A stretch of 64,000 bases of DNA from Lautropia mirabilis (lineage in GTDB: Bacteria > Pseudomonadota > Gammaproteobacteria > Burkholderiales > Burkholderiaceae_E), in NCBI RefSeq assembly GCF_900637555.1, contig NZ_LR134378.1:940001-1004000 (forward strand). The letters are read 5' to 3'. The number at the start of each line of letters is the position of its first letter. Position 1 is the stretch's first letter. The translations under genes and the position numbers were made by a program. The notes beneath the pieces were generated by a model. The model was not told the origin of the DNA and made no database searches. It saw nothing but the letters and a program-made list of their open reading frames with translations. Shown piece by piece: positions 1-64,000 of this stretch.

Positions 1-666
1 GTACCAGGCCGACGCATACTTGGCCGAGTACGCCATGATCTGCGTGTGGATGAAGCCCGACTCCTCCAGCGCACGACGGATGACGCCGATGCGGCCGTCC
101 ATCATGTCCGATGGCGCCACGATGTCCACGCCGGCCTGGGCCTGCACCAGCGCTTGCTGGCGCAGCAGCGGCAGCGTCTCGTCATTCAGCACATAGCCGC
201 TTTCGTCGATCAGGCCGTCCTGACCATGGCTGGTGTAGGGGTCCAGGGCCACGTCCGTCATCACGCCCAGCTCCGGGAAGCGCGCCTTCAGCGCCCGCAC
301 GGTACGGGGCACCAGGCCTTCCGGATCGGTGGCCAGACGGCCGTCCGGGGTCTTCAGATTGCTGGCAATGGCCGGAAACAGCGCCATGACCGGAATTCGG
401 CGCTCCACGCACTGTTCGGCAACCTTCAGAAGCTGCTCGATCGTGTAGCGATGCACGCCGGGCATCGAGCCGACAGGCACGGGGTCGCGCGTGGCTGCCC
501 CGTTGTCCTCGTGGACAAAGACGGGGTAGATCAGATCGTCGGGACGCAGGTGGTGTTCCTGCACCAAGCGTCGGGAAAAGTCCTGCCGTCGGTTGCGGCG
601 CATCCGGACGGTGGGGAATGAGCCCAGGTGGGCACTGGTGTCGGGGTGTGAGATGTCCTGATTCAT
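1..666 (-). CDS. hemB: Delta-aminolevulinic acid dehydratase (porphobilinogen synthase), 3' part cut by window edge
   Basis: HemB condenses two 5-aminolevulinate molecules into porphobilinogen in cytosolic tetrapyrrole synthesis. The frame is open from an ATG at 666 to the window edge and gives 222 residues of a family of about 330, so the C-terminal third is missing. The N-terminal 'RMRRNRRQDFSRRLV' block, 'LIYPVFVHE', 'PSDMMDGRIGVIR' and 'YSAKYASAWY' are HemB hallmarks. The Lys of YSAKYAS (about residue 216) is the first of the two active-site lysines; the second lies outside the window. It is followed downstream of its start, on the same strand but 150 bp away, by engB, so the two may share transcription. 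Identification is secure; only completeness is unknown. Confidence 0.95.
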   Translation of the reverse strand, partial: MNQDISHPDTSAHLGSFPTVRMRRNRRQDFSRRLVQEHHLRPDDLIYPVFVHEDNGAATRDPVPVGSMPGVHRYTIEQLLKVAEQCVERRIPVMALFPAIASNLKTPDGRLATDPEGLVPRTVRALKARFPELGVMTDVALDPYTSHGQDGLIDESGYVLNDETLPLLRQQALVQAQAGVDIVAPSDMMDGRIGVIRRALEESGFIHTQIMAYSAKYASAWY

Positions 667-817
667 GGTGATGAATATGATGGATGGCGGATGAGGCAGT
701 TGCGCTCGTACCGCCAGGAGATGTGTTCTTGAAACCGTCGAGCAATGTGGGCCGGCTGCCCGTCGGGCGCTGTGCCCGGCGCTGTCGGACAGCCCGAGGA
801 CCAGGGTCAGCGCATCG

Positions 818-1534
818 TCATGCGGGGGGCTGGATCATGCCCTGTTCCTTCAGCAGCATCGGTGCATAGGGGCCGTTGCCCTGCGCCACCAGCGCTGGCC
901 AGTCCTGAGCGCCACTTTCCAGCAGACAGGCAATGACATCGCGCAGCGGCTCGACGCCGGTTCGGTTCAGCGCCGAAAAGAGCTGCAGCAGCACCGGGCC
1001 TTCCCGCTGCTGGATGATGGCTTCCTGAAGCAGCTGGCGGCGCACCTCCAGGCCCTGCTGGCGCGAGAGCTTGTCGGCCTTCGTCAGCACCAGGACCAGC
1101 GGCAGCACACCGGGAATCCAGGCCAGCAGCTGCCGGTCCAGATCGGTCAGGCCGCGGCGGATGTCCACCATCAGCACGATGCCGGTCAGCGCCTGGCGGC
1201 GGGTCATGTAGTCGCCGGCCAGGGCCTGCCAGGATCGCTTGGCTTCGGGGCTGGCCGTGGCAAAGCCATAGCCCGGCGTGTCCACCAGGAAGCCCAGGGG
1301 CTCAGGCTGCTTGACGGGGCCCACGGCAAACAGGTTCAGGGCCTGCGTGCGGCCCGGCGTGCGGCTGGAGAAGGCCAGTCGCTTCTGGTTGCACAGGGTG
1401 TTGATGCAGGAAGACTTGCCGGCATTGGATCGGCCAACAAAGGCGACCTCCGGCAGTCCATGGGGGTTGGCCCGGTCGAGCTGGGGCAGCTTTGCCACCG
1501 TGTCGGCGAAGCGGGCGGTCGTCAGGATGCTCAT
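818..1534 (-). CDS. engB: Ribosome biogenesis GTP-binding protein EngB/YsxC
   Basis: This is a TRAFAC-class GTPase needed for assembly of the large ribosomal subunit. It has 238 residues, slightly longer than the usual 200-220. Motifs in order are G1 'GRSNAGKSS' (residues 34-42), a G2 region 'SSRTPGRTQ', G3 'DTPGYG' (85-90) and G4 'TKAD'. The frame stays open upstream for 35 more codons, but the start at 1534 gives the standard 'MSILTTARF' type N-terminus seen in proteobacterial EngB, so I chose it. The gene lies upstream of hemB on the same strand and is divergent from the cytochrome c4 gene, a common arrangement in beta- and gammaproteobacteria (EngB next to c4). Confidence 0.95.
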   Translation of the reverse strand: MSILTTARFADTVAKLPQLDRANPHGLPEVAFVGRSNAGKSSCINTLCNQKRLAFSSRTPGRTQALNLFAVGPVKQPEPLGFLVDTPGYGFATASPEAKRSWQALAGDYMTRRQALTGIVLMVDIRRGLTDLDRQLLAWIPGVLPLVLVLTKADKLSRQQGLEVRRQLLQEAIIQQREGPVLLQLFSALNRTGVEPLRDVIACLLESGAQDWPALVAQGNGPYAPMLLKEQGMIQPPA

Positions 1535-1726
1535 GCCGCCATTATCCCGTAAACTCGCGCGCCCGGCTCCGACCGTCGTGGTTCCGGTCGCCGTGGCTCC
1601 CGGCCGATGGACGGTTGCCGCCAACGCGGCTGGGGGCAAAAAGTTTGATCAGGCGCAACGATTTGTCCGCCCATCGTCGCTATGCTTGGGCGATCCTGAA
1701 CTAGCTACGAGTAGGTCAATAGGAAC

Positions 1727-2509
1727 ATGCGGACGACAGGAACGATGGCAGCGCGACTGGGCATGCAGGATGCCTGTGATTGCCGAGAGACGGCAGCGAC
1801 GACGGAAGTGTCGGGCATTGCCCTGCGGCTGACCCAGTACCTGCGGCCGCGTGCGCTGGCCGGCCTGGCTGCCGGGCTGATGCTGTGCGCCGCCGGCCCG
1901 CTCATGGCCCAGGAGGCCGCCAAGGAAGAAGGGCCGCTCAAGCCGGACCTCAAGGCCGGCCAGGAAACGGTCGAGGAAGTCTGTGCCGCGTGTCACGGCG
2001 CAGACGGCAACAGCCAGATTCCCCAGAACCCCAAGCTGGCGGGTCAGCATGCGGAATACATCCGCAAGCAGCTCAAGGACTTTGCGCCCGGTGAGGGTGA
2101 CAAGCCGGCTGCCCGCGTCAATGCCGTGATGGGTGCCTTTGCCTCCCAGCTCACCCCGCAGGACGTGGTCAACGTGGCCGCCTTCTTTGCCTCGCAGAAG
2201 CTCGAGCCCACGGCAGCCCACAATGCCGAATCCATGGAGCTGGGCCGCAACATCTATCGGGGCGGCATCCCGGGCAAGGGCGTGCCGGCCTGTGCCGCTT
2301 GCCATGGCCCGGCGGGTGACGGCATGCCGGCCCAGTATCCGGCGCTGCATGGCCAGTTTGCCGAGTACACCCAGGCTCAGCTGGTGGCCTTCCGCGACGG
2401 CACCCGTACGAACAACCACCCGATGGCAGCCATTGCCATCCGCATGACCGACCCGGAAATCAAGGCCGTGTCGGACTACATCGCCGGCCTGCGCTCCGAG
2501 GCACACTGA
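1727..2509 (+). CDS. Diheme cytochrome c4 (periplasmic)
   Basis: This is a periplasmic or membrane-associated electron carrier with two class I cytochrome c domains. Two CAACH heme-attachment motifs stand at residues 86-90 and 189-193, each followed by the GADGN/GPAGDGM turn typical of c4. An N-terminal export signal is visible at about residues 31-61 ('LAGLAAGLMLCAAGPLMA' then Q). The 30 residues before it are atypical for a signal peptide. The true start may therefore be the in-frame GTG at 1808 or the ATG at 1763; 1727 is only the longest choice, though it has 'aggaa' just before it. The gene is divergent from engB and ends in hairpins at 2528-2618. Likely electron donor to a terminal oxidase (family knowledge). 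Confidence 0.9.
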   Translation: MRTTGTMAARLGMQDACDCRETAATTEVSGIALRLTQYLRPRALAGLAAGLMLCAAGPLMAQEAAKEEGPLKPDLKAGQETVEEVCAACHGADGNSQIPQNPKLAGQHAEYIRKQLKDFAPGEGDKPAARVNAVMGAFASQLTPQDVVNVAAFFASQKLEPTAAHNAESMELGRNIYRGGIPGKGVPACAACHGPAGDGMPAQYPALHGQFAEYTQAQLVAFRDGTRTNNHPMAAIAIRMTDPEIKAVSDYIAGLRSEAH

Positions 2510-2527
2510 TCGGTCGCTTTCCCCGCT

Positions 2528-2547
2528 GCACCGGTTTTCGCCGGTGC
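2528..2547 (+). terminator. Hairpin after cytochrome c4
   Basis: The arms GCACCGG and CCGGTGC (7 bp, perfect) enclose a 6-nt loop 19 bp after the cytochrome stop codon. There is no T-tract, so this may act together with the stronger hairpin at 2583-2618. Confidence 0.4.
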
Positions 2548-2582
2548 GCGGTGAAACCCAAACCCAACAAGGGCTTCAACAA

Positions 2583-2618
2583 AAAGGGCCTGCTGGCATT
2601 GAGTCCAGCAGGCCCTTT
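2583..2618. terminator. Bidirectional intrinsic terminator between convergent genes
   Basis: A perfect 14-bp inverted repeat (2583-2596 pairing with 2605-2618, loop of 8) begins with A's and ends with T's, so it works in both directions. It lies between the convergent cytochrome c4 gene and the TonB receptor, whose stop codon is 6 bp away. Confidence 0.85.
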
Positions 2619-2623
2619 CTGCA

Positions 2624-4924
2624 TCAGAACTGCATCTTCAGCGACACGAAGACAGTGCGGGGATCTCCCAGCACGGCCATCCGGTCATCCACGTCCTCGG
2701 CATAGACCTTGTTTGCCACGTTGTAGAGGTGACCGTTCAGCGTCAGCCGCCGGTTGATCCGGTACTCCAGCCCCAGATCCACCAGCGTGGCTGCCGGCCA
2801 GTAGGCCGTGTTCTGGGCGTTGGCGTAGAGGCGGCTCACATGGCGCAGCGTGGCATCCACGCTCAGGTTCGGCGTCAGCGCATAGGTGCTCCACAGATTG
2901 GCGATGGTGCTTGGCGTGTTGGTGGGTGCCTTGCCGGCCAGCGAGATATCGCCCTGATAGAAGTTGCGGTACTCGGCGTCGGTATAGGTGGCATTGCCCT
3001 GCACGCTCCATTGCCGGGTCAGTTGCAGTCCGGCCTTCAGCTCGACGCCGCGGGCACGCTGCTTGCCGATCAGCAGACGCTGGCGCCGATTCTGCGGGTT
3101 GGAGGTGGCGATGTTCTTGCGTTCGATGTCGAAGAGCGCCACCGTTGCATTGCCCCGCCCGTCCAGGAAGCCCAGCTTGCTGCCGATCTCCAGCTGCCGG
3201 CCCGTGGTCAGCTTGGTGTTGTCGGAGAGCGTGGAGAAATAGGCGCTGGCCAGGTTGCCCGAGGCCGGATCGGCCGCCGTGGCGTACTGGGCGTAGACCA
3301 TCACCTGCGGGCTGATGTCCCAGGTGGCGCCGATGCGGCCCGTGGTGGGGTGGTAGGTGCGGCTGATGTCGCGTTCGTCGACCGCGTCCGCATCATCCCA
3401 GCTGGTGTAGTGCAGCTTCACGCGTTCGTGGCGCAGCGCAGTGATCAGCTTGATGGTCGGCGTCAGCTCGGTGCGGTTCTCCAGGTACGCAGCCACCGTG
3501 TCCACGCGATGCCGGTTCTTCGGGTCGTAGCGGGACGGAATGCCCTCGATGTCGTAGAAGTACTCCGTCACGAAGCGGTCCGGATCGACCATGCTCTTGA
3601 AGTCGTCGTTGTACGACGGGTAGGTGGTCTGGCGGTTGAACGACACGTCCAGACCGAAGCTCCAGTCGCTGCGGTGGCTGCCCAGGTCGTGGCGCAGCGT
3701 GCCGTCGATGCGATCGCCATACACCCGCTGGTCATGGCGCTGCAGCAGCGGGTTGGTGCGCGTCACCTCGGTTCCGGCCCCGTTCAGCTCGTAGACTTCC
3801 ACGTTGCGGTAGTCGCGCAGCGCGTCATAGGCATAGAAGGTGTTCTTCAGCGACAGCGCGTCGCTTGCCTTCCACTCGGTCACCGAACGCAGCCACTGCA
3901 CCCGCTGGGCAAACATGCCGTCGGCGCTGTTGTAGTTCTTGTAGCGCAGCCGCTCCAGCACGTTCAGCTCGCCGGTGGCAGGCTGGTTCAGCGGCGTGCC
4001 CCAGTACGGGCGATGGGCCCGCGTGCGCTGGTGTTCATAGGCCAGCGTGTGCGTCAGACCGCCGCCCAGATCCGACAGCAGCGAGGTCAGCACCTGGCTG
4101 CTGTGCTCACGGGTGTCGTCGGTCACTTCGCCGCCGCGTTCGTGGTTCACGTCGATGCGCCAGTAGTGATCGCCCTGGCCGTTGCCGTCACCGGCAATCC
4201 GCCGGTTGAGGCCGAACGCAACCTGGCGCTTGCTGCGGCTGCCCAGGCCCACCTGCACTTCGCTGCTGTCACGGCGCTGCGCCGTCTTGGTGACGTAGTT
4301 GATGGTGCCGCCAACGCCGCCAGCCCCGTACAGGAAGCTCGAGGGGCCGGCGATGTCCTCGACCCGCTCGTAGATCCAGCTGTCCACCGGCTGGGTGGCG
4401 ATGGTGTACTGCAGGTTGATGCCGTTGTAGGTCTGGTTGACCGATGCGCTGTTGAAGCCCCGTTGCCTGACCTGCGTGTCGCCCGGCGTGGCGCTGGTGC
4501 TCACGCCCGGCATGCTGTGCAGGATCTCGTGCGTGTTGCGGGCGCCGCGGGCCTCGATGGTCGCCCGGTCCACGACCGTGACCGAGGCCGGGGTCTCACG
4601 CTCGGTCAGGCCCAGGCGGCTGCCGGCCTGGTTGGGAATGTCCATGTCCAGCCGACCATTGGGGCTTTCCTGACGATCCCGTACCGACACGGTCGGCAGC
4701 TGCGCATGCCGGCCGGTGCCGGTTGCAGAGGGGGTGTCGGCACGCTGTCTGGCAGCGTCGTTGGCGTCGACCGACTGCGCATGGGCAGTCGGTGCCATCA
4801 GCACGCCCAGAGAGCACGAAAGCGCCAGCAGCAGGCTGGGCAGCCGGGGCGATGCCGTGAGGGCCGAATGGGAAGAGGCTGTCTGCGGTCGGCCTGCATG
4901 GCCGCCGTGATGCGTCGGTTTCAT
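2624..4924 (-). CDS. TonB-dependent siderophore receptor (outer membrane)
   Basis: This is an outer-membrane gated channel for a ferric siderophore, powered by TonB-ExbBD. From the ATG at 4924 it has 766 residues: a signal peptide (hydrophobic 'SLLLALSCSLGVLMAP', cleavage after AHA), a TonB-box-like 'LPTVSVRDR', a plug domain with 'GPSSFLYGAGGVGGTINYVTK', and a 22-strand-type barrel ending in the aromatic 'VFVSLKMQF'. The spacing and plug signature fit the siderophore-receptor subfamily (FhuE/FpvA/FoxA type), but the substrate cannot be read from sequence. The frame is open 40 codons upstream; I chose 4924 because the signal peptide follows it closely. It stands alone; no siderophore synthesis or sigma/anti-sigma pair adjoins it. 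Confidence 0.9.
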   Translation of the reverse strand: MKPTHHGGHAGRPQTASSHSALTASPRLPSLLLALSCSLGVLMAPTAHAQSVDANDAARQRADTPSATGTGRHAQLPTVSVRDRQESPNGRLDMDIPNQAGSRLGLTERETPASVTVVDRATIEARGARNTHEILHSMPGVSTSATPGDTQVRQRGFNSASVNQTYNGINLQYTIATQPVDSWIYERVEDIAGPSSFLYGAGGVGGTINYVTKTAQRRDSSEVQVGLGSRSKRQVAFGLNRRIAGDGNGQGDHYWRIDVNHERGGEVTDDTREHSSQVLTSLLSDLGGGLTHTLAYEHQRTRAHRPYWGTPLNQPATGELNVLERLRYKNYNSADGMFAQRVQWLRSVTEWKASDALSLKNTFYAYDALRDYRNVEVYELNGAGTEVTRTNPLLQRHDQRVYGDRIDGTLRHDLGSHRSDWSFGLDVSFNRQTTYPSYNDDFKSMVDPDRFVTEYFYDIEGIPSRYDPKNRHRVDTVAAYLENRTELTPTIKLITALRHERVKLHYTSWDDADAVDERDISRTYHPTTGRIGATWDISPQVMVYAQYATAADPASGNLASAYFSTLSDNTKLTTGRQLEIGSKLGFLDGRGNATVALFDIERKNIATSNPQNRRQRLLIGKQRARGVELKAGLQLTRQWSVQGNATYTDAEYRNFYQGDISLAGKAPTNTPSTIANLWSTYALTPNLSVDATLRHVSRLYANAQNTAYWPAATLVDLGLEYRINRRLTLNGHLYNVANKVYAEDVDDRMAVLGDPRTVFVSLKMQF

Positions 4925-5144
4925 GGTGAGGGGTTCGTGGAAGGAAAGGGGGCGCGCACGGGATGCTCGGCCGTAGCCACGCACCATCCTGCCCAGGGAA
5001 ATACGACCCGCTGGTTCGATGGAAAGGGTTCCGGCAGGAATCACTCACTCCGACGGAATGAGGGTCTCCGCGCGCTGCCGACTAGGGCACGTATCTTGAA
5101 GAAGGCGAGGGAAGGCCGTCTTGCCTTCGATCAAGAGCCTTGCA

Positions 5145-5163
5145 GATACTGGGATAATGTATC
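5145..5163. promoter_or_regulatory. Dyad upstream of the TonB receptor, possible Fur-type site
   Basis: GATAC and GTATC arms flank an A/T-rich centre that includes GATAATG, which resembles a Fur hexamer. It lies about 220 bp upstream of the receptor start and 64 bp past the end of lysA. The position is rather far for a simple operator, so the call is weak. Confidence 0.2.
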
Positions 5164-5226
5164 AGGTCGGCGCATGGCGATCGCACGCGCCGGCTCCCAT
5201 TCCTTGTCGTTCCTTACCCCTGCTGT

Positions 5227-6519
5227 CTAAGGCAGCCGCTTCTCGTGCCGCAGCAGGTCCGCCATCGTCTCGCGCTCGCGGATGAGGTGCACATGCTTGC
5301 CGTCGATCAGCACCTCGGCCGGCCGTGGGCGGGAGTTGTAGTTGGAAGCCATGGTTGAACCATAGGCACCGGCCGACAGAATGGCCAGCACCGCATCCGG
5401 TGGCAGCGCCAGCGGGCGCTTTCGGGCCAGCCAGTCGCCACTCTCGCATACCGGCCCCACCACGTCGGCCGTCACCACGGGTGCATTTCCGGGGTTCACC
5501 ACCTCGACACGGTGGTACGCCTGGTACAGCGCCGGCCGCATCAGGTCGTTCATGGCGGCATCCACCACCGCAAAATGCTGGCCCTCGTTGTCCTTCAGGT
5601 ACTCCAGGCAGGTCAGCAGCAGCCCGGCATTGCCCACCAGCGCGCGACCGAACTCGAAGGTCACGCCCGGCAGCCCGTCGGGACGCCACTGCGTCAGGCG
5701 GTCGAACAGCGCCTGCATCAGCGCTTCCGGCGTGGGCGGCGTCTCGTTGTCGTAGCGGATGCCCAGACCGCCGCCCAGGTCCAGATGCCCGATGGCGATG
5801 CCCTCGGCTTCCAGCTGATCCACCAGGGCCAGCACCCGATCCAGCGCCGCCAGGAAAGGCGAGGCCTCGGTGATCTGAGAACCGATGTGGCAGTCGATGC
5901 CGTGGATCTGCAGGTGGGGCAGGGCAGCGGCCTGACGATAGGCAGCCAGCGCCTGGCTGTGCGGGATGCCGAACTTGTTTTCCTTCAGCCCGGTGGAAAT
6001 GTAGGGGTGGGTGGCGGCGTCCACGTCCGGGTTGATGCGCAGCGACACCGGTGCGCGCTTGCCCATCTCGCCGGCAATCTGGTTGATGCGCTCCAGCTCG
6101 GGCAGCGATTCCACATTGAAGCAGGCGATGTCGGCCGCCAGGGCCTGGCGGATCTCGTCGCCCGACTTGCCCACGCCCGAGAACACGACCTTGCGCGGGT
6201 CGCCGCCCGCCGCGATGACCCGAGCCAGCTCGCCGCCCGATACCACGTCGAAGCCTGCCCCCAGCTGGGCGAACAGCCCCAGGATGGCCAGGTTGGAACT
6301 GGCCTTCACGGCAAAGCAGATGCGGGCGTCACGCCCGGTCAGGGCCTGGGCAAAGCGCTGCCAGGTCGCCTCGATGGCCTGCCGGCTGTAGACGTAGAGG
6401 GGCGTGCCATATTCGCCGGCCAGTGCCAGCAGGCTGAGGCCACCCGCCAGCAGCTCGCCCTGGGCATTGCGCGACAGCCAGCCGTCGGGGGTATTGAAGG
6501 TCGCGTCGATCGCGCTCAT
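5227..6519 (-). CDS. lysA: Diaminopimelate decarboxylase
   Basis: LysA is a PLP enzyme that decarboxylates meso-diaminopimelate to L-lysine, the last step of lysine synthesis. It has 430 residues. The PLP lysine is in 'FAVKASSNL'; other family blocks are 'HIGSQI', 'LDLGGGLGIRY', 'CESGD' and, near the end, 'GAYGSTMASNYNSRPRP'. The start at 6519 is fixed by an ATGA overlap with the stop of lptM. Upstream extension of the frame is a shadow running through lptM. The lptM-lysA pair facing away from cyaY is standard in proteobacteria. Confidence 0.96.
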   Translation of the reverse strand: MSAIDATFNTPDGWLSRNAQGELLAGGLSLLALAGEYGTPLYVYSRQAIEATWQRFAQALTGRDARICFAVKASSNLAILGLFAQLGAGFDVVSGGELARVIAAGGDPRKVVFSGVGKSGDEIRQALAADIACFNVESLPELERINQIAGEMGKRAPVSLRINPDVDAATHPYISTGLKENKFGIPHSQALAAYRQAAALPHLQIHGIDCHIGSQITEASPFLAALDRVLALVDQLEAEGIAIGHLDLGGGLGIRYDNETPPTPEALMQALFDRLTQWRPDGLPGVTFEFGRALVGNAGLLLTCLEYLKDNEGQHFAVVDAAMNDLMRPALYQAYHRVEVVNPGNAPVVTADVVGPVCESGDWLARKRPLALPPDAVLAILSAGAYGSTMASNYNSRPRPAEVLIDGKHVHLIRERETMADLLRHEKRLP

Positions 6520-6731
6520 TCGCGGTTTCCTTTCCGGGGGGAGGTGGCGGCATCCGTGCCTTGAGTGGCCTCGGAGTCTTCCTGGCGGGAGGGCATCGTC
6601 ACGGCCGGGGTGGCCTGCTCGATGACGGGTTCGGGCGGCAGATACAGGGGGCCCTTCTGGCCACAGCCGGCCAGCAGGCAGGCGCCGGCCAGCAGGAGGG
6701 CCGGCGGAGTGATTAAAATGGAAGCACGCAT
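6516..6731 (-). CDS. lptM: Small lipoprotein LptM (YifL family)
   Basis: This 71-residue lipoprotein has a signal peptide and the lipobox LAGC (Cys at about residue 23) followed at once by 'GQKGPLYLP', the family signature. LptM is known in E. coli to assist oxidative maturation and assembly of the LPS translocon LptDE at the outer membrane. The tail after about residue 35 is low complexity (E, Q, T, S, P) and poorly conserved in the family. It overlaps lysA by 4 bp, so the two are translationally coupled. Confidence 0.88.
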   Translation of the reverse strand: MRASILITPPALLLAGACLLAGCGQKGPLYLPPEPVIEQATPAVTMPSRQEDSEATQGTDAATSPRKGNRE

Positions 6732-6793
6732 GATTCATCCACGCCGGGCCTGACAATGGCGGGCCCGGTCACAACAGGGAACAGAACTCTAGC

Positions 6794-7138
6794 ATGAGCG
6801 GAAACAGCTTTTCGCAACGGGTGGACGTCGTCCTGGACGCTCTCACCGAAGGTATCGAGACGGCGGCCGAAGCGGCCGACATGGATCTGGAAGTGACCCG
6901 TGCCGGCAATGTCATCACCCTCGAATTCGAGGACCGGTCGCAGATGGTCATCAACAGCCACGAGGCGGCCGGTGAGGTCTGGGTGGCTTCCAAACGGGGC
7001 GGGTTCCACTTCCGGCCCGGCGAGCAGGGCTGGATCGACACCCGCAGCGGCCGCGAGCTGCTGGATCTGGTGGCCGACGAGATCGGTTTTCACGCCGGCC
7101 AGCCGATCGATCTGTCGGCCATCCGTTTCACGGACTGA
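6794..7138 (+). CDS. cyaY: Iron-sulfur assembly protein CyaY (bacterial frataxin)
   Basis: CyaY is a frataxin-fold protein that binds iron and regulates the IscS-IscU sulfur-transfer step. It has 114 residues, against about 105-110 in the family. An acidic N-terminal helix (D/E-rich, residues 10-35) and the conserved strand 'QMVINSHEAAGEVWVAS' followed by 'GGFHF' identify it. It is divergent from lptM-lysA across 62 bp, which must contain both promoters, and convergent with mrcA (11 bp between stops). Confidence 0.93.
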   Translation: MSGNSFSQRVDVVLDALTEGIETAAEAADMDLEVTRAGNVITLEFEDRSQMVINSHEAAGEVWVASKRGGFHFRPGEQGWIDTRSGRELLDLVADEIGFHAGQPIDLSAIRFTD

Positions 7139-7149
7139 CCGATCAACGC

Positions 7150-9570
7150 TCAGAAGATCTGGTCCTTGGTCTGCTGGGCGTCCTTCAGATCCTTCACGTC
7201 GGAGGACAGGCCGTCCTCCGCAATGCCCAGCGCGCGCTTCACGCCCGGACTGCTGGGCTGTGCCTCGTCCAGATAGTATTCGCCGTTGACCTGCACCACG
7301 CCGTGCGGCACGGGGCGCTCCTTCTGCGGCACCTCCGGCAGCACTTCCTTCAGGTAGTCGATCCAGATGGGCAGCGCCAGACCGCCACCGGTCTCGCGCT
7401 CGCCCAGCGAACGCGGCCGGTCGTAGCCCAGCCAGGCCACGCCCGCCACGCCCGTGGCATAGCCGGCAAACCACGCATCGCGTGAATCGTTGGTGGTACC
7501 GGTCTTGCCGGCCAGATCCTTGCGCTTCAGTTCCTTCGTCACGCGCGCCGCGGTGCCCGACTGCGCCACCGTCTTCAGCATGCTGTCCATCAGGAAGGCA
7601 TTGCGCGGGTCAATGATCAGCGCGTTCTCGTCGCCGGACTGCACCGGGTTGGCCTTGGCCACCTCGCGCCCGGTGGTGTCGGTGATGCGATCGATGAGAT
7701 AGGGCTCCAGCCGGTAGCCGCCGTTGGCGAAGGTGGCCATGCCGGTGGCAATCTGCATGGGCGTCACGCTGCCCGCACCCAGCGCCATGGTCAGGTAGGC
7801 CGGGTTGCGCTCGGGGCGGATGCCGAAGCGGCCCAGGTAGTCCTGCGCATAGTCCACACCGATATCCTGCAGGATCCGGATCGAGACCATGTTCTTCGAG
7901 CGCGCCAGCGCATTGCGCAGCGTCATCGGGCCGTCATAGCCGCCGCCATAGTTCTTCGGCTCCCAGAGCTGGTTGCCCGTCGTGGCCGGGTCCAGGATGA
8001 TGGGCGCATCGTTGACCACCGTGCTGGTCATGAAACCCTTTTCCAGCGCAGCGGAATAGATGAACGGCTTGAGCACCGAGCCCGGCTGGCGGATGGACTG
8101 CGTGGCGCGGTTGAACTTGCTGCGGCTGAAATCGTAGCCGCCCACCATCGCGCGGATCGCCCCGTCGTGCGTGTCGATGGTGATCATGGCCGCTTCCACC
8201 TCGGGGGCCTGGGTGATCTCCCAGCCATGCTGCCCTTCGGTGATGCGCACCACGGCACCCGGGCGCAGCTGGCGGTTCGCGGGCGCCTTCGGGTTCAGCC
8301 AGGCGTTCACGAAGGCCAGACCCTGACCGCTGATGTCGAAGCTGACGCCACGCCCGCGCGAGACCGTCACCGCCTGCGGCGTGACCTTGAGCACCACCGC
8401 CGACAGCAGCTTGCCCACATCGCCGGCCTGGGCCACGGCTTCCTCGATGCGCTCCTCGCGTTCCAGCTCATCGGCCGTCTTCAGGTCCACCATCGACTCC
8501 GGCCCGCGATAGCCCTGCTTGCGGTCATAGGCGAACACGGCGCGCTGAACCGCCGCATTGGCGGCCTGCTGGTCCTTGGCGCGGATCGTGGTGTAGACCT
8601 TCAGGCCGCCGGTGTAGGCGTCCTCCTTGAACTGGTCGGCCACCAGCGCCCGCGCCATTTCGGAGGCCCACTGCGCCTGCAGCGGGAAGGTGGGGCGGTC
8701 GGTGTGCAGCTTCAGCTCTTCATTCAGCGCCGCCTGGTATTCCGGCTCGGTGATGAAGCCCAGCGTGCGCATCCGGGACAGTACATAGCGCTGGCGCTGC
8801 TTGGCCCGCTCGGGGTTGGCAATGGGATTGTCGCGTGCCGGGGCCTTGGGCAGGCCGGCCAGCATGGCCATCTGGCCGATGGTCAGCTCGGACAGCGGCT
8901 TGCCGAAATACGTCTGGGCGGCCGTGGCAAAGCCGTACGAGCGCTGGCCCAGGAAGATCTGGTTGGCGTAGATCTCGAAGATCTGCGACTTGGAGAGCTG
9001 CTGCTCGATGCGCAGCGTGAGCAGCACCTCGTAGAACTTGCGCACGAAGCTGCGTTCGCGGCTCAGGAACGTGGTGCGGGCCAGCTGCATGGTGATGGTG
9101 CTGGCCCCCTGGCCGCGCCCGCCCGTCTTCACGTTGGCCAGGACGGCACGCGCCACCCCGAACAGGTCGATGCCGTGGTGGGTGAAGAAGTCATCGTCCT
9201 CGGCGGCCAGGATGGCCTGGCGCATCTTCTCGGGAAAACTGCTGTACGACACGACCGTGCGCTTTTCCGAGCCGTACTCGCCGATCAGCAGCCCGTCGGC
9301 CGAGAAGACCTGCATCGGCAGCTTGGGCTTGTAGTCGGTGAGCGAGGTGAGCGGCGGCAGCCGGCTGGAGGCCACCTCGTAGGCCACGATGCCCACCAGC
9401 GCCCCCGACACCACCAGCGTGCCACTCAGCGCCACGGTCCAGCCCAGAAAGCGCAGCACCGGGTGACGGCGTGGGGCCTGCGGGCGTCGACGGCCGGGTT
9501 GGCGCGCTCCGGCGCCGTTGCCGGAGGTTCTGCTGGAAGGAGATCGGGTCGTGGTGGCGGATGGCTTCAT
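7150..9570 (-). CDS. mrcA: Penicillin-binding protein 1A (bifunctional class A PBP)
   Basis: This inner-membrane enzyme polymerises and cross-links peptidoglycan. It has 806 residues from the ATG at 9570. Domains in order: a basic Pro/Arg-rich cytoplasmic tail (1-40), one transmembrane helix (about 42-65), a GT51 glycosyltransferase with 'EDDDFFTHHGID' and 'STITMQLARTTFL', an OB-like linker, then the transpeptidase with SXXK 'SVLK', SXN 'SKN' and KTG 'GKTGTT'. All catalytic motifs are intact. An upstream ATG at 9627 is in frame, but 9570 gives the usual short N-terminus. It faces away from the pil operon, the common arrangement mrcA / pilMNOPQ. Confidence 0.95.
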   Translation of the reverse strand: MKPSATTTRSPSSRTSGNGAGARQPGRRRPQAPRRHPVLRFLGWTVALSGTLVVSGALVGIVAYEVASSRLPPLTSLTDYKPKLPMQVFSADGLLIGEYGSEKRTVVSYSSFPEKMRQAILAAEDDDFFTHHGIDLFGVARAVLANVKTGGRGQGASTITMQLARTTFLSRERSFVRKFYEVLLTLRIEQQLSKSQIFEIYANQIFLGQRSYGFATAAQTYFGKPLSELTIGQMAMLAGLPKAPARDNPIANPERAKQRQRYVLSRMRTLGFITEPEYQAALNEELKLHTDRPTFPLQAQWASEMARALVADQFKEDAYTGGLKVYTTIRAKDQQAANAAVQRAVFAYDRKQGYRGPESMVDLKTADELEREERIEEAVAQAGDVGKLLSAVVLKVTPQAVTVSRGRGVSFDISGQGLAFVNAWLNPKAPANRQLRPGAVVRITEGQHGWEITQAPEVEAAMITIDTHDGAIRAMVGGYDFSRSKFNRATQSIRQPGSVLKPFIYSAALEKGFMTSTVVNDAPIILDPATTGNQLWEPKNYGGGYDGPMTLRNALARSKNMVSIRILQDIGVDYAQDYLGRFGIRPERNPAYLTMALGAGSVTPMQIATGMATFANGGYRLEPYLIDRITDTTGREVAKANPVQSGDENALIIDPRNAFLMDSMLKTVAQSGTAARVTKELKRKDLAGKTGTTNDSRDAWFAGYATGVAGVAWLGYDRPRSLGERETGGGLALPIWIDYLKEVLPEVPQKERPVPHGVVQVNGEYYLDEAQPSSPGVKRALGIAEDGLSSDVKDLKDAQQTKDQIF

Positions 9571-10227
9571 CGAGAGGGAGCGGGGGTCGGTGCCGGAAAG
9601 AGGCTGGCGGGCATGCAGGCCGGGCATCCATCGGAGATGCGGTGCGACGAGCGCCCTGTCAAGGCCCTGCCCGGCGGCGGCGAAGAAGATTGCCGGTCAA
9701 GCAGCCGGGAGATTCCCAACCCGACACTATAAAGGAAGCCTGCCGGGAGGTCATCCGGCCAGGCGCGCCACCGGTCGGAAGTTGCAACTCGCCACGTCTG
9801 GTCAGGGCCATCCTGCACGCCTGGATGGCATCGCCGGAACCGGCACGGACGGAGCGGCGGCAGGCCTGCATGAAGGGCTGTCCCATGGGGGTGTACATGC
9901 CGGATTCCGGGATCTGGCAGATGCCTTCAACGACCGAAAGAGTCGTCTGCACATGCCCGCAGCGCGGCAGCTGGGCCTTTCTCCGTGTCATCGATCACAC
10001 CGCGCGCAGTGTCCCGAATGACCGTTCACCACCCGAATTCGACTGTTCTTCCGGCATGAGCGACTAAAGGGTAACGAGCCTTGACCGGTGGTGTGGCGAG
10101 GGGGATGAAAACGACGAAAAAACTCTTAAAGTGAGCCCCTGTCTTTCAGGCGGTACATGGGGAATTGTAAGGGAAGTCGGTCCATCGACCGGTTTCGACG
10201 GGACTTTTTTCTAGATCGGGTGGTTTT
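9571..10227. other. Intergenic region between divergent mrcA and pilM
   Basis: These 657 bp carry no convincing gene: open frames on both strands show no recognisable domain or ribosome binding site. The region presumably holds the promoters of mrcA and of the pil operon. A small perfect dyad CGGTC-CATC-GACCG sits at 10178-10191 just before pilM. A/T content rises in the last 150 bp, as expected near a promoter. Confidence 0.5.
9726..9754 (-). promoter_or_regulatory. Putative sigma-70 promoter of mrcA
   Basis: On the minus strand, ATGACC (9754-9749) and TATAGT (9731-9726) are separated by 17 bp. The -10 lies 156 bp upstream of the mrcA start. It matches consensus at 4/6 and 5/6 positions. 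Confidence 0.3.
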
Positions 10228-11310
10228 GTGGGATTTGGCCTTCAAACATTGTTAGCGCGCGGACCAGCCCCGTTGATCGGGGTGGATTTCAGCGCGTCCA
10301 GCGTCAAAGTCGTCGAGCTTTCGCCTGGAAAACAGGCGCCGATGCGTCTGGAACGTTATGCCATCGAGCCGATCGAGCGGGGCGCCGTCGTTGACGGCAA
10401 CGTCGAACGGCATGAAGCGGTGGCCGATGCCCTGTTGCGCGCCCTGCGCAAGACAGGTTCGTCGACCAAGCAGGTTGCGATGGCACTGCCGTCATCCTCG
10501 GTCATCACCAAGCGGATCACGCTGCCGGCGGACCTGAAAGAGGACGACTACGAAGTGCAGGTTGAATCCGAGGCCAGCCAGTACATCCCGTTTGCCATCG
10601 ACGAGGTGAACCTGGATTTCCAGGTGCTGGGTCCTTCGGCCAACTCGGAAGACAGCGTGGACGTGCTGCTGGCAGCCTCGCGCAAGGAAAAGGTCGATGA
10701 CCGGGTGATGGTGGCCGAACTGGCCGGACTGAAACCCGTGATCATCGATGTCGAACCCTATGCGGCACGCATCTCCATCGACAGCATCATCAGCCAGCTG
10801 CCCGCTGGCGGTGAAGGCCTGATCCTGGCCGTGTTCGACATCGGTCAGACCGCCACGCGCCTGTCCGTCGTCTACAACGGCCAGACCATATTCGAGCGTG
10901 AGCAGCCGTTCGGCGGCAGCAAGCTCACGCAGGAAATCGTGCGTCTGTACGGGCTGACGGTCGAGGAAGCCGAGCTGAAGAAGCGCACCGGCGACCTGCC
11001 CGAAAACTACACGGCCGAACTGCTGCACCCCTTCGTGGAAGAAGGGGCCACCGAACTGGCACGCTCGCTTCAGTTCTTCTTCTCGTCGACGCCGTACGAG
11101 CGCGTTGACCGCATCTTCCTGGCTGGCGGTGCTGCCGTCACGCCGGGTCTGGCTGAAGCCGTGCTGCAGAAGACATCGGTCACGACCGAGATTCTCAGCC
11201 CGTTCCAGGGCATGGAGATCGGTGATTCGATTTCCGAGAAGCAGATGAATCTGGATGCCCCGGCACTCCTGGTGAGCTGCGGCCTGGCCATGAGGAGGTT
11301 TGACCAATGA
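10228..11310 (+). CDS. pilM: Type IV pilus inner-membrane platform protein PilM
   Basis: PilM is an actin-like (FtsA-fold) cytoplasmic ATP-binding protein that binds the N-terminus of PilN and links the alignment complex to the pilus motor. It has 360 residues and begins with GTG. The N-terminal phosphate-1-like motif 'PLIGVDFSASSVKVVEL' and the late 'RIFLAGGAAVTPGL' adenosine motif are present. It is the first gene of a tight operon; pilN starts 4 bp before its stop. Confidence 0.95.
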   Translation: MGFGLQTLLARGPAPLIGVDFSASSVKVVELSPGKQAPMRLERYAIEPIERGAVVDGNVERHEAVADALLRALRKTGSSTKQVAMALPSSSVITKRITLPADLKEDDYEVQVESEASQYIPFAIDEVNLDFQVLGPSANSEDSVDVLLAASRKEKVDDRVMVAELAGLKPVIIDVEPYAARISIDSIISQLPAGGEGLILAVFDIGQTATRLSVVYNGQTIFEREQPFGGSKLTQEIVRLYGLTVEEAELKKRTGDLPENYTAELLHPFVEEGATELARSLQFFFSSTPYERVDRIFLAGGAAVTPGLAEAVLQKTSVTTEILSPFQGMEIGDSISEKQMNLDAPALLVSCGLAMRRFDQ

Positions 11311-11930
11311 TCCGCATCAACCTGTTGCCGCACCGCGAGCAGAAACGTGAGCGTCGCAAGCGCGACTTCAACGGCCAGCTGGTGATCTCCGCCATCGTCG
11401 GGGGCGGCATTGTCTTCCTGGGCGGCATGTTCATCAATCACGAGATCGAGAACCAGAACGCCCGCAACGAACTGATCCGTTCCGAGAACCAGAAGCTCGA
11501 CACGCAGATTGCCGAGATCAAGGACCTGGAAGGTGCCATCGCTTCGCTGAAGGCACGCCAGAACGCGGTCGAGGACTTGCAGAGCGACCGCACCATTCCG
11601 GTGCACCTGTTCGACGAGCTGGTGAAGATGACGCCGGAAGGTGTCTACCTGAACAAGCTGGAACAGCGCGACATGCAGGTCACGCTCTCGGGCATGGCGC
11701 AGTCCAACGAACGGGTGGCCGAGTTCCTGCGCAACCTCAGCGAGCGCAGTGCCTGGCTGGAAAAGCCTCAGCTTGAGGAAATCCGCGAGAACGAGATTCG
11801 CACCCGTGGCAAGGACGGCGAGATCAAGCGCGCGCATGAATTCCGCCTGAATGTGGTGGTCAAGCGCCAGGCACCGTCTGACGCCGCCAGTAACGCCCAG
11901 GTTGCCCTGAACAACGCGGGAGCCAACTGA
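11307..11930 (+). CDS. pilN: Type IV pilus assembly protein PilN
   Basis: PilN is a bitopic inner-membrane protein of the pilus alignment complex. It has 207 residues: the conserved N-terminal 'MIRINLLPHREQKRE' that docks into PilM, a transmembrane helix at about residues 25-45, a periplasmic coiled coil (about 45-90, rich in E/K/Q/N) and a ferredoxin-like domain. It overlaps pilM by 4 bp and shares one base with pilO (TGATG). Confidence 0.94.
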   Translation: MIRINLLPHREQKRERRKRDFNGQLVISAIVGGGIVFLGGMFINHEIENQNARNELIRSENQKLDTQIAEIKDLEGAIASLKARQNAVEDLQSDRTIPVHLFDELVKMTPEGVYLNKLEQRDMQVTLSGMAQSNERVAEFLRNLSERSAWLEKPQLEEIRENEIRTRGKDGEIKRAHEFRLNVVVKRQAPSDAASNAQVALNNAGAN

Positions 11931-12568
11931 TGAAGAACATCGAACTTGATTTCGGTGGCCTGACCAAGCAGTTCGAGGGTCTCAATGGTCGCCATCCCGG
12001 TCTGTGGCCGATCGCGCCCAAGGCACTGCTGCTGACCGGTGTCGTGGCTGCCATCGTGGTGGGCGGCTGGTTTGCCTACTGGAGCGGCCTGAACGAGGAA
12101 CTGGAGTCCACCGCGGCGCAGGAACAGGTCCTGAAGGACGAATACACGGAGAAAGTGGCCAAGGCGGTGAACCTGGACGACCTGCGCCGGCAGAAGGTGC
12201 TGGCCGAGCAGTATGTGGGCGTGCTGGAGAAGCAGCTGCCCAGCCGTGCCGAGATGGATGCGCTGCTTTCCGACATCAACCAGGCGGGCGTGGGCCGCGG
12301 CGCACAGCTGCAGCTGTTCCGTCCCGGTTCGGTGGAGCTGAAGAAGCACTACGCCGAGCTGCCCATTGCCGTGAAGGTGGTGGGGGGCTTCCACGATCTG
12401 GCCTCGTTCAGCAGTGACCTGGCCAACCTGCCGCGCATCGTGACGCTCAACAACATCACCATCGAACATCGCAACGGTGGAAACCTGGAGATGAGCGCCA
12501 CGGCCAAAACCTTCCGCTACCTGGACAAGGATGAGCTTGCCAGACAGTCCGCTGGAGGCAAGAAATGA
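11930..12568 (+). CDS. pilO: Type IV pilus assembly protein PilO
   Basis: PilO is the partner of PilN in the inner-membrane alignment complex. It has 212 residues: a short cytoplasmic N-terminus, a transmembrane helix at about 30-52, a coiled coil from about 53 to 100, and a periplasmic domain with the typical 'LPSRAEMDALLSDI' and 'LPRIVTLNNITIE' segments. It overlaps pilP by 4 bp (ATGA). Confidence 0.94.
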   Translation: MKNIELDFGGLTKQFEGLNGRHPGLWPIAPKALLLTGVVAAIVVGGWFAYWSGLNEELESTAAQEQVLKDEYTEKVAKAVNLDDLRRQKVLAEQYVGVLEKQLPSRAEMDALLSDINQAGVGRGAQLQLFRPGSVELKKHYAELPIAVKVVGGFHDLASFSSDLANLPRIVTLNNITIEHRNGGNLEMSATAKTFRYLDKDELARQSAGGKK

Positions 12569-13113
12569 AGACGACCAAAAGACTGATCTCGGTGGGATCC
12601 GTCCTGCTGGCCAGCACGATGCTGGGAGCCTGCAGCGCCGATCTGGATGAAGTGCAGGGCTGGATGGACCAGACTCGTGCCAACACGCCGCGCCGCGTGG
12701 GCAAGCTGGACGAGCCGAAGAACTTCGTGCCGTTCCGCTATGAAGCCCGGCTGGATTACGACCCGTTCTCCGACAGCAAGCTGGCCGTGGCCATGGCCAA
12801 CCTGACTGATCGCAGCCGTTCCGGTCTGGCGCCTGACCGCAACCGCCGCCGTGAAGTGCTGGAGAACTTCCCGCTCGACACGGTGCGCCTGGTCGGGCAC
12901 CTGCAGAACAAGACCAACGGCAACGTGGCGCTGCTGTCGGTCGACAACGTGGTCTATCAGGCACGCGTGGGCAACTACGTGGGTCAGAACTACGGCCGCA
13001 TCGTGAAGATTACCGAAACCGAGATGGGCATCAAGGAGCTGGTGCGAGATGCGACCGGCGACTGGGTGGAACAGGACACCACCCTTGCCCTGGAAGACGA
13101 ACCCAAACCATGA
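12565..13113 (+). CDS. pilP: Type IV pilus lipoprotein PilP
   Basis: PilP is an inner-membrane lipoprotein that connects PilNO to the secretin PilQ. It has 182 residues with a signal peptide and the lipobox LGAC (Cys at about residue 23). The sequence 'FRYEARLDYDPF' and the beta-domain 'LVGHLQNKTNGNVALLSVDN' match the family. The stop codon overlaps the proposed pilQ start. Confidence 0.93.
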   Translation: MKTTKRLISVGSVLLASTMLGACSADLDEVQGWMDQTRANTPRRVGKLDEPKNFVPFRYEARLDYDPFSDSKLAVAMANLTDRSRSGLAPDRNRRREVLENFPLDTVRLVGHLQNKTNGNVALLSVDNVVYQARVGNYVGQNYGRIVKITETEMGIKELVRDATGDWVEQDTTLALEDEPKP

Positions 13114-15383
13114 ACCAACGACCTGGGAACATAACGGCCATGCGCTTTCTCCAAACCTCCATTGCCGCAGCCCTTGTCGGGTTCGGCACCGTCGCTGCCA
13201 GCCCGGCGTGGGCCGTCAGCAACTCCATCGAATCGATCATCGGCGCCCAGCAGGGCAGCACCACGCAGGTGCGCATCCGCATGGGCATGCCGCTCACGGA
13301 AGTGCCGGCCAGCTTCAGCCTGGCCAATCCGCACCGCCTGGCGCTTGATTTCAAGGACACCGACAACCGCATCGGCCGCAGCCTGGTCGAGCTGACCGGT
13401 GGTGACGTCAAGAGCGTCAACGTGGTGCAGGGTGGCGAGCGCGCTCGCGTCGTGCTGAACATGACGCGCCCGATGCGCTTCAAGTCCGAGATCGAGGGCA
13501 ATGACCTGATCCTGTCGCTGGATCGCCAGGAAAGTGTCGAGGCCACGCCTGCCGCACGTGGCAGCCAGCTGCCCATGGTGGCACAGGCCAGCAAGGCGGA
13601 TGCCCGTGGTGCGGTTGGCCATGCGCATTCGCTCAAGGATATCGACTTCCGCCGCGGCAAGGATGGTGAAGGCCGCGTGGTCGTCAACCTGTCGGATGAT
13701 GGTGCAGGCGTCGATGTGCGTCAGCAGGGCAAGAGCCTGATCGTCGAATTCCAGGGTACGCGCCTGCCGGACAACCTGCGCCGTCAGCTGGATGTCGCCG
13801 ACTTCGGCACGCCCGTCAAGACCATCCGCAGCGTCCAGCAGAATGGCAACGCCCGCCTGATCATCGAGCCGCAGGGTCTGTGGGAGCACAGCGCCTACCA
13901 GAGCGACTCGCAGTTCGTGGTGGAAGTGAAGCCCGTCAAGGAAGATCCGAACCGCCTCACGCAGGGCAGCCGCCCCGGCTACCGCGGTGAGCGCCTGTCG
14001 CTGAACTTCCAGAACGTCGACGTGCGTGCACTGCTGCAGGTCATTGCCGACTTCACCAACCTGAACATCGTCACCAGCGACACCGTGCAGGGCAAGCTCA
14101 CGCTGCGCCTGAAGGATGTGCCCTGGGACCAGGCGCTGGACATCATCATGCAGTCGCGTGGTCTGGACATGCGCAAGAACGGCAACGTCGTGATGATCGC
14201 GCCGCGTGAAGAGCTGGCCACCAAGGAAAAGCTGGCGCTGGAATCGAAGCAGCAGATCTCCGAGATCGAGCCGCTGCGCACCGAGACCTTCACGCTGAAC
14301 TACCAGACCGCCGAGAAGCTGCGCGAGATGCTCACCGACGAGAAGCAGTCGGTGCTGTCCAAGCGCGGCAGTGCGCTGGCCGACATCCGCTCGAACAAGC
14401 TGTTCGTGATGGACACACCGTCGCGTCTGGATGAAGTCCGCCAGATGATTGCGCAGATCGACATCCCGGTCCGCCAGGTGCTGATCGAGGCCCGCATCGT
14501 CGAGGCTGATGATCGCTTCTCGCGCAACCTGGGCACCAAGCTGGGCTACTACGACCGCCGCAGCACGATCTACCGTACCGCGGCCCGTACCAACCCGGTC
14601 ACGGGCGAGACGGAAGCAGTCAACGTTCCGGTCCATGGTCCGGGCTCCTCGCTGGGCAACCGCATCGGCTACGGCACCATCTCGGGCAACCTGTCCGGTG
14701 CGGCCGACCTGTCCTCGCAGCTGGGTGGCGAGAACGGTACCGGTGAAGTCCTGGGTCTGGGCAAGGCCACGGCGCTGGACAACACCAACTTCTTCAGCTT
14801 CCCGGCAGGCGGCATCAACGGTACCAACCCGGCTTCGCTGGCCATCAGCCTCTTCGGTTCCAGCCTGTCGCGCTTCATCAACCTGGAGCTGTCGGCCCTG
14901 GAAGCCGACCAGCGCGGCAAGGTGGTCTCCAGCCCGCGCGTGCTGACTTCCAGCCAGCGTCCGGCGGTGATCGAGCAGGGTACCGAGCTGCCGTACCAGT
15001 CGGCCACCTCCAGCGGCGCCACCTCGGTGTCGTTCCGCAAGGCCAACCTGCGGCTGGAAGTCACCCCGCAGATCACGCCTGAAGGCAACGTCATCCTGGA
15101 CGTGGACGTCAGCCGTGACGCGGTGGGTCAGCTGACCAACGCCGGCTACGCCATCGACACCCGCCACGTGAAGACCCAGGTGCTGGTGGAAGACGGCGGC
15201 ACGGTGGTGATCGGCGGCATCTACGAGCAGTTCGAGCGCAACCGGACCGACAAGGTGCCTCTGCTGGGCGACATCCCGGTCCTGGGCTACCTGTTCCGCA
15301 GCACCACGCGGACCAACGACCGGACCGAGCTGCTGGTGTTCCTCACCCCGCGCATCGTCACCGATACGCTGGCCCAGCGCTGA
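13110..15383 (+). CDS. pilQ: Type IV pilus secretin PilQ
   Basis: PilQ is the outer-membrane secretin through which type IV pili extrude. It has 757 residues: a signal peptide (cleavage after 'ASPAWA'), two AMIN domains that bind peptidoglycan (about 40-130 and 165-260), an STN/N0 domain near residue 300 ('LSLNFQNVDVRALLQVIAD'), an N1 domain and the C-terminal secretin core with 'VLTSSQRPAVIEQGTELPY' and 'VPLLGDIPVLGYLFRS'. The start at 13110 overlaps the pilP stop. The ATG at 13140 would give a shorter, more typical signal peptide and may be the real start. Terminated by the hairpin at 15402. Confidence 0.95.
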   Translation: MNQRPGNITAMRFLQTSIAAALVGFGTVAASPAWAVSNSIESIIGAQQGSTTQVRIRMGMPLTEVPASFSLANPHRLALDFKDTDNRIGRSLVELTGGDVKSVNVVQGGERARVVLNMTRPMRFKSEIEGNDLILSLDRQESVEATPAARGSQLPMVAQASKADARGAVGHAHSLKDIDFRRGKDGEGRVVVNLSDDGAGVDVRQQGKSLIVEFQGTRLPDNLRRQLDVADFGTPVKTIRSVQQNGNARLIIEPQGLWEHSAYQSDSQFVVEVKPVKEDPNRLTQGSRPGYRGERLSLNFQNVDVRALLQVIADFTNLNIVTSDTVQGKLTLRLKDVPWDQALDIIMQSRGLDMRKNGNVVMIAPREELATKEKLALESKQQISEIEPLRTETFTLNYQTAEKLREMLTDEKQSVLSKRGSALADIRSNKLFVMDTPSRLDEVRQMIAQIDIPVRQVLIEARIVEADDRFSRNLGTKLGYYDRRSTIYRTAARTNPVTGETEAVNVPVHGPGSSLGNRIGYGTISGNLSGAADLSSQLGGENGTGEVLGLGKATALDNTNFFSFPAGGINGTNPASLAISLFGSSLSRFINLELSALEADQRGKVVSSPRVLTSSQRPAVIEQGTELPYQSATSSGATSVSFRKANLRLEVTPQITPEGNVILDVDVSRDAVGQLTNAGYAIDTRHVKTQVLVEDGGTVVIGGIYEQFERNRTDKVPLLGDIPVLGYLFRSTTRTNDRTELLVFLTPRIVTDTLAQR

Positions 15384-15401
15384 TCCGGGTCATCCCGAAA
15401 A

Positions 15402-15422
15402 CGGCCTGCCGACGGCAGGCCG
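15402..15422 (+). terminator. Hairpin after pilQ
   Basis: A 9-bp perfect stem CGGCCTGCC/GGCAGGCCG with a 3-nt loop lies 19 bp after the pilQ stop and is followed by CTTTCT. It sits just before aroK, so it may attenuate rather than fully stop read-through. Confidence 0.65.
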
Positions 15423-15445
15423 GCTTTCTGGTAACTTAAGGCGGC

Positions 15446-15991
15446 ATGAAAGCCGCCTTTTCCATTTTCCTCGTGGGCATGATGGGTGCCGGCAAGTCGA
15501 CCGTCGGGGTGCGGCTTGCCCGGCGGCTCGGTCGTGCCTTCATCGATGCGGACCGTGAGCTGGAGGAGCGGCTGGGGGTCAGCATACCGACCATCTTCGA
15601 GCTGGAGGGCGAAGAAGGCTTTCGCCGCCGCGAGACCCAGCTGCTGGACGAACTGAGCGCCCGTGACGGCCTGGTGCTGGCCACCGGTGGTGGCGCCGTC
15701 CTCTCGCCCGTCAACCGTGACATGCTGCAGTCGCGCGGCCGGGTCGTCTACCTGCAGGCCTCGGCGGCCGACCTGTGGCAGCGGCTGCGCCGCGACCGCC
15801 ACCGGCCGCTTCTGCGCACCGCCAACCCGCGCGAACGCATTCACCGCCTCACGGCAGAGCGGGAGCCGCTTTATCTGGAAGTGGCCGATCACATCGTCAC
15901 CACCAGCCGCCAGCCCATCGAGCAGATCGTCGAGACCATCGTGCAGGTGCTTCAGGCGCAGGAGGATGCGCCGACACACACGCAACCCTGA
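15446..15991 (+). CDS. aroK: Shikimate kinase
   Basis: AroK phosphorylates the 3-OH of shikimate with ATP, step five of the chorismate pathway. It has 181 residues. The Walker A 'GMMGAGKSTV' is at residues 11-20, 'FIDADRELE' carries the shikimate-binding Asp, 'EEGFRRRE' the Arg residues, and 'LATGGGAV' the Gly-rich Walker B-like loop. The lid 'RDRHRPLL' follows. It pairs with aroB 10 bp downstream; the pilQ-aroK-aroB order is conserved in many proteobacteria. Confidence 0.95.
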   Translation: MKAAFSIFLVGMMGAGKSTVGVRLARRLGRAFIDADRELEERLGVSIPTIFELEGEEGFRRRETQLLDELSARDGLVLATGGGAVLSPVNRDMLQSRGRVVYLQASAADLWQRLRRDRHRPLLRTANPRERIHRLTAEREPLYLEVADHIVTTSRQPIEQIVETIVQVLQAQEDAPTHTQP

Positions 15992-16001
15992 GGAGCTTCC
16001 C

Positions 16002-17090
16002 ATGCCCAGTCCCCAGATCCTGACCGTCGATCTCGGCGAACGCAGCTACGACATCCAGGTGGGCCACGGCCTGCTGGACGAGAATCCAGCCTTCCAGGCA
16101 CTGGCGCGCGGCCGCTCGGTGGCCGTCATCTCCGACAGCAACGTCGACCCGATCTATGGTGCGAAGGTCGAGGCGCTGCTGGCCCCGGTGGCACACCAGG
16201 TGGTGCGCATCGTGGTGCCAGCCGGCGAGGCCAGCAAGTGCTGGCAGCAGCTCGACGCCATCCATGACCGCATGCTGGAAGCCCGGCTGGACCGCAAGAG
16301 CCTGATCGTGGCGCTGGGCGGTGGCGTGGTGGGCGACCTGGCCGGCTTTGCCGCCGCCAGCTTCCAGCGCGGCATCGACTTCGTGCAGGTGCCCACCAGC
16401 CTGCTGGCGCAGGTCGATTCCTCGGTGGGCGGCAAGACCGGCATCAACCACGCACGCGGCAAGAACATGGTGGGGGCCTTCCATCAGCCCCGGCTGGTCG
16501 TGGCTGACACGGGCACGCTGAAGACCCTGCCCTCGCGTGAGCTGGCGGCCGGCCTGGCCGAAGTCATCAAGCACGGTGCCATTGCCAACCGCGCCTACCT
16601 GGAACAGGTGGCCGTCGACATGCCGGCACTGCTGGCCTGCCAGCCCGAGGCGCTGGCGCGCGCCATCCTGGCCTCCATGCGCATCAAGGCGGCCGTGGTG
16701 GCCGCCGATGAGCGCGAGGCCGGCGTGCGGGCGCACCTCAACTTCGGCCACACCTTCGGTCATGCCATCGAGGTGGGCGCCGGTTACGGCAAGTGGCTGC
16801 ACGGCGAGGCCGTGGCCGCCGGCATGGTGATGGCGGCCGACCTGTCGGTGCGGCTGGGCCGCATGCCTGCCGAGCAGCTCGACGAACTGCGCCGGATCAT
16901 CACGTCGGCCAACCTGCCCACCCGGGCACCCGCCTGGCCGGTGGATGACTACCTGCGCAACATGGCCATCGACAAGAAGGCCGAGCACGGCATCCCCGTC
17001 TTCGTGGTGCTGAACGGGCTGGGCCATGCGGCCACCACGCGCGCCGATGAGGCGCTGGTTCGGGCGGTCATCGCCGATCATCTGCGATGA
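16002..17090 (+). CDS. aroB: 3-dehydroquinate synthase
   Basis: AroB converts DAHP to 3-dehydroquinate using NAD and a divalent metal, step two of the shikimate pathway. It has 362 residues. NAD-binding 'LGGGVVGDLAGFAAAS', 'QVPTSLLAQVDSSVGGKT', 'AEVIKHG' and the metal-binding 'LNFGHTFGHAIE' and 'WLHGEAVAAGM' blocks are all present. The ATG at 16002 follows a GAGGA ribosome binding site at proper distance; the frame extends upstream only as a shadow of aroK. Confidence 0.96.
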   Translation: MPSPQILTVDLGERSYDIQVGHGLLDENPAFQALARGRSVAVISDSNVDPIYGAKVEALLAPVAHQVVRIVVPAGEASKCWQQLDAIHDRMLEARLDRKSLIVALGGGVVGDLAGFAAASFQRGIDFVQVPTSLLAQVDSSVGGKTGINHARGKNMVGAFHQPRLVVADTGTLKTLPSRELAAGLAEVIKHGAIANRAYLEQVAVDMPALLACQPEALARAILASMRIKAAVVAADEREAGVRAHLNFGHTFGHAIEVGAGYGKWLHGEAVAAGMVMAADLSVRLGRMPAEQLDELRRIITSANLPTRAPAWPVDDYLRNMAIDKKAEHGIPVFVVLNGLGHAATTRADEALVRAVIADHLR

Positions 17091-17172
17091 CTGTGGCCGA
17101 CGCGCCTGGGGGCGTTCCTCCCTGGGCGGGTTCATCCGGGCGGGTGCCGTGTGGTGAAGCAGGAATGAAGCG

Positions 17173-17922
17173 ATGGCCCGCCGCCCGCGCCTGATCCTGC
17201 CCGGCCAGCTCCATCACATCCTGCTGCGCGGCAACAACGACCAGCCGGTGTTCGTCGACGACGAGGACCGCCAGGCGTTTCGTCAGATCCTGGGTGAGGC
17301 TGCCCGCCAGCAGGGCGCCACGCTGCATGCCTGGCTGCTGCTGCCCAACCGGGTGCATCTGCTCGTCACCCCGCGCGAGGAGCGGGCTCTGGCCGCTGTC
17401 ATGCAGACGCTGGGCCGGCAGTACGTGCGCTGCTTCAACACCCGTCACCAGCGCAGTGGCACGCTCTGGGAAGGGCGTTTCCGTGCATCGCTCATCGAGG
17501 GCGCACGCTTTGGCCTGGTCTGCCAGCAGTACCTGGAACGGCTGCCGGTGGCGATGGGGCTGGCCTCCACGCCTGCCCATTACCTGTGGTCCAGCGCACG
17601 CCACCACCTGGGGCTAGAGCATGAGCCTGGCCTGCAGCCCCAGCCTGCCTACTGGGCGCTGGGCAACACGCCCTTCGAGCGTGAGGCCGCCTGGCAGACC
17701 CGACTGGCGGAAGAAGCCCTCGCCCAGGCGCTGGCCGAGGTGCATCCGCACCTGGCCCATCGAGATCTGGCCCGGGCCCTGGCCAGTGGGCACCCCATCG
17801 CTACCCTTGCATGGCTGCATCGGCTGGAGCTGATCCATGACCGGACGCTGCAGTTTCGTACGGTGGGCCGGCCGGTGAAGAGGATCGCCGCCGGGCCACG
17901 ACAGGCCTCGAAAAATTCGTAA
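17173..17922 (+). CDS. REP-associated tyrosine transposase (RAYT, IS200-like fold) with altered HUH motif
   Basis: RAYTs are single-copy Y1-HUH relatives of the IS200/IS605 TnpA that act on REP/BIME repeats. This one has 249 residues. Family landmarks are 'LPGQLHHILLRGNN' at the N-terminus, 'LHAWLLLPNRVHLLVTP' (about 54-70) and 'SGTLWEGRFRASLI'. The usual motif is N-H-V-H, the metal-binding HUH. Here the first His is Arg (NRVH), so one metal ligand appears lost. The C-terminal third continues with the family pattern but has a long helical tail. It stands alone between aroB and gltB, and related repeat sequence lies just downstream (18001-18069). Domesticated or inactive copy is the likely reading. 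Confidence 0.82.
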   Translation: MARRPRLILPGQLHHILLRGNNDQPVFVDDEDRQAFRQILGEAARQQGATLHAWLLLPNRVHLLVTPREERALAAVMQTLGRQYVRCFNTRHQRSGTLWEGRFRASLIEGARFGLVCQQYLERLPVAMGLASTPAHYLWSSARHHLGLEHEPGLQPQPAYWALGNTPFEREAAWQTRLAEEALAQALAEVHPHLAHRDLARALASGHPIATLAWLHRLELIHDRTLQFRTVGRPVKRIAAGPRQASKNS

Positions 17923-18000
17923 ACCACTGATTTATATGTATAAAATCTCGCCTGAGAGGGCTGCGACCACGCTTGTTGCCGTATCTCGCCCAGGAGGCAG

Positions 18001-18069
18001 TTTGTTCTGTCCCCATTATTGGAAAATAGAGCCATTTATCGATAATTAACTTGCTCTGGCCCCAATTTT
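18001..18069. repeat. Two degenerate copies of a TTGYTCTGNCCCCA element beside the RAYT
   Basis: The copies at 18001-18020 and 18050-18069 agree at most positions around the core TTGYTCTGNCCCCA and are followed by A/T-rich DNA. A perfect palindrome TTATCGATAA (18036-18045) lies between them. As I recall, a TTGCTCTGACCCCAATT-like sequence commonly flanks RAYT genes, so these are probably remnants of that element. The stretch 17923-18070 is much more A/T-rich than its surroundings. Confidence 0.55.
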
Positions 18070-18087
18070 CTCATTGCGCAGCAGGGT

Positions 18088-18117
18088 TTGACATTCTTAT
18101 TCTTGCGTCCGTAGCGT
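18088..18117 (+). promoter_or_regulatory. Putative gltB promoter
   Basis: A perfect -35 TTGACA (18088-18093) is followed after 18 bp by a poor -10 TAGCGT (18112-18117), 60 bp before gltB. The weak -10 suggests a need for an activator, but none can be assigned from the sequence. Confidence 0.35.
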
Positions 18118-18176
18118 GTCCGGGAAAGTCCTGACAAGGGGCTCTGGCAGGCGCTTGCGGAACCAGGAGAGAACCC

Positions 18177-23042
<4,866 letters not shown>

Positions 23043-23051
23043 GGAAGGACC

Positions 23052-24536
23052 ATGGGAAAGATCACCGGATTTCTGGAATTCGCCCGGCTGCAGGAAGCGG
23101 CCGAACCCGCTGCGGAGCGCGTGCGGCACTATCGTGAGTTCATGGTGCACCTGGACGATGCCCAGGCACGCCAGCAGGGGGCTCGCTGCATGGATTGCGG
23201 CATCCCGTTCTGTCACAACGGCTGCCCGGTCAACAACATCATCCCCGACTGGAATGACCTGGTGTATCGGGACCGCTGGCGCGAGGCCATCGAGGTGCTG
23301 CACGCCACCAACAACTTCCCCGAGTTCACCGGGCGCATCTGTCCGGCCCCGTGCGAGGCGGCCTGTACGCTCAACATCAACACCGACGCGGTGGGCATCA
23401 AGTCCATCGAGCACGCCATCATCGACAAGGCCTGGGCCGAAGGCTGGGTGAAGCCGCAGCCGGCGGCGCGCAAGACCGGCAAGCGGGTGGCGGTGGTGGG
23501 TTCGGGCCCGTCAGGGCTGGCCTGTGCCCAGCAGCTGGCGCGTGCCGGCCATGCGGTCACCGTGTTCGAGAAGAATGACCGCATCGGTGGTCTGCTGCGC
23601 TACGGCATCCCCGACTTCAAGCTGGACAAGACGCTGATCGATCGGCGCGTGGGCCAGCTGAAGGCGGAGGGCGTGGAGTTTCGTACCGGCGTGGCTGTCA
23701 CCAGCGACTTCCCGGGCATGGTCTGCAACCTGTCCACGGGCACGATGCCGGCCAGCAAGCTGCTGAAGAGCTTCGATGCCGTCGTGCTGGCCGGTGGCTC
23801 GGAAGTTCCCCGCGACCTGCCCATCCCGGGACGTGAACTGAAGGGCGTGCATTTCGCCATGGAGTTCCTGCCGCTGCAGAATCGCGTGGTGGCCGGCGAC
23901 TCGTTGCCCAACCAGTTGCGTGCCACCGGCAAGCATGTGGTGGTGATTGGTGGTGGCGATACCGGATCGGACTGCGTGGGGACCTCGCACCGGCAGGGCG
24001 CAGCTTCCGTCACCCAGTTCGAGCTGATGCCCAAGCCGCCCGAGCACGAGAACCGCCTGCTGACCTGGCCCTACTGGCCGGTGAAGCTGCGTACCTCCAG
24101 CTCGCACGATGAGGGTGGCCAGCGCGACTGGTCCGTCACCACGAAGGCCTTCAATGATGATGGCCACGGCAACGTCAAGTCGCTTACCTGCGCCCGCGTG
24201 GCCTGGGTGAAGGACCGCGTCACCGGTCGGATGACCATGGAAGAGGTGCCCGGTTCCACCTTCGAGGTGAAGGCCGATCTGGTGCTGCTGGCCATGGGCT
24301 TCGTGCACCCGGTGGCGCAGATGCTGAAGGCCTTCGATGTGGCCACCGACGAGCGCGGCAACGCCCGCGCCACGACGGAAGGCGATTCTGCCTATCAGAG
24401 CAGCCGTGAACGGGTCTTCGTGGCCGGTGACATGCGCCGCGGCCAGTCGCTGGTGGTCTGGGCCATCCGCGAGGGCCGCCAGGCGGCCCGGGCGGTGGAT
24501 GCCTTCCTGATGGGGGCATCGGATCTGCCGCGCTGA
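23052..24536 (+). CDS. gltD: Glutamate synthase (NADPH) small subunit
   Basis: GltD passes electrons from NADPH through FAD and two 4Fe-4S clusters to GltB. It has 494 residues. Cluster cysteines lie in '[17 protein letters not shown]' (from about residue 46) and 'CPAPCEAAC'. Two dinucleotide folds follow: FAD '[18 protein letters not shown]' and NADPH '[17 protein letters not shown]'. The C-terminal '[20 protein letters not shown]' is the FAD-binding end block. It has a good ribosome binding site (GAGGAAGGACC) and is co-transcribed with gltB. Confidence 0.96.
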
Positions 24537-24682
24537 GCGTCACTGACGGTCCGTCGCCACGCCCGTGAACGCCGATCGGCCCCCGCTGCCTGTCGGTCAG
24601 CACCCGGGCGGCCGCTTGGCCTTCCCCGCCTACAGTGCCAGCATGCCGGCCCTGTCGCCGGCGGCTGACGGGGAAGGAATCA

Positions 24683-26047
24683 ATGACGGACTGGATCGGA
24701 GCAGATAGCGAGAAGCTGACCGCTGCCTATGCAGCGCAGGAGGCTTCGCCGGTGGCGGTGGCCGAGGCGCTGTTCGAGCACATGACAGCGCAGGATGAGG
24801 AGCTGGGCGCGGTTCGGGTGCTGAGCCGCGAGGCCGCGCTGGAGAGCGCGGCCGCTTCCGAGCGACGCTGGCGCAGACACGCGCCGCAGTCGCCGCTGGA
24901 TGGCGTGCCGGTGATGGTGCGCGAGGACATTTCGCTGCCGTCATATGCCAACGAAGTGGAAGGCGTCTCGCCGGTGGTGGCGCGGCTGCTGGAAGCCGGC
25001 TGCGTGGTGCTGGGCAAGACGGTGATGGCAGCGCACGATGCGGTGGTGGCCGGTCGCTGCATCGAGGGTCGCCTGGTGCGCAACCCGTGGCAGCCGGCGC
25101 TGACCACCGGCGGTTCGTCAGCCGGGGCGGCGGTGGCCTGTGCGGCGGGCTATGCGCCACTGCATGTGGCCATCGATCGGATCGGGTCGCTGCGCATGCC
25201 GGCCGCCTTCTGCGGTGTGTTCGGCTTCAAGCCCACGCAGGGCAGGGTGCCGCTGGCTGCACCGGCCATGGGACGTGTGGCGGGCCCGATCACCCGCAGC
25301 GTGCATGATGCGGCGGCGATGATGAACATCCTGGCCCGCCCGGATGACCGTGACTTTGCCTGCCTGCCGCCCGAGAGCCCGGAGTACCGGATGCGGGTGG
25401 ACGGGATGAGTCCGAAGTCGCTGACCATCGCGGTGCTGACCGACATGGGGGTGGGGCCGGCGGTGGATCCCGCCATCCGCCTGGCGGTGCAGGAAGCGGC
25501 CCGAGCGCTGCAGACGGCCGGGGCCAGTGTCGAGATGATCGACGGCTTCCTGGATCCGGAGATGTTCGAGAGCATGCAGATGCTGCTGGAGGCCGGTGCC
25601 CATAGGGATCTGGAGGCGATGAGCGAGCACGAGCGGGTTCGCCTGCCGGGCTTCGTGGTCGACTGGGCCGGGCGCCGTGCCCCGGGCTTCAGTGGCCCGC
25701 AGGTGATGCAGGCCCTGGCCGACATCGTGCGCATGCGCGCCGCCATCAACGAGGCGATGATGGGCTACGACTATCTGCTGATGCCGGTCTCGCCGGTGCT
25801 GCCGTGGGCGGCCGGCTCGCTGTCGCCCACCAACGACCCGCAGGACGGTCTGCCGCATGTGGCCTTCACGGTCCCCTGGAACTTTGCCGAGCATCCGGCG
25901 GCGTCGCTGAACTGGCGCCATGGTGCCGACGGGGTCCCCGTGGGGGTGCAGGTGGTGGGCCATCGCTTCGACGATCTGGGGGTGCTGCGGCTGTCGCGCA
26001 CGCTGGAGATCATGCGTCCCGAGCAGGCGGGCTGGCCGCTGGGCTGA
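24683..26047 (+). CDS. Amidase-signature family protein with substituted catalytic lysine
   Basis: The 454-residue protein has the amidase-signature fold (Ser-cisSer-Lys hydrolases acting on amides). Visible blocks: 'PLDGVPVMVREDI' (71-83), 'TTGGSSAGAAVACAAG' (141-156), and 'DRIGSLRMPAAFCGVFGFKP' (165-184). The cis-Ser (S145) and nucleophile (S169) are kept. The Lys expected in the first block (V-K-D/E in the family) is Arg80, and the Gly before G168 is Ile. The upstream in-frame ATG at 24635 is less likely: GGGGAAGGA precedes 24683 at good spacing. No gatB/gatC is adjacent, so it is not GatA. Substrate unknown; catalytic activity uncertain. Confidence 0.8.
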   Translation: MTDWIGADSEKLTAAYAAQEASPVAVAEALFEHMTAQDEELGAVRVLSREAALESAAASERRWRRHAPQSPLDGVPVMVREDISLPSYANEVEGVSPVVARLLEAGCVVLGKTVMAAHDAVVAGRCIEGRLVRNPWQPALTTGGSSAGAAVACAAGYAPLHVAIDRIGSLRMPAAFCGVFGFKPTQGRVPLAAPAMGRVAGPITRSVHDAAAMMNILARPDDRDFACLPPESPEYRMRVDGMSPKSLTIAVLTDMGVGPAVDPAIRLAVQEAARALQTAGASVEMIDGFLDPEMFESMQMLLEAGAHRDLEAMSEHERVRLPGFVVDWAGRRAPGFSGPQVMQALADIVRMRAAINEAMMGYDYLLMPVSPVLPWAAGSLSPTNDPQDGLPHVAFTVPWNFAEHPAASLNWRHGADGVPVGVQVVGHRFDDLGVLRLSRTLEIMRPEQAGWPLG

Positions 26048-26302
26048 GCACTCACGCGCCATCGGGTCCCGGATCGGGTCCACGAGGTGCCCCGGGCGCG
26101 GTGTCGGCCCGGGGATCCCGGCTTCGTCTCGGGCGGTGGGCGCGGTTGCCGTCCGGGGAGCGCCGGGGCACTCGGGCGGGATGTGGTGCCGTATCCACCG
26201 GGCAGGGCGCGCGCCGGCAGTCGTTGGCCGGTATCGACGGTATCATTAGAAGCGGGACAGCCTGTGCCAGGTGGTCCCATGCGCCCTTCAACCGAGATAG
26301 TC

Positions 26303-26848
26303 ATGTCCGAACTCGACGAGATCAAGCGTCATATCCGTACCATTCCCGACTGGCCCAAAGCTGGGGTGATGTTCCGCGACATCACGCCGTTGCTGCAGGA
26401 TCCCCGCCTGCTGCGGGCCATGACGCGCATCTTCGTCGAGCGCTACGCCGAGGCCGGCATCTCGCTGGTGGCCGGCATCGATGCACGGGGCTTCATCATC
26501 GGGCCGCTGATCGCACACCAGCTGGGCGTGGGCTTCGTGCCCGTGCGCAAGCAGGGCAAGCTGCCCTTCGAGACCGTCTCGGCCACCTATGATCTCGAGT
26601 ACGGCACGGCCACGGTCGAGCTGCACATCGACGCCTGCAAGTCCGGCGACCGGGTGCTGCTGGTCGATGACCTGATCGCCACGGGCGGCACCATGCTGGC
26701 AGCCGTGAAGCTGTTGCGCCAGCTGGGCGCCGAAGTGGTGGAAGGTGCGGCCATCATCGAACTGCCCGAGCTGGGCGGGGCGGCCAAGCTGCGCGAGGCC
26801 GGCGTGCCAACCTTTGCGCTGGCGCGCTTTTCCGAAACCGAACAATGA
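26303..26848 (+). CDS. apt: Adenine phosphoribosyltransferase
   Basis: Apt salvages adenine with PRPP to give AMP. It has 181 residues. The N-terminal '[20 protein letters not shown]', the '[11 protein letters not shown]' loop and the PRPP motif '[16 protein letters not shown]' are canonical. An alternative in-frame ATG at 26279 would add eight residues. Its stop overlaps the next start (ATGA), so it is coupled to the S4-domain gene. Confidence 0.95.
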
Positions 26849-27240
26849 GGGCGGATGCCGGACCGGCACCGGTCAGGGTCGACAAATGGCTGTGGGCCGC
26901 GCGCTTCTTCAAGACGCGTGCGCTGGCCCAGGACGCCGTCGAGAATGGCCGGGTGCTGGTCCAGGGCGAGCGCGTCAAGGTGGCGCGCCTGCTCAAGGGA
27001 GGGGAGCTGCTGCGCATCCGCACGGGTGACGTGCAGCGCGAAGTGGTGGTGATGGCGCTTTCCAGCGTTCGGGGGCCTGCGCCGGTGGCGCAGACGCTCT
27101 ACCAGGAAACGCCGGAATCCGTCGCCGCCCGCGAGGCTGCTGCCGAACGCCGGCGCTTCGAGCGTGAGCCGGCCCAGGGCCTGCACGGCCGGCCTTCCAA
27201 GCGCGATCGGCGCGAACTCTCCCGAATCCGTCTGGACTGA
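26845..27240 (+). CDS. hslR: S4-domain RNA-binding heat-shock protein (Hsp15 family)
   Basis: Hsp15 binds 50S subunits carrying nascent chain-tRNA and helps free stalled ribosomes. This copy has 131 residues: an S4 domain at about 11-75 beginning '[19 protein letters not shown]' with '[12 protein letters not shown]', then a basic Glu/Arg-rich tail ending '[14 protein letters not shown]'. Length and tail match the family. It overlaps apt by 4 bp. Confidence 0.9.
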
Positions 27241-27253
27241 TCTTTCTTCATTC

Positions 27254-28213
27254 ATGAACCCATCTTCCGAAAACGCCGCCCGTCTGACGCTGTTGCAGCA
27301 GGCGGCTTCCCTGGCCAACGACGGGCTGGACCCGCTGGGCAGCGCCACCGTCTCGATGCGCTGGGCGCGTCCGGCTGCCGACGGGCTGCTGCTGGTGCCC
27401 GTGAGCGCCTGTGCGGCCGCGCAGGCCTGCCTGCCTGCCACCTCTGGCTGGGAAGCTGGCGCGACAGCTGCTCCCTGGGGCGCATCGGCCGGCCTGGCCG
27501 GGCATGACGTTTCCGCCTTCGATGGCATGCCGGCCGACGGTGCCGGCCACGATGCCCTGGCAACCGGAGAGTTCCCCTTCGCCGAGGGCGCAGTGGAAGC
27601 AGACCCGGCATGGTTCAACGAGAGCCAGGCGCCGGGCAGCGCCCGCGGCCCGGAATGCGAAGCCCTGGAGCTGGCCGTCTGGCATCCGCTGGATGAGGCG
27701 GATGTGGCGGGGCTGCACGGCGGCATCTATGCACATCGGCCCGATGCCGGTGCGGTGGCGCTGGTGGCGTCCCCCTTTGCCGCCACGCTGGCCTGCTGCC
27801 GCGACGTGCAGCTTGATGGCATCCCGTTCTTTCACCCGATGGTCGCACTCTCGGGCCGTCCGCAGATCGCTTGCTGCCCGGCCGGCGTCTATGCCGTGCT
27901 GGCGGGGGCTGCTCCGGCAGCCGGCACGCCGGCCGACGAGCTGGCCCAGGCCTTTGCCGATGACCCGTTCGGGGAATATGGCGTCGAGCCGGCCGGCAGT
28001 CCGGCCGCCTGCATCGCCAGCGCGCAGCAGATGATCCTGCAGGCCCTGGGCGGCGGCAATGCCTGCCTGGTGGCCCACTACGGTCTGCTCACCGTCGGCC
28101 CCAATCCTCGGGCAGCGGTCTCGCTGGCCCGCCAGCTGGAAGCGCTGTGTCGCATCTACTGGCAGGCGCTTCAGGTGGGCGGCGTGCGGGTGATGCCCAT
28201 CCGAACCCGCTGA
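27254..28213 (+). CDS. Class II aldolase/adducin-like protein, metal ligands not conserved
   Basis: The 319-residue protein has the N-terminal 'GLDPLGSATVSMRW' block, the middle 'GGIYAHRPDAGAVALVASPF' block and the late 'LVAHYGLLTVGPNPRAAV' block of class II aldolases and epimerases. In the active family the middle block reads H-T-H or H-x-H; here it is V-A-S without histidines. NHG near the end becomes AHYG. The two paired metal ligands therefore seem lost and enzyme activity is doubtful. An Ala/Gly/Asp-rich insert of about 60 residues (residues 57-125) interrupts the first half. The ATG at 27254 is 13 bp after hslR; the frame upstream of it is a shadow of hslR. It could be a structural or regulatory relative. 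Confidence 0.6.
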   Translation: MNPSSENAARLTLLQQAASLANDGLDPLGSATVSMRWARPAADGLLLVPVSACAAAQACLPATSGWEAGATAAPWGASAGLAGHDVSAFDGMPADGAGHDALATGEFPFAEGAVEADPAWFNESQAPGSARGPECEALELAVWHPLDEADVAGLHGGIYAHRPDAGAVALVASPFAATLACCRDVQLDGIPFFHPMVALSGRPQIACCPAGVYAVLAGAAPAAGTPADELAQAFADDPFGEYGVEPAGSPAACIASAQQMILQALGGGNACLVAHYGLLTVGPNPRAAVSLARQLEALCRIYWQALQVGGVRVMPIRTR

Positions 28214-28220
28214 TATCGCC

Positions 28221-30311
28221 ATGGAGACCGGCAGGGACGCTACCGCGCGGACGCCGCCGGTTCCGGTCGGCGGGGTCGGTGTGCGCTTTTCCGGCCAGGG
28301 CAACGACTATTTCCGTATCTGGATCGCCGACCTGCTGTGCATGATGCTGACCGGTGGCCTGTACTGGCCCTGGCTGCGTCGGCGTCGCTGGCTGTTCCTG
28401 GATGCCAATACCTGGGTCGGCGCGCATCGGCTGGCCGACCTGCAGCAGGCGCCGCTGCCCGGCGTCTGGCCCCCGCGCTGGCAGCCGCTGGCCGTGGGCG
28501 CCTTCATCATTGGCCTGTGGCTGTTCATCACCCGCTCCATGGGCATCTTCGGGTGGCCCATGCTGGTGGCGCTCTTCGGCATCAGCGGCCCGCTGTGGCT
28601 GTACACCGGCTGGCGGGCCCGTCTGGGCCTGGTGGGCTGGCGTGGCGCACCGCTGGACTTCCAGGGTGACCTGCTGACAGCCTGCCTGGTCTGGATCCGC
28701 ATGTGTCTGCCCCTGGTGCCGGCCGGCTTGCTGATCAGCGCGCTCTTTCTGGACAACTTCCGGCTGTGGCTGCTGGGCCGCAGCTGGACATCCCGCTACG
28801 GTCTCACCTCCGAGGTGCAGGAGCTGATTCCCTGGATGGTGGCCCTGTCCGTGGCGCTGGCCATGGCCAACTGGTATCACGCCGCGGTTCATTTCGGGCT
28901 GGGCCATGTGCACCATCCGGACGGCGTCGGCCGCAGCCGCCTGCATTTCTGGCCGCTGCTGCGGGCGGCTCTGGTGGCGATGGTGCTCATCCTGCCGGCG
29001 CCCTTCCTGGCCATCGGTCTGGTCTACGCCAACTGGCCGGTGCTGCTGTCGCTGCTCAGCATCGAGCCGCCGGGCACCCTGGAGAACCTCTCCAACCTGG
29101 CGCCCGATGCCGATTCGCTGTTCGGCAGCCTGCGACTGGATGTCTCGGTGCTGGACGGCAGTGTGCTCACCGATGGCGGGCTGTGCGTCGCCTGTCGCGC
29201 CACCATGGTGCTGCTGATGCTGGCGGGCTGCGGCCTCTTGCTGATGATGGGTTGGCGTTACTTCTCCACCCGGCTCTGGAACAAGACCTGGAGCACCTTC
29301 CGGGTGGGGGGCTATGCCTTCGAGGGCCACCTGGCAGCAGGCCGGCTGATGGCCACCGGCTTCTTCTGTGACGTACTCACGCTGCTGACCCTGGGGTTGT
29401 ATTACCCCTACGGCGTGGTGCGCATGGCCCGCCTGCGGCGCGAGTCCGTGCGGGTCCTGTCGCTGACCGAACCCATCGAGGGGGCCGTCAACCCGCCGCC
29501 GGCAACGCCCCTGGCCGTTCCCAGGCCCCGCACCCACTGGGTACTGGCACTGGGCCTCATGGCAGCCCCGCTGGTGTTCGCGGTCTGGGTGGCGCTCTAT
29601 GGCAGGCCGGTGCTCAGCGACATGTTGGTGCGTGCCATGCCGCCCGCCTTCGACACTGCCCTGGGCGACGCCACACTGACCCGCCTGCAGCGCGAGGGCG
29701 TGCAGCCGTCGCGGCTGTCCATCGAGACCCAGAAGCGCCTGCGTGAAGGGTTGCAGGCGGCCGTGCAGAAGAGCTGGGAGCCCCGGGAGCTGCCGCCCTA
29801 CCGCATCCAGTTCGTGCGGGGTGGCGACGTGCTGGGGCCCAACGCCGTGACGCTGCCCGGCAACCTCATCCTCATCACCGACGAGCTGCTGGGCCTGGCG
29901 GCCCGTCAGCCCGACCGCGCGGCTGTGCTGGTGGGCGTGCTGGGGCACGAGATGGCCCACGTCATCCACCAGGATCCGCAACGCATCCTGCTGCTGGCCT
30001 CGCTGCGCAAGTCGGTGAAGATGGTGCTGACTGGCCAGGGGCAGGACGACCTGCTGGCCTCGGGGGCCGACACCGTGCTCTACCAGGGCTACGGCGCCAA
30101 TATCCGGCAGGCGGCCGATGCGGGCAGCATTCGCATGCTGCGGGCCAACGGCCATTCGCCCCAGGTCATGGCCGATTTCCTGAAGGCCCTGGAAGCCGCA
30201 CGCTTCACCAACCCGGCCTGGATGGTGGCCGCCCAGCGCGTGCCCATCAGCTTGTCTGCCCAGCCGGTGGATGCCCGCAGGCTGGAAGCCTTCAAGGACA
30301 TAAGTGAGTAA
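28221..30311 (+). CDS. DUF898 (YjgN-like) membrane protein fused to an M48-type peptidase domain
   Basis: The 696-residue protein begins with DUF898: 'VRFSGQGNDYFRIWIADLL' and, repeated later, 'FEGHLAAGRLMATGFFCDVL', with about 8-9 hydrophobic helices up to residue 470. The C-terminal soluble part (about 490-696) is M48-like, with HEMAH at 576-580. In M48 the third zinc ligand is a Glu four residues before a conserved Asp in 'ExxAD'. The matching stretch here reads 'IRQAADAG', with Arg at that place. DUF898-M48 fusions occur in proteobacteria, so the fusion itself is known. It is 7 bp downstream of the aldolase-like gene, probably co-transcribed. Function unknown. Confidence 0.75.
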   Translation: METGRDATARTPPVPVGGVGVRFSGQGNDYFRIWIADLLCMMLTGGLYWPWLRRRRWLFLDANTWVGAHRLADLQQAPLPGVWPPRWQPLAVGAFIIGLWLFITRSMGIFGWPMLVALFGISGPLWLYTGWRARLGLVGWRGAPLDFQGDLLTACLVWIRMCLPLVPAGLLISALFLDNFRLWLLGRSWTSRYGLTSEVQELIPWMVALSVALAMANWYHAAVHFGLGHVHHPDGVGRSRLHFWPLLRAALVAMVLILPAPFLAIGLVYANWPVLLSLLSIEPPGTLENLSNLAPDADSLFGSLRLDVSVLDGSVLTDGGLCVACRATMVLLMLAGCGLLLMMGWRYFSTRLWNKTWSTFRVGGYAFEGHLAAGRLMATGFFCDVLTLLTLGLYYPYGVVRMARLRRESVRVLSLTEPIEGAVNPPPATPLAVPRPRTHWVLALGLMAAPLVFAVWVALYGRPVLSDMLVRAMPPAFDTALGDATLTRLQREGVQPSRLSIETQKRLREGLQAAVQKSWEPRELPPYRIQFVRGGDVLGPNAVTLPGNLILITDELLGLAARQPDRAAVLVGVLGHEMAHVIHQDPQRILLLASLRKSVKMVLTGQGQDDLLASGADTVLYQGYGANIRQAADAGSIRMLRANGHSPQVMADFLKALEAARFTNPAWMVAAQRVPISLSAQPVDARRLEAFKDISE

Positions 30312-30442
30312 TCACTCGCTATTGGGTCCTGCTGTTTGATTGCGCCGCCGGTTGGCCTTCATGGGCCGCCGGTCTCTTGCCGTGTTCATCTTCGGCAAGC
30401 GCGAGGGCATAGTCGATCCGTTCTCATCGACCGGTCTCTACC

Positions 30443-31156
30443 ATGCCCAACGAACAACCGTTCCCGAGCGACGCCGCCTCCCGCCAGGCCAGCCATGCTG
30501 GATGCACGGCTCATGCCGCCCCCGGCCTGAGGATGGCAACCGCGGGCGTGGATACCACTGAAGCCAACCGCCGCCCCATCAAGGCGCGCGGCAACCCGTT
30601 CATCCAGCGGCTGGCGCGTCGAATGGCCGAGGCCGGCATCACGCCCAACAGCATCTCGGTGGCCAGCGTCGTGTTTGCGGCCCTGGGGGCTGTCTGCCTG
30701 CTGGTCAGCCCCGTCGGTTGGGGGGGCATTGCCTGTGCCGTGGGCATCCAGCTGCGCCTGTTGTGCAATCTCATCGATGGCATGGTCGCTGTCGAAGGCG
30801 GTCGCAAGACGCCCACCGGCGCGCTCTACAACGAAGTGCCCGACCGTGTGGCCGATTCGGTGCTGCTCGTGTCCCTGGGGTATGCCGTGGGCGTGCCGTG
30901 GCTGGGCTGGCTGGCCGCACTGGCGGCCGCCTGCACCGCCTACGTGCGGGTGCTGGGCGGCTCGCTGGTGCTGGTGCAGAGCTTCCGCGGCCCCATGGCC
31001 AAGCAGCACCGCATGGCGCTCATGACCGGCGCCTGCCTCCTGTCACCGCTCTTCGGGACCACCGGCCTGCTGCACCTGGCGCTCATCCTGATGGCCCTCG
31101 GTGCGCTGATCACCTGTGGCACGCGCCTGAAGGGGATTGCCGCGCAGCTGCGCTGA
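30443..31156 (+). CDS. CDP-alcohol phosphatidyltransferase family protein
   Basis: This inner-membrane enzyme family moves a phosphatidyl or phospho-alcohol group from a CDP-alcohol. The 237-residue protein has a soluble N-terminus of about 60 residues and then about 5-6 hydrophobic helices. The motif D-G-x2-A-x(8+)-G-x3-D-x3-D appears as 'DGMVAVEGGRKTPTGALYNE' continuing 'VPDRVAD' (about 112-138), the version seen in YnjF/YnbA-like proteins rather than PgsA or PssA. The three metal-binding Asp residues are present. Other in-frame ATGs lie downstream (for example at 30533, just before 'ATAGVDTTEANRRP'), so the first 30 residues are unsure. Lipid product unknown. Confidence 0.8.
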   Translation: MPNEQPFPSDAASRQASHAGCTAHAAPGLRMATAGVDTTEANRRPIKARGNPFIQRLARRMAEAGITPNSISVASVVFAALGAVCLLVSPVGWGGIACAVGIQLRLLCNLIDGMVAVEGGRKTPTGALYNEVPDRVADSVLLVSLGYAVGVPWLGWLAALAAACTAYVRVLGGSLVLVQSFRGPMAKQHRMALMTGACLLSPLFGTTGLLHLALILMALGALITCGTRLKGIAAQLR

Positions 31157-31409
31157 TTGGCGGGCATGCGATGTGGCCTGGGCTACGCTGAGCAAGTCCG
31201 TACGGCCGTTTTCCCGGACCGGGGCATGACGAGATGCTCTGTCGCCAATAGCTCCACTGGGTGGTGAACCGTGCATCGTCCTGCATTTGTCTCGTGGTGC
31301 GCCTGCCTGTGGGGCTCGTTCAGAGGGCTGAACGACTGAAGGGCCATTGCGCTTCTGGCACGATGGAATGAACGAGAATTGCGTGTCAGTCTCGTTTCTC
31401 TTTCATGCC

Positions 31410-32591
31410 ATGTCCAAATCCCTGTTCGCTTCCCGCTCGATCCTGGCCCTGCCGCTGCTGGTCTCCCTGCTGAGCCTCACCGGTGTAGCCGATGTGCGGG
31501 CGGCTGATTCTGCGTTTGTACGGCCGGCCGGTACGACGAAGACCGCCGCTGGCCAGACCTCTTACACGCACTACCCGCTCACGCTGGAGAACTGCGGCCA
31601 GAAGGTTACCTATCGCAAGGCTCCGGAGCGCGCCGTCGCGCTGGGTCAGAACAGTGCCGAGATCCTTTTGCTGCTGGGGCTGCAGGATCGCATGGCAGGC
31701 ACCGCCTTCTGGCCCAGCAAAGTACTGCCGCAGGTGGCCGACGCCAATGCCAAGGTGAAGCTTCTGACGGTGGAGATGCCCCGATTCGAGTCCATTCTGG
31801 CCGAGGAGCCCGACTTCGTGGCGGCTGCACTGCCTAGCCTGATGGGGGCCAACAGCAAGGTGGCCAAGCGCGAAGACTTCCAGAAGATGGATGTGCCCAC
31901 CTACCTGGCACCTGGTACCTGCCTGGCCAGCGGAACGGCCAAGGATGCCTACGGCAGCCGTGACCAGCTCTGGAATCCCGAGCTTCTCTACCGGGAGATT
32001 GATGAGCTGTCGCGCATCTTCGACGTGCCTGATCGCGGTCAGGCTCTGATCGCCGACCTGAAGGCGCGTGAAGCGAAAGTGCGCGCCCTGGCCGCAAAAG
32101 GGTTGGTGGCAGGCAAGACCAGGCCGTCCTTCCTCTTCTGGTTCTCCAGTCCGTCACCGTCCGCTGATGCCTATGTAGCCGGCAAGAATGGTGCGTCGGG
32201 CTACATTGCCGATCTTCTGGGGGGTACGAATGCCGTCACCAACGAGACCGAGTGGCCGACGATGAGCTGGGAAAGCATCATCGCCACTCATCCGGACGTG
32301 ATCGTGGTGGCCAGCCTGGATCGCAACCGCTGGGAGCTGGACAAGCCTCAGGCCAAGATCGCGTTCCTCACGTCCGATACTGCTACGCGTGAAATGCCGG
32401 CAGTGAAGAGCGGGCGACTGATCGTGATGGATGGTTCGGCCATGAATCCGTCGGTGCGCACCATCTACGGGGCCGAGCAGGTGGCCAGGGCGCTGCAGGA
32501 TCAGGCGGCTTCACAGGCAAGCGGTGCATCGTCGAAGGTACCCGGTTCGAAGAAATCCGGCGCTTCTTCGGGCAAGTCTGAAGCCCGTTGA
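31410..32591 (+). CDS. ABC transporter periplasmic binding protein, iron-siderophore/cobalamin type
   Basis: This is the substrate-capturing component of an importer. The 393-residue protein has a signal peptide (hydrophobic 'ILALPLLVSLLSLTG', cleavage after VRA) and a class III binding fold: 'APERAVALGQNSAEILLLLG', 'FESILAEEPDFVAAALPS' and 'MSWESIIATHPDVIVVASLD'. The C-terminal 25 residues are a Ser/Gly/Lys-rich tail not usual in the family. A TTG at 31347 is also in frame but would bury the signal peptide. The next gene starts in the stop codon (TGATG). Metal-chelate uptake is inferred; heme, siderophore and cobalamin cannot be told apart here. Confidence 0.85.
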   Translation: MSKSLFASRSILALPLLVSLLSLTGVADVRAADSAFVRPAGTTKTAAGQTSYTHYPLTLENCGQKVTYRKAPERAVALGQNSAEILLLLGLQDRMAGTAFWPSKVLPQVADANAKVKLLTVEMPRFESILAEEPDFVAAALPSLMGANSKVAKREDFQKMDVPTYLAPGTCLASGTAKDAYGSRDQLWNPELLYREIDELSRIFDVPDRGQALIADLKAREAKVRALAAKGLVAGKTRPSFLFWFSSPSPSADAYVAGKNGASGYIADLLGGTNAVTNETEWPTMSWESIIATHPDVIVVASLDRNRWELDKPQAKIAFLTSDTATREMPAVKSGRLIVMDGSAMNPSVRTIYGAEQVARALQDQAASQASGASSKVPGSKKSGASSGKSEAR

Positions 32592-33610
32592 TGCGCACGC
32601 TGGCCCTATGGAGCACGCTGCTGGTTGCGGCGCTGCTCGTCATCGCCCTGGTCGTTGGTGTGAGCGTCGGCATCGGAGATCTGCCCATTCCACTGTCGAC
32701 GACCGGACATGCCATCACCAACCGGCTGGGCTGGACGCAGGTCGACATCAGTCGCATCCATGAGACGGTGATCTGGGACTATCGACTTTCCCGCGCACTG
32801 GCCGCCACCTTCTGTGGCGCCGGGCTGGCGCTTTCCGGAGCGGTGATGCAGGCGTTGCTGCGCAATCCGCTTGCTGAACCCTACGTGCTGGGCATATCCG
32901 CAGGCGCATCCACCGGCGCGGTGCTCATTGTCATCCTGGGTATGGGTGTGGGTGTCGTTGGCCTGTCGATGGGCGCCTTCGCCGGCGCATTCGCCGCATT
33001 CTTCTTTGTGGCGCTCCTGTCCAACGCCATGCGCAGCGGTCCGGATCGCACCATCCTGGCCGGTGTGGCTGCCTCGCAGCTTTTCAACGCCGTGACTGCC
33101 TACATCGTTACCACGGCTGCCAACGCCCAGCAGGCACGCGACGTGATGTTCTGGTTGCTGGGAAGCTTCGGCGGCGTACGCTGGCCGGAGTTTGCTTTGC
33201 TGGCGCTGGTCATCTCGGTGGGCCTGGTGGGGTGCCTGATGTATGCGCGTGTGCTGGATGCCTTCGCCTTCGGTGATGAAGCGGCATCGGCACTGGGCGT
33301 CAATGTCACCGCTGCACGGCTGGTGCTGTTCGCGCTCACTGCACTGATGACGGCCACCATCGTCAGCATGGTGGGGTCCATCGGCTTCGTGGGCCTGGTG
33401 GTGCCACACGCCGCACGCTACGTGGTGGGGCCATTGCATGCGCGATTGCTGCCAGCCTGCGCGCTGGCCGGCGCCGTCTTCATGGTGCTGGCCGACATCG
33501 GCTCGCGCGTTCTGGTGGATCAACAGGTGCTGCCGGTGGGGGTCGTCACGGCGCTCGTGGGCGTGCCGTTCTTCTCGGTCGTGCTTTACCGAATGCAGCG
33601 TGCTGCATGA
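32591..33610 (+). CDS. FecCD-type ABC transporter permease
   Basis: This is the membrane channel of a siderophore/heme/B12 importer, probably working as a homodimer. It has 339 residues with about 10 transmembrane helices. The family blocks 'WDYRLSRALAATFCGAGLAL', 'QALLRNPLAEPYVLGISAGA' and 'GSIGFVGLVVPHAARYVVG' are all present. The start ATG shares one base with the upstream stop. The following ATPase gene starts 4 bp before its stop. Confidence 0.93.
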   Translation: MRTLALWSTLLVAALLVIALVVGVSVGIGDLPIPLSTTGHAITNRLGWTQVDISRIHETVIWDYRLSRALAATFCGAGLALSGAVMQALLRNPLAEPYVLGISAGASTGAVLIVILGMGVGVVGLSMGAFAGAFAAFFFVALLSNAMRSGPDRTILAGVAASQLFNAVTAYIVTTAANAQQARDVMFWLLGSFGGVRWPEFALLALVISVGLVGCLMYARVLDAFAFGDEAASALGVNVTAARLVLFALTALMTATIVSMVGSIGFVGLVVPHAARYVVGPLHARLLPACALAGAVFMVLADIGSRVLVDQQVLPVGVVTALVGVPFFSVVLYRMQRAA

Positions 33611-34488
33611 ATCCTCATGAATCCATGAACCCGCCGATGACTGAAGCCTTTGAAGAAAGCACAGACACCGCAAGAGGACAGACTCACGCGGTCAGCATCA
33701 CGGCCGAGAACCTGGTCTGGAAGATCGGCCGCAAGACGGTGGTCGATGGTGTGTCCTTCCATGTTCCGCAGGGGCAGACGCTGGGTCTGCTGGGGCCGAA
33801 CGGTTCCGGCAAGACGTCCTTGCTGCGCCTCCTGGCAGGGCTGAGGAAACCTCTTGCCGGCCGTGTTCTGCTGGATGGACAGGATATTCATCGCATGCCG
33901 CGCCGACGGCTGGCGCAGCGCGTGGCTTTCGTGGAGCAACATGCCAGCACCACGGCCAATCTGCGTGTCATCGACGTGGTGAAACTGGGGCGATTTCCGC
34001 ACCGCAGCTTTCTGTCGGGCTGGACACAGGCGGATGAAAACGCTGTCGAACGTGCCATGGCACATACTGGCATCGACCACAAACGTCTGGACGGCTGGCA
34101 GAGCATGTCTGGTGGCGAACGTCAGCGTGCCCACATCGCACGCGCCCTGGCGCAGGAACCGAAGGAACTCTTCCTGGACGAGCCTACCAACCATCTGGAC
34201 ATCCAGCATCAGGTGAGCCTGATGCGTCTGGTGGCGGCATTGCCCATCACCAGCATCATTGCGCTGCATGATCTGAACCATGCCGCCATGTTCTGCGATG
34301 CGCTGATCGTGATGCAGCAGGGCAAGATCGTCGCGCATGGCACCCCGACCGACGTGCTGACCGAAGCGCTTCTACGCGACGTGTTCCGTGTCGAAGCCCG
34401 CGTGATGGCTTCACCCTTTCACGCAGGGCCGCATATCCACATCCTGCGGGAGGCGGTGCGCGGCATCCCTTCGTCGGAGAATGGCTGA
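33607..34488 (+). CDS. ABC transporter ATP-binding protein, FepC/BtuD type
   Basis: This ATPase drives the importer encoded by the two preceding genes. It has 293 residues: about 40 residues of extra N-terminus, then 'LLGPNGSGKTSLLRLLAG' (Walker A), a Q-loop near 'VAFVEQHAST', the signature 'MSGGERQRAHIARALAQ', Walker B 'LFLDEPTNHLDIQHQ' and the switch His in 'ALHDLNHAA'. In-frame ATGs at 33625 and 33637 could be the real start. Its stop is 7 bp from the stop of the convergent lipoprotein gene at 34496. Confidence 0.93.
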   Translation: MNPHESMNPPMTEAFEESTDTARGQTHAVSITAENLVWKIGRKTVVDGVSFHVPQGQTLGLLGPNGSGKTSLLRLLAGLRKPLAGRVLLDGQDIHRMPRRRLAQRVAFVEQHASTTANLRVIDVVKLGRFPHRSFLSGWTQADENAVERAMAHTGIDHKRLDGWQSMSGGERQRAHIARALAQEPKELFLDEPTNHLDIQHQVSLMRLVAALPITSIIALHDLNHAAMFCDALIVMQQGKIVAHGTPTDVLTEALLRDVFRVEARVMASPFHAGPHIHILREAVRGIPSSENG

Positions 34489-34495
34489 GGCAGCC

Positions 34496-35554
34496 TTACT
34501 TCGCGTCGGTACCCGCGTAGGCCTTTGCGGAGTAGTGGATCAGCCCGGATTCGCCGGCATAGGGGGCACGGTCTTCCACCACGTACTGGTCCACGAAGTT
34601 CAGCTTGTCACCGCGTTTCCAGTTCTGGGGCACTGACCACGCCGTGCAATGCAGGCGGCGAACGTGGGTGGTATTGCCGTTCCAGCACAGCTTGGCAACG
34701 CCCTCGTTGCCCTTCAGCAGCATCAGCTGGTCGTTGTGGCCGGCCGCATCGGCCCACTGAACCAGCGTGCCATAGGGCACTTCCGATGTCAGCTTGGCCG
34801 AGAAGGGCTTGTCCGTGGAGAGGGCCGATTCCACGGGAGCAGGCACGTTGTCGACGCGTCCACCGCCCGGCTTCGCCGGATCGAACCTGGCCGAAACCTG
34901 GGTCTGTGCGCCCACGCTGAAGCCGTCAGCCGTCACTTCCAGCGGGACCTTGGCCGTCCAGTAGTTGAAGCGGCGCTGCGTCATGCTGGTGTTGTTGTAG
35001 TAATACGGCGTGCTGTATTCGTTGATGGTGTGCTTGCCGGCGGCAGCAGGCTGGTAGGCCGTATGGGTGCTGGAGCATGATGCATCGAACATCCAGCTGC
35101 TCGGCTGCGTCGGCGCATCCGGCCGTCTGACATAGTTGCTGGGTTCCAGAATGACATCCGTCTTGATCTCCGGATACTGGTCCGAGACTGCCTTGTCGGC
35201 ACGGGGGCCATCCAGTCCGGAGGCCAGAACGGCCATGGCGCAGGCCTTCTGATCCAGCATGGTCAGCAGCACGTCGCCGCGCACGCTGTCGTTGGAAATG
35301 GGCGCCGAGGCCGGTGTGCCTTCCCGAGGCTGGCTGGCCTGGGTGGCAGCGGCTGCAGCGGGATCGCGGGTGACGGCGCTCTCACTGGCCGCAGGCTGCA
35401 CATCCTTCGTGGCCAGTGCGCTAGCGTTTTCCGTGCCCGGCAGGGACTTGGTCGCGGTGTTGCTGTCCGCCGAATCGGAGCTGCCACCGCAGGCAGCCAG
35501 GGCGGTCAACAGTGCGGCGGCCGTCAGGGACAGACGAAGATCAGGTCGGTTCAT
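34496..35554 (-). CDS. Lipoprotein paralog 1 of a four-gene family, unknown function
   Basis: The 352-residue product has a lipoprotein signal peptide with lipobox LAAC (Cys22), then a disordered Ser/Ala/Thr-rich linker to about residue 85. The family domain opens with 'SVRGDVLLTMLDQKAC'. Near the end is the family C-terminal block: 'QLMLLKGNEGVAKLCWN', 'VRRLHCTAWSVPQNWKRG', 'VDQYVVEDRAPYAGESGL'. Four cysteines outside the lipobox are shared by all four paralogs (in DQxxC, a middle Cys, KLCW and LHC), suggesting two disulfides. It is the most diverged of the four (V-R-R-L-H, VEDRAPY). I do not recognise the family. It is convergent with the ABC importer. Confidence 0.8.
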   Translation of the reverse strand: MNRPDLRLSLTAAALLTALAACGGSSDSADSNTATKSLPGTENASALATKDVQPAASESAVTRDPAAAAATQASQPREGTPASAPISNDSVRGDVLLTMLDQKACAMAVLASGLDGPRADKAVSDQYPEIKTDVILEPSNYVRRPDAPTQPSSWMFDASCSSTHTAYQPAAAGKHTINEYSTPYYYNNTSMTQRRFNYWTAKVPLEVTADGFSVGAQTQVSARFDPAKPGGGRVDNVPAPVESALSTDKPFSAKLTSEVPYGTLVQWADAAGHNDQLMLLKGNEGVAKLCWNGNTTHVRRLHCTAWSVPQNWKRGDKLNFVDQYVVEDRAPYAGESGLIHYSAKAYAGTDAK

Positions 35555-35772
35555 GGGAGTCTCCCGGCAAATAGCCTAGATGCGTTGGTGGAACCTGATG
35601 CCGTGGCGGCGTGGCGCATGCCGGGCAGATGAATACCGTCTGGTGTCCCAGTCGGGTCGCCGGGCAGGCTCAACAGTCAAACGTCCTGAAAAGGGCTTCA
35701 GGCGCGCCGACGGCTCTTGCATGGTGGAAGGAGATGCAGCCCGAAATATGACACTCGGCCGAAGGCTGAAAA

Positions 35773-35839
35773 TTCCGGAAACGATTCGTTAAAACAACCC
35801 GCATCCCATGATTCATGGGGTTGCGAATCGTGTCCGGAA
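35773..35839. repeat. 67-bp nested inverted repeat between lipoprotein genes 1 and 2
   Basis: The outer arms are 35773-35788 and 35824-35839 (16 bp, one mismatch: TTCCGGAA-ACGATTCG against CGAATCGT-GTCCGGAA). Nested inside are CAAC/GTTG (35795-35798 with 35820-35823) and CCCATGA-T-TCATGGG (35805-35819). It could fold as one long hairpin in RNA or DNA. It lies about 220 bp upstream of lipoprotein 1 and 60-120 bp past the terminator of lipoprotein 2. Confidence 0.7.
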
Positions 35840-35896
35840 GTGCATGGTGCCGTTCTGAACGGGGACCATGCAGAGGGGAATGCGGTGCATGAATGC

Positions 35897-35924
35897 AAAA
35901 ACGCCCCGGCATTCGGGGCGTTTT
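35897..35924 (-). terminator. Intrinsic terminator of lipoprotein 2
   Basis: AAAACGCCCC and GGGGCGTTTT form a perfect 10-bp stem with a 7-nt loop, flanked by A's on one side and T's on the other, 20 bp past the stop of the minus-strand gene. It reads as a terminator on the minus strand. Confidence 0.85.
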
Positions 35925-35944
35925 GGGGAGGATCGCATCAAGCC

Positions 35945-37081
35945 TCAGGGCTGCTGCTGCACCGCCGTGCGGAAATAGCGCACACCGCTCTCGTTCGGGT
36001 AGACGCTGCGGTCATCGACGATGTACTGGTCGACTTCCTTCAGCTCCTGGCCGCGCTTCCAGTTGGCGGGTACCTGCCACACCTGGCATTGCAGTCGCTT
36101 CACGATCTGCATGTCGATGTTCCAGCACAGCTTGGCCTGATTGCTCTGGCCGGGCAGCAGCATCAGCTGCACCGTGCTCTGGCCCGAGCGCCATTGCTTG
36201 AGCACATTGGTGAATGCCACCGTGTCGGACAGCTTGAAGGCGAAGGCGCCGTCGGCCTTGAGCGTGGCATCCTCATTCTCGGGCTTCAGGGTGGCCTGCA
36301 CGTTGTCCGGGTAGGGATTCCGGTCACGCTGTGCGCTGGCCGGCATGTTCGCCGAGAGTGAGGCGCCGCTGGCCGTGACGGTGAGCTGCGGCGTGAGTGC
36401 GATGTTGTTGAAGCCCTTGTTCAGGTTCACCGGGCGGGTCCGGCTGAAGGCGTAGGAGGCCACGTTCAGCACGTAGGTGCCCGGCTTGGCCGGCTGGTAC
36501 AGGAAGGCGTTGCAGGGCCGGCTCAGGAAGATGGCGCCATTGGGCGGCCACTTGAAATCCGGGTTCTCCTTGTAGGTGCTCGGATCCAGGCTGAACTGGA
36601 TCTTGGCATCCGACACCTCGTTCTTTGAACGGGGGTAGGCTGGGCCGTCCACGGCACTGGTCTCGGACGGATCCTGGTTGCAGGGCACCTGGTCCAGCAT
36701 CGTCATCAGCACGTCGCCACGAACGCCGGTCGAGGAGATGAGCGCAGCAGCCGTGCTGGCAGAACCATTGTTCGTGGTGCTGTTGGCGCCCCTTGCACTT
36801 GCCGACCCGGTCGAAGCGCTCGTGTTCGTGCCGGTCTCGGCGACCGTATCCGTCGTGCCTGCGCTGCCGGTCGTGGTACCCGTGTCTGTCTGGCTTGCTG
36901 CGCCGGTTGATGTCGTCGAATCTGCAGTCGTGCCCGTGGTGCTGGCAACGGGGGCTCGCGGGCTGGAGGAAACGGTCCGCAGGCTCGAATCACTGCCATC
37001 GCTGCCACTGCCGCAGGCAGCCAGCAGCAGGGAGAGTGCGGCGGCCGTCAGCGGGGCCCCAAGTCGATATGTCTGCATCAT
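35945..37081 (-). CDS. Lipoprotein paralog 2 of a four-gene family, unknown function
   Basis: The 378-residue product has a signal peptide with lipobox LAAC (Cys23) and a long Thr/Ser/Ala/Gly-rich linker to about residue 115. The family domain starts 'GVRGDVLMTMLDQVPC'. The C-terminal block is highly conserved: 'QLMLLPGQSNQAKLCWN', 'VKRLQCQVWQVPANWKRG', 'VDQYIVDDRSVYPNESGV'. The four shared cysteines are present. An AGGAGG lies 3 bases before the first ATG (37081) and 6 before the next (37078); either may be used. Upstream is an ATTTGTAAC motif also found before paralog 4. Confidence 0.82.
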   Translation of the reverse strand: MMQTYRLGAPLTAAALSLLLAACGSGSDGSDSSLRTVSSSPRAPVASTTGTTADSTTSTGAASQTDTGTTTGSAGTTDTVAETGTNTSASTGSASARGANSTTNNGSASTAAALISSTGVRGDVLMTMLDQVPCNQDPSETSAVDGPAYPRSKNEVSDAKIQFSLDPSTYKENPDFKWPPNGAIFLSRPCNAFLYQPAKPGTYVLNVASYAFSRTRPVNLNKGFNNIALTPQLTVTASGASLSANMPASAQRDRNPYPDNVQATLKPENEDATLKADGAFAFKLSDTVAFTNVLKQWRSGQSTVQLMLLPGQSNQAKLCWNIDMQIVKRLQCQVWQVPANWKRGQELKEVDQYIVDDRSVYPNESGVRYFRTAVQQQP

Positions 37082-37314
37082 GAACCTCCTGTCGTCGAAC
37101 ACGGCAACGGCGATCGGGACGTACTGCGTCCCGGCGACGCCGTCCTCAAGGACAGGATACGGGGAACACTGGCTGCAGATCGAGAGCGATGCGTCTGCTT
37201 GGGTAAAAGCGCATCAAATCGTCAGCGACTGGAAATGACTGTTACAAATTTAAGGGCTCTTGTGGCGTGTTCGCAGCAATGAATTCACGTAGGGGGCAGG
37301 CCATGAATGCAGGA

Positions 37315-37345
37315 ACCGCCTGCCGGCAAAGGCCGGGCAGGCGGT
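37315..37345 (-). terminator. Hairpin past lipoprotein 3
   Basis: ACCGCCTGCC (37315-37324) pairs with GGCAGGCGGT (37336-37345), extended by GGC/GCC with one bulge. It lies about 40 bp past the stop of paralog 3 on the minus strand. No strong T-tract follows. Confidence 0.5.
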
Positions 37346-37386
37346 CCGAGGCCTGCAGGAAGCAGGCAGGGGCGGGGCTGACCTGA

Positions 37387-38514
37387 TCAGTTGTTGCCGG
37401 CACGCCAGTAGGACGTGCCTTTCTCGCCCTCGTAGGTGCTGCGATCGTCCGCCACGTATTGCTGCACTTTCATCAGCGTGCCCTGGCGGAAGTTGGTGGG
37501 CACGTTCCAGACGGTGCAGTGCAGACGTTTCACGTGCTGCAGGTGGGTGTTCCAGCACAGCTTGGCCTGACCGGGCTGCTCACCGCGCACCAGCATGATC
37601 TGGTAGGAAAGATTGCCTTCCTTCCATTCCTTCAGCATGCCGAAGGGCACCAGGGCGCCGTTGCGGATGGTCAGGTCACTGTCGGCGGTCCATTCATAGC
37701 GCTGCACGTCCGGTTCCTGGGCTTCCGGATGGGCCTCGGCATAAGCGCGGCCCGGATCCTGCTTCTCGGCCAGGTGCACGACATTGCCGATGCTGAACTC
37801 GTCGTTGCTGACCCGCAGCGACAGCCGAGCGCCGAAGTAATGGAAGCCGCGTTTCACGGAGGCCGGCGTGAAGCGATAGACCGGGTTGCTGTCCTGGTGA
37901 ATCACATAGGTGGTACCGGGACGGGCCGGCGCGTACATCTGGTCGTCGCTGCAGATGGCATTGGGCGCATGCGACGGATTGCCGTCGACACCAGGGCGGC
38001 GCACGTAGTTGCTGCCCGTCTCGTGGTTGCCGGGTTGCGACAGCGTGGTGCCGAAGACCGTTTCGGGCGTGTCGTCCTGGGCTTCAGGCACCGGGTTCCC
38101 ATCAGGAGCAAACGACAGCACACCGAAGTTGTCGCACGGCCGCTGGTCCAGCATGCTCAGCAGCACTTCACCACGCACGCCCTGGGGCGACAGCGCGGCC
38201 ACGGCGCTGGGGGCGGGGGGCTGGTTTCCGTCGGGGCTGGCGGCCTGGTTGCGGCCCGCACGGTCATCGTCGGGCGTGACGGTCGGCGTCGCGGGGCTGG
38301 CAGTCGGTGCGACCGGCGTGGATGTCGCATTGTTGCTGCTGCCCGGATTGGGGGCGCTGACGGCGCCGGCGATGGGGTCGAGGTGCGTCGGAGCTTGCGG
38401 GCTGGCCGACACGGCCTTGCCTTCCGTACCGCCACCACCACCGCCTCCGCAGGCGGTCAGCAGCAGCGCCAGCGCAGCGGCCGTCATCGGAACACGGAAC
38501 CTGTTCTTCATCAT
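37387..38514 (-). CDS. Lipoprotein paralog 3 of a four-gene family, unknown function
   Basis: The 375-residue product has lipobox LTAC (Cys22), seven glycines after it, and a Pro/Ala/Ser/Asp-rich linker to about residue 105. The family domain begins 'GVRGEVLLSMLDQRPC'. The C-terminal block reads 'QIMLVRGEQPGQAKLCWN', 'VKRLHCTVWNVPTNFRQG', 'VQQYVADDRSTYEGEKGT'. All four family cysteines are kept. The middle region is rich in Tyr, Phe and His ('VIHQDSNPVYRF') and differs strongly from its paralogs. Two ATGs stand in tandem at the start, as in paralog 2. Function unknown; probably an outer-membrane-anchored or periplasmic protein. Confidence 0.82.
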   Translation of the reverse strand: MMKNRFRVPMTAAALALLLTACGGGGGGGTEGKAVSASPQAPTHLDPIAGAVSAPNPGSSNNATSTPVAPTASPATPTVTPDDDRAGRNQAASPDGNQPPAPSAVAALSPQGVRGEVLLSMLDQRPCDNFGVLSFAPDGNPVPEAQDDTPETVFGTTLSQPGNHETGSNYVRRPGVDGNPSHAPNAICSDDQMYAPARPGTTYVIHQDSNPVYRFTPASVKRGFHYFGARLSLRVSNDEFSIGNVVHLAEKQDPGRAYAEAHPEAQEPDVQRYEWTADSDLTIRNGALVPFGMLKEWKEGNLSYQIMLVRGEQPGQAKLCWNTHLQHVKRLHCTVWNVPTNFRQGTLMKVQQYVADDRSTYEGEKGTSYWRAGNN

Positions 38515-38744
38515 GAATGTTCTCCCGGGCTGTAAGGGGGGCGTATCCAGGAGTCAGGGGCATTCTGGCCATCCATGCTCTCGGGCGCCGAGGTGATGCC
38601 CGGCAGCATAGAGACAGACCGCAGAACAGGGGGGCCTGCCGCGGCGGCAACCGATGCGACGGCGGCAGACTGCGGCTGGACGGTGGGTGGGTGTGGTGGC
38701 GGGCCCACGTGACTGTTGTGGTATGTGGACCCGCTCAGGCCGGA

Positions 38745-40025
38745 TCAATCACGGCCGCTTGTGCGCCAGTAAAGCAGGCCGGACTCTCCGGGATAGGTCG
38801 AGCGGTCATCCACGATGTACTGGCCGTCATCCTTGAGTTCCAGGCCCCGTTTCCAGTTCTCGGGCACGGTCCATACGGTGCAATGCAGTCGCTTCACGTA
38901 CTTCATGTAGGTGTCGAAGCACAGTTTGGCCTGCCGCGCATGGCTTCCGGGCAGCAGCATCATGTGAGTCGTCATGGTGTAGGAATCGCCTCCAGGGGAT
39001 TCGTCCTTCCATGTTGTCAGCACGCCGATCGGCACGAAGCTGTTCAATCCGATGGTCTTGCTGCTTGGGGATTGGCCGAAGTTATATTCGGTGTCTTTGG
39101 GCTGACCATCCGGATTCGCATCCCTGAAGGTCTTGCCCCAGTAGGCGTTGGCTGTTGCTTCGATGCGGCTTCCAATGATGATGGCGTCCTGGGAAATGGC
39201 AACCGGGATGCTGGTGTGCATCATGCTGAAGCCCCGAGGGCGTGAGTCCGGTGAGGTGAATCGCCCGTAGATGGAGCTGTTCAGACGATAGGTGTACACG
39301 CCGGTGGCAGCCGGGGTGTAGATGAGGACGGGCGGGCAGAGTGCGCCCGGAACGGGAGAGTGTTCGTAGGTGCTTCGGTGTTCGGGGTTGATGAGGTAAT
39401 TCTCCGCCGAGAGCGAGTGGCTGATCCATGGGGGAGGGAAGTCTCCGTCGTTTTCCAGGCTGGGACCATCGTGGGATGCACTCAAGGTTCCAAAGGGCTT
39501 GCAGGATCGCTGATCCAGCATGGTCAGCAGCACGTCACCGCGCACGCCCTGCGCCGAAACAAGGGGTACCGGTTCCGTGGTGGGGGTGCCGCTTGCCGTG
39601 CTATCCGCCGCGGGAGGCGTGAGTGCAGGATTGGCTGGTTGCGGTTGCGGTTGCGGTTGCGGTTGCGGTTGCGGTTGCGGTTGCGGTTGCGGCTGAGGCT
39701 GAGGCTGAGGCTGAGGCTGAGGCTGAGGCTGAGGCTGAGCGGCCGGAGGTGTCACCTCGTTGTCGACCGGTGGGGTGGCCGTGTTGGGGTTTCCACGTGC
39801 GCGGTTATCGGAAAGCGCGGGAGACGGCGTATCAGGGCTGGATGCTGGCGGCGTGCTGTCGGTGATCCCACTCCCCGAGTTCGCCGGCGCGACCGGATTC
39901 ACAGGCGCGACAGGGCTGGCCGATACGGCCTTGTCGTTGTTGTCATTGCCACCGCCGCCACCGCAGGCGGCCAGAAGGAGGGCAAGGGCGGCAACGCTGC
40001 ATGACAGGTGTGCAGGGGTCTTCAT
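38745..40025 (-). CDS. Lipoprotein paralog 4 of a four-gene family, with a Gln-Pro repeat
   Basis: The 426-residue product has lipobox LAAC (Cys21) followed by a low-complexity linker that contains 17 uninterrupted Gln-Pro dipeptides (residues about 96-130). The family domain starts 'GVRGDVLLTMLDQRSC' and ends with 'MMLLPGSHARQAKLCFD', 'VKRLHCTVWTVPENWKRG', 'GQYIVDDRSTYPGESGL'. The four shared cysteines are present. The start at 40025 places the signal peptide at the N-terminus; the frame is open 25 codons further upstream. The Gln-Pro segment would make a stiff extended spacer between the lipid anchor and the domain, a design used by wall-spanning proteins such as TonB (analogy only). Confidence 0.83.
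   Translation of the reverse strand: MKTPAHLSCSVAALALLLAACGGGGGNDNNDKAVSASPVAPVNPVAPANSGSGITDSTPPASSPDTPSPALSDNRARGNPNTATPPVDNEVTPPAAQPQPQPQPQPQPQPQPQPQPQPQPQPQPQPQPQPANPALTPPAADSTASGTPTTEPVPLVSAQGVRGDVLLTMLDQRSCKPFGTLSASHDGPSLENDGDFPPPWISHSLSAENYLINPEHRSTYEHSPVPGALCPPVLIYTPAATGVYTYRLNSSIYGRFTSPDSRPRGFSMMHTSIPVAISQDAIIIGSRIEATANAYWGKTFRDANPDGQPKDTEYNFGQSPSSKTIGLNSFVPIGVLTTWKDESPGGDSYTMTTHMMLLPGSHARQAKLCFDTYMKYVKRLHCTVWTVPENWKRGLELKDDGQYIVDDRSTYPGESGLLYWRTSGRD
39637..39738. repeat. 17-copy hexanucleotide repeat encoding Gln-Pro
   Basis: On the plus strand there are nine perfect GGTTGC units (39637-39690) followed by eight perfect GGCTGA units (39691-39738). On the coding minus strand both read as Gln-Pro. 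Copy-number change would alter linker length without breaking the frame. Two different units side by side point to two separate expansions. Confidence 0.95.
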
Positions 40026-40149
40026 GGATGGCGCTTCTCGAAATGTTGTTCCGTGGCGACGTAATGTCGCGGAATGTCGTGGCGCCAAGCTTAGACCCAA
40101 AGCCTGGGGGTGCGATGCCTCGTAGGGCGGGCATCGTCTGTTGCGCGTC

Positions 40150-40184
40150 GATTTGTAAGCCAGCCCGGGGTGCGGTTACAAATC
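40150..40184. promoter_or_regulatory. Inverted repeat GATTTGTAA-N17-TTACAAATC upstream of lipoprotein 4
   Basis: The 9-bp arms are perfect (40150-40158 and 40176-40184). They lie 125-160 bp upstream of the paralog 4 start. A TTACAAATT matching one arm lies at 37242-37250, about 160 bp upstream of paralog 2. This looks like a candidate operator shared by two paralogs. Confidence 0.4.
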
Positions 40185-40220
40185 CTGTCGCCTTGATCCG
40201 ACAGTCATCGGATGATCTGC

Positions 40221-40260
40221 GCCGGGGGTGAACCGTCTGGCGGTTCCTTCTCGCCCCGGC
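40221..40260 (-). terminator. Two-level hairpin past uvrA
   Basis: Outer arms GCCGGGG/CCCCGGC (40221-40227, 40254-40260) enclose a second stem GAACCG/CGGTTC (40230-40235, 40241-40246). It starts 10 bp past the uvrA stop on the minus strand. There is no T-tract. Confidence 0.45.
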
Positions 40261-40270
40261 GGCAGAAGGC

Positions 40271-43216
<2,946 letters not shown>

Positions 43217-43340
43217 GCGGTCGGGATGGGTGTCCTGCGGATCCCGTAACGAGGCGAACCTGACACTATACCCAATTGATCGGGGGGCCGCGCAGGGCTG
43301 CCGTTGTACGGAACACGGCATGGCGGATGCTGGTCAGCGG

Positions 43341-43430
43341 TGTCGGTGCGCTGGACGATGAGACGGTGGGGCGAATTCCGGCGCGAAATCGCGCCTCTGT
43401 GTCGGCGCATTGGACGACGAGGCGGCGGGG
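43341..43430. repeat. Pair of 31-bp direct repeats in the uvrA/MFS intergenic region
   Basis: The copies at 43341-43371 and 43400-43430 are identical at 25 of 31 positions (pattern TGTCGGYGC...GGACGAYGAGRCGGYGGGG). A perfect hairpin GGCGCG-AAAT-CGCGCC (43380-43395) sits between them. The region lies between divergent start codons and so in promoter DNA for both genes. Confidence 0.7.
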
Positions 43431-43508
43431 GGCTTTCGCCCGAGGGGAGAGCGGGCGAGCCACTGATACCATTGTGGTAGCCACGACGACCCTATTCCCC
43501 ATATCAGC

Positions 43509-44771
43509 ATGAACGATTCCCTCGGTAAGGCGCCTGCCGGCGATCAGGACGGCGGGCCGGTGCGCATGTCGCGCCAGGAACTGCGATCCAGCCTCTGGCT
43601 GGCCAGTCTGTACGCCATTCGCATGCTGGGGCTGTTCCTGGTCCTGCCGGTGTTCGCGGTGCACGCCCGGCAGCTGCCCGGGGGAGATGATCCGGCCTGG
43701 GTGGGCTTTGCCTTCGGGGCCTATGGCCTCACGCAGGCGTTGTTGCAGATTCCCTACGGTGCGGCGTCCGACCGCTTCGGGCGCAAGCAGGTCATCACGG
43801 TGGGGCTGCTGGTGATGGCAGCCGGCAGCGTGCTGGCCGCCATGGCCGACACGGTGGCGATGCTGGCCCTGGGCCGGGCGCTGCAGGGCGCCGGCGCGGT
43901 TTCGGCGGCCATCAGCGCGCTGGTGGCCGATTCCACCCGTGACGAGAACCGCAGCAAGGCCATGGCGCTCATTGGCGTGATGATTGCCATGTCCTATGCG
44001 GTGTCGCTGGTGGTGGGGCCGGTGCTGTATCAGCGCGTCGGGCTGTCCGGCATGTTCCTCTTTACCGGGGCGCTGGCGCTGCTGGCCATTGGCGTGCTGT
44101 GGCGGCTGGTGCCCAACCCGGCGCAGTCGCCGGTGCGTCAGGCGGCTCCGCCGCTGCGCGAGGTGCTGGGGCCGGACCTGTGGCGGCTGGATGCGGGCAT
44201 CTTCCTGCTGCATCTCACGCAGATGGCGCTCTTCGTGGTGCTGCCGGCGCGGCTGCTGGCGGCCGGCATGGCGGTGGGTGACCACTGGCAGATGTATCTG
44301 CCGGCCGGGGCGCTGGGCTTCATGCTGATGCTGGGACCCATGCGGGCGGCCGAGCGGGGCAACCGGATGAAGCCGGTCTTCCTGGGCGGTGTGCTTGTGC
44401 TGGCGCTCAGCCAGCTGGGGCTGGCCTTCGTGCCCGACCAGGTGTGGCCGCTGGCAGGGCTGCTGCTTCTGTTCTTCACGGGCTTCAACCTCATGGAGGC
44501 CATGCTGCCGTCGCTGGTGTCGCGGCTGGTGCCGCCCAATGGGCGCGGGCTGGCACTGGGGGTCTACAGCACCAGCCAGTCGCTGGGGGTGTTTGCGGGC
44601 GGCGCCTTCGGGGGGCTGGTGCTGAAGTACGCCGGCGCGACGGCGGTGCCCCTGGCGTCGGCGCTCCTGCTGGTGCTGTGGTGGGCGCTGGCCCGTTCAG
44701 CCCGGCGGTGGCCGTCGGCGGCGTCCCTGCGCGCCGAGAAGGCCGCAGCCCAGGAGGCGTCCGGGGGCTGA
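43509..44771 (+). CDS. MFS transporter (drug/sugar efflux type)
   Basis: This is an inner-membrane major facilitator with 420 residues and 12 predicted helices. The loop 2-3 motif A is 'GAASDRFGRKQVITVG' and the motif C region is near 'GPVLYQRVGLSGMF'. The N-terminal 'LYAIRMLGLFLVLPVF' resembles the YajR group, but the YAM domain of YajR is absent. This gene commonly lies between uvrA and ssb in Burkholderiales. Substrate unknown. A dyad TACCA-TTG-TGGTA at 43467-43479 precedes it. Confidence 0.88.
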   Translation: MNDSLGKAPAGDQDGGPVRMSRQELRSSLWLASLYAIRMLGLFLVLPVFAVHARQLPGGDDPAWVGFAFGAYGLTQALLQIPYGAASDRFGRKQVITVGLLVMAAGSVLAAMADTVAMLALGRALQGAGAVSAAISALVADSTRDENRSKAMALIGVMIAMSYAVSLVVGPVLYQRVGLSGMFLFTGALALLAIGVLWRLVPNPAQSPVRQAAPPLREVLGPDLWRLDAGIFLLHLTQMALFVVLPARLLAAGMAVGDHWQMYLPAGALGFMLMLGPMRAAERGNRMKPVFLGGVLVLALSQLGLAFVPDQVWPLAGLLLLFFTGFNLMEAMLPSLVSRLVPPNGRGLALGVYSTSQSLGVFAGGAFGGLVLKYAGATAVPLASALLLVLWWALARSARRWPSAASLRAEKAAAQEASGG

Positions 44772-44940
44772 GCCCGTGCGGCGCTTCCGGCAGGCAGCTC
44801 AGGGCTGGCCTCGCCGGATGGCCTAGCCCGGCGTGTCTTTTTGGCCATCGCCTGCCCATCGTTCTTTCATCGACAATCACGGCCTGCCGTTGCACTGTTT
44901 CTCGGTCCTGCGGCCGGTTTCTGATCTCAGGAGTTCTCTC

Positions 44941-45468
44941 ATGGCATCCGTCAACAAAGTCATCCTGGTGGGCAATCTGGGCCGCGACCCGGAAGTCCGC
45001 TACACGGCCGAGGGTTCGGCCATCACCAACATCTCGGTGGCTACCACCTCGCAGTGGAAGGACCGCAACTCGGGCGAGCGCCGCGAGGAAACCGAATGGC
45101 ACCGCGTGACCTTCTTTGGCCGCCTGGCCGAGATCGCCGGTGAGTACCTGAAGAAGGGTCGCTCGGTGTACATCGAGGGCCGCCTGAAGACCCGCAAGTA
45201 CACCGATGCCAACGGCGTGGAGAAGTACGCTACCGACATCATCGCCGAGCAGATGCAGATGCTGGGTGGCCGTGATGGCGGCGGAGACTTCGGCGGCGAC
45301 AGCGGTGGCCGTTCCGGTGGCTACGGTGGCGGCTCGTCCGGGGGCTATGGTGGTGGTGCTTCCGGCGGTGGTGCCCGCAGTGGCGGCGCTGCAGGCGGTG
45401 GCGCCCCGGCAGGCGGCAACCGTCCGGCCCCCACCTTCGACGACATGGACGACGACATCCCGTTCTGA
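44941..45468 (+). CDS. ssb: Single-stranded DNA-binding protein
   Basis: Ssb coats single-stranded DNA and recruits repair and replication proteins. It has 175 residues: an OB fold (1-110) starting '[20 protein letters not shown]', a Gly-rich flexible linker (about 115-160), and the acidic tip 'DDMDDDIPF' that binds partners. The ATG at 44941 is preceded by AGGAG. Open sequence further upstream in the same frame is a non-coding extension. The position next to uvrA (with an MFS gene between) is standard. Confidence 0.96.
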
Positions 45469-45526
45469 CGGTCTGGGCGCATCGGCAACACGTCCTGCGC
45501 CCGTCCAGGATCGCAATCCATGAAAA

Positions 45527-45548
45527 AAGCGCCGCATCTGCGGCGCTT
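45527..45548. terminator. Terminator between convergent ssb and thrE-like genes
   Basis: A perfect 10-bp stem AAGCGCCGCA/TGCGGCGCTT with a 2-nt loop is followed on the minus strand by six T's. On the plus strand it follows ssb by 58 bp. Confidence 0.85.
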
Positions 45549-45616
45549 GTCGTATGGACGGATGGAATCTGAATCTGAGGGCTGCGTCAGGGGGCGCAGC
45601 TTCGTCGTGGCAGCGC

Positions 45617-46981
45617 CTACGTGCTCATGCGTTTGAGCCGTTCGCGGCGGCCCACCCATTCGTCATGCATGCGCTTGGGAATGATCAGGCCCAGGGACAG
45701 TGCCAGTGCGATCTGCACGGCGGTGACCCCGTGTGAGAGGGTGGCCACCAGGGTGGGCAGGGCGTCCACATCGGGCTGCTGCAGCTGCAAAAGACCGCTG
45801 GCCATCCGGAAGACGTAGCTGCCCGGAATCATCGAGACCACGGCGGCAAAGCCGATGCCGGCAAAGGGCAGGTCCAGCCGGTGGGCAACGGGCGCCAGCA
45901 CCAGACCGGCCGCCACGGCCGCCAGGCCTGCTGCCTCGCCGGGTGACAGGCCGAACTCGGCCTTGCACAGCCAGTTCAGTGCGTGGGCAGCCATGCCCAC
46001 ACAGACGGGCCAGACCAGTGCACGCAGGGGCATTGAGAACAGCAGGCCGAAGCTGCAGGCCGCCAGCCCGGCCGAGAGCACGTCCTTCCAGAGCGGAACA
46101 ATCCGTGCACCCGGCAGCAGCGGCAGTGCCACGTGGTTGAGTGACAGGCCCAGCAGCAGGCCGGTGCAGATGGCGGCCAGCAGGGTACTGGCGTAGGCCA
46201 GCCGGGCGATGCCCATGCTGGCGCGGGTGGCCGACAGGTCCATCAGGCCGTTGAGGATGGCGGGGCCGGGCACCAGGATCATGGCCGGGCACAGGGCTAC
46301 CAGATGCAGCCGGGAGGTGAGATCCCAGTGCACGGCCAGTGCACCGATGGCACCGGCCAGCCAGGCGGCAACACCCACTTGCCAGACGATGCCGATGCCC
46401 AGATGGGCCATCTGGCGACGGATGAGGGCGCCCAGTCCGGCGCTGATGGCCATCAGGCCGATGGCGCCGGGACGCTGGGCGCCAAAGATGAAGGCCATGC
46501 CCAGGGCCCCGCCGATGCAGGCCAGCATGTACAGCAGCAGCGGGGTGGCATGCATGCGCTGGATGGTGCCCAGGCGAGAGAGGCCAGCCGTGAGGTTGTC
46601 CAGACGGGTGGTGCGCGCCAGGTGCATGTAGGCGGCCACGCGGTGCATGGCCACCGCGTGTGGCGAGCATGGCGCGATGTCGAGCAGGTCATGCCGGTGG
46701 TTTGGCTGCCGGGTGCGCATGATCAGCTCGCCCCAGCGCGGCATGAGGATGACTTCCTGCCCCAGGCGCTGGCCCAGTTCGGTGGCCACGCGCACGGTCT
46801 CGCCGGTCTGAAGGCCGTCGGACAGCATGCCCCGGGCGATCTCGAAGACGAAGTGGCGGGCGTCTTCCTCGCTGGCGGGGGCTGCCGCTGGTGCGCCGGA
46901 TTCAGGGGTGTCAGGGCCTTTCTCCCCGGGCTCGGAGGAGACAGGCATGTTCTGTTTCTGGGAAGGAGGTGTGCTCTGCAT
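45617..46981 (-). CDS. Threonine/serine exporter family protein (ThrE-like)
   Basis: This 454-residue inner-membrane protein joins the two halves seen in ThrE: a soluble N-terminal DUF1212 part beginning about residue 40 ('FVFEIARGMLSDGLQTGETV', 'RWGELIMRTRQPN') then about ten transmembrane helices. The motif 'CPAMILVPGPAILNGLMDL' and the second half 'MIPGSYVFRMASGLLQL' match ThrE/YjjP-YjjB. The first 40 residues are Pro/Glu/Ser-rich. Export of L-threonine or serine is a family-based inference. Divergent from fmdB. Confidence 0.85.
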   Translation of the reverse strand: MQSTPPSQKQNMPVSSEPGEKGPDTPESGAPAAAPASEEDARHFVFEIARGMLSDGLQTGETVRVATELGQRLGQEVILMPRWGELIMRTRQPNHRHDLLDIAPCSPHAVAMHRVAAYMHLARTTRLDNLTAGLSRLGTIQRMHATPLLLYMLACIGGALGMAFIFGAQRPGAIGLMAISAGLGALIRRQMAHLGIGIVWQVGVAAWLAGAIGALAVHWDLTSRLHLVALCPAMILVPGPAILNGLMDLSATRASMGIARLAYASTLLAAICTGLLLGLSLNHVALPLLPGARIVPLWKDVLSAGLAACSFGLLFSMPLRALVWPVCVGMAAHALNWLCKAEFGLSPGEAAGLAAVAAGLVLAPVAHRLDLPFAGIGFAAVVSMIPGSYVFRMASGLLQLQQPDVDALPTLVATLSHGVTAVQIALALSLGLIIPKRMHDEWVGRRERLKRMST

Positions 46982-47130
46982 CCGGCAACGATACGCCCAA
47001 CCCGCTGGTCATGCGGGTCATACCCGTGTGCGACGCTTGCTGCCCGGGCCGGGTGTGTCGATGCCGCAACGCCGGTCCGAGGGCGCCGGAGGCCGTTCGG
47101 CGGCCCATCCCCCTGTCATGGGTACCGCCT

Positions 47131-47136
47131 TATAAT
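47131..47136 (+). promoter_or_regulatory. Consensus -10 element before the FmdB-family gene
   Basis: TATAAT is perfect and lies 28 bp before the start codon. No good -35 stands at 16-18 bp, so a leaderless-like short 5' UTR and activator dependence are possible. Confidence 0.4.
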
Positions 47137-47163
47137 GAAAGGCTTTTCCTGTGCATTTCGATC

Positions 47164-47514
47164 ATGCCGATCTACGCCTATCGATGCAGCAGCTGCGGAT
47201 ATGAGCAGGACGTGCTGCAGAAAATCTCCGCTGCCCCGCTGACGGACTGTCCCTCGTGCGGCAAGCCGGATTTCCACAAGCAACTGTCCGCGCCCGCCTT
47301 TCAGCTCAAGGGTACGGGCTGGTACGTGACCGACTTCCGCGACAACGGCACCAAGCCGGCCGGGCAGGACCCCAAGCATGGCAAGAGCCACAGCGCCGGG
47401 GACGCGGGCAACGGCGCCTCGTCCGGGGCGGCTGATGCTGGGTCGGGTGCCGGGTCCACGGCGTCGTCGGGGAGCGCCTCCGGCGGTGCAGGGGCTGCTT
47501 CGGGCAGTGATTGA
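47164..47514 (+). CDS. FmdB-family zinc-ribbon protein
   Basis: The 116-residue protein begins with the family block 'MPIYAYRCSSCGYEQDVLQK' and has four zinc-ligand cysteines in two CxxC pairs (CSSC and CPSC). The tail from about residue 65 is a Gly/Ser/Ala-rich disordered stretch. FmdB-type proteins are small putative regulators of unknown target. The gene precedes the DUF502 gene and aspS, a common order in Burkholderiales. Confidence 0.9.
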   Translation: MPIYAYRCSSCGYEQDVLQKISAAPLTDCPSCGKPDFHKQLSAPAFQLKGTGWYVTDFRDNGTKPAGQDPKHGKSHSAGDAGNGASSGAADAGSGAGSTASSGSASGGAGAASGSD

Positions 47515-47544
47515 TCGTATCGGGATGTCCAAGGGAGCCCTGCC

Positions 47545-48189
47545 ATGCTGAAGCGCTATTTCGTGACCGGCCTGCTGCTGTGGGTTCCGCTGGTGATCAC
47601 CGTCTGGGTGCTGAATCTCATCGTCGGCACCATGGACAAGAGCCTGGCACTGCTGCCAGCCCAGTGGCAGCCGCAGGTCTGGCTGGGGCGCGACATTCCC
47701 GGCGTGGGCGTGGTGCTGACGGTGCTCATCGTCTTCGTCACGGGGCTGCTCACCACCAACTTCATCGGCCGGGCGCTGGTGCAGCTGGGCGAATGGATCC
47801 TGTCGCGCATTCCGGTGGTGCGCACGCTGTACTCCAGCGTCAAGCAGGTCAGCGACACCATCCTGTCGCCGCATGGGCAGGCGTTTCGCAAGGCGCTGCT
47901 GGTGGAGTACCCGCGTCGTGGCTGCTGGACGCTGGGCTTCCTGACCGGGGCACCCTCGGCCGCGATGCAGGCGAAGATGGGCGTGTCGTCCGGACAGGAA
48001 GAGGATACGATGGTGTCCGTGTTCGTGCCCACCACGCCCAATCCCACCTCGGGCTTCTTCCTGATGATGCGTCGTGAGGAGACGGTGGAACTGGACATGA
48101 GCGTGGATGCCGCGCTGAAGTACATCGTGTCGATGGGGGTGGTAGCGCCCCCGGTCGGCCGGAACGAAGCTGAAACCAATCATGAATGA
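47545..48189 (+). CDS. DUF502 family membrane protein
   Basis: The 214-residue protein has two hydrophobic helices (about 6-30 and 55-80) and the family blocks 'YFVTGLLLWVPLVITVWVL', 'IPVVRTLYSSVKQVSDTIL' and 'VSVFVPTTPNPTSGFFLMM'. DUF502 proteins are conserved in proteobacteria and plants; the molecular role is not established. It lies 30 bp after the FmdB gene and before aspS. Confidence 0.9.
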   Translation: MLKRYFVTGLLLWVPLVITVWVLNLIVGTMDKSLALLPAQWQPQVWLGRDIPGVGVVLTVLIVFVTGLLTTNFIGRALVQLGEWILSRIPVVRTLYSSVKQVSDTILSPHGQAFRKALLVEYPRRGCWTLGFLTGAPSAAMQAKMGVSSGQEEDTMVSVFVPTTPNPTSGFFLMMRREETVELDMSVDAALKYIVSMGVVAPPVGRNEAETNHE

Positions 48190-48322
48190 GACCGTGGGTC
48201 GAGTCGGGCGAAGCGTCCGGTGCGGCCGGCGGGCTCAATAGAACGACGGTCCCGGGGTCGGGGCCATGAAACCGGTGTCCGGCATGGCCGGGCACCATAC
48301 TGCGGTTGCCAGGAGAGAATCA

Positions 48323-50152
48323 GTGAAACGTAGCTGTTATGTCGGTGAATTGTCCGAGGCCTTTCTGGATCAGGAAGTGACCCTGATGGGGTGGGTGCAT
48401 CGGCGGCGGGATCATGGCGGGGTGATCTTCATCGATCTGCGCGACCGCGAGGGCCTGGCGCAGATCGTCTGCGACCCTGACCGCGCCGAGACCTTCCGCA
48501 CGGCGGAAAGCCTGCGCAACGAATACTGCATCCGCATTACCGGCAAGGTGCGTCGCCGCCCGGAAGGCACCGTCAATGACGGCATCCGCAGCGGCCAGGT
48601 GGAGGTGCTGTGCCATGAGCTGGAAGTGCTGAACCCGTCGGTCACGCCGCCGTTCCTGCTCGATGACGAGAACCTGTCCGAGAACACCCGCCTGACCTAC
48701 CGGGTGCTGGACCTGCGCCGCCCGGCCATGCAGAAGAACCTGATGCTGCGCCACCGGGTCACGATGGCGGTGCGCCGCTATCTGGATGACCTGGGCTTCG
48801 TGGATGTGGAAACGCCGATGCTGACGCGCTCCACCCCCGAGGGTGCACGGGACTACCTGGTGCCGTCGCGCGTGCACGATGGCTACTTCTACGCGCTGCC
48901 GCAGTCACCGCAGCTCTTCAAGCAGCTGCTGATGGTGGCCGGCTTCGACCGCTACTACCAGATCACCAAGTGCTTCCGGGACGAGGACCTGCGCGCCGAC
49001 CGCCAGCCCGAGTTCACGCAGATCGACTGCGAGACCTCCTTCCTGTCCGAGGAAGAGATCCGCGGCATCTTCGAACCGATGATCCGCACGATCTTCAAGC
49101 AGGTCATGAACGTGGACCTGCCTGATCCGTTCCCGACGATGAGCTTTGCCGAGGCCATGCGCCTGTACGGTTCGGACAAGCCCGATCTGCGCGTGAAGCT
49201 GCAGTTCACCGAACTCACCGATGTGATGAAGACGGTGGACTTCAAGGTCTTCTCCGGTCCGGCCAATGCCAAGGACGGTCGCGTGGTGGCGCTGCGCGTG
49301 CCGGGTGGCGCGTCCATCAGCCGCAGCGAGATCGACGCCTACACGCAGTTCGTGGGCATCTACGGTGCCAAGGGCCTGGCCTGGATCAAGGTCAACGACG
49401 TGAAGGCCGGCCGCGAAGGCCTGCAGTCGCCCATCGTCAAGAACCTGCATGACGAAGCCATCGCCGCCATCCTGGAGCGCACTGGCGCCCAGGACGGCGA
49501 CATCATCTTCTTCGGCGCCGACCGTGCCAAGGTGGTCAACGACGCCATCGGCGCGCTGCGCGTGAAGATCGGCCACTCCGAGTTCGGCAAGGGCCACGGC
49601 CTGTTCGAGGCCGGCTGGCAGCCGCTGTGGGTGCTGGACTTCCCGATGTTCGAGTACGACGAGGACGAGAAGCGCTGGGTGGCCCTGCATCACCCGTTCA
49701 CCTCGCCCAAGGACGGCCACGAGGACCTGCTGGAATCCGATCCGGGCGCCTGCATCGCCAAGGCCTACGACCTGGTGCTGAATGGCTGGGAGATGGGCGG
49801 CGGCTCGGTGCGTATCCACCGTGACGACGTGCAGAGCAAGGTCTTCCGCGCGCTGGCCATCGGACCTGAAGAGGCCGAAGCCAAGTTCGGCTTCCTGCTG
49901 TCGTCGCTGCGTTATGGTGCGCCCCCGCACGGTGGCCTGGCCTTCGGTCTGGACCGCATGGTCACGCTGATGACCGGTGCCGAGTCGATCCGCGACGTGA
50001 TCGCCTTCCCCAAGACGCAGCGTGCCCAGGATCTGCTCACGCAGGCGCCGTCGCCGGTGGACGAGAAGCAGCTGCGCGAGCTGCATATCCGCCTGCGCAA
50101 CCCCGTTGGCCAGGTGGCAGGCCAGCCCGCCGCAGATGGGCACAGCGCCTAA
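48323..50152 (+). CDS. aspS: Aspartyl-tRNA synthetase
   Basis: AspRS is a class IIb synthetase that charges tRNA-Asp; betaproteobacterial enzymes are often non-discriminating and may also charge tRNA-Asn (not testable here). It has 609 residues: OB anticodon-binding domain (1-110, '[20 protein letters not shown]'), motif 1 around '[20 protein letters not shown]', motif 2 '[17 protein letters not shown]', a GAD insertion at about 290-420, and motif 3 '[14 protein letters not shown]'. The GTG at 48323 is preceded by AGGAGAG, so it was chosen; the ATG at 48266 would add 19 residues. Confidence 0.96.
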
Positions 50153-50624
50153 GATCCCCGAGTCCGTGCTGGTGGTGATCCACACCACCGACGGACAGGT
50201 GCTGCTGCTGGAGCGGGCCGACCGGCCCGGCTTCTGGCAGTCGGTGACCGGCAGCCTGGATGCGCCGGATGAGGCACCTTGCGCTGCGGCGCGGCGCGAG
50301 GTGCAGGAAGAAACCGGGCTGACGGCAGGGGTCGTGGGCCCGTTGCACGATCTGGGCATTCAGAATCGCTACGAGATCTATGCCCACTGGCGGCACCGCT
50401 ATGCGCCGGGGGTCACGCATAATACCGAGCATGTGTTTGCGCTGGCGCTGCCGGCCCCGGTTCCGGTGAAGCTGGCGCCCCGCGAGCATCTGGCCCATGC
50501 CTGGCTGGCCTGGGAAGAGGCGGCCCGGCGCTGCTTCTCGCCCAGCAACGCCGACGCGATCCGGATACTGGCGAAGCGCCTGGGCTGGAAGGCATCGACA
50601 GGCGAGGCAGGAGAGACACCATGA
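50136..50624 (+). CDS. nudB: Dihydroneopterin triphosphate diphosphatase (Nudix)
   Basis: NudB removes pyrophosphate from dihydroneopterin triphosphate in folate synthesis. It has 162 residues. The start '[20 protein letters not shown]' and the Nudix box in '[20 protein letters not shown]' continuing 'ETGL' (about 51-74) identify it. '[11 protein letters not shown]' is typical of NudB. It overlaps the end of aspS by 17 bp and couples to the next gene by 4 bp. Confidence 0.9.
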
Positions 50625-51382
50625 AATCACTGCGGTTGCGGGTGGCCACCTACAACATCCACAAGGGCGTGGTGCCCGGGCCCTCGCTGCGCCGTCGTCC
50701 CATGGTGAAGGAAATGCGCCAGCGCCTGCATGAGCTGCAGGCCGACGTGGTGTTCCTGCAGGAAGTGCAGGGTCAGAACAATCGCTTTGCCAAGCGCTTC
50801 GCGCAGTGGCCTGCCGATCCGCAGGCCCAGTACCTGGCGCTGGACCCCGAGTCCTCCCGCCGTTTCCAGGCCGTCTATGGCCTCAATGCCCGTTACCTGC
50901 ACGGGCATCACGGCAACGCGCTGCTGTCGCAGTTTCCCATCCTGTCCATCGAGAACCGCGATTTCTCCGACCACGTGTTCGAGCGGCGCGGTGTCCTGCA
51001 CTGCGTGCTGCAGATGGGCGAGCGCGCGGTGCATTGCTTCGTCATCCACTTCGGGCTGTTCGCCCGTAGCCGGGCCCGTCAGGCCGGTGCGCTCATCGAC
51101 TGGATCCGCGCCGAGGTGCCTCCCGGTGCCCCGCTGCTGATCGCCGGCGACTTCAACGACTGGCAGGATGCCCTGAGCCGCCTCCTGGTGGAGCGGCTGG
51201 GCGTGTATGAGGTGCTGGACAGCGCCCGCACCTTCCCGGCGCTGATGCCGTGCCTGCGCATGGACCGCATCTATGTTCGCGGCTTTGCCGTGGAGACGGC
51301 CCAGGTGCTGCGGGGGCTCAGCTGGGCGCGGCTTTCCGATCATGCGCCGGTGGTGGCGGACCTGACGCTGCTGCCCGACTGA
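50621..51382 (+). CDS. Endonuclease/exonuclease/phosphatase (EEP) family hydrolase
   Basis: The 253-residue cytoplasmic protein carries EEP metal motifs: 'VATYNIHKGVV' (Asn), 'VFLQEVQGQNN' (Glu), 'IAGDFNDWQDAL' (Asp/Asn) and C-terminal 'SDHAPVVADL' (Asp-His). All catalytic residues are intact. No signal peptide is present. The position after nudB is conserved in Burkholderiales, often followed by a cardiolipin synthase; here no such gene follows. Substrate (DNA or phospho-compound) unknown. Confidence 0.85.
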   Translation: MKSLRLRVATYNIHKGVVPGPSLRRRPMVKEMRQRLHELQADVVFLQEVQGQNNRFAKRFAQWPADPQAQYLALDPESSRRFQAVYGLNARYLHGHHGNALLSQFPILSIENRDFSDHVFERRGVLHCVLQMGERAVHCFVIHFGLFARSRARQAGALIDWIRAEVPPGAPLLIAGDFNDWQDALSRLLVERLGVYEVLDSARTFPALMPCLRMDRIYVRGFAVETAQVLRGLSWARLSDHAPVVADLTLLPD

Positions 51383-51477
51383 TCCGGGCCCGTTCGCCCG
51401 TCCTGTCCTGTCGATTGTCATCATCCCCCACCGTGGGCGAGGCTATCATGACAAGGGTATTCAGGAGGAAGCGCACC

Positions 51478-52503
51478 ATGACGAAGGATGAGACGATGAG
51501 CTGGGTCGAAGAGATCTCCGTGGCCGGACAGCCGGCGTTCTGCCTGCGCAATGCCGTGGGGGACCAGGTGGTCGTCCTGCAGCATGGGGCGCAGATCCTG
51601 TCGTGGATGACGGCCGATGGCGTGGAGCGCCTGTACTGCACCTCGCGTCTGCCTTCGGAACCGAAACCCGTGCGCGGTGGCGTGCCGGTGATCTTTCCGC
51701 AATTCAATCAGCGGGGGCCGGATTTCACCCTGCCGCGCCATGGCTTTGCCCGCCAGCTGCGCTGGTACCGAATCGCGCCGAACGTGGCAGCCCAGGCCGC
51801 GCCTGCTCCCACCCCGTTCCCGGGCATGCCTGGGGCCGAACCGGGCGCTGTGGCGGCCAGTGCTCCGGCGCCTGCCGGTTGTGGTCTGCCCGAGACCCAT
51901 GTGCCGGCCGACATGACCGCGACCGAAGCCGTGCCCGGCCTGCATGCTGCCGACCTGGTGCTGGCGCTGGGGGATGGCCCCGAGACACACAAGAGCTGGG
52001 AACACGCCTTCCGCCTGCAGCTGCGTATCCGTCTGCTGCCCCAGCAGCTGGACTTGCAGCTGGTGCTCGACAATACCGGTACGCAGTCCATGCGCTTCAC
52101 GGCCGCGCTGCACACCTACCTGGCAGTTCCCGAGCTGCCGGGCACCACGCTGGATGGCCTGGAAGGCAGTACCCGGCTGGACACCCTGGTTCAGCCCAAC
52201 CGTCAGGAAGCCGCTCCGGGTGGGCCGTTGATCCTGCGGGGAGCCATCGACGACATCTATTTCGACGTGCCTCGGCCGCTGCGGCTGCACAGCGCTGGCG
52301 GGGCACTGCGCATTGGCATGAGCGGCGGCTTTGTCGATACGGTGGTGTGGAACCCCGGCCCTGAAGGGGCGAAGGCCCTGGCCGACATGCCTGACGACGA
52401 CTGGCGGCGAATGCTGTGCGTGGAGGCTGCCTGCATTGGCCGGCCTGCCGAGGTGCCGCCGGGCGGTCGCTGGCTGGCCGGGCAGCAGCTGCAGGTTCTC
52501 TGA
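51478..52503 (+). CDS. Hexose-6-phosphate mutarotase-like protein (aldose 1-epimerase superfamily)
   Basis: This superfamily interconverts alpha and beta hexose phosphates. The 341-residue protein shows 'GAQILSWMTADGVERLY', 'PVRGGVPVIFPQFNQRGP', 'PRHGFARQLRW' (active-site His) and the later 'HTYLAVPELPGTTLDGLEG'. A Pro/Ala-rich insert of about 60 residues (about 105-160) interrupts the fold after 'RIAPN'. The ATG at 51478 is preceded by AGGAGG at 9 bp; an in-frame ATG at 51448 also exists. E. coli YeaD is the best-known relative. Confidence 0.8.
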   Translation: MTKDETMSWVEEISVAGQPAFCLRNAVGDQVVVLQHGAQILSWMTADGVERLYCTSRLPSEPKPVRGGVPVIFPQFNQRGPDFTLPRHGFARQLRWYRIAPNVAAQAAPAPTPFPGMPGAEPGAVAASAPAPAGCGLPETHVPADMTATEAVPGLHAADLVLALGDGPETHKSWEHAFRLQLRIRLLPQQLDLQLVLDNTGTQSMRFTAALHTYLAVPELPGTTLDGLEGSTRLDTLVQPNRQEAAPGGPLILRGAIDDIYFDVPRPLRLHSAGGALRIGMSGGFVDTVVWNPGPEGAKALADMPDDDWRRMLCVEAACIGRPAEVPPGGRWLAGQQLQVL

Positions 52504-52565
52504 GCGTCAGCTGTTCGCGCAAGATTGCTTACGTTTCCCCGGAGTTTCAGGCGGGATCTCGATAT

Positions 52566-52591
52566 TTGTCACAGGGTTCCTGTGCTATTTT
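52566..52591 (+). promoter_or_regulatory. Extended -10 promoter with an internal dyad before elaA
   Basis: TGC-TATTTT (52583-52591) resembles an extended -10, and TTGTCA (52566-52571) stands 14 bp before it, which is short for a -35. A perfect dyad CACAGG-GTT-CCTGTG (52570-52584) fills the spacer, where a repressor would block polymerase. Confidence 0.35.
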
Positions 52592-52629
52592 TTGTGTTGC
52601 TGGGGCGTAACAGTCGGAGCAAGGAGAAC

Positions 52630-53190
52630 ATGAAGCACGAACCGTGGAGCCTGGGTGCCAGCCTGCCGGGTGCGGTCACGAAGAATGGCATCGAATGGGT
52701 GACACTGCCCTTCCGCGCGCTGGATGCGGCGGTGCTTTATCGCGTCCTCGCATTGCGCAGCAGCATCTTTGTCGTCGAGCAGGAATGCCTGTACCAGGAT
52801 ATCGACGGGCTCGACCAGCACGCGCTGATCGTCGTCGGCATCCGCCCCTGGGGTGCCACGGGCGATCATGGCGCCACCCTGTTTGACGTGATTGCCACGG
52901 CGCGCATCCTGCCGCCGGGCGTCGGCTTCGACGACCCCTCCATGGGTCGGCTGTGCGTGGCGCAGCCCTTCCGTCAGCGGGGCCTGGGCAGAACCCTGCT
53001 GGCCCACACGCTGCAATCCGCCCGTGAGGCCTTCCCCGGGCAGCCCATCCGCATTTCGGCCCAGGCGCACCTGGCGAACTTCTATCGGTCAGCCGGCTTC
53101 ATGCCGGTCTCGGATCCCTATCTGGAAGACGGCATTCCGCACCTGGAAATGCTGATTGCGCCCCAGAAGGACGCGCCCTTCATCGCCTGA
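52630..53190 (+). CDS. elaA: GNAT-family N-acetyltransferase, ElaA type
   Basis: The 186-residue protein has the ElaA signature 'FVVEQECLYQDIDGLDQHAL' and the acetyl-CoA loop 'VAQPFRQRGLGRTLL' followed by 'NFYRSAGFMPVSDPYLEDGI'. The start at 52630 follows AAGGAG at good distance. Substrate of ElaA is unknown in general. It is convergent with the thioesterase gene (7 bp between stops). Confidence 0.88.
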   Translation: MKHEPWSLGASLPGAVTKNGIEWVTLPFRALDAAVLYRVLALRSSIFVVEQECLYQDIDGLDQHALIVVGIRPWGATGDHGATLFDVIATARILPPGVGFDDPSMGRLCVAQPFRQRGLGRTLLAHTLQSAREAFPGQPIRISAQAHLANFYRSAGFMPVSDPYLEDGIPHLEMLIAPQKDAPFIA

Positions 53191-53197
53191 AGCCCGC

Positions 53198-53659
53198 TCA
53201 GGCGCGGGCTACAGAGGGCTGGTCCACCGGGCGAGGCTGGTCGTTCTCGTCCATGGCCACGTAGGTGAACAGGGCCTCCGAGACCTTGCGGACTTCCGTG
53301 GGGGCATGGATGTTGTGTTCGGTGTAGGCCTCCACCTTGCAGGTGACGGACGTGTTGCCCACGCGTACCACGTCGGCGTAGAACAACGTGCGTGAGCCAA
53401 CCTGGATGGGAGCCAGGAAGGTGAGCGTGTTGACGGCCACGGTGCTGACCCGGCCTCGGGCACGCTGCACGGCAGCCACGGCCCCGGCGATGTCCATCTG
53501 CGACATGATCCATCCCCCGAACACGTGGCCATGCGGGTTCGCATCGGGCGGCATGGGCACGATGGCCAGCACGGGCGTGCGGCCGCTGGGCAGCTCGCTC
53601 TGGGAGGTGTTGCGGGAAGACGGGGAACGATGGATCTCGGTCATGGTGCGGATGGACAT
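53198..53659 (-). CDS. yciA: Acyl-CoA thioesterase, YciA-like hotdog fold
   Basis: This cytosolic enzyme hydrolyses acyl-CoA thioesters. The 153-residue protein has the family block 'ANPHGHVFGGWIMSQMDIAG' and the later strand 'VEAYTEHNIHAPTEVRKVSE'. 'DANPHGHVFGG' replaces the common D-x-N-x-x-G-D-I-F-G-G; the catalytic Asp position is Asp-Ala-Asn, still with an acidic residue before it. Start could be 53659 or 53644 (second Met); neither has a clear ribosome binding site. Confidence 0.87.
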   Translation of the reverse strand: MSIRTMTEIHRSPSSRNTSQSELPSGRTPVLAIVPMPPDANPHGHVFGGWIMSQMDIAGAVAAVQRARGRVSTVAVNTLTFLAPIQVGSRTLFYADVVRVGNTSVTCKVEAYTEHNIHAPTEVRKVSEALFTYVAMDENDQPRPVDQPSVARA

Positions 53660-53738
53660 GCTGCCTGGCAGCATCGGACAGTTCGGCCAAGCATAACGCA
53701 TGCCGCCCCGGGGCGGCACGTGGCGTTTACCCGGTGGG

Positions 53739-55193
53739 TCATAGCGGCAGCTGCAGCACGTGCGGGCAGTGATCGCTGGGGCGGGGGCGCTCCAGCGACA
53801 GGGGCGCCTCGAAGGGCACCACCTGCACACGCAGGTCTTCCGGCGGTGTGCGCAGCCAGGCATCCAGATTGTGGCTCAGCAGGAAGACATCGATGTGGTG
53901 GTGGCAGCGAGCCAGCTTGCGGTAGGGGCCACTGGCCACCAGGGTCAGGCGGGTACCGCGTGGCTGGTCGTCATCCAGTTCCGGCAGCACGCTGGCAACA
54001 CGTCGCATCTCGTCCGACGTGCGTATCGGGGCGGCGGCCGGGCTTCCGTCGCCTCGCGCCGGCAGCCCCTGCCGGAGTTCCTGGCGCAGGTCCCGGTTGA
54101 AGTCACCACTGATCAGCACCGCATGGCCGGCCGCCATCTGACGATCCAGCCAGCCTTCCAGTGCCGGTACCTGTGACTGCAGCGTTTGACAGGATGACAG
54201 CCGCCGCCATTGTCGGGTGGGCTGGCGGCTCAGACTGCGGTCCAGTCGCCCCTGCCGGCAGCCCGCCTTCAGATGAACGTTCAGGATGGCCAGCGTGGGA
54301 GCTGGTCGTGCAGCTTTCGGGGGTGTACCGGATGGCTTCTCGGGCACGGGCAGTGGCAGGTACACGGCCAGCCCCGGCCGCGTGCGCCGACCTTCCGGGC
54401 TGCTGCGCGCCAGGCTTTCCACCACTTCCACCCGGGGCTCCTGCAGGAAGCGGTGGGTGGGCCAGGCCACGGCCAGGTTCTGCGAGATCGGGCCGCCGTT
54501 CCAGCGTTCGGCCGTCGTGTGGATTGTCCAGCCCTTGCCCAGCACCTGGCGAACGGCGTCAGCGTCGGTAATCTCCTGCATCAGCACGATGTCGGGTCGT
54601 GCCGTCCGGACCAGCTCGGCCAGCTGGCGTACCTTGGCATCCAGGTCCTGGCGTCGGTGCTGGGGGCCGAAGATGAGGCGCCCCTGCATGTCACGGCCGT
54701 TCAGGGCGTCACAATAGGGCAGCCCCGCCGGGCGACGGTCGCCAGGCCCGTCCCGCCAGCCCAGGGGTTCGCAGAAGGACTGCCAGCGCGCAAAGACGGC
54801 GGGCGACATCAGGTGCTCGGCATTCAGCGTCATGATGCGCAGGCCATTCGCATCGTCGATGGTCGCACTGCCCGCCACGCCGTCCGCCTGACGACGTGCC
54901 TTTCTGCCCTGGGGGCGATCATCGTTGCCCGTGCTTCCGGCTACCCGGGCGCTTGACCCGGCATGGGCGCGTGCACGCTTGTCCTTGTTCTTCTGTCCTT
55001 CCTTCTGGCGCCGCTTGCTCGTGGCGACCTGTTCACGCCATTCGGCCGGCACGTCAGGACGGTGCCCCTTGGTCAGAGTGGCCTCGCCGGTAGTCTGTGT
55101 ACTGGCGCCGCGGGTGGGATCGTCAGCCGAACAGCCCGCCAGACCCGTCAGCAGGGCGGTGGCAAGCAGCAGGGCAGGAAGGCGGTGGCGCAT
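53739..55193 (-). CDS. EEP-family hydrolase lipoprotein
   Basis: The 484-residue product has a signal peptide with lipobox LAGC (Cys21), a Lys/Arg/Ala-rich linker to about residue 115, then an endonuclease/exonuclease/phosphatase domain: 'LRIMTLNAEHLM', 'DIVLMQEITDADAV', 'VLISGDFNRDLRQ' and C-terminal 'RPSDHCPHVLQL'. All EEP metal residues are present. Being lipid-anchored, it would act on extracytoplasmic nucleic acid or phosphoesters. The start at 55193 is 12 bp from a nine-copy 11-bp tandem repeat (55206-55304), through which the frame happens to stay open to 55466. Confidence 0.83.
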   Translation of the reverse strand: MRHRLPALLLATALLTGLAGCSADDPTRGASTQTTGEATLTKGHRPDVPAEWREQVATSKRRQKEGQKNKDKRARAHAGSSARVAGSTGNDDRPQGRKARRQADGVAGSATIDDANGLRIMTLNAEHLMSPAVFARWQSFCEPLGWRDGPGDRRPAGLPYCDALNGRDMQGRLIFGPQHRRQDLDAKVRQLAELVRTARPDIVLMQEITDADAVRQVLGKGWTIHTTAERWNGGPISQNLAVAWPTHRFLQEPRVEVVESLARSSPEGRRTRPGLAVYLPLPVPEKPSGTPPKAARPAPTLAILNVHLKAGCRQGRLDRSLSRQPTRQWRRLSSCQTLQSQVPALEGWLDRQMAAGHAVLISGDFNRDLRQELRQGLPARGDGSPAAAPIRTSDEMRRVASVLPELDDDQPRGTRLTLVASGPYRKLARCHHHIDVFLLSHNLDAWLRTPPEDLRVQVVPFEAPLSLERPRPSDHCPHVLQLPL

Positions 55194-55205
55194 GGAGGTT
55201 CCGGG

Positions 55206-55304
55206 AAGGGGACGAGAAGGGGACGAGAAGGGGACGAGAAGGGGACGAGAAGGGGACGAGAAGGGGACGAGAAGGGGACGAGAAGGGGACGAGAAGGGGA
55301 CGAG
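55206..55304. repeat. Nine perfect copies of an 11-bp tandem repeat
   Basis: The unit AAGGGGACGAG repeats nine times without error, followed by a degenerate tenth. It lies immediately upstream of the lipoprotein start and between that gene and divergent pyrC. The unit is not a multiple of three, so any copy-number change would alter spacing and any upstream reading frame. Confidence 0.95.
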
Positions 55305-55542
55305 AAGGGGGCGAAGGAAGGAGGGCGCAAACGGACAGGGCAGGGTGAGCAGCAGAGATGGAATGGGCCACGGCTGCGGCACCGCAAGCAGCGTCCAGGG
55401 GAGGCAGCTGCCTGGGGCATGGCGGTGGTTCCGGCCACGAGCGTCGGCCCGTGATGATGCCATCATCGGTGGGGCGCCAATTCGGCCGAACGGCTTCGTC
55501 CACCATGGCCCGATGGACGGCGTGTCGGCATATCATTGCACC

Positions 55543-56634
55543 ATGGATACGCTGACCCTCAGAACCCCCGACGACTGGCACCTGCATCTGCGTGACGGTG
55601 CCGCCCTCCATTCGGTCGTGGCCGCTAGTGCACGCCAGTTTGGCCGTGCCATCATCATGCCCAACCTGCGCCCGCCCATCACCACGGTGGCCGAGGCCAC
55701 GGCCTATCGTGACCGCATCCGCCTCGCGCTGGATGAGGCCGTGGGGCGAGGCGAGATCAGCCAGGCCCAGGCGGCAAGCTTCCAGCCGCTGATGACGCTC
55801 TATCTCACCGAAAAGACCTCTGTGGACGACATCCGGCAGGCCGCTGCCGGGGACGTGGTGACGGCCGTCAAGCTCTATCCGGCCGGCGCTACCACCAATT
55901 CCGATGCGGGCGTGCGCGCCATCGACCGGGTGATTCCGGTGCTGGAAGCCATGGCCGAAGCCGGCATGCCGCTGCTGGTGCACGGTGAGGTCACGGATCC
56001 TGACGTGGATGTCTTCGATCGTGAGGCCGTCTTCATCGATCGCGTGATGATTCCGTTGCGCACCCGGCTGCCGCAGCTGAAGGTCGTGTTCGAGCACATC
56101 ACCACCCGTCAGGCGGCCGAGTACGTCAGGACTGACTCCGCCGAGCCTGGCATGCTGGGCGCCACCATCACGCCACAGCACCTGCTCTACAACCGCAATG
56201 CCATCTTCACCGGCGGGCTGCGTCCGCACTGGTACTGCCTGCCGGTGCTCAAGCGCGAAATCCACCGCACGGCACTGGTGGAGGTGGCCACCAGTGGCGA
56301 TCCTCGCTTCTTCCTGGGGACCGACAGCGCCCCCCATGCCCGTGCGCTGAAGGAAGTTGGCAATGGCTGTGCCGGCTGCTATACCGGCCCCCATGCCCTG
56401 GAGCTCTATGCCTGGGCCTTCGAGGCTGCCGGCGCACTGGACAAGCTGGATGCCTTTGCAAGCCTGCACGGCGCCCGCTTCTACGGAAGGGCGCCCAATA
56501 CCGGCACCATTACCCTGAAGCGCCAGGACTGGACCATTCCCGAGAGCCTGCCTTTTGCGGGAACCGAGATCGTGCCGCTGGCGGCCGGCGAGACATTGAG
56601 CTGGCAGGTGGTGGGCGAGGGCAGGACCGCCTGA
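55543..56634 (+). CDS. pyrC: Dihydroorotase
   Basis: PyrC closes N-carbamoyl-aspartate to dihydroorotate in pyrimidine synthesis. It has 363 residues. Metal ligands stand in 'DDWHLHLRDG' (HxH), the carboxylated Lys in 'VTAVKLYPAGATTNSDAGV', His in 'LLVHGEVTD' and 'VFEHITT', and Asp in 'FLGTDSAPH'. The start at 55543 gives 'MDTLTLRTPDDWH'; the ATG at 55513 would add ten residues. Open frame further upstream, through the tandem repeat, is not coding. Confidence 0.95.
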   Translation: MDTLTLRTPDDWHLHLRDGAALHSVVAASARQFGRAIIMPNLRPPITTVAEATAYRDRIRLALDEAVGRGEISQAQAASFQPLMTLYLTEKTSVDDIRQAAAGDVVTAVKLYPAGATTNSDAGVRAIDRVIPVLEAMAEAGMPLLVHGEVTDPDVDVFDREAVFIDRVMIPLRTRLPQLKVVFEHITTRQAAEYVRTDSAEPGMLGATITPQHLLYNRNAIFTGGLRPHWYCLPVLKREIHRTALVEVATSGDPRFFLGTDSAPHARALKEVGNGCAGCYTGPHALELYAWAFEAAGALDKLDAFASLHGARFYGRAPNTGTITLKRQDWTIPESLPFAGTEIVPLAAGETLSWQVVGEGRTA

Positions 56635-56664
56635 TTCCTCCATGCCGGACTGTCGGGGGCTTTT

Positions 56665-56673
56665 TGGTATGAT
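56665..56673 (+). promoter_or_regulatory. Extended -10 promoter for the entericidin-like genes
   Basis: TGG-TATGAT stands 31 bp after the pyrC stop and 82 bp before the first entericidin-like start. No clear -35 is seen, as is usual with an extended -10. Confidence 0.4.
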
Positions 56674-56754
56674 GCCCTCGGTGCCACCCTGTTGTGGCCC
56701 TTTCAATCAGTCCTCTCATCCTTGTTCTTCCCATTGCCGGGAAAGGAAAAAACC

Positions 56755-56898
56755 ATGATCAAGAAACTGAGCGCAGCCCTGCTGGGCGTCGCTTTCGTGC
56801 TGGCTGGCTGCAACACCGTGGCCGGCGTGGGCAAGGACATCAAGGCCGGTGGCGAAAAGCTGGAAAGAAAGGCCGAGGGCGTGAAGAGCGGTTCCTGA
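56755..56898 (+). CDS. Entericidin-like small lipoprotein 1
   Basis: The 47-residue product has a signal peptide and lipobox LAGC (Cys20), then 'NTVAGVGKDIKAGGEKLERK', matching the entericidin A/B family. Entericidins are membrane lipoproteins induced by stress in E. coli; EcnB has been linked to lysis and EcnA to protection. The ATG at 56755 follows AAAGGA. It is 52 bp upstream of a longer paralog with nearly the same first 40 residues. Confidence 0.85.
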   Translation: MIKKLSAALLGVAFVLAGCNTVAGVGKDIKAGGEKLERKAEGVKSGS

Positions 56899-56950
56899 GC
56901 CTTGAGCCAGAAACCTTCCCACAGAGATCGAGATTCAAGGAGATAAGAAC

Positions 56951-57295
56951 ATGATCAAGAAACTGAGCGCTGCCCTGGTGGGTGCCACCTTCGTGCTGGC
57001 CGGCTGCAACACCATGTCCGGCATGGGTCAGGACATCAAGGCCGGTGGCGAGAAGCTGGAGAAGAAAGCCGAGGACGTGAAGCACGGCTCGTCGGAAAGC
57101 ACCTCGCATGACGCCATGCACCACGAGCATGGCACGACGGCTGCCCAGCCCACCGAGACCATGACCAAGGAAGGCTCCTCATCGGACAGCTCGATGTGGG
57201 ACAAGACCAAGGAAAAAGCCTCGGAAATCAAGGACTCCGCCAAGGAGAAAGCCTCGGAACTGAAGGATTCCGCCAAGGAAAAGTTCAGCAAGTGA
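56951..57295 (+). CDS. Entericidin-like lipoprotein 2 with long helical tail
   Basis: The 114-residue product repeats the first 40 residues of its neighbour (MIKKLSAAL-VGATFVLAGC, then 'GQDIKAGGEKLEKKAEDV') and adds a His/Ser/Thr-rich linker and a tail of three near-repeats of K-E-K-A-S-E-x-K-D-S-A. The tail is a charged amphipathic helix similar to LEA or 11-mer repeat proteins. Preceded by AAGGAGATAAGAAC, a strong ribosome binding site. Probably co-transcribed with copy 1. Confidence 0.85.
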   Translation: MIKKLSAALVGATFVLAGCNTMSGMGQDIKAGGEKLEKKAEDVKHGSSESTSHDAMHHEHGTTAAQPTETMTKEGSSSDSSMWDKTKEKASEIKDSAKEKASELKDSAKEKFSK

Positions 57296-57662
57296 ACACC
57301 TGAGACCAGAGCTGCCGCGTTCTGTCCGGTTTGACCGGGCAGGTGGGGAGCAAGCCCAGGTTGCAGGATGATCGTGCCTGCCCAGGAAGCTGGTGTCAGG
57401 CCGAACCGTCCGACAAGGCCGCCACACTTCGGTGTGCGCGGCCTTTTTGCTGTCCGGTACCGGGAGCACGCTTGAAGCACGCCGTCGGGAAGGTGAAAGC
57501 AGCCGCCGAGCCCGGAATGCGCCGCGTGGTGACGCTGTATACCGTTTCGTCTTGTTGCACGTTGTAGTATCTGTAGCTGCAGATTGAGGGTTTCGGCATG
57601 GAATCTTCATATTTCATGCCTTCATCCGCCAGACTGGCATTCAACATTGACGAGGCGACATC
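57296..57662. other. Intergenic region between entericidin-like and HmuY-like genes
   Basis: It holds a small hairpin at 57322-57342 (CCGGT/ACCGG core) and a clear terminator at 57415-57447. No gene-like frame with recognisable product was found. A promoter for the HmuY-like gene should lie in 57540-57640 (A/T-rich), but I could not fix its elements. Confidence 0.5.
57415..57447 (+). terminator. Intrinsic terminator after the entericidin-like genes
   Basis: AAGGCCGC...GCGGCCTT with an upper CACAC-TTCG-GTGTG stem and loop is followed by five T's. One bulged base is present. It lies 120 bp past the second gene. Confidence 0.8.
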
Positions 57663-58388
57663 GTGGTTCCGGAAAGAAAAACAGCAAGACCGGATGGATC
57701 GACATGGGGCATGGCGCTGCTGGCCCTGACGCTGGCAGGCTGTGGAGGAGGCGGGGGGCCCGATCCCTTTCCGTCACACTTCAATACTGAAGTCGTCTGG
57801 CAGGCCGACATCCCTGCCGCGGGCCAGTCGACCTGCTTCGACTTCGACGCGGGTTCCGAGGTGCCCACGTGCCTTGGCAATGCCTGGGACCTGAAGATCA
57901 CCGGACGGCAGGACGAAGCGCCCATGCTGTTCACCAACAGCGGCTCCAGTGGTACTGGCCAGGGTGGTGTCTATGTTCGGCGGGCTGCCAACGGAACCAT
58001 CCAGCAGGTCCTGATGAAATGGTTCCATCTGGAACAGTGGAAGGATGGGGCCACGAACCCGGCCAACCGCGAGCCCCTGCCGGCCGATGCCTATGTGGCT
58101 GACGCCAACGGCTCGCTGTTGAATGTGCCCGCCACCCTGCGGGGGCTGGATGAAGACCATGGCTGGTTCATCAAGTACACCGATGCAAGTCGTGCCCAGG
58201 CAGCCGGCTTTGCGCCGTTGGCAGGCGTGCTGGGGGCCGATCCTGAACGTGGGGCTCTGATACGCGGCGGCGAGGGAAACAACTACGCCCGCATGCGTCT
58301 GAAACGCGTGTCCTATCAGGATCCGAAGAACCTGAACTCGGCGCAGCGCTGGACCATCCAGTTCTACGCACAGTTGCCGGGTAGGTAG
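57663..58388 (+). CDS. HmuY-like heme-binding lipoprotein
   Basis: The 241-residue product begins with GTG (57663, preceded by GACGAGG), has an N-terminal signal with lipobox LAGC (Cys27) and Gly repeats, then the HmuY-like core: 'WDLKITG', followed by 'FTNSGSSGTGQGGVY' and later 'YQDPKNLNSAQRWTIQFYAQ'. HmuY in Bacteroidetes captures heme at the cell surface. Two Cys near residues 58 and 70 may pair. A FecCD permease and HmuV-like ATPase follow, supporting heme uptake. The assignment is from a few motifs and context. Confidence 0.7.
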   Translation: MVPERKTARPDGSTWGMALLALTLAGCGGGGGPDPFPSHFNTEVVWQADIPAAGQSTCFDFDAGSEVPTCLGNAWDLKITGRQDEAPMLFTNSGSSGTGQGGVYVRRAANGTIQQVLMKWFHLEQWKDGATNPANREPLPADAYVADANGSLLNVPATLRGLDEDHGWFIKYTDASRAQAAGFAPLAGVLGADPERGALIRGGEGNNYARMRLKRVSYQDPKNLNSAQRWTIQFYAQLPGR

Positions 58389-58402
58389 ACGGTGCTGTCT
58401 GC

Positions 58403-58446
58403 GGCCGGCACCCGCTGCGGAACGGGAAAGCCCGCGTGTGCCGGCC
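58403..58446 (+). promoter_or_regulatory. Three-stem RNA structure between hmuY-like and permease genes
   Basis: A perfect 9-bp stem GGCCGGCAC/GTGCCGGCC (58403-58411 with 58438-58446) closes over two small hairpins: CCG-CTG-CGG (58412-58420) and CGGG-AAAG-CCCG (58423-58434). It begins 14 bp past the HmuY stop. It could terminate, attenuate, or protect the upstream mRNA. Confidence 0.5.
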
Positions 58447-58640
58447 TGCCGTGCAACGGGCAGAGTCCGGATTGAACCCTTGGCAGGGACGGATACCATC
58501 GTATCCTGCCGGGGGCAGTCATCGCATCGATGACGGTCCCGTGACCTTCCGGACCATGCCCCCATGAAAGACGACCGATTTCTTGCTTCAGTTCACCCGG
58601 GCCTTTGCCGGTCCAACCCGCCGAGGCAGGGAGGCGCATC

Positions 58641-59714
58641 ATGAGTCCAGCCGGTGGCGGTGTATCGAACCCGGTCAAGGACCGCTGCGGACGATGCAGG
58701 CCCAAGCTGCTGGCTGGCATGCTGGTGCTGTTGGCGCTGCTGCTCGTGGCGGCTATCGGCTCGGCCATGAGTGGTGCCGTGCGCATTCCGCTGGACGCGA
58801 TGCCGGCCTTGCTGGGCGTGGCGTCCGATTCCGTATCGACATCTTCCGCGGCTGGCCATCCGGAATACCGGCTCTGGGAAGGCGTGCTGCTGGACATCCG
58901 CCTGCCGCGCATCCTGTTGGGCATGCTGGCGGGGGCGGCGCTGGCCGTGGCCGGTGCCGTCATGCAGGCGCTTTTTCGCAACCCGCTGGCCGAGCCCGGT
59001 CTGGTCGGCGTCTCGGTGGGCGGGGCAGTTGGTGCTGTGGGTGCCATTGTCCTGGGATATGACCAGCAGCCGCTGGTGCTGGCAGGCGCTGCCTTTGTCG
59101 GCAGCCTGCTGGCCACACTGGCTGCCTGGCTGCTGGGACGGCGTGCACCGGGGGCGGCAGGCATCCTGCTGGCCGGCATCGCCATCAATGCCTTTGGTGG
59201 TGCGCTCATCGGTGTCTTCACCTACCTGGCCAACGACATGCAGCTGCGCAGCCTGACCTTCTGGAACCTGGGCAGTCTGGCCACTGCGGACTGGGCCATG
59301 CTCTCCTGGCTGGCGCCCTGGACGCTGGTGCTGATGGGGGCGCTGCTGTGGCAATGGCGTGCACTCAATGCGCTGCTGCTGGGTGAACGTGAGGCGCTGC
59401 ACCTGGGCTTTGAGCTGCAGCGTTTGCGCGCACGGCTCATCCTGCTGGTGACGCTGCTGGTGGGGCCACTGGTGGCCGTCACCGGCATCATCGGCTTCGT
59501 GGGTCTGGTCGTGCCGCATCTTGTCCGCCTGGTGGTGGGTGCCGATCACCGGCCGCTGCTGCCTCTGTCACTGCTGGCGGGAGCGCTCATTCTTGTCCTG
59601 GCTGACTGGGTTGCACGCATCGTCGTCATCCCGGCCGAATTGCCCATCGGCATCGTCACTTCCTTGCTGGGGGCACCGGTGCTGTTCATGCTCATCCAGC
59701 GGGAGGCGCGCTGA
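58641..59714 (+). CDS. hmuU: FecCD-type permease, heme importer (HmuU-like)
   Basis: This is the membrane part of an ABC importer. It has 357 residues with about 10 helices after a basic Cys/Lys-rich N-terminus. 'RLPRILLGMLAGAALAVAGA', 'QALFRNPLAEPGLVGVSVGG' and 'GIIGFVGLVVPHLVRLVVG' are canonical. The ATG at 58641 follows AGGGAGG; an in-frame ATG at 58605 is less well placed. The HmuU name rests on the HmuV-type ATPase next door and the HmuY-like gene upstream. No binding protein is encoded beside it. Confidence 0.88.
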   Translation: MSPAGGGVSNPVKDRCGRCRPKLLAGMLVLLALLLVAAIGSAMSGAVRIPLDAMPALLGVASDSVSTSSAAGHPEYRLWEGVLLDIRLPRILLGMLAGAALAVAGAVMQALFRNPLAEPGLVGVSVGGAVGAVGAIVLGYDQQPLVLAGAAFVGSLLATLAAWLLGRRAPGAAGILLAGIAINAFGGALIGVFTYLANDMQLRSLTFWNLGSLATADWAMLSWLAPWTLVLMGALLWQWRALNALLLGEREALHLGFELQRLRARLILLVTLLVGPLVAVTGIIGFVGLVVPHLVRLVVGADHRPLLPLSLLAGALILVLADWVARIVVIPAELPIGIVTSLLGAPVLFMLIQREAR

Positions 59715-60547
59715 TGTTGCAGGCCCATGGCATCGCCGTGCAACGCGGTGAACGTCAGATCCTTTCCGACATCGATCTGTCCCTGCCGGCTGGCCAGGTC
59801 ATCGGCGTGCTGGGTGCCAATGGTGCCGGCAAATCCACGCTGCTGGCTGCTCTGGCGGGCGAACTGTCTCCCAGCGTCGGCAGCGTCACGCTGAACGGGC
59901 GCCTATTGTCTGCCTGGCCTGCGGTAGAACTGGCCAGCTGCCGAGCCGTGCTGCCGCAGAGCCCTTCGTTGCAGTTTGACCTGCCGGTGGCCACCGTCAT
60001 CGGCATGGGGGCCTATCCGCATGCACGACACTCGCGGACAGGCGCGCACCCTACCAACCGCCACGACACGGCCCAGGCCGCCATGGCCGAAGATCAGCGC
60101 ATCCTGCAGCGCGTGCTGGTCCTGGCCGATGTGCAGGACCTTTACGAGCGCCGCTACCGCCGCCTTTCCGGCGGCGAACAGCAACGCGTGCACCTGGCCC
60201 GCGTGCTGTACCAGCTGCTGCTGGCACGTCATGGGAACGATGAGTACCGCGTGCTGATGCTGGACGAACCCACCGCCAGCCTGGACCCGCGCCACCAGCT
60301 GCAGCTGCTGTCTGCCGTGTATACGTTGGCGCATGAAGAGAACGTGGCGGCACTTGTCATCGTGCACGACTTGAACCTGGCCGCCGGCTGCTGCGACCGG
60401 CTTCTGCTGCTGGGCCAGGGGCGCGTCGCCGCCTGTGGGACGCCTGCCCAGGTACTCACCCCCGACACGCTCCGCCAAGTCTATGGCGTGGAGGCCACCG
60501 TTCTGCCGCATCCGAACCAGCCGGGGAGACCGCTGGTGGTGTTCTGA
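59714..60547 (+). CDS. hmuV: Heme ABC transporter ATP-binding protein (HmuV-like)
   Basis: The 277-residue ATPase has Walker A 'GVLGANGAGKSTLLAALAGE', Q-loop 'VLPQSPSLQFDLPVATVIGM' (the F-x-F-P-V-x-x-V-V-x-M-G pattern of HmuV), signature 'RLSGGEQQRVHLARVL', Walker B 'RVLMLDEPTASLDPRHQ' and the switch His in 'VIVHDLNLA'. Start shares a base with the upstream stop (TGATG), so it is coupled to the permease. Confidence 0.93.
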   Translation: MLQAHGIAVQRGERQILSDIDLSLPAGQVIGVLGANGAGKSTLLAALAGELSPSVGSVTLNGRLLSAWPAVELASCRAVLPQSPSLQFDLPVATVIGMGAYPHARHSRTGAHPTNRHDTAQAAMAEDQRILQRVLVLADVQDLYERRYRRLSGGEQQRVHLARVLYQLLLARHGNDEYRVLMLDEPTASLDPRHQLQLLSAVYTLAHEENVAALVIVHDLNLAAGCCDRLLLLGQGRVAACGTPAQVLTPDTLRQVYGVEATVLPHPNQPGRPLVVF

Positions 60548-60555
60548 AATTCGCA

Positions 60556-60642
60556 GTGAAAGGCACCGACTCGGGCGTCTATCTGGAGGTGGAGAGCCCC
60601 GAAGCCTTCAGGCAGCAACTGGAGGCTGTGGCTGACAGCTGA
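60556..60642 (+). CDS. Possible 28-residue small protein after hmuV
   Basis: A GTG-started frame gives VKGTDSGVYLEVESPEAFRQ followed by QLEAVADS. Composition is protein-like (acidic, one amphipathic helix), but there is no clear ribosome binding site, so this may be chance. Confidence 0.2.
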   Translation: MKGTDSGVYLEVESPEAFRQQLEAVADS

Positions 60643-60704
60643 CGCCGGGTGCTGCGGGCTGTCCGGAAATGGCATGATCAGCCCTCCACAAGGGTTTCTA
60701 GAAC

Positions 60705-63700
60705 ATGCCCAGAAAATCCCCCGCGCTTCTGCCAGATGGTCTGTATGACCAGGTGGTGACCGATTCGTTGCAGCAACTCATCGAGGCTTCGATCGGTGAG
60801 CATGGCTTTACCGTGGCCGATCTGGCTGCGGAAGATGCCCCCGCGCGAATGGCGGAGGTGCTGGCTTCAACGCTGGCCCGCATCCTGGAAGATCTGGGCG
60901 AAGAGGATGGAGGGAAGCCGCGGCGTCAGCTGGCTCTGGTCAATGACTTGCTGCGATACGTGCGTCATCGAGCCACGCATTCGGATGTTCCGGGGGATAC
61001 GGGGGCAGGGCATGGGCCCCATGCGCTTGAGCCGCGTGACGAGGCACGCCTTGACGCAGATGGCGGCCACGGGCTTCTGAGCAGCCCGCCGCGCCTGTTG
61101 CAGGCCGTTCATCGAAACCGGGTTGTGCCGTTGCGACCGGAAATCGGTCTGGCCATGCCCTGGCTGTTCACGGCAGGTCGGGGAACGCCCTCCCTGCTGT
61201 CCGAGCTGCAACGCGAACTGGGCGCCTGCGACAGGGTCGACATTCTGGTCAGCTTCATCACGCAGTCCGGGGTTCGGAAACTGCTGGACATTCTGCAGAG
61301 AATTACCGCGGTCGATGCTCACGGTAGACCGGGTACAAGGTTGCGCATCCTCACGACCACCTATACCGGCGCGACGGAGATGCAGGCGCTGGACCTGCTG
61401 GCCAGGCTGCCGGGTGTGGAGGTTCGGGTTTCGCTGGATGGCAGGCGCACACGTCTGCATGCCAAGGCGTGGATCTTCCATCGGGATAGTGGCTTCGGAT
61501 CTGCCTACGTGGGTAGTGCCAACCTGTCGGCCGCGGCCATGATGGGCGGTCTGGAGTGGACGGTGAAGTTCACCGAACAGGGGCAGGAAGAGCTGTTTGC
61601 CCGGGCGCGTGCCAATTTCGAGACTCTGTGGGAAGACCGCGAATTCCAGCGCTATGACCCCGAGAATGCCGTGCATCGGACTGCCCTTGAGAATGCGCTG
61701 ACACGAGAGGCCGGGCATGGGCTTCCTGTACGCCTGACCTTCTTCGATCTGGAGCCCAAGAGCTACCAGCAGGACATGCTGGATCAGCTGCATGCAGAAC
61801 GGCTTCAGGGACGCCACCGCAACCTGCTGGTGGCCGCAACGGGGACGGGCAAGACCGTGGTGGCAGCATTTGATTACCGGCGTCTGTGTGCTGCACAAGG
61901 GGGAAGGCCGCGCCTTCTTTTTGTCGCACATCGGGAAGAGATCCTGCGACAGGCCAGGCGCACCTATCAGGAAGTCCTGCGCGACCATGCGTTTGGCTGC
62001 CTGCTGGTGGGAGGTGCTGAACCCGATAGCCATGATCATCTGTTTGCCACCATCGACAGTGTCAGTTCCAAGAGGCTGGTCGATCGTTTTGGTGCCGATT
62101 ACTGGAACGTGGTGGTCATTGATGAATGCCATCGCCTGGCAGCCAACCGCTTCGATGCGTTGGCGAACGCCATCCGGCCTGCCGTGCTGCTGGGGTTGAC
62201 GGCCACGCCCGAGCGTAGTGATGGGAAGTCCATTCTGGGGTACTTCCAGAACCGTCGGGATGGTTCGCCGGCCGTCGAGCTTCGACTTTGGCAGGCACTG
62301 GATCTGCAGTTGCTGTGTCCGTTCGAGTACTACGCCTGCGACGACGAGACGGATTTCTCTTCGGTGCCGTGGAACGCGCCGGGAGAAACGGCCGCCATCG
62401 ACCGCCTCGTGACCGGAAACGACATGCGGGCACGCATGGTCATCCATGAATGGCAGCGTCTGGCAGGCAGCCTGTCCCAGAGCAGGGCATTGGTCTTCTG
62501 TGTGTCCGTGGGCCATGCCCGGTTCATGACAGACAGGCTCAATGCTGCCGGAATTCCGGCCGAGTGTGTGGTGGGAGACAGTTCGGCAGAGGATCGGCGT
62601 GCAGTACCCGAAAGACTGGCCCGGGGCGAGATCAATGCCATCGTCACCTGCGATCTCTATAACGAAGGGGTGGACCTTCCCTTCGTGAACACGCTGCTGT
62701 TGTTGCGTCCCACGCAGAGTCCGGTGCTTTTCCAGCAGCAGATTGGCCGTGGCCTGCGTCTGCATTCCAGCAAGGAGAGCTGCCTGATTCTGGATTTCGT
62801 GGGACGGTATCGGGAAGACTTCCGCTTCGACCGCCTGCTGTCATCCCTGACGGGCCTGCATCGTGCGCAATTGCCGAGTGAGGCCGAGAACGACTTCCCC
62901 AGTCTTCCTTCCGGATGCTTCATCCATCTGCAACGCCAGGCACGTGAGCGGATCCTGGACAGCCTGCGACGGATGGTCCAGCAGAACTGGCGACGTCTTT
63001 GTACGGAACTGCAGACTTACGTGACGCTTCAGGGGCGTGAGTCGACACGGCTGGTCGATTTCCTGAAGGATCAGGGCGTGGAGCTGGAGAGTCTCTATCG
63101 CAGCAGCGGAAGGTCCGGTTGGACCTGTCTGAAGCGACAGGCAGGCCTGCTGCCTGGGGAGGCCTCGCAGGAAGAAGAGTACTTCGGCAGGCGCTTTGCA
63201 GACCTTCTGCATGTCGATGATGTCGAACGGCTGGCGTTTCTGGCGCAGGTTACGCAGTCACGCGCAGCGCATGAACTGAAGGAAGCGCATCCGAATCAAC
63301 ACGGACGTGAGGCTGTGGCGATGTCGGGAAGCGCTCTTCTGAAGGATGCCGGCTCAGCACGTGAGCGGCGTCTGCTGCAGATGCTGGCCTATCAGATCGA
63401 TGCGGGACATCAGCAGAAGGAAACCGGCGCAGCCTTTCTTGCGCGACTGATGGAAAGCCCGATGTCCTTCCAGGAGCTGGGGGAGCTTGCCGAGGTGCTG
63501 TCCAGCCGGAACGTGCTGCCGGCACGTTCCATCCCCGGGATGGAAGATCTTCCGCTATGCCTTCATGCCAGTTATGGCGTTCGCGAGATCCTGACGGCCG
63601 TCAGCTGGCTGACTGACACACGGCGCTCGCCTTTTCAGGCGGGGGTACTGGCCTTGCCGGAACGACGGACAGAGCTGCTGTTCGTGACGCTGGACAAGCG

Positions 63701-64000
63701 CGAAGGCTACCATCAGCGCATTGCCTACCATGATTACGCCATCAGCGCAGAGCGCTTTCACTGGCAGACCCAGAATTCGGCCGGCCCGGATACCAAGGTG
63801 GGGCGGCGTTATCTGGAAAGCCCGGATAACGGCTGGCGGTTCCAGCTGTTCGTGCGTCAGACCCGGAAGGACCCGTATCGTGCCTGTGGTCCCGTTGCCC
63901 TGCTGCAGGCTGAAGGCAATCGTCCCATGAGCATTCACTGGAAGCTGGATGTTCCTCTGCCAGCCAGGCTTTTCCAGGCGTTCAGTGTTCTTCGTGATGC
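60705..64000 (+). CDS. PLD-nuclease / SF2 helicase / DUF3427 protein, 3' end cut by window edge
   Basis: The frame is open from the ATG at 60705 to the window end (1098 codons). N-terminal part (to about 330): a phospholipase-D-type nuclease with HxK 'LHAKAWIF' (H252) and 'YVGSANLSAAAM', one HKD motif. Middle: SF2 helicase with Walker A 'AATGTGKTVVAAF' (about 377-389), DECH (473-476), 'LTATPERSDG' and 'QQIGRGLRLH'. C-terminal part resembles DUF3427 ('ASYGVREILTAVSWL', 'FHWQTQNSAGPDTKVGRRYL'). This architecture occurs in restriction-like or phage-defence contexts; that role here is inference. The rest of the gene and any partners lie outside the window. Confidence 0.87.
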   Translation, partial: MPRKSPALLPDGLYDQVVTDSLQQLIEASIGEHGFTVADLAAEDAPARMAEVLASTLARILEDLGEEDGGKPRRQLALVNDLLRYVRHRATHSDVPGDTGAGHGPHALEPRDEARLDADGGHGLLSSPPRLLQAVHRNRVVPLRPEIGLAMPWLFTAGRGTPSLLSELQRELGACDRVDILVSFITQSGVRKLLDILQRITAVDAHGRPGTRLRILTTTYTGATEMQALDLLARLPGVEVRVSLDGRRTRLHAKAWIFHRDSGFGSAYVGSANLSAAAMMGGLEWTVKFTEQGQEELFARARANFETLWEDREFQRYDPENAVHRTALENALTREAGHGLPVRLTFFDLEPKSYQQDMLDQLHAERLQGRHRNLLVAATGTGKTVVAAFDYRRLCAAQGGRPRLLFVAHREEILRQARRTYQEVLRDHAFGCLLVGGAEPDSHDHLFATIDSVSSKRLVDRFGADYWNVVVIDECHRLAANRFDALANAIRPAVLLGLTATPERSDGKSILGYFQNRRDGSPAVELRLWQALDLQLLCPFEYYACDDETDFSSVPWNAPGETAAIDRLVTGNDMRARMVIHEWQRLAGSLSQSRALVFCVSVGHARFMTDRLNAAGIPAECVVGDSSAEDRRAVPERLARGEINAIVTCDLYNEGVDLPFVNTLLLLRPTQSPVLFQQQIGRGLRLHSSKESCLILDFVGRYREDFRFDRLLSSLTGLHRAQLPSEAENDFPSLPSGCFIHLQRQARERILDSLRRMVQQNWRRLCTELQTYVTLQGRESTRLVDFLKDQGVELESLYRSSGRSGWTCLKRQAGLLPGEASQEEEYFGRRFADLLHVDDVERLAFLAQVTQSRAAHELKEAHPNQHGREAVAMSGSALLKDAGSARERRLLQMLAYQIDAGHQQKETGAAFLARLMESPMSFQELGELAEVLSSRNVLPARSIPGMEDLPLCLHASYGVREILTAVSWLTDTRRSPFQAGVLALPERRTELLFVTLDKREGYHQRIAYHDYAISAERFHWQTQNSAGPDTKVGRRYLESPDNGWRFQLFVRQTRKDPYRACGPVALLQAEGNRPMSIHWKLDVPLPARLFQAFSVLRD

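Follow-up and report, generated by a model that had tools for sequence, protein, structure and literature searches.

Among described systems, those closest to the genes analyzed here are the neisserial lipoproteins NHBA and fHbp and the Slam-dependent surface lipoproteins (TbpB-like). NHBA, as it is presented in PMC7857515, is resembled in plan by the stalk and stapled head of the proteins reported below. According to PMC5449769, predicted Slam-dependent lipoproteins have in common a C-terminal eight-stranded TbpB-like barrel. Their N-terminal lipobox signal is present here, in the four genes of the window and in 18 of the 22 family genes of the genome that carries it. The paralogous families of Borrelia are likewise lineage-specific sets of diverged surface lipoproteins, a kind of repertoire; they are likened to the present family by description and not by sequence, OspA being only a weak partial match in the structural comparisons. 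Family 54 of these Borrelia outer-surface lipoproteins appears as a title in the reference list of PMC7857515.

The lipoprotein array and its relatives

The window, i.e., the whole analyzed stretch of 64,000 nucleotides from Lautropia mirabilis, contains an array of four lipoprotein genes (34496-40025) located between an EitABC-like importer and uvrA. All four are on the minus strand: gene 1 (34496..35554, 352 aa, core 34532-35305), gene 2 (35945..37081, core 35969-36745), gene 3 (37387..38514, 375 aa, core 37402-38199) and gene 4 (38745..40025, 426 aa, core 38763-39566). The likely start of gene 2 is the ATG near 37081, a longer frame opening with GTG at 37102; the longer frame of gene 4 starts with TTG at 40100. 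The uvrA gene, identified by its UvrA domains in Pfam, is also on the minus strand (40271..43216, start chosen by codon score, the longest frame ending at 43321). On the plus strand, the three genes of the FecCD-type ABC importer (31413-32591, 32588-33610 and 33607-34488) converge with gene 1, from which they are separated by the predicted gap of only 7 bp (34489-34495). This importer resembles the siderophore importer EitABC (485.5 bits for EitA and 402.1 bits for EitC, both below the curated cut-offs of 640 and 485), which is a different system from the lipoproteins. Elsewhere in the window, a GspD-related secretin that does not reach the GspD cut-off (13140-15383, 184.6 bits over part of the profile) is preceded by four short genes, a layout that we take to be a pilMNOPQ-like cluster.

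The original prediction of four tandem paralogous lipoproteins with a common plan was confirmed. Each encodes a signal peptide, a lipobox followed by Gly (LAAC, LAAC, LTAC and LAAC in genes 1 to 4, called in all four by pattern and not by a dedicated signal-peptide predictor), a low-complexity linker or stalk (61, 89, 83 and 132 aa) and a core some 260 residues long. When the four were compared in pairs with BLASTP, identity was 33-39% over 256-297 residues, with E values of 1e-37 to 1e-51, a similarity far beyond chance, and the full-length identity of genes 2 to 4 to gene 1 is 30-36%. The four cysteines said to be common to all proteins outside the lipobox are in register in the four cores. 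The conserved motifs announced for the core are present, but a little looser than claimed, with VRRLHC in gene 1, VKRLQC in gene 2, FRQG instead of WKRG in gene 3 and LCF in gene 4. In gene 4, two adjoining hexanucleotide repeat arrays (39637..39739, minus strand, 9.3 copies of GGTTGC and 8.2 of GGCTGA) encode a Pro-Gln repeat of the stalk; slippage in their copy number would alter stalk length while keeping the frame. The search for promoters and terminators stayed at chance level (2 compared to 1.4 expected and 6 compared to 7.0 expected).

As had been anticipated, the core corresponds to no family of the libraries searched. It had no match above cut-off in Pfam and NCBIfam (both searched with the four window proteins and 10 divergent members or relatives, Pfam also with 19 cores), PHROGs (19 cores), PADLOC (four window proteins) or PDB sequences; the match to a known Pfam family that would have contradicted the original prediction was specifically looked for there. 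Weaker library matches correspond to the signal peptide, to the stalk or to chance. SslE matched the stalk of L126, a locus of a distant relative, at 5.7e-6 (24 bits for a cut-off of 3000), and LptM (NF047847) reached at best 17.6 bits for a curated cut-off of 27.7, over the signal peptide only. Among the titles listed by the literature search, none deals with such a family in Lautropia. Judged by these comparisons, the family is absent from the protein libraries searched.

This work also revealed that the family is much larger than the four genes first noticed. The profile of the four proteins matched 30 stretches of their own genome (G000) at E 0.01, including fragments and signal peptides. 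After collection of the loci and iteration of the core profile, this genome was found to encode 22 family genes and 26 domains: the four of the window, five clustered at 2.018-2.026 Mb and 13 others, including one pair at 1.85 Mb and one at 2.68 Mb. Two domains are present in each of four genes (L079, L083 and both genes of L085), and the first domain of L083 is devoid of cysteine. Eight of the nine Lautropia genomes have 8 to 34 domain matches, the high counts being lower bounds since scored candidates were limited to 38, and the ninth (G005) has two weak ones. All eight public loci found by the family search belong to Lautropia. Among 74 genomes of the taxonomic family, distant relatives occur in two other genera, at one to five per genome (five stretches in G011 and one in G015, whose matches to the broad profile arise by construction). 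Two of these proteins, L106 and L130, are taken as true relatives because they keep the plan of lipobox and stalk, and their core has four cysteines and no more, with unchanged order and context; a further locus, L126 from G011, comprises three diverged members in tandem, with additional cysteines at the C-terminus. In a sample of 399 genomes drawn from the larger order, only its four Lautropia matched the broad profile A7 at E 0.001, and since at most seven candidates were scored per genome, distant single copies may be missed.

Several candidates from outside the genus were discarded. The weak matches of the first search (six loci in five genomes) correspond to a lipoprotein signal and low complexity only, and the marginal matches at the order level (three genomes, E 7.5e-4 to 0.007) were not regained with profile A7 at E 0.001. 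Matches at E 0.01 in 41 of the 74 genomes of the taxonomic family mostly cover the signal and stalk portions of the query sequence, and few reach the core. Overall, according to these profile searches, the family is concentrated in the genus Lautropia.

Genomic context and divergence

Family genes are located downstream of uvrA and on its strand in the seven genomes whose stretch was read, these stretches having been picked around family matches (G005 and G008 are outside this set). The recurrence of the array beside uvrA answers part of the comparison of neighbors called for originally. The number of genes varies: four in G000, five in G001, two in G002, three in each of G004, G006 and G007, and at least five in G003, where the array meets an assembly gap and a contig end. 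The array adjoins uvrA in six of the seven genomes, an amino-acid permease gene intervening in G003. Other genes are found within arrays, namely the importer in G003 and a DUF29 gene in G004. The arrays of G006 and G007 each harbor an unrelated lipoprotein-like gene (L094 7453-8175 and L095 7787-8506, 65% identical), for which no match to Pfam nor to the family profile was found.

The other part of this comparison showed an inconstant importer, which adjoins the array in G000 and G001 and is inside it in G003 (three of seven genomes). In the latter genome (L071, 8106-11012), the EitABC genes are on the strand of the array, compared to their convergent order in G000 and G001. A close EitC homologue exists in four of the nine genomes of the genus. 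In G004, the importer is carried by a different contig, and the part of it that was read has no family genes; EitC was not found at E 1e-80 or better in G002, G005, G006, G007 and G008. Among these genomes without a close EitC, G002, G006 and G007 have an array and G008 has ten family matches. The importer is a neighbor and not a constant partner of the array.

The neighbors of the other copies in the same genome (20 scanned with Pfam) have no functional theme in common. They include genes that we take, from their Pfam matches, to be of the rsgA, secF, pdxH, clpA and isocitrate dehydrogenase types, as well as HbpS-like, HipA-like and DctP genes and a GNA1162-like lipoprotein gene. The HbpS-like (haem-related) gene is at the 2.02-Mb cluster, and the other 19 neighbors show no metal-uptake theme. 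At L088 (5543-7260), the HipA-like gene directly follows one paralogue and is preceded by a short frame, with which it presumably forms a HipBA-like pair. A Fur-box scan with a crude pattern of little power (0.11 chance matches expected) gave no site. The link to iron or metal uptake suggested originally is thus unsupported by neighborhoods across genomes, and by the weak test of a Fur-like site.

In the tree, both G001 and G002 contain orthologues of genes 2 and 3; gene 1 clusters with three array genes of G001, and gene 4 is without clear orthologue. Across the stretches read, identity to the window is 82-90% for uvrA and about 29-57% for the lipoproteins. The core dN of genes 2 and 3 (G000 compared to G001 or G002) is 0.26-0.38, that of gene 1 and its G001 counterpart reaches 0.53, and those of uvrA and of an MFS gene are 0.06-0.08 and 0.10-0.14; for the same genome pairs, lipoprotein dN is 3.2-6.4 times that of uvrA. 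The dN/dS ratios (Nei-Gojobori), which are rough because dS is high (up to 2.4), are 0.11-0.48 for the cores and 0.05-0.21 for uvrA. The middle regions do differ strongly, as noticed at the outset, but their diversification under selection is not shown by such ratios: the cores change fast under constraint, without gene-wide positive selection. The longest exact DNA matches among 30 four-cysteine domains (to which this comparison was confined) revealed no recent exchange between paralogues, the maximum being 27 nt for the 40 pairs from the same genome (median 14) and 35 nt for the 395 pairs from different genomes (median 12).

Core domain, cysteines and probable envelope location

The 53 aligned domains (A4) contain four cysteines (n = 30, one of which needed a few columns of alignment slack), two (n = 22) or none (n = 1), never an odd number. 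Two-cysteine domains keep only the last two, and no domain has any other cysteine. We propose two disulfides because cysteines are lost as pairs, a pattern in the alignment that suggests such bonds. In the midpoint-rooted tree of the family, a branch with support of 100/97 separates the four-cysteine type from the rest, and all the uvrA-side genes placed in the tree are of this type. Its conserved positions are the first 20 and the last 60, with a variable region between them.

AlphaFold2 was run twice on one set of 19 sequences, each time with another member placed first, and gave a pLDDT of 91.1 and a pTM of 0.89 for the core of gene 2, and 90.7 and 0.90 for a second member. The order of elements is similar in both models, with a short helix near the N-terminus and then 18 or 19 strands (counting strands of three or more residues). 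The core is thus confidently modeled as a mostly-beta domain. C208 and C221 (model numbering) are on adjacent strands of one hairpin (204-212 and 217-225), and the disulfides would be C208-C221 and C23-C79. The fold search of the models against PDB and BFVD gave no match above background. Its weak matches are largely meandering barrels (FABP, DUF3598, CpeT, the C-terminal barrel of fHbp, OspA), and we therefore say at most that the domain is barrel-like. No sequence relation to the calycin-type barrels (FABP, DUF3598, CpeT) was found, and the structural alignments, with an rmsd of about 4.5, leave close to half of the domain uncovered.

The envelope lipoprotein plan is supported across the genome. 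All the 18 genes with a lipobox carry Gly at +2, and the lipobox is missing from the four other copies. Linkers range from 44 to 409 aa. At L078, the stalks of two genes (6255-8510 and 8807-10258) are very long (409 and 220 aa), Ala/Lys/Glu-rich and coiled-coil-like, and replace the Pro/Thr-rich kind. The +2 rule for Lol sorting comes from enteric bacteria. Since Gly is found in 18 of 18 members, Lol would sort these proteins to the outer membrane, and they may be exposed at the surface. Slam (PF04575), required by Slam-dependent lipoproteins, had no match in G000; as a control, 41 of 150 genomes of the order matched at an E of at most 0.001, 39 of them above the cut-off, and the 14 named controls gave no match. 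The congener G002 has a Slam match at 9.9e-7. The genome of the window encodes a GspD secretin that scores above its cut-off and could provide a way to the surface.

Possible roles of the family

We tentatively favor, at slightly less than an even chance, lipoproteins of the outer membrane or the cell surface whose barrel-like binding heads have diversified, with an exposure and ligands that would follow from the features above. The four genes would be the uvrA-side array of a Lautropia-centered multigene lipoprotein family. Their products would be exported by Sec and would receive their lipid at the lipobox cysteine; as the +2 residue is Gly and not Asp, Lol would send them to the outer membrane. 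There, a flexible Pro/Ala/Ser/Thr/Gln-rich stalk would project a compact, mostly-beta, barrel-like head, stapled by the hairpin disulfide C208-C221 and, in the four-cysteine subfamily, by a second one, C23-C79. The conserved N-terminal helix and C-terminal strands may form a constant scaffold and the variable middle may carry specificity, so that each paralogue would recognize its own ligand, at the cell surface or further out, candidates being host salivary or mucosal glycoproteins or partner cells. Ligand binding by the diversified middle is thus a putative function. Duplication would be the source of the copies, which would turn over downstream of uvrA, with others scattered elsewhere. The absence of a recognized Slam, dN/dS below 1, the lack of visible recent exchange between paralogues, the four of 22 copies devoid of lipobox and the 20 scanned neighbors without common theme all argue against such binding heads.

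These proteins could instead face the periplasm and protect the envelope, as inhibitors of lytic enzymes (lysozyme- or protease-inhibitor-like) or as toxin immunity proteins, multiplied into arrays that keep pace with numerous attackers. The tandem arrangement of the paralogues, their strong divergence and the dispersal of copies among housekeeping genes agree with orphan immunity arrays, copies without lipobox are consistent with this role, and small disulfide-stapled beta domains are common among periplasmic inhibitors. However, the only toxin-type gene among the 20 neighbors is the HipA-like kinase gene beside L088, and HipA acts inside the cell; furthermore, a stalk as long as 409 aa would be atypical of an immunity protein and PADLOC gave no match to the four window proteins, which makes this role rather unlikely. 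The same variable repertoire at a constant site, with its long stalks and rapid divergence, would also suit diversified surface lipoproteins that shield the cell by masking phage or bacteriocin receptors. Here too, neither PHROGs (19 cores) nor PADLOC (four window proteins) gave a match and, the HipA-like gene aside, no defense-type gene was recognized with Pfam in the 20 neighbors, so that we consider shielding quite improbable.

The earlier suggestion that the array is the outer receptor of the adjoining siderophore-type importer draws on their convergent adjacency in G000 and G001, on the importer inside the array of G003 and on the HbpS-like neighbor of the 2.02-Mb cluster. It is now very improbable, given the importer on another contig in G004, the five genomes of the genus in which EitC was not found and the lack of a Fur-like site, the pattern used being crude and of little power. 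We give equally little credence to RGD-type adhesins, in which the Arg-Gly-Asp of the V-R-G-D motif would bind integrins. RGD is indeed present in the N-terminal motif of 24 of the 30 four-cysteine domains compared to four of the 22 two-cysteine ones (some members carry RGE), but the modeled tripeptide lies at a strand-to-helix junction (mean pLDDT of the blocks, 94 and 97) and not in a free loop, and the whole surrounding helix is conserved, which points to a structural role. The enrichment of RGD in four-cysteine domains is therefore probably structural.

Lautropia is a common, little-studied oral commensal. A broader proposal, which we regard as doubtful, is that of an undescribed, perhaps new beta-rich fold used in a one-genus repertoire of 20 to 35 stalked, disulfide-stapled heads with constant ends and a variable middle, whose number changes beside uvrA and elsewhere, and which may serve as a recognition or antigen-variation system on the surface of this human oral commensal. 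The confident model and the paired cysteines offer a direct route to structure and ligand. If these lipoproteins are the main surface-displayed binding proteins, they would help to set adhesion targets, what host antibodies see and the differences between species.
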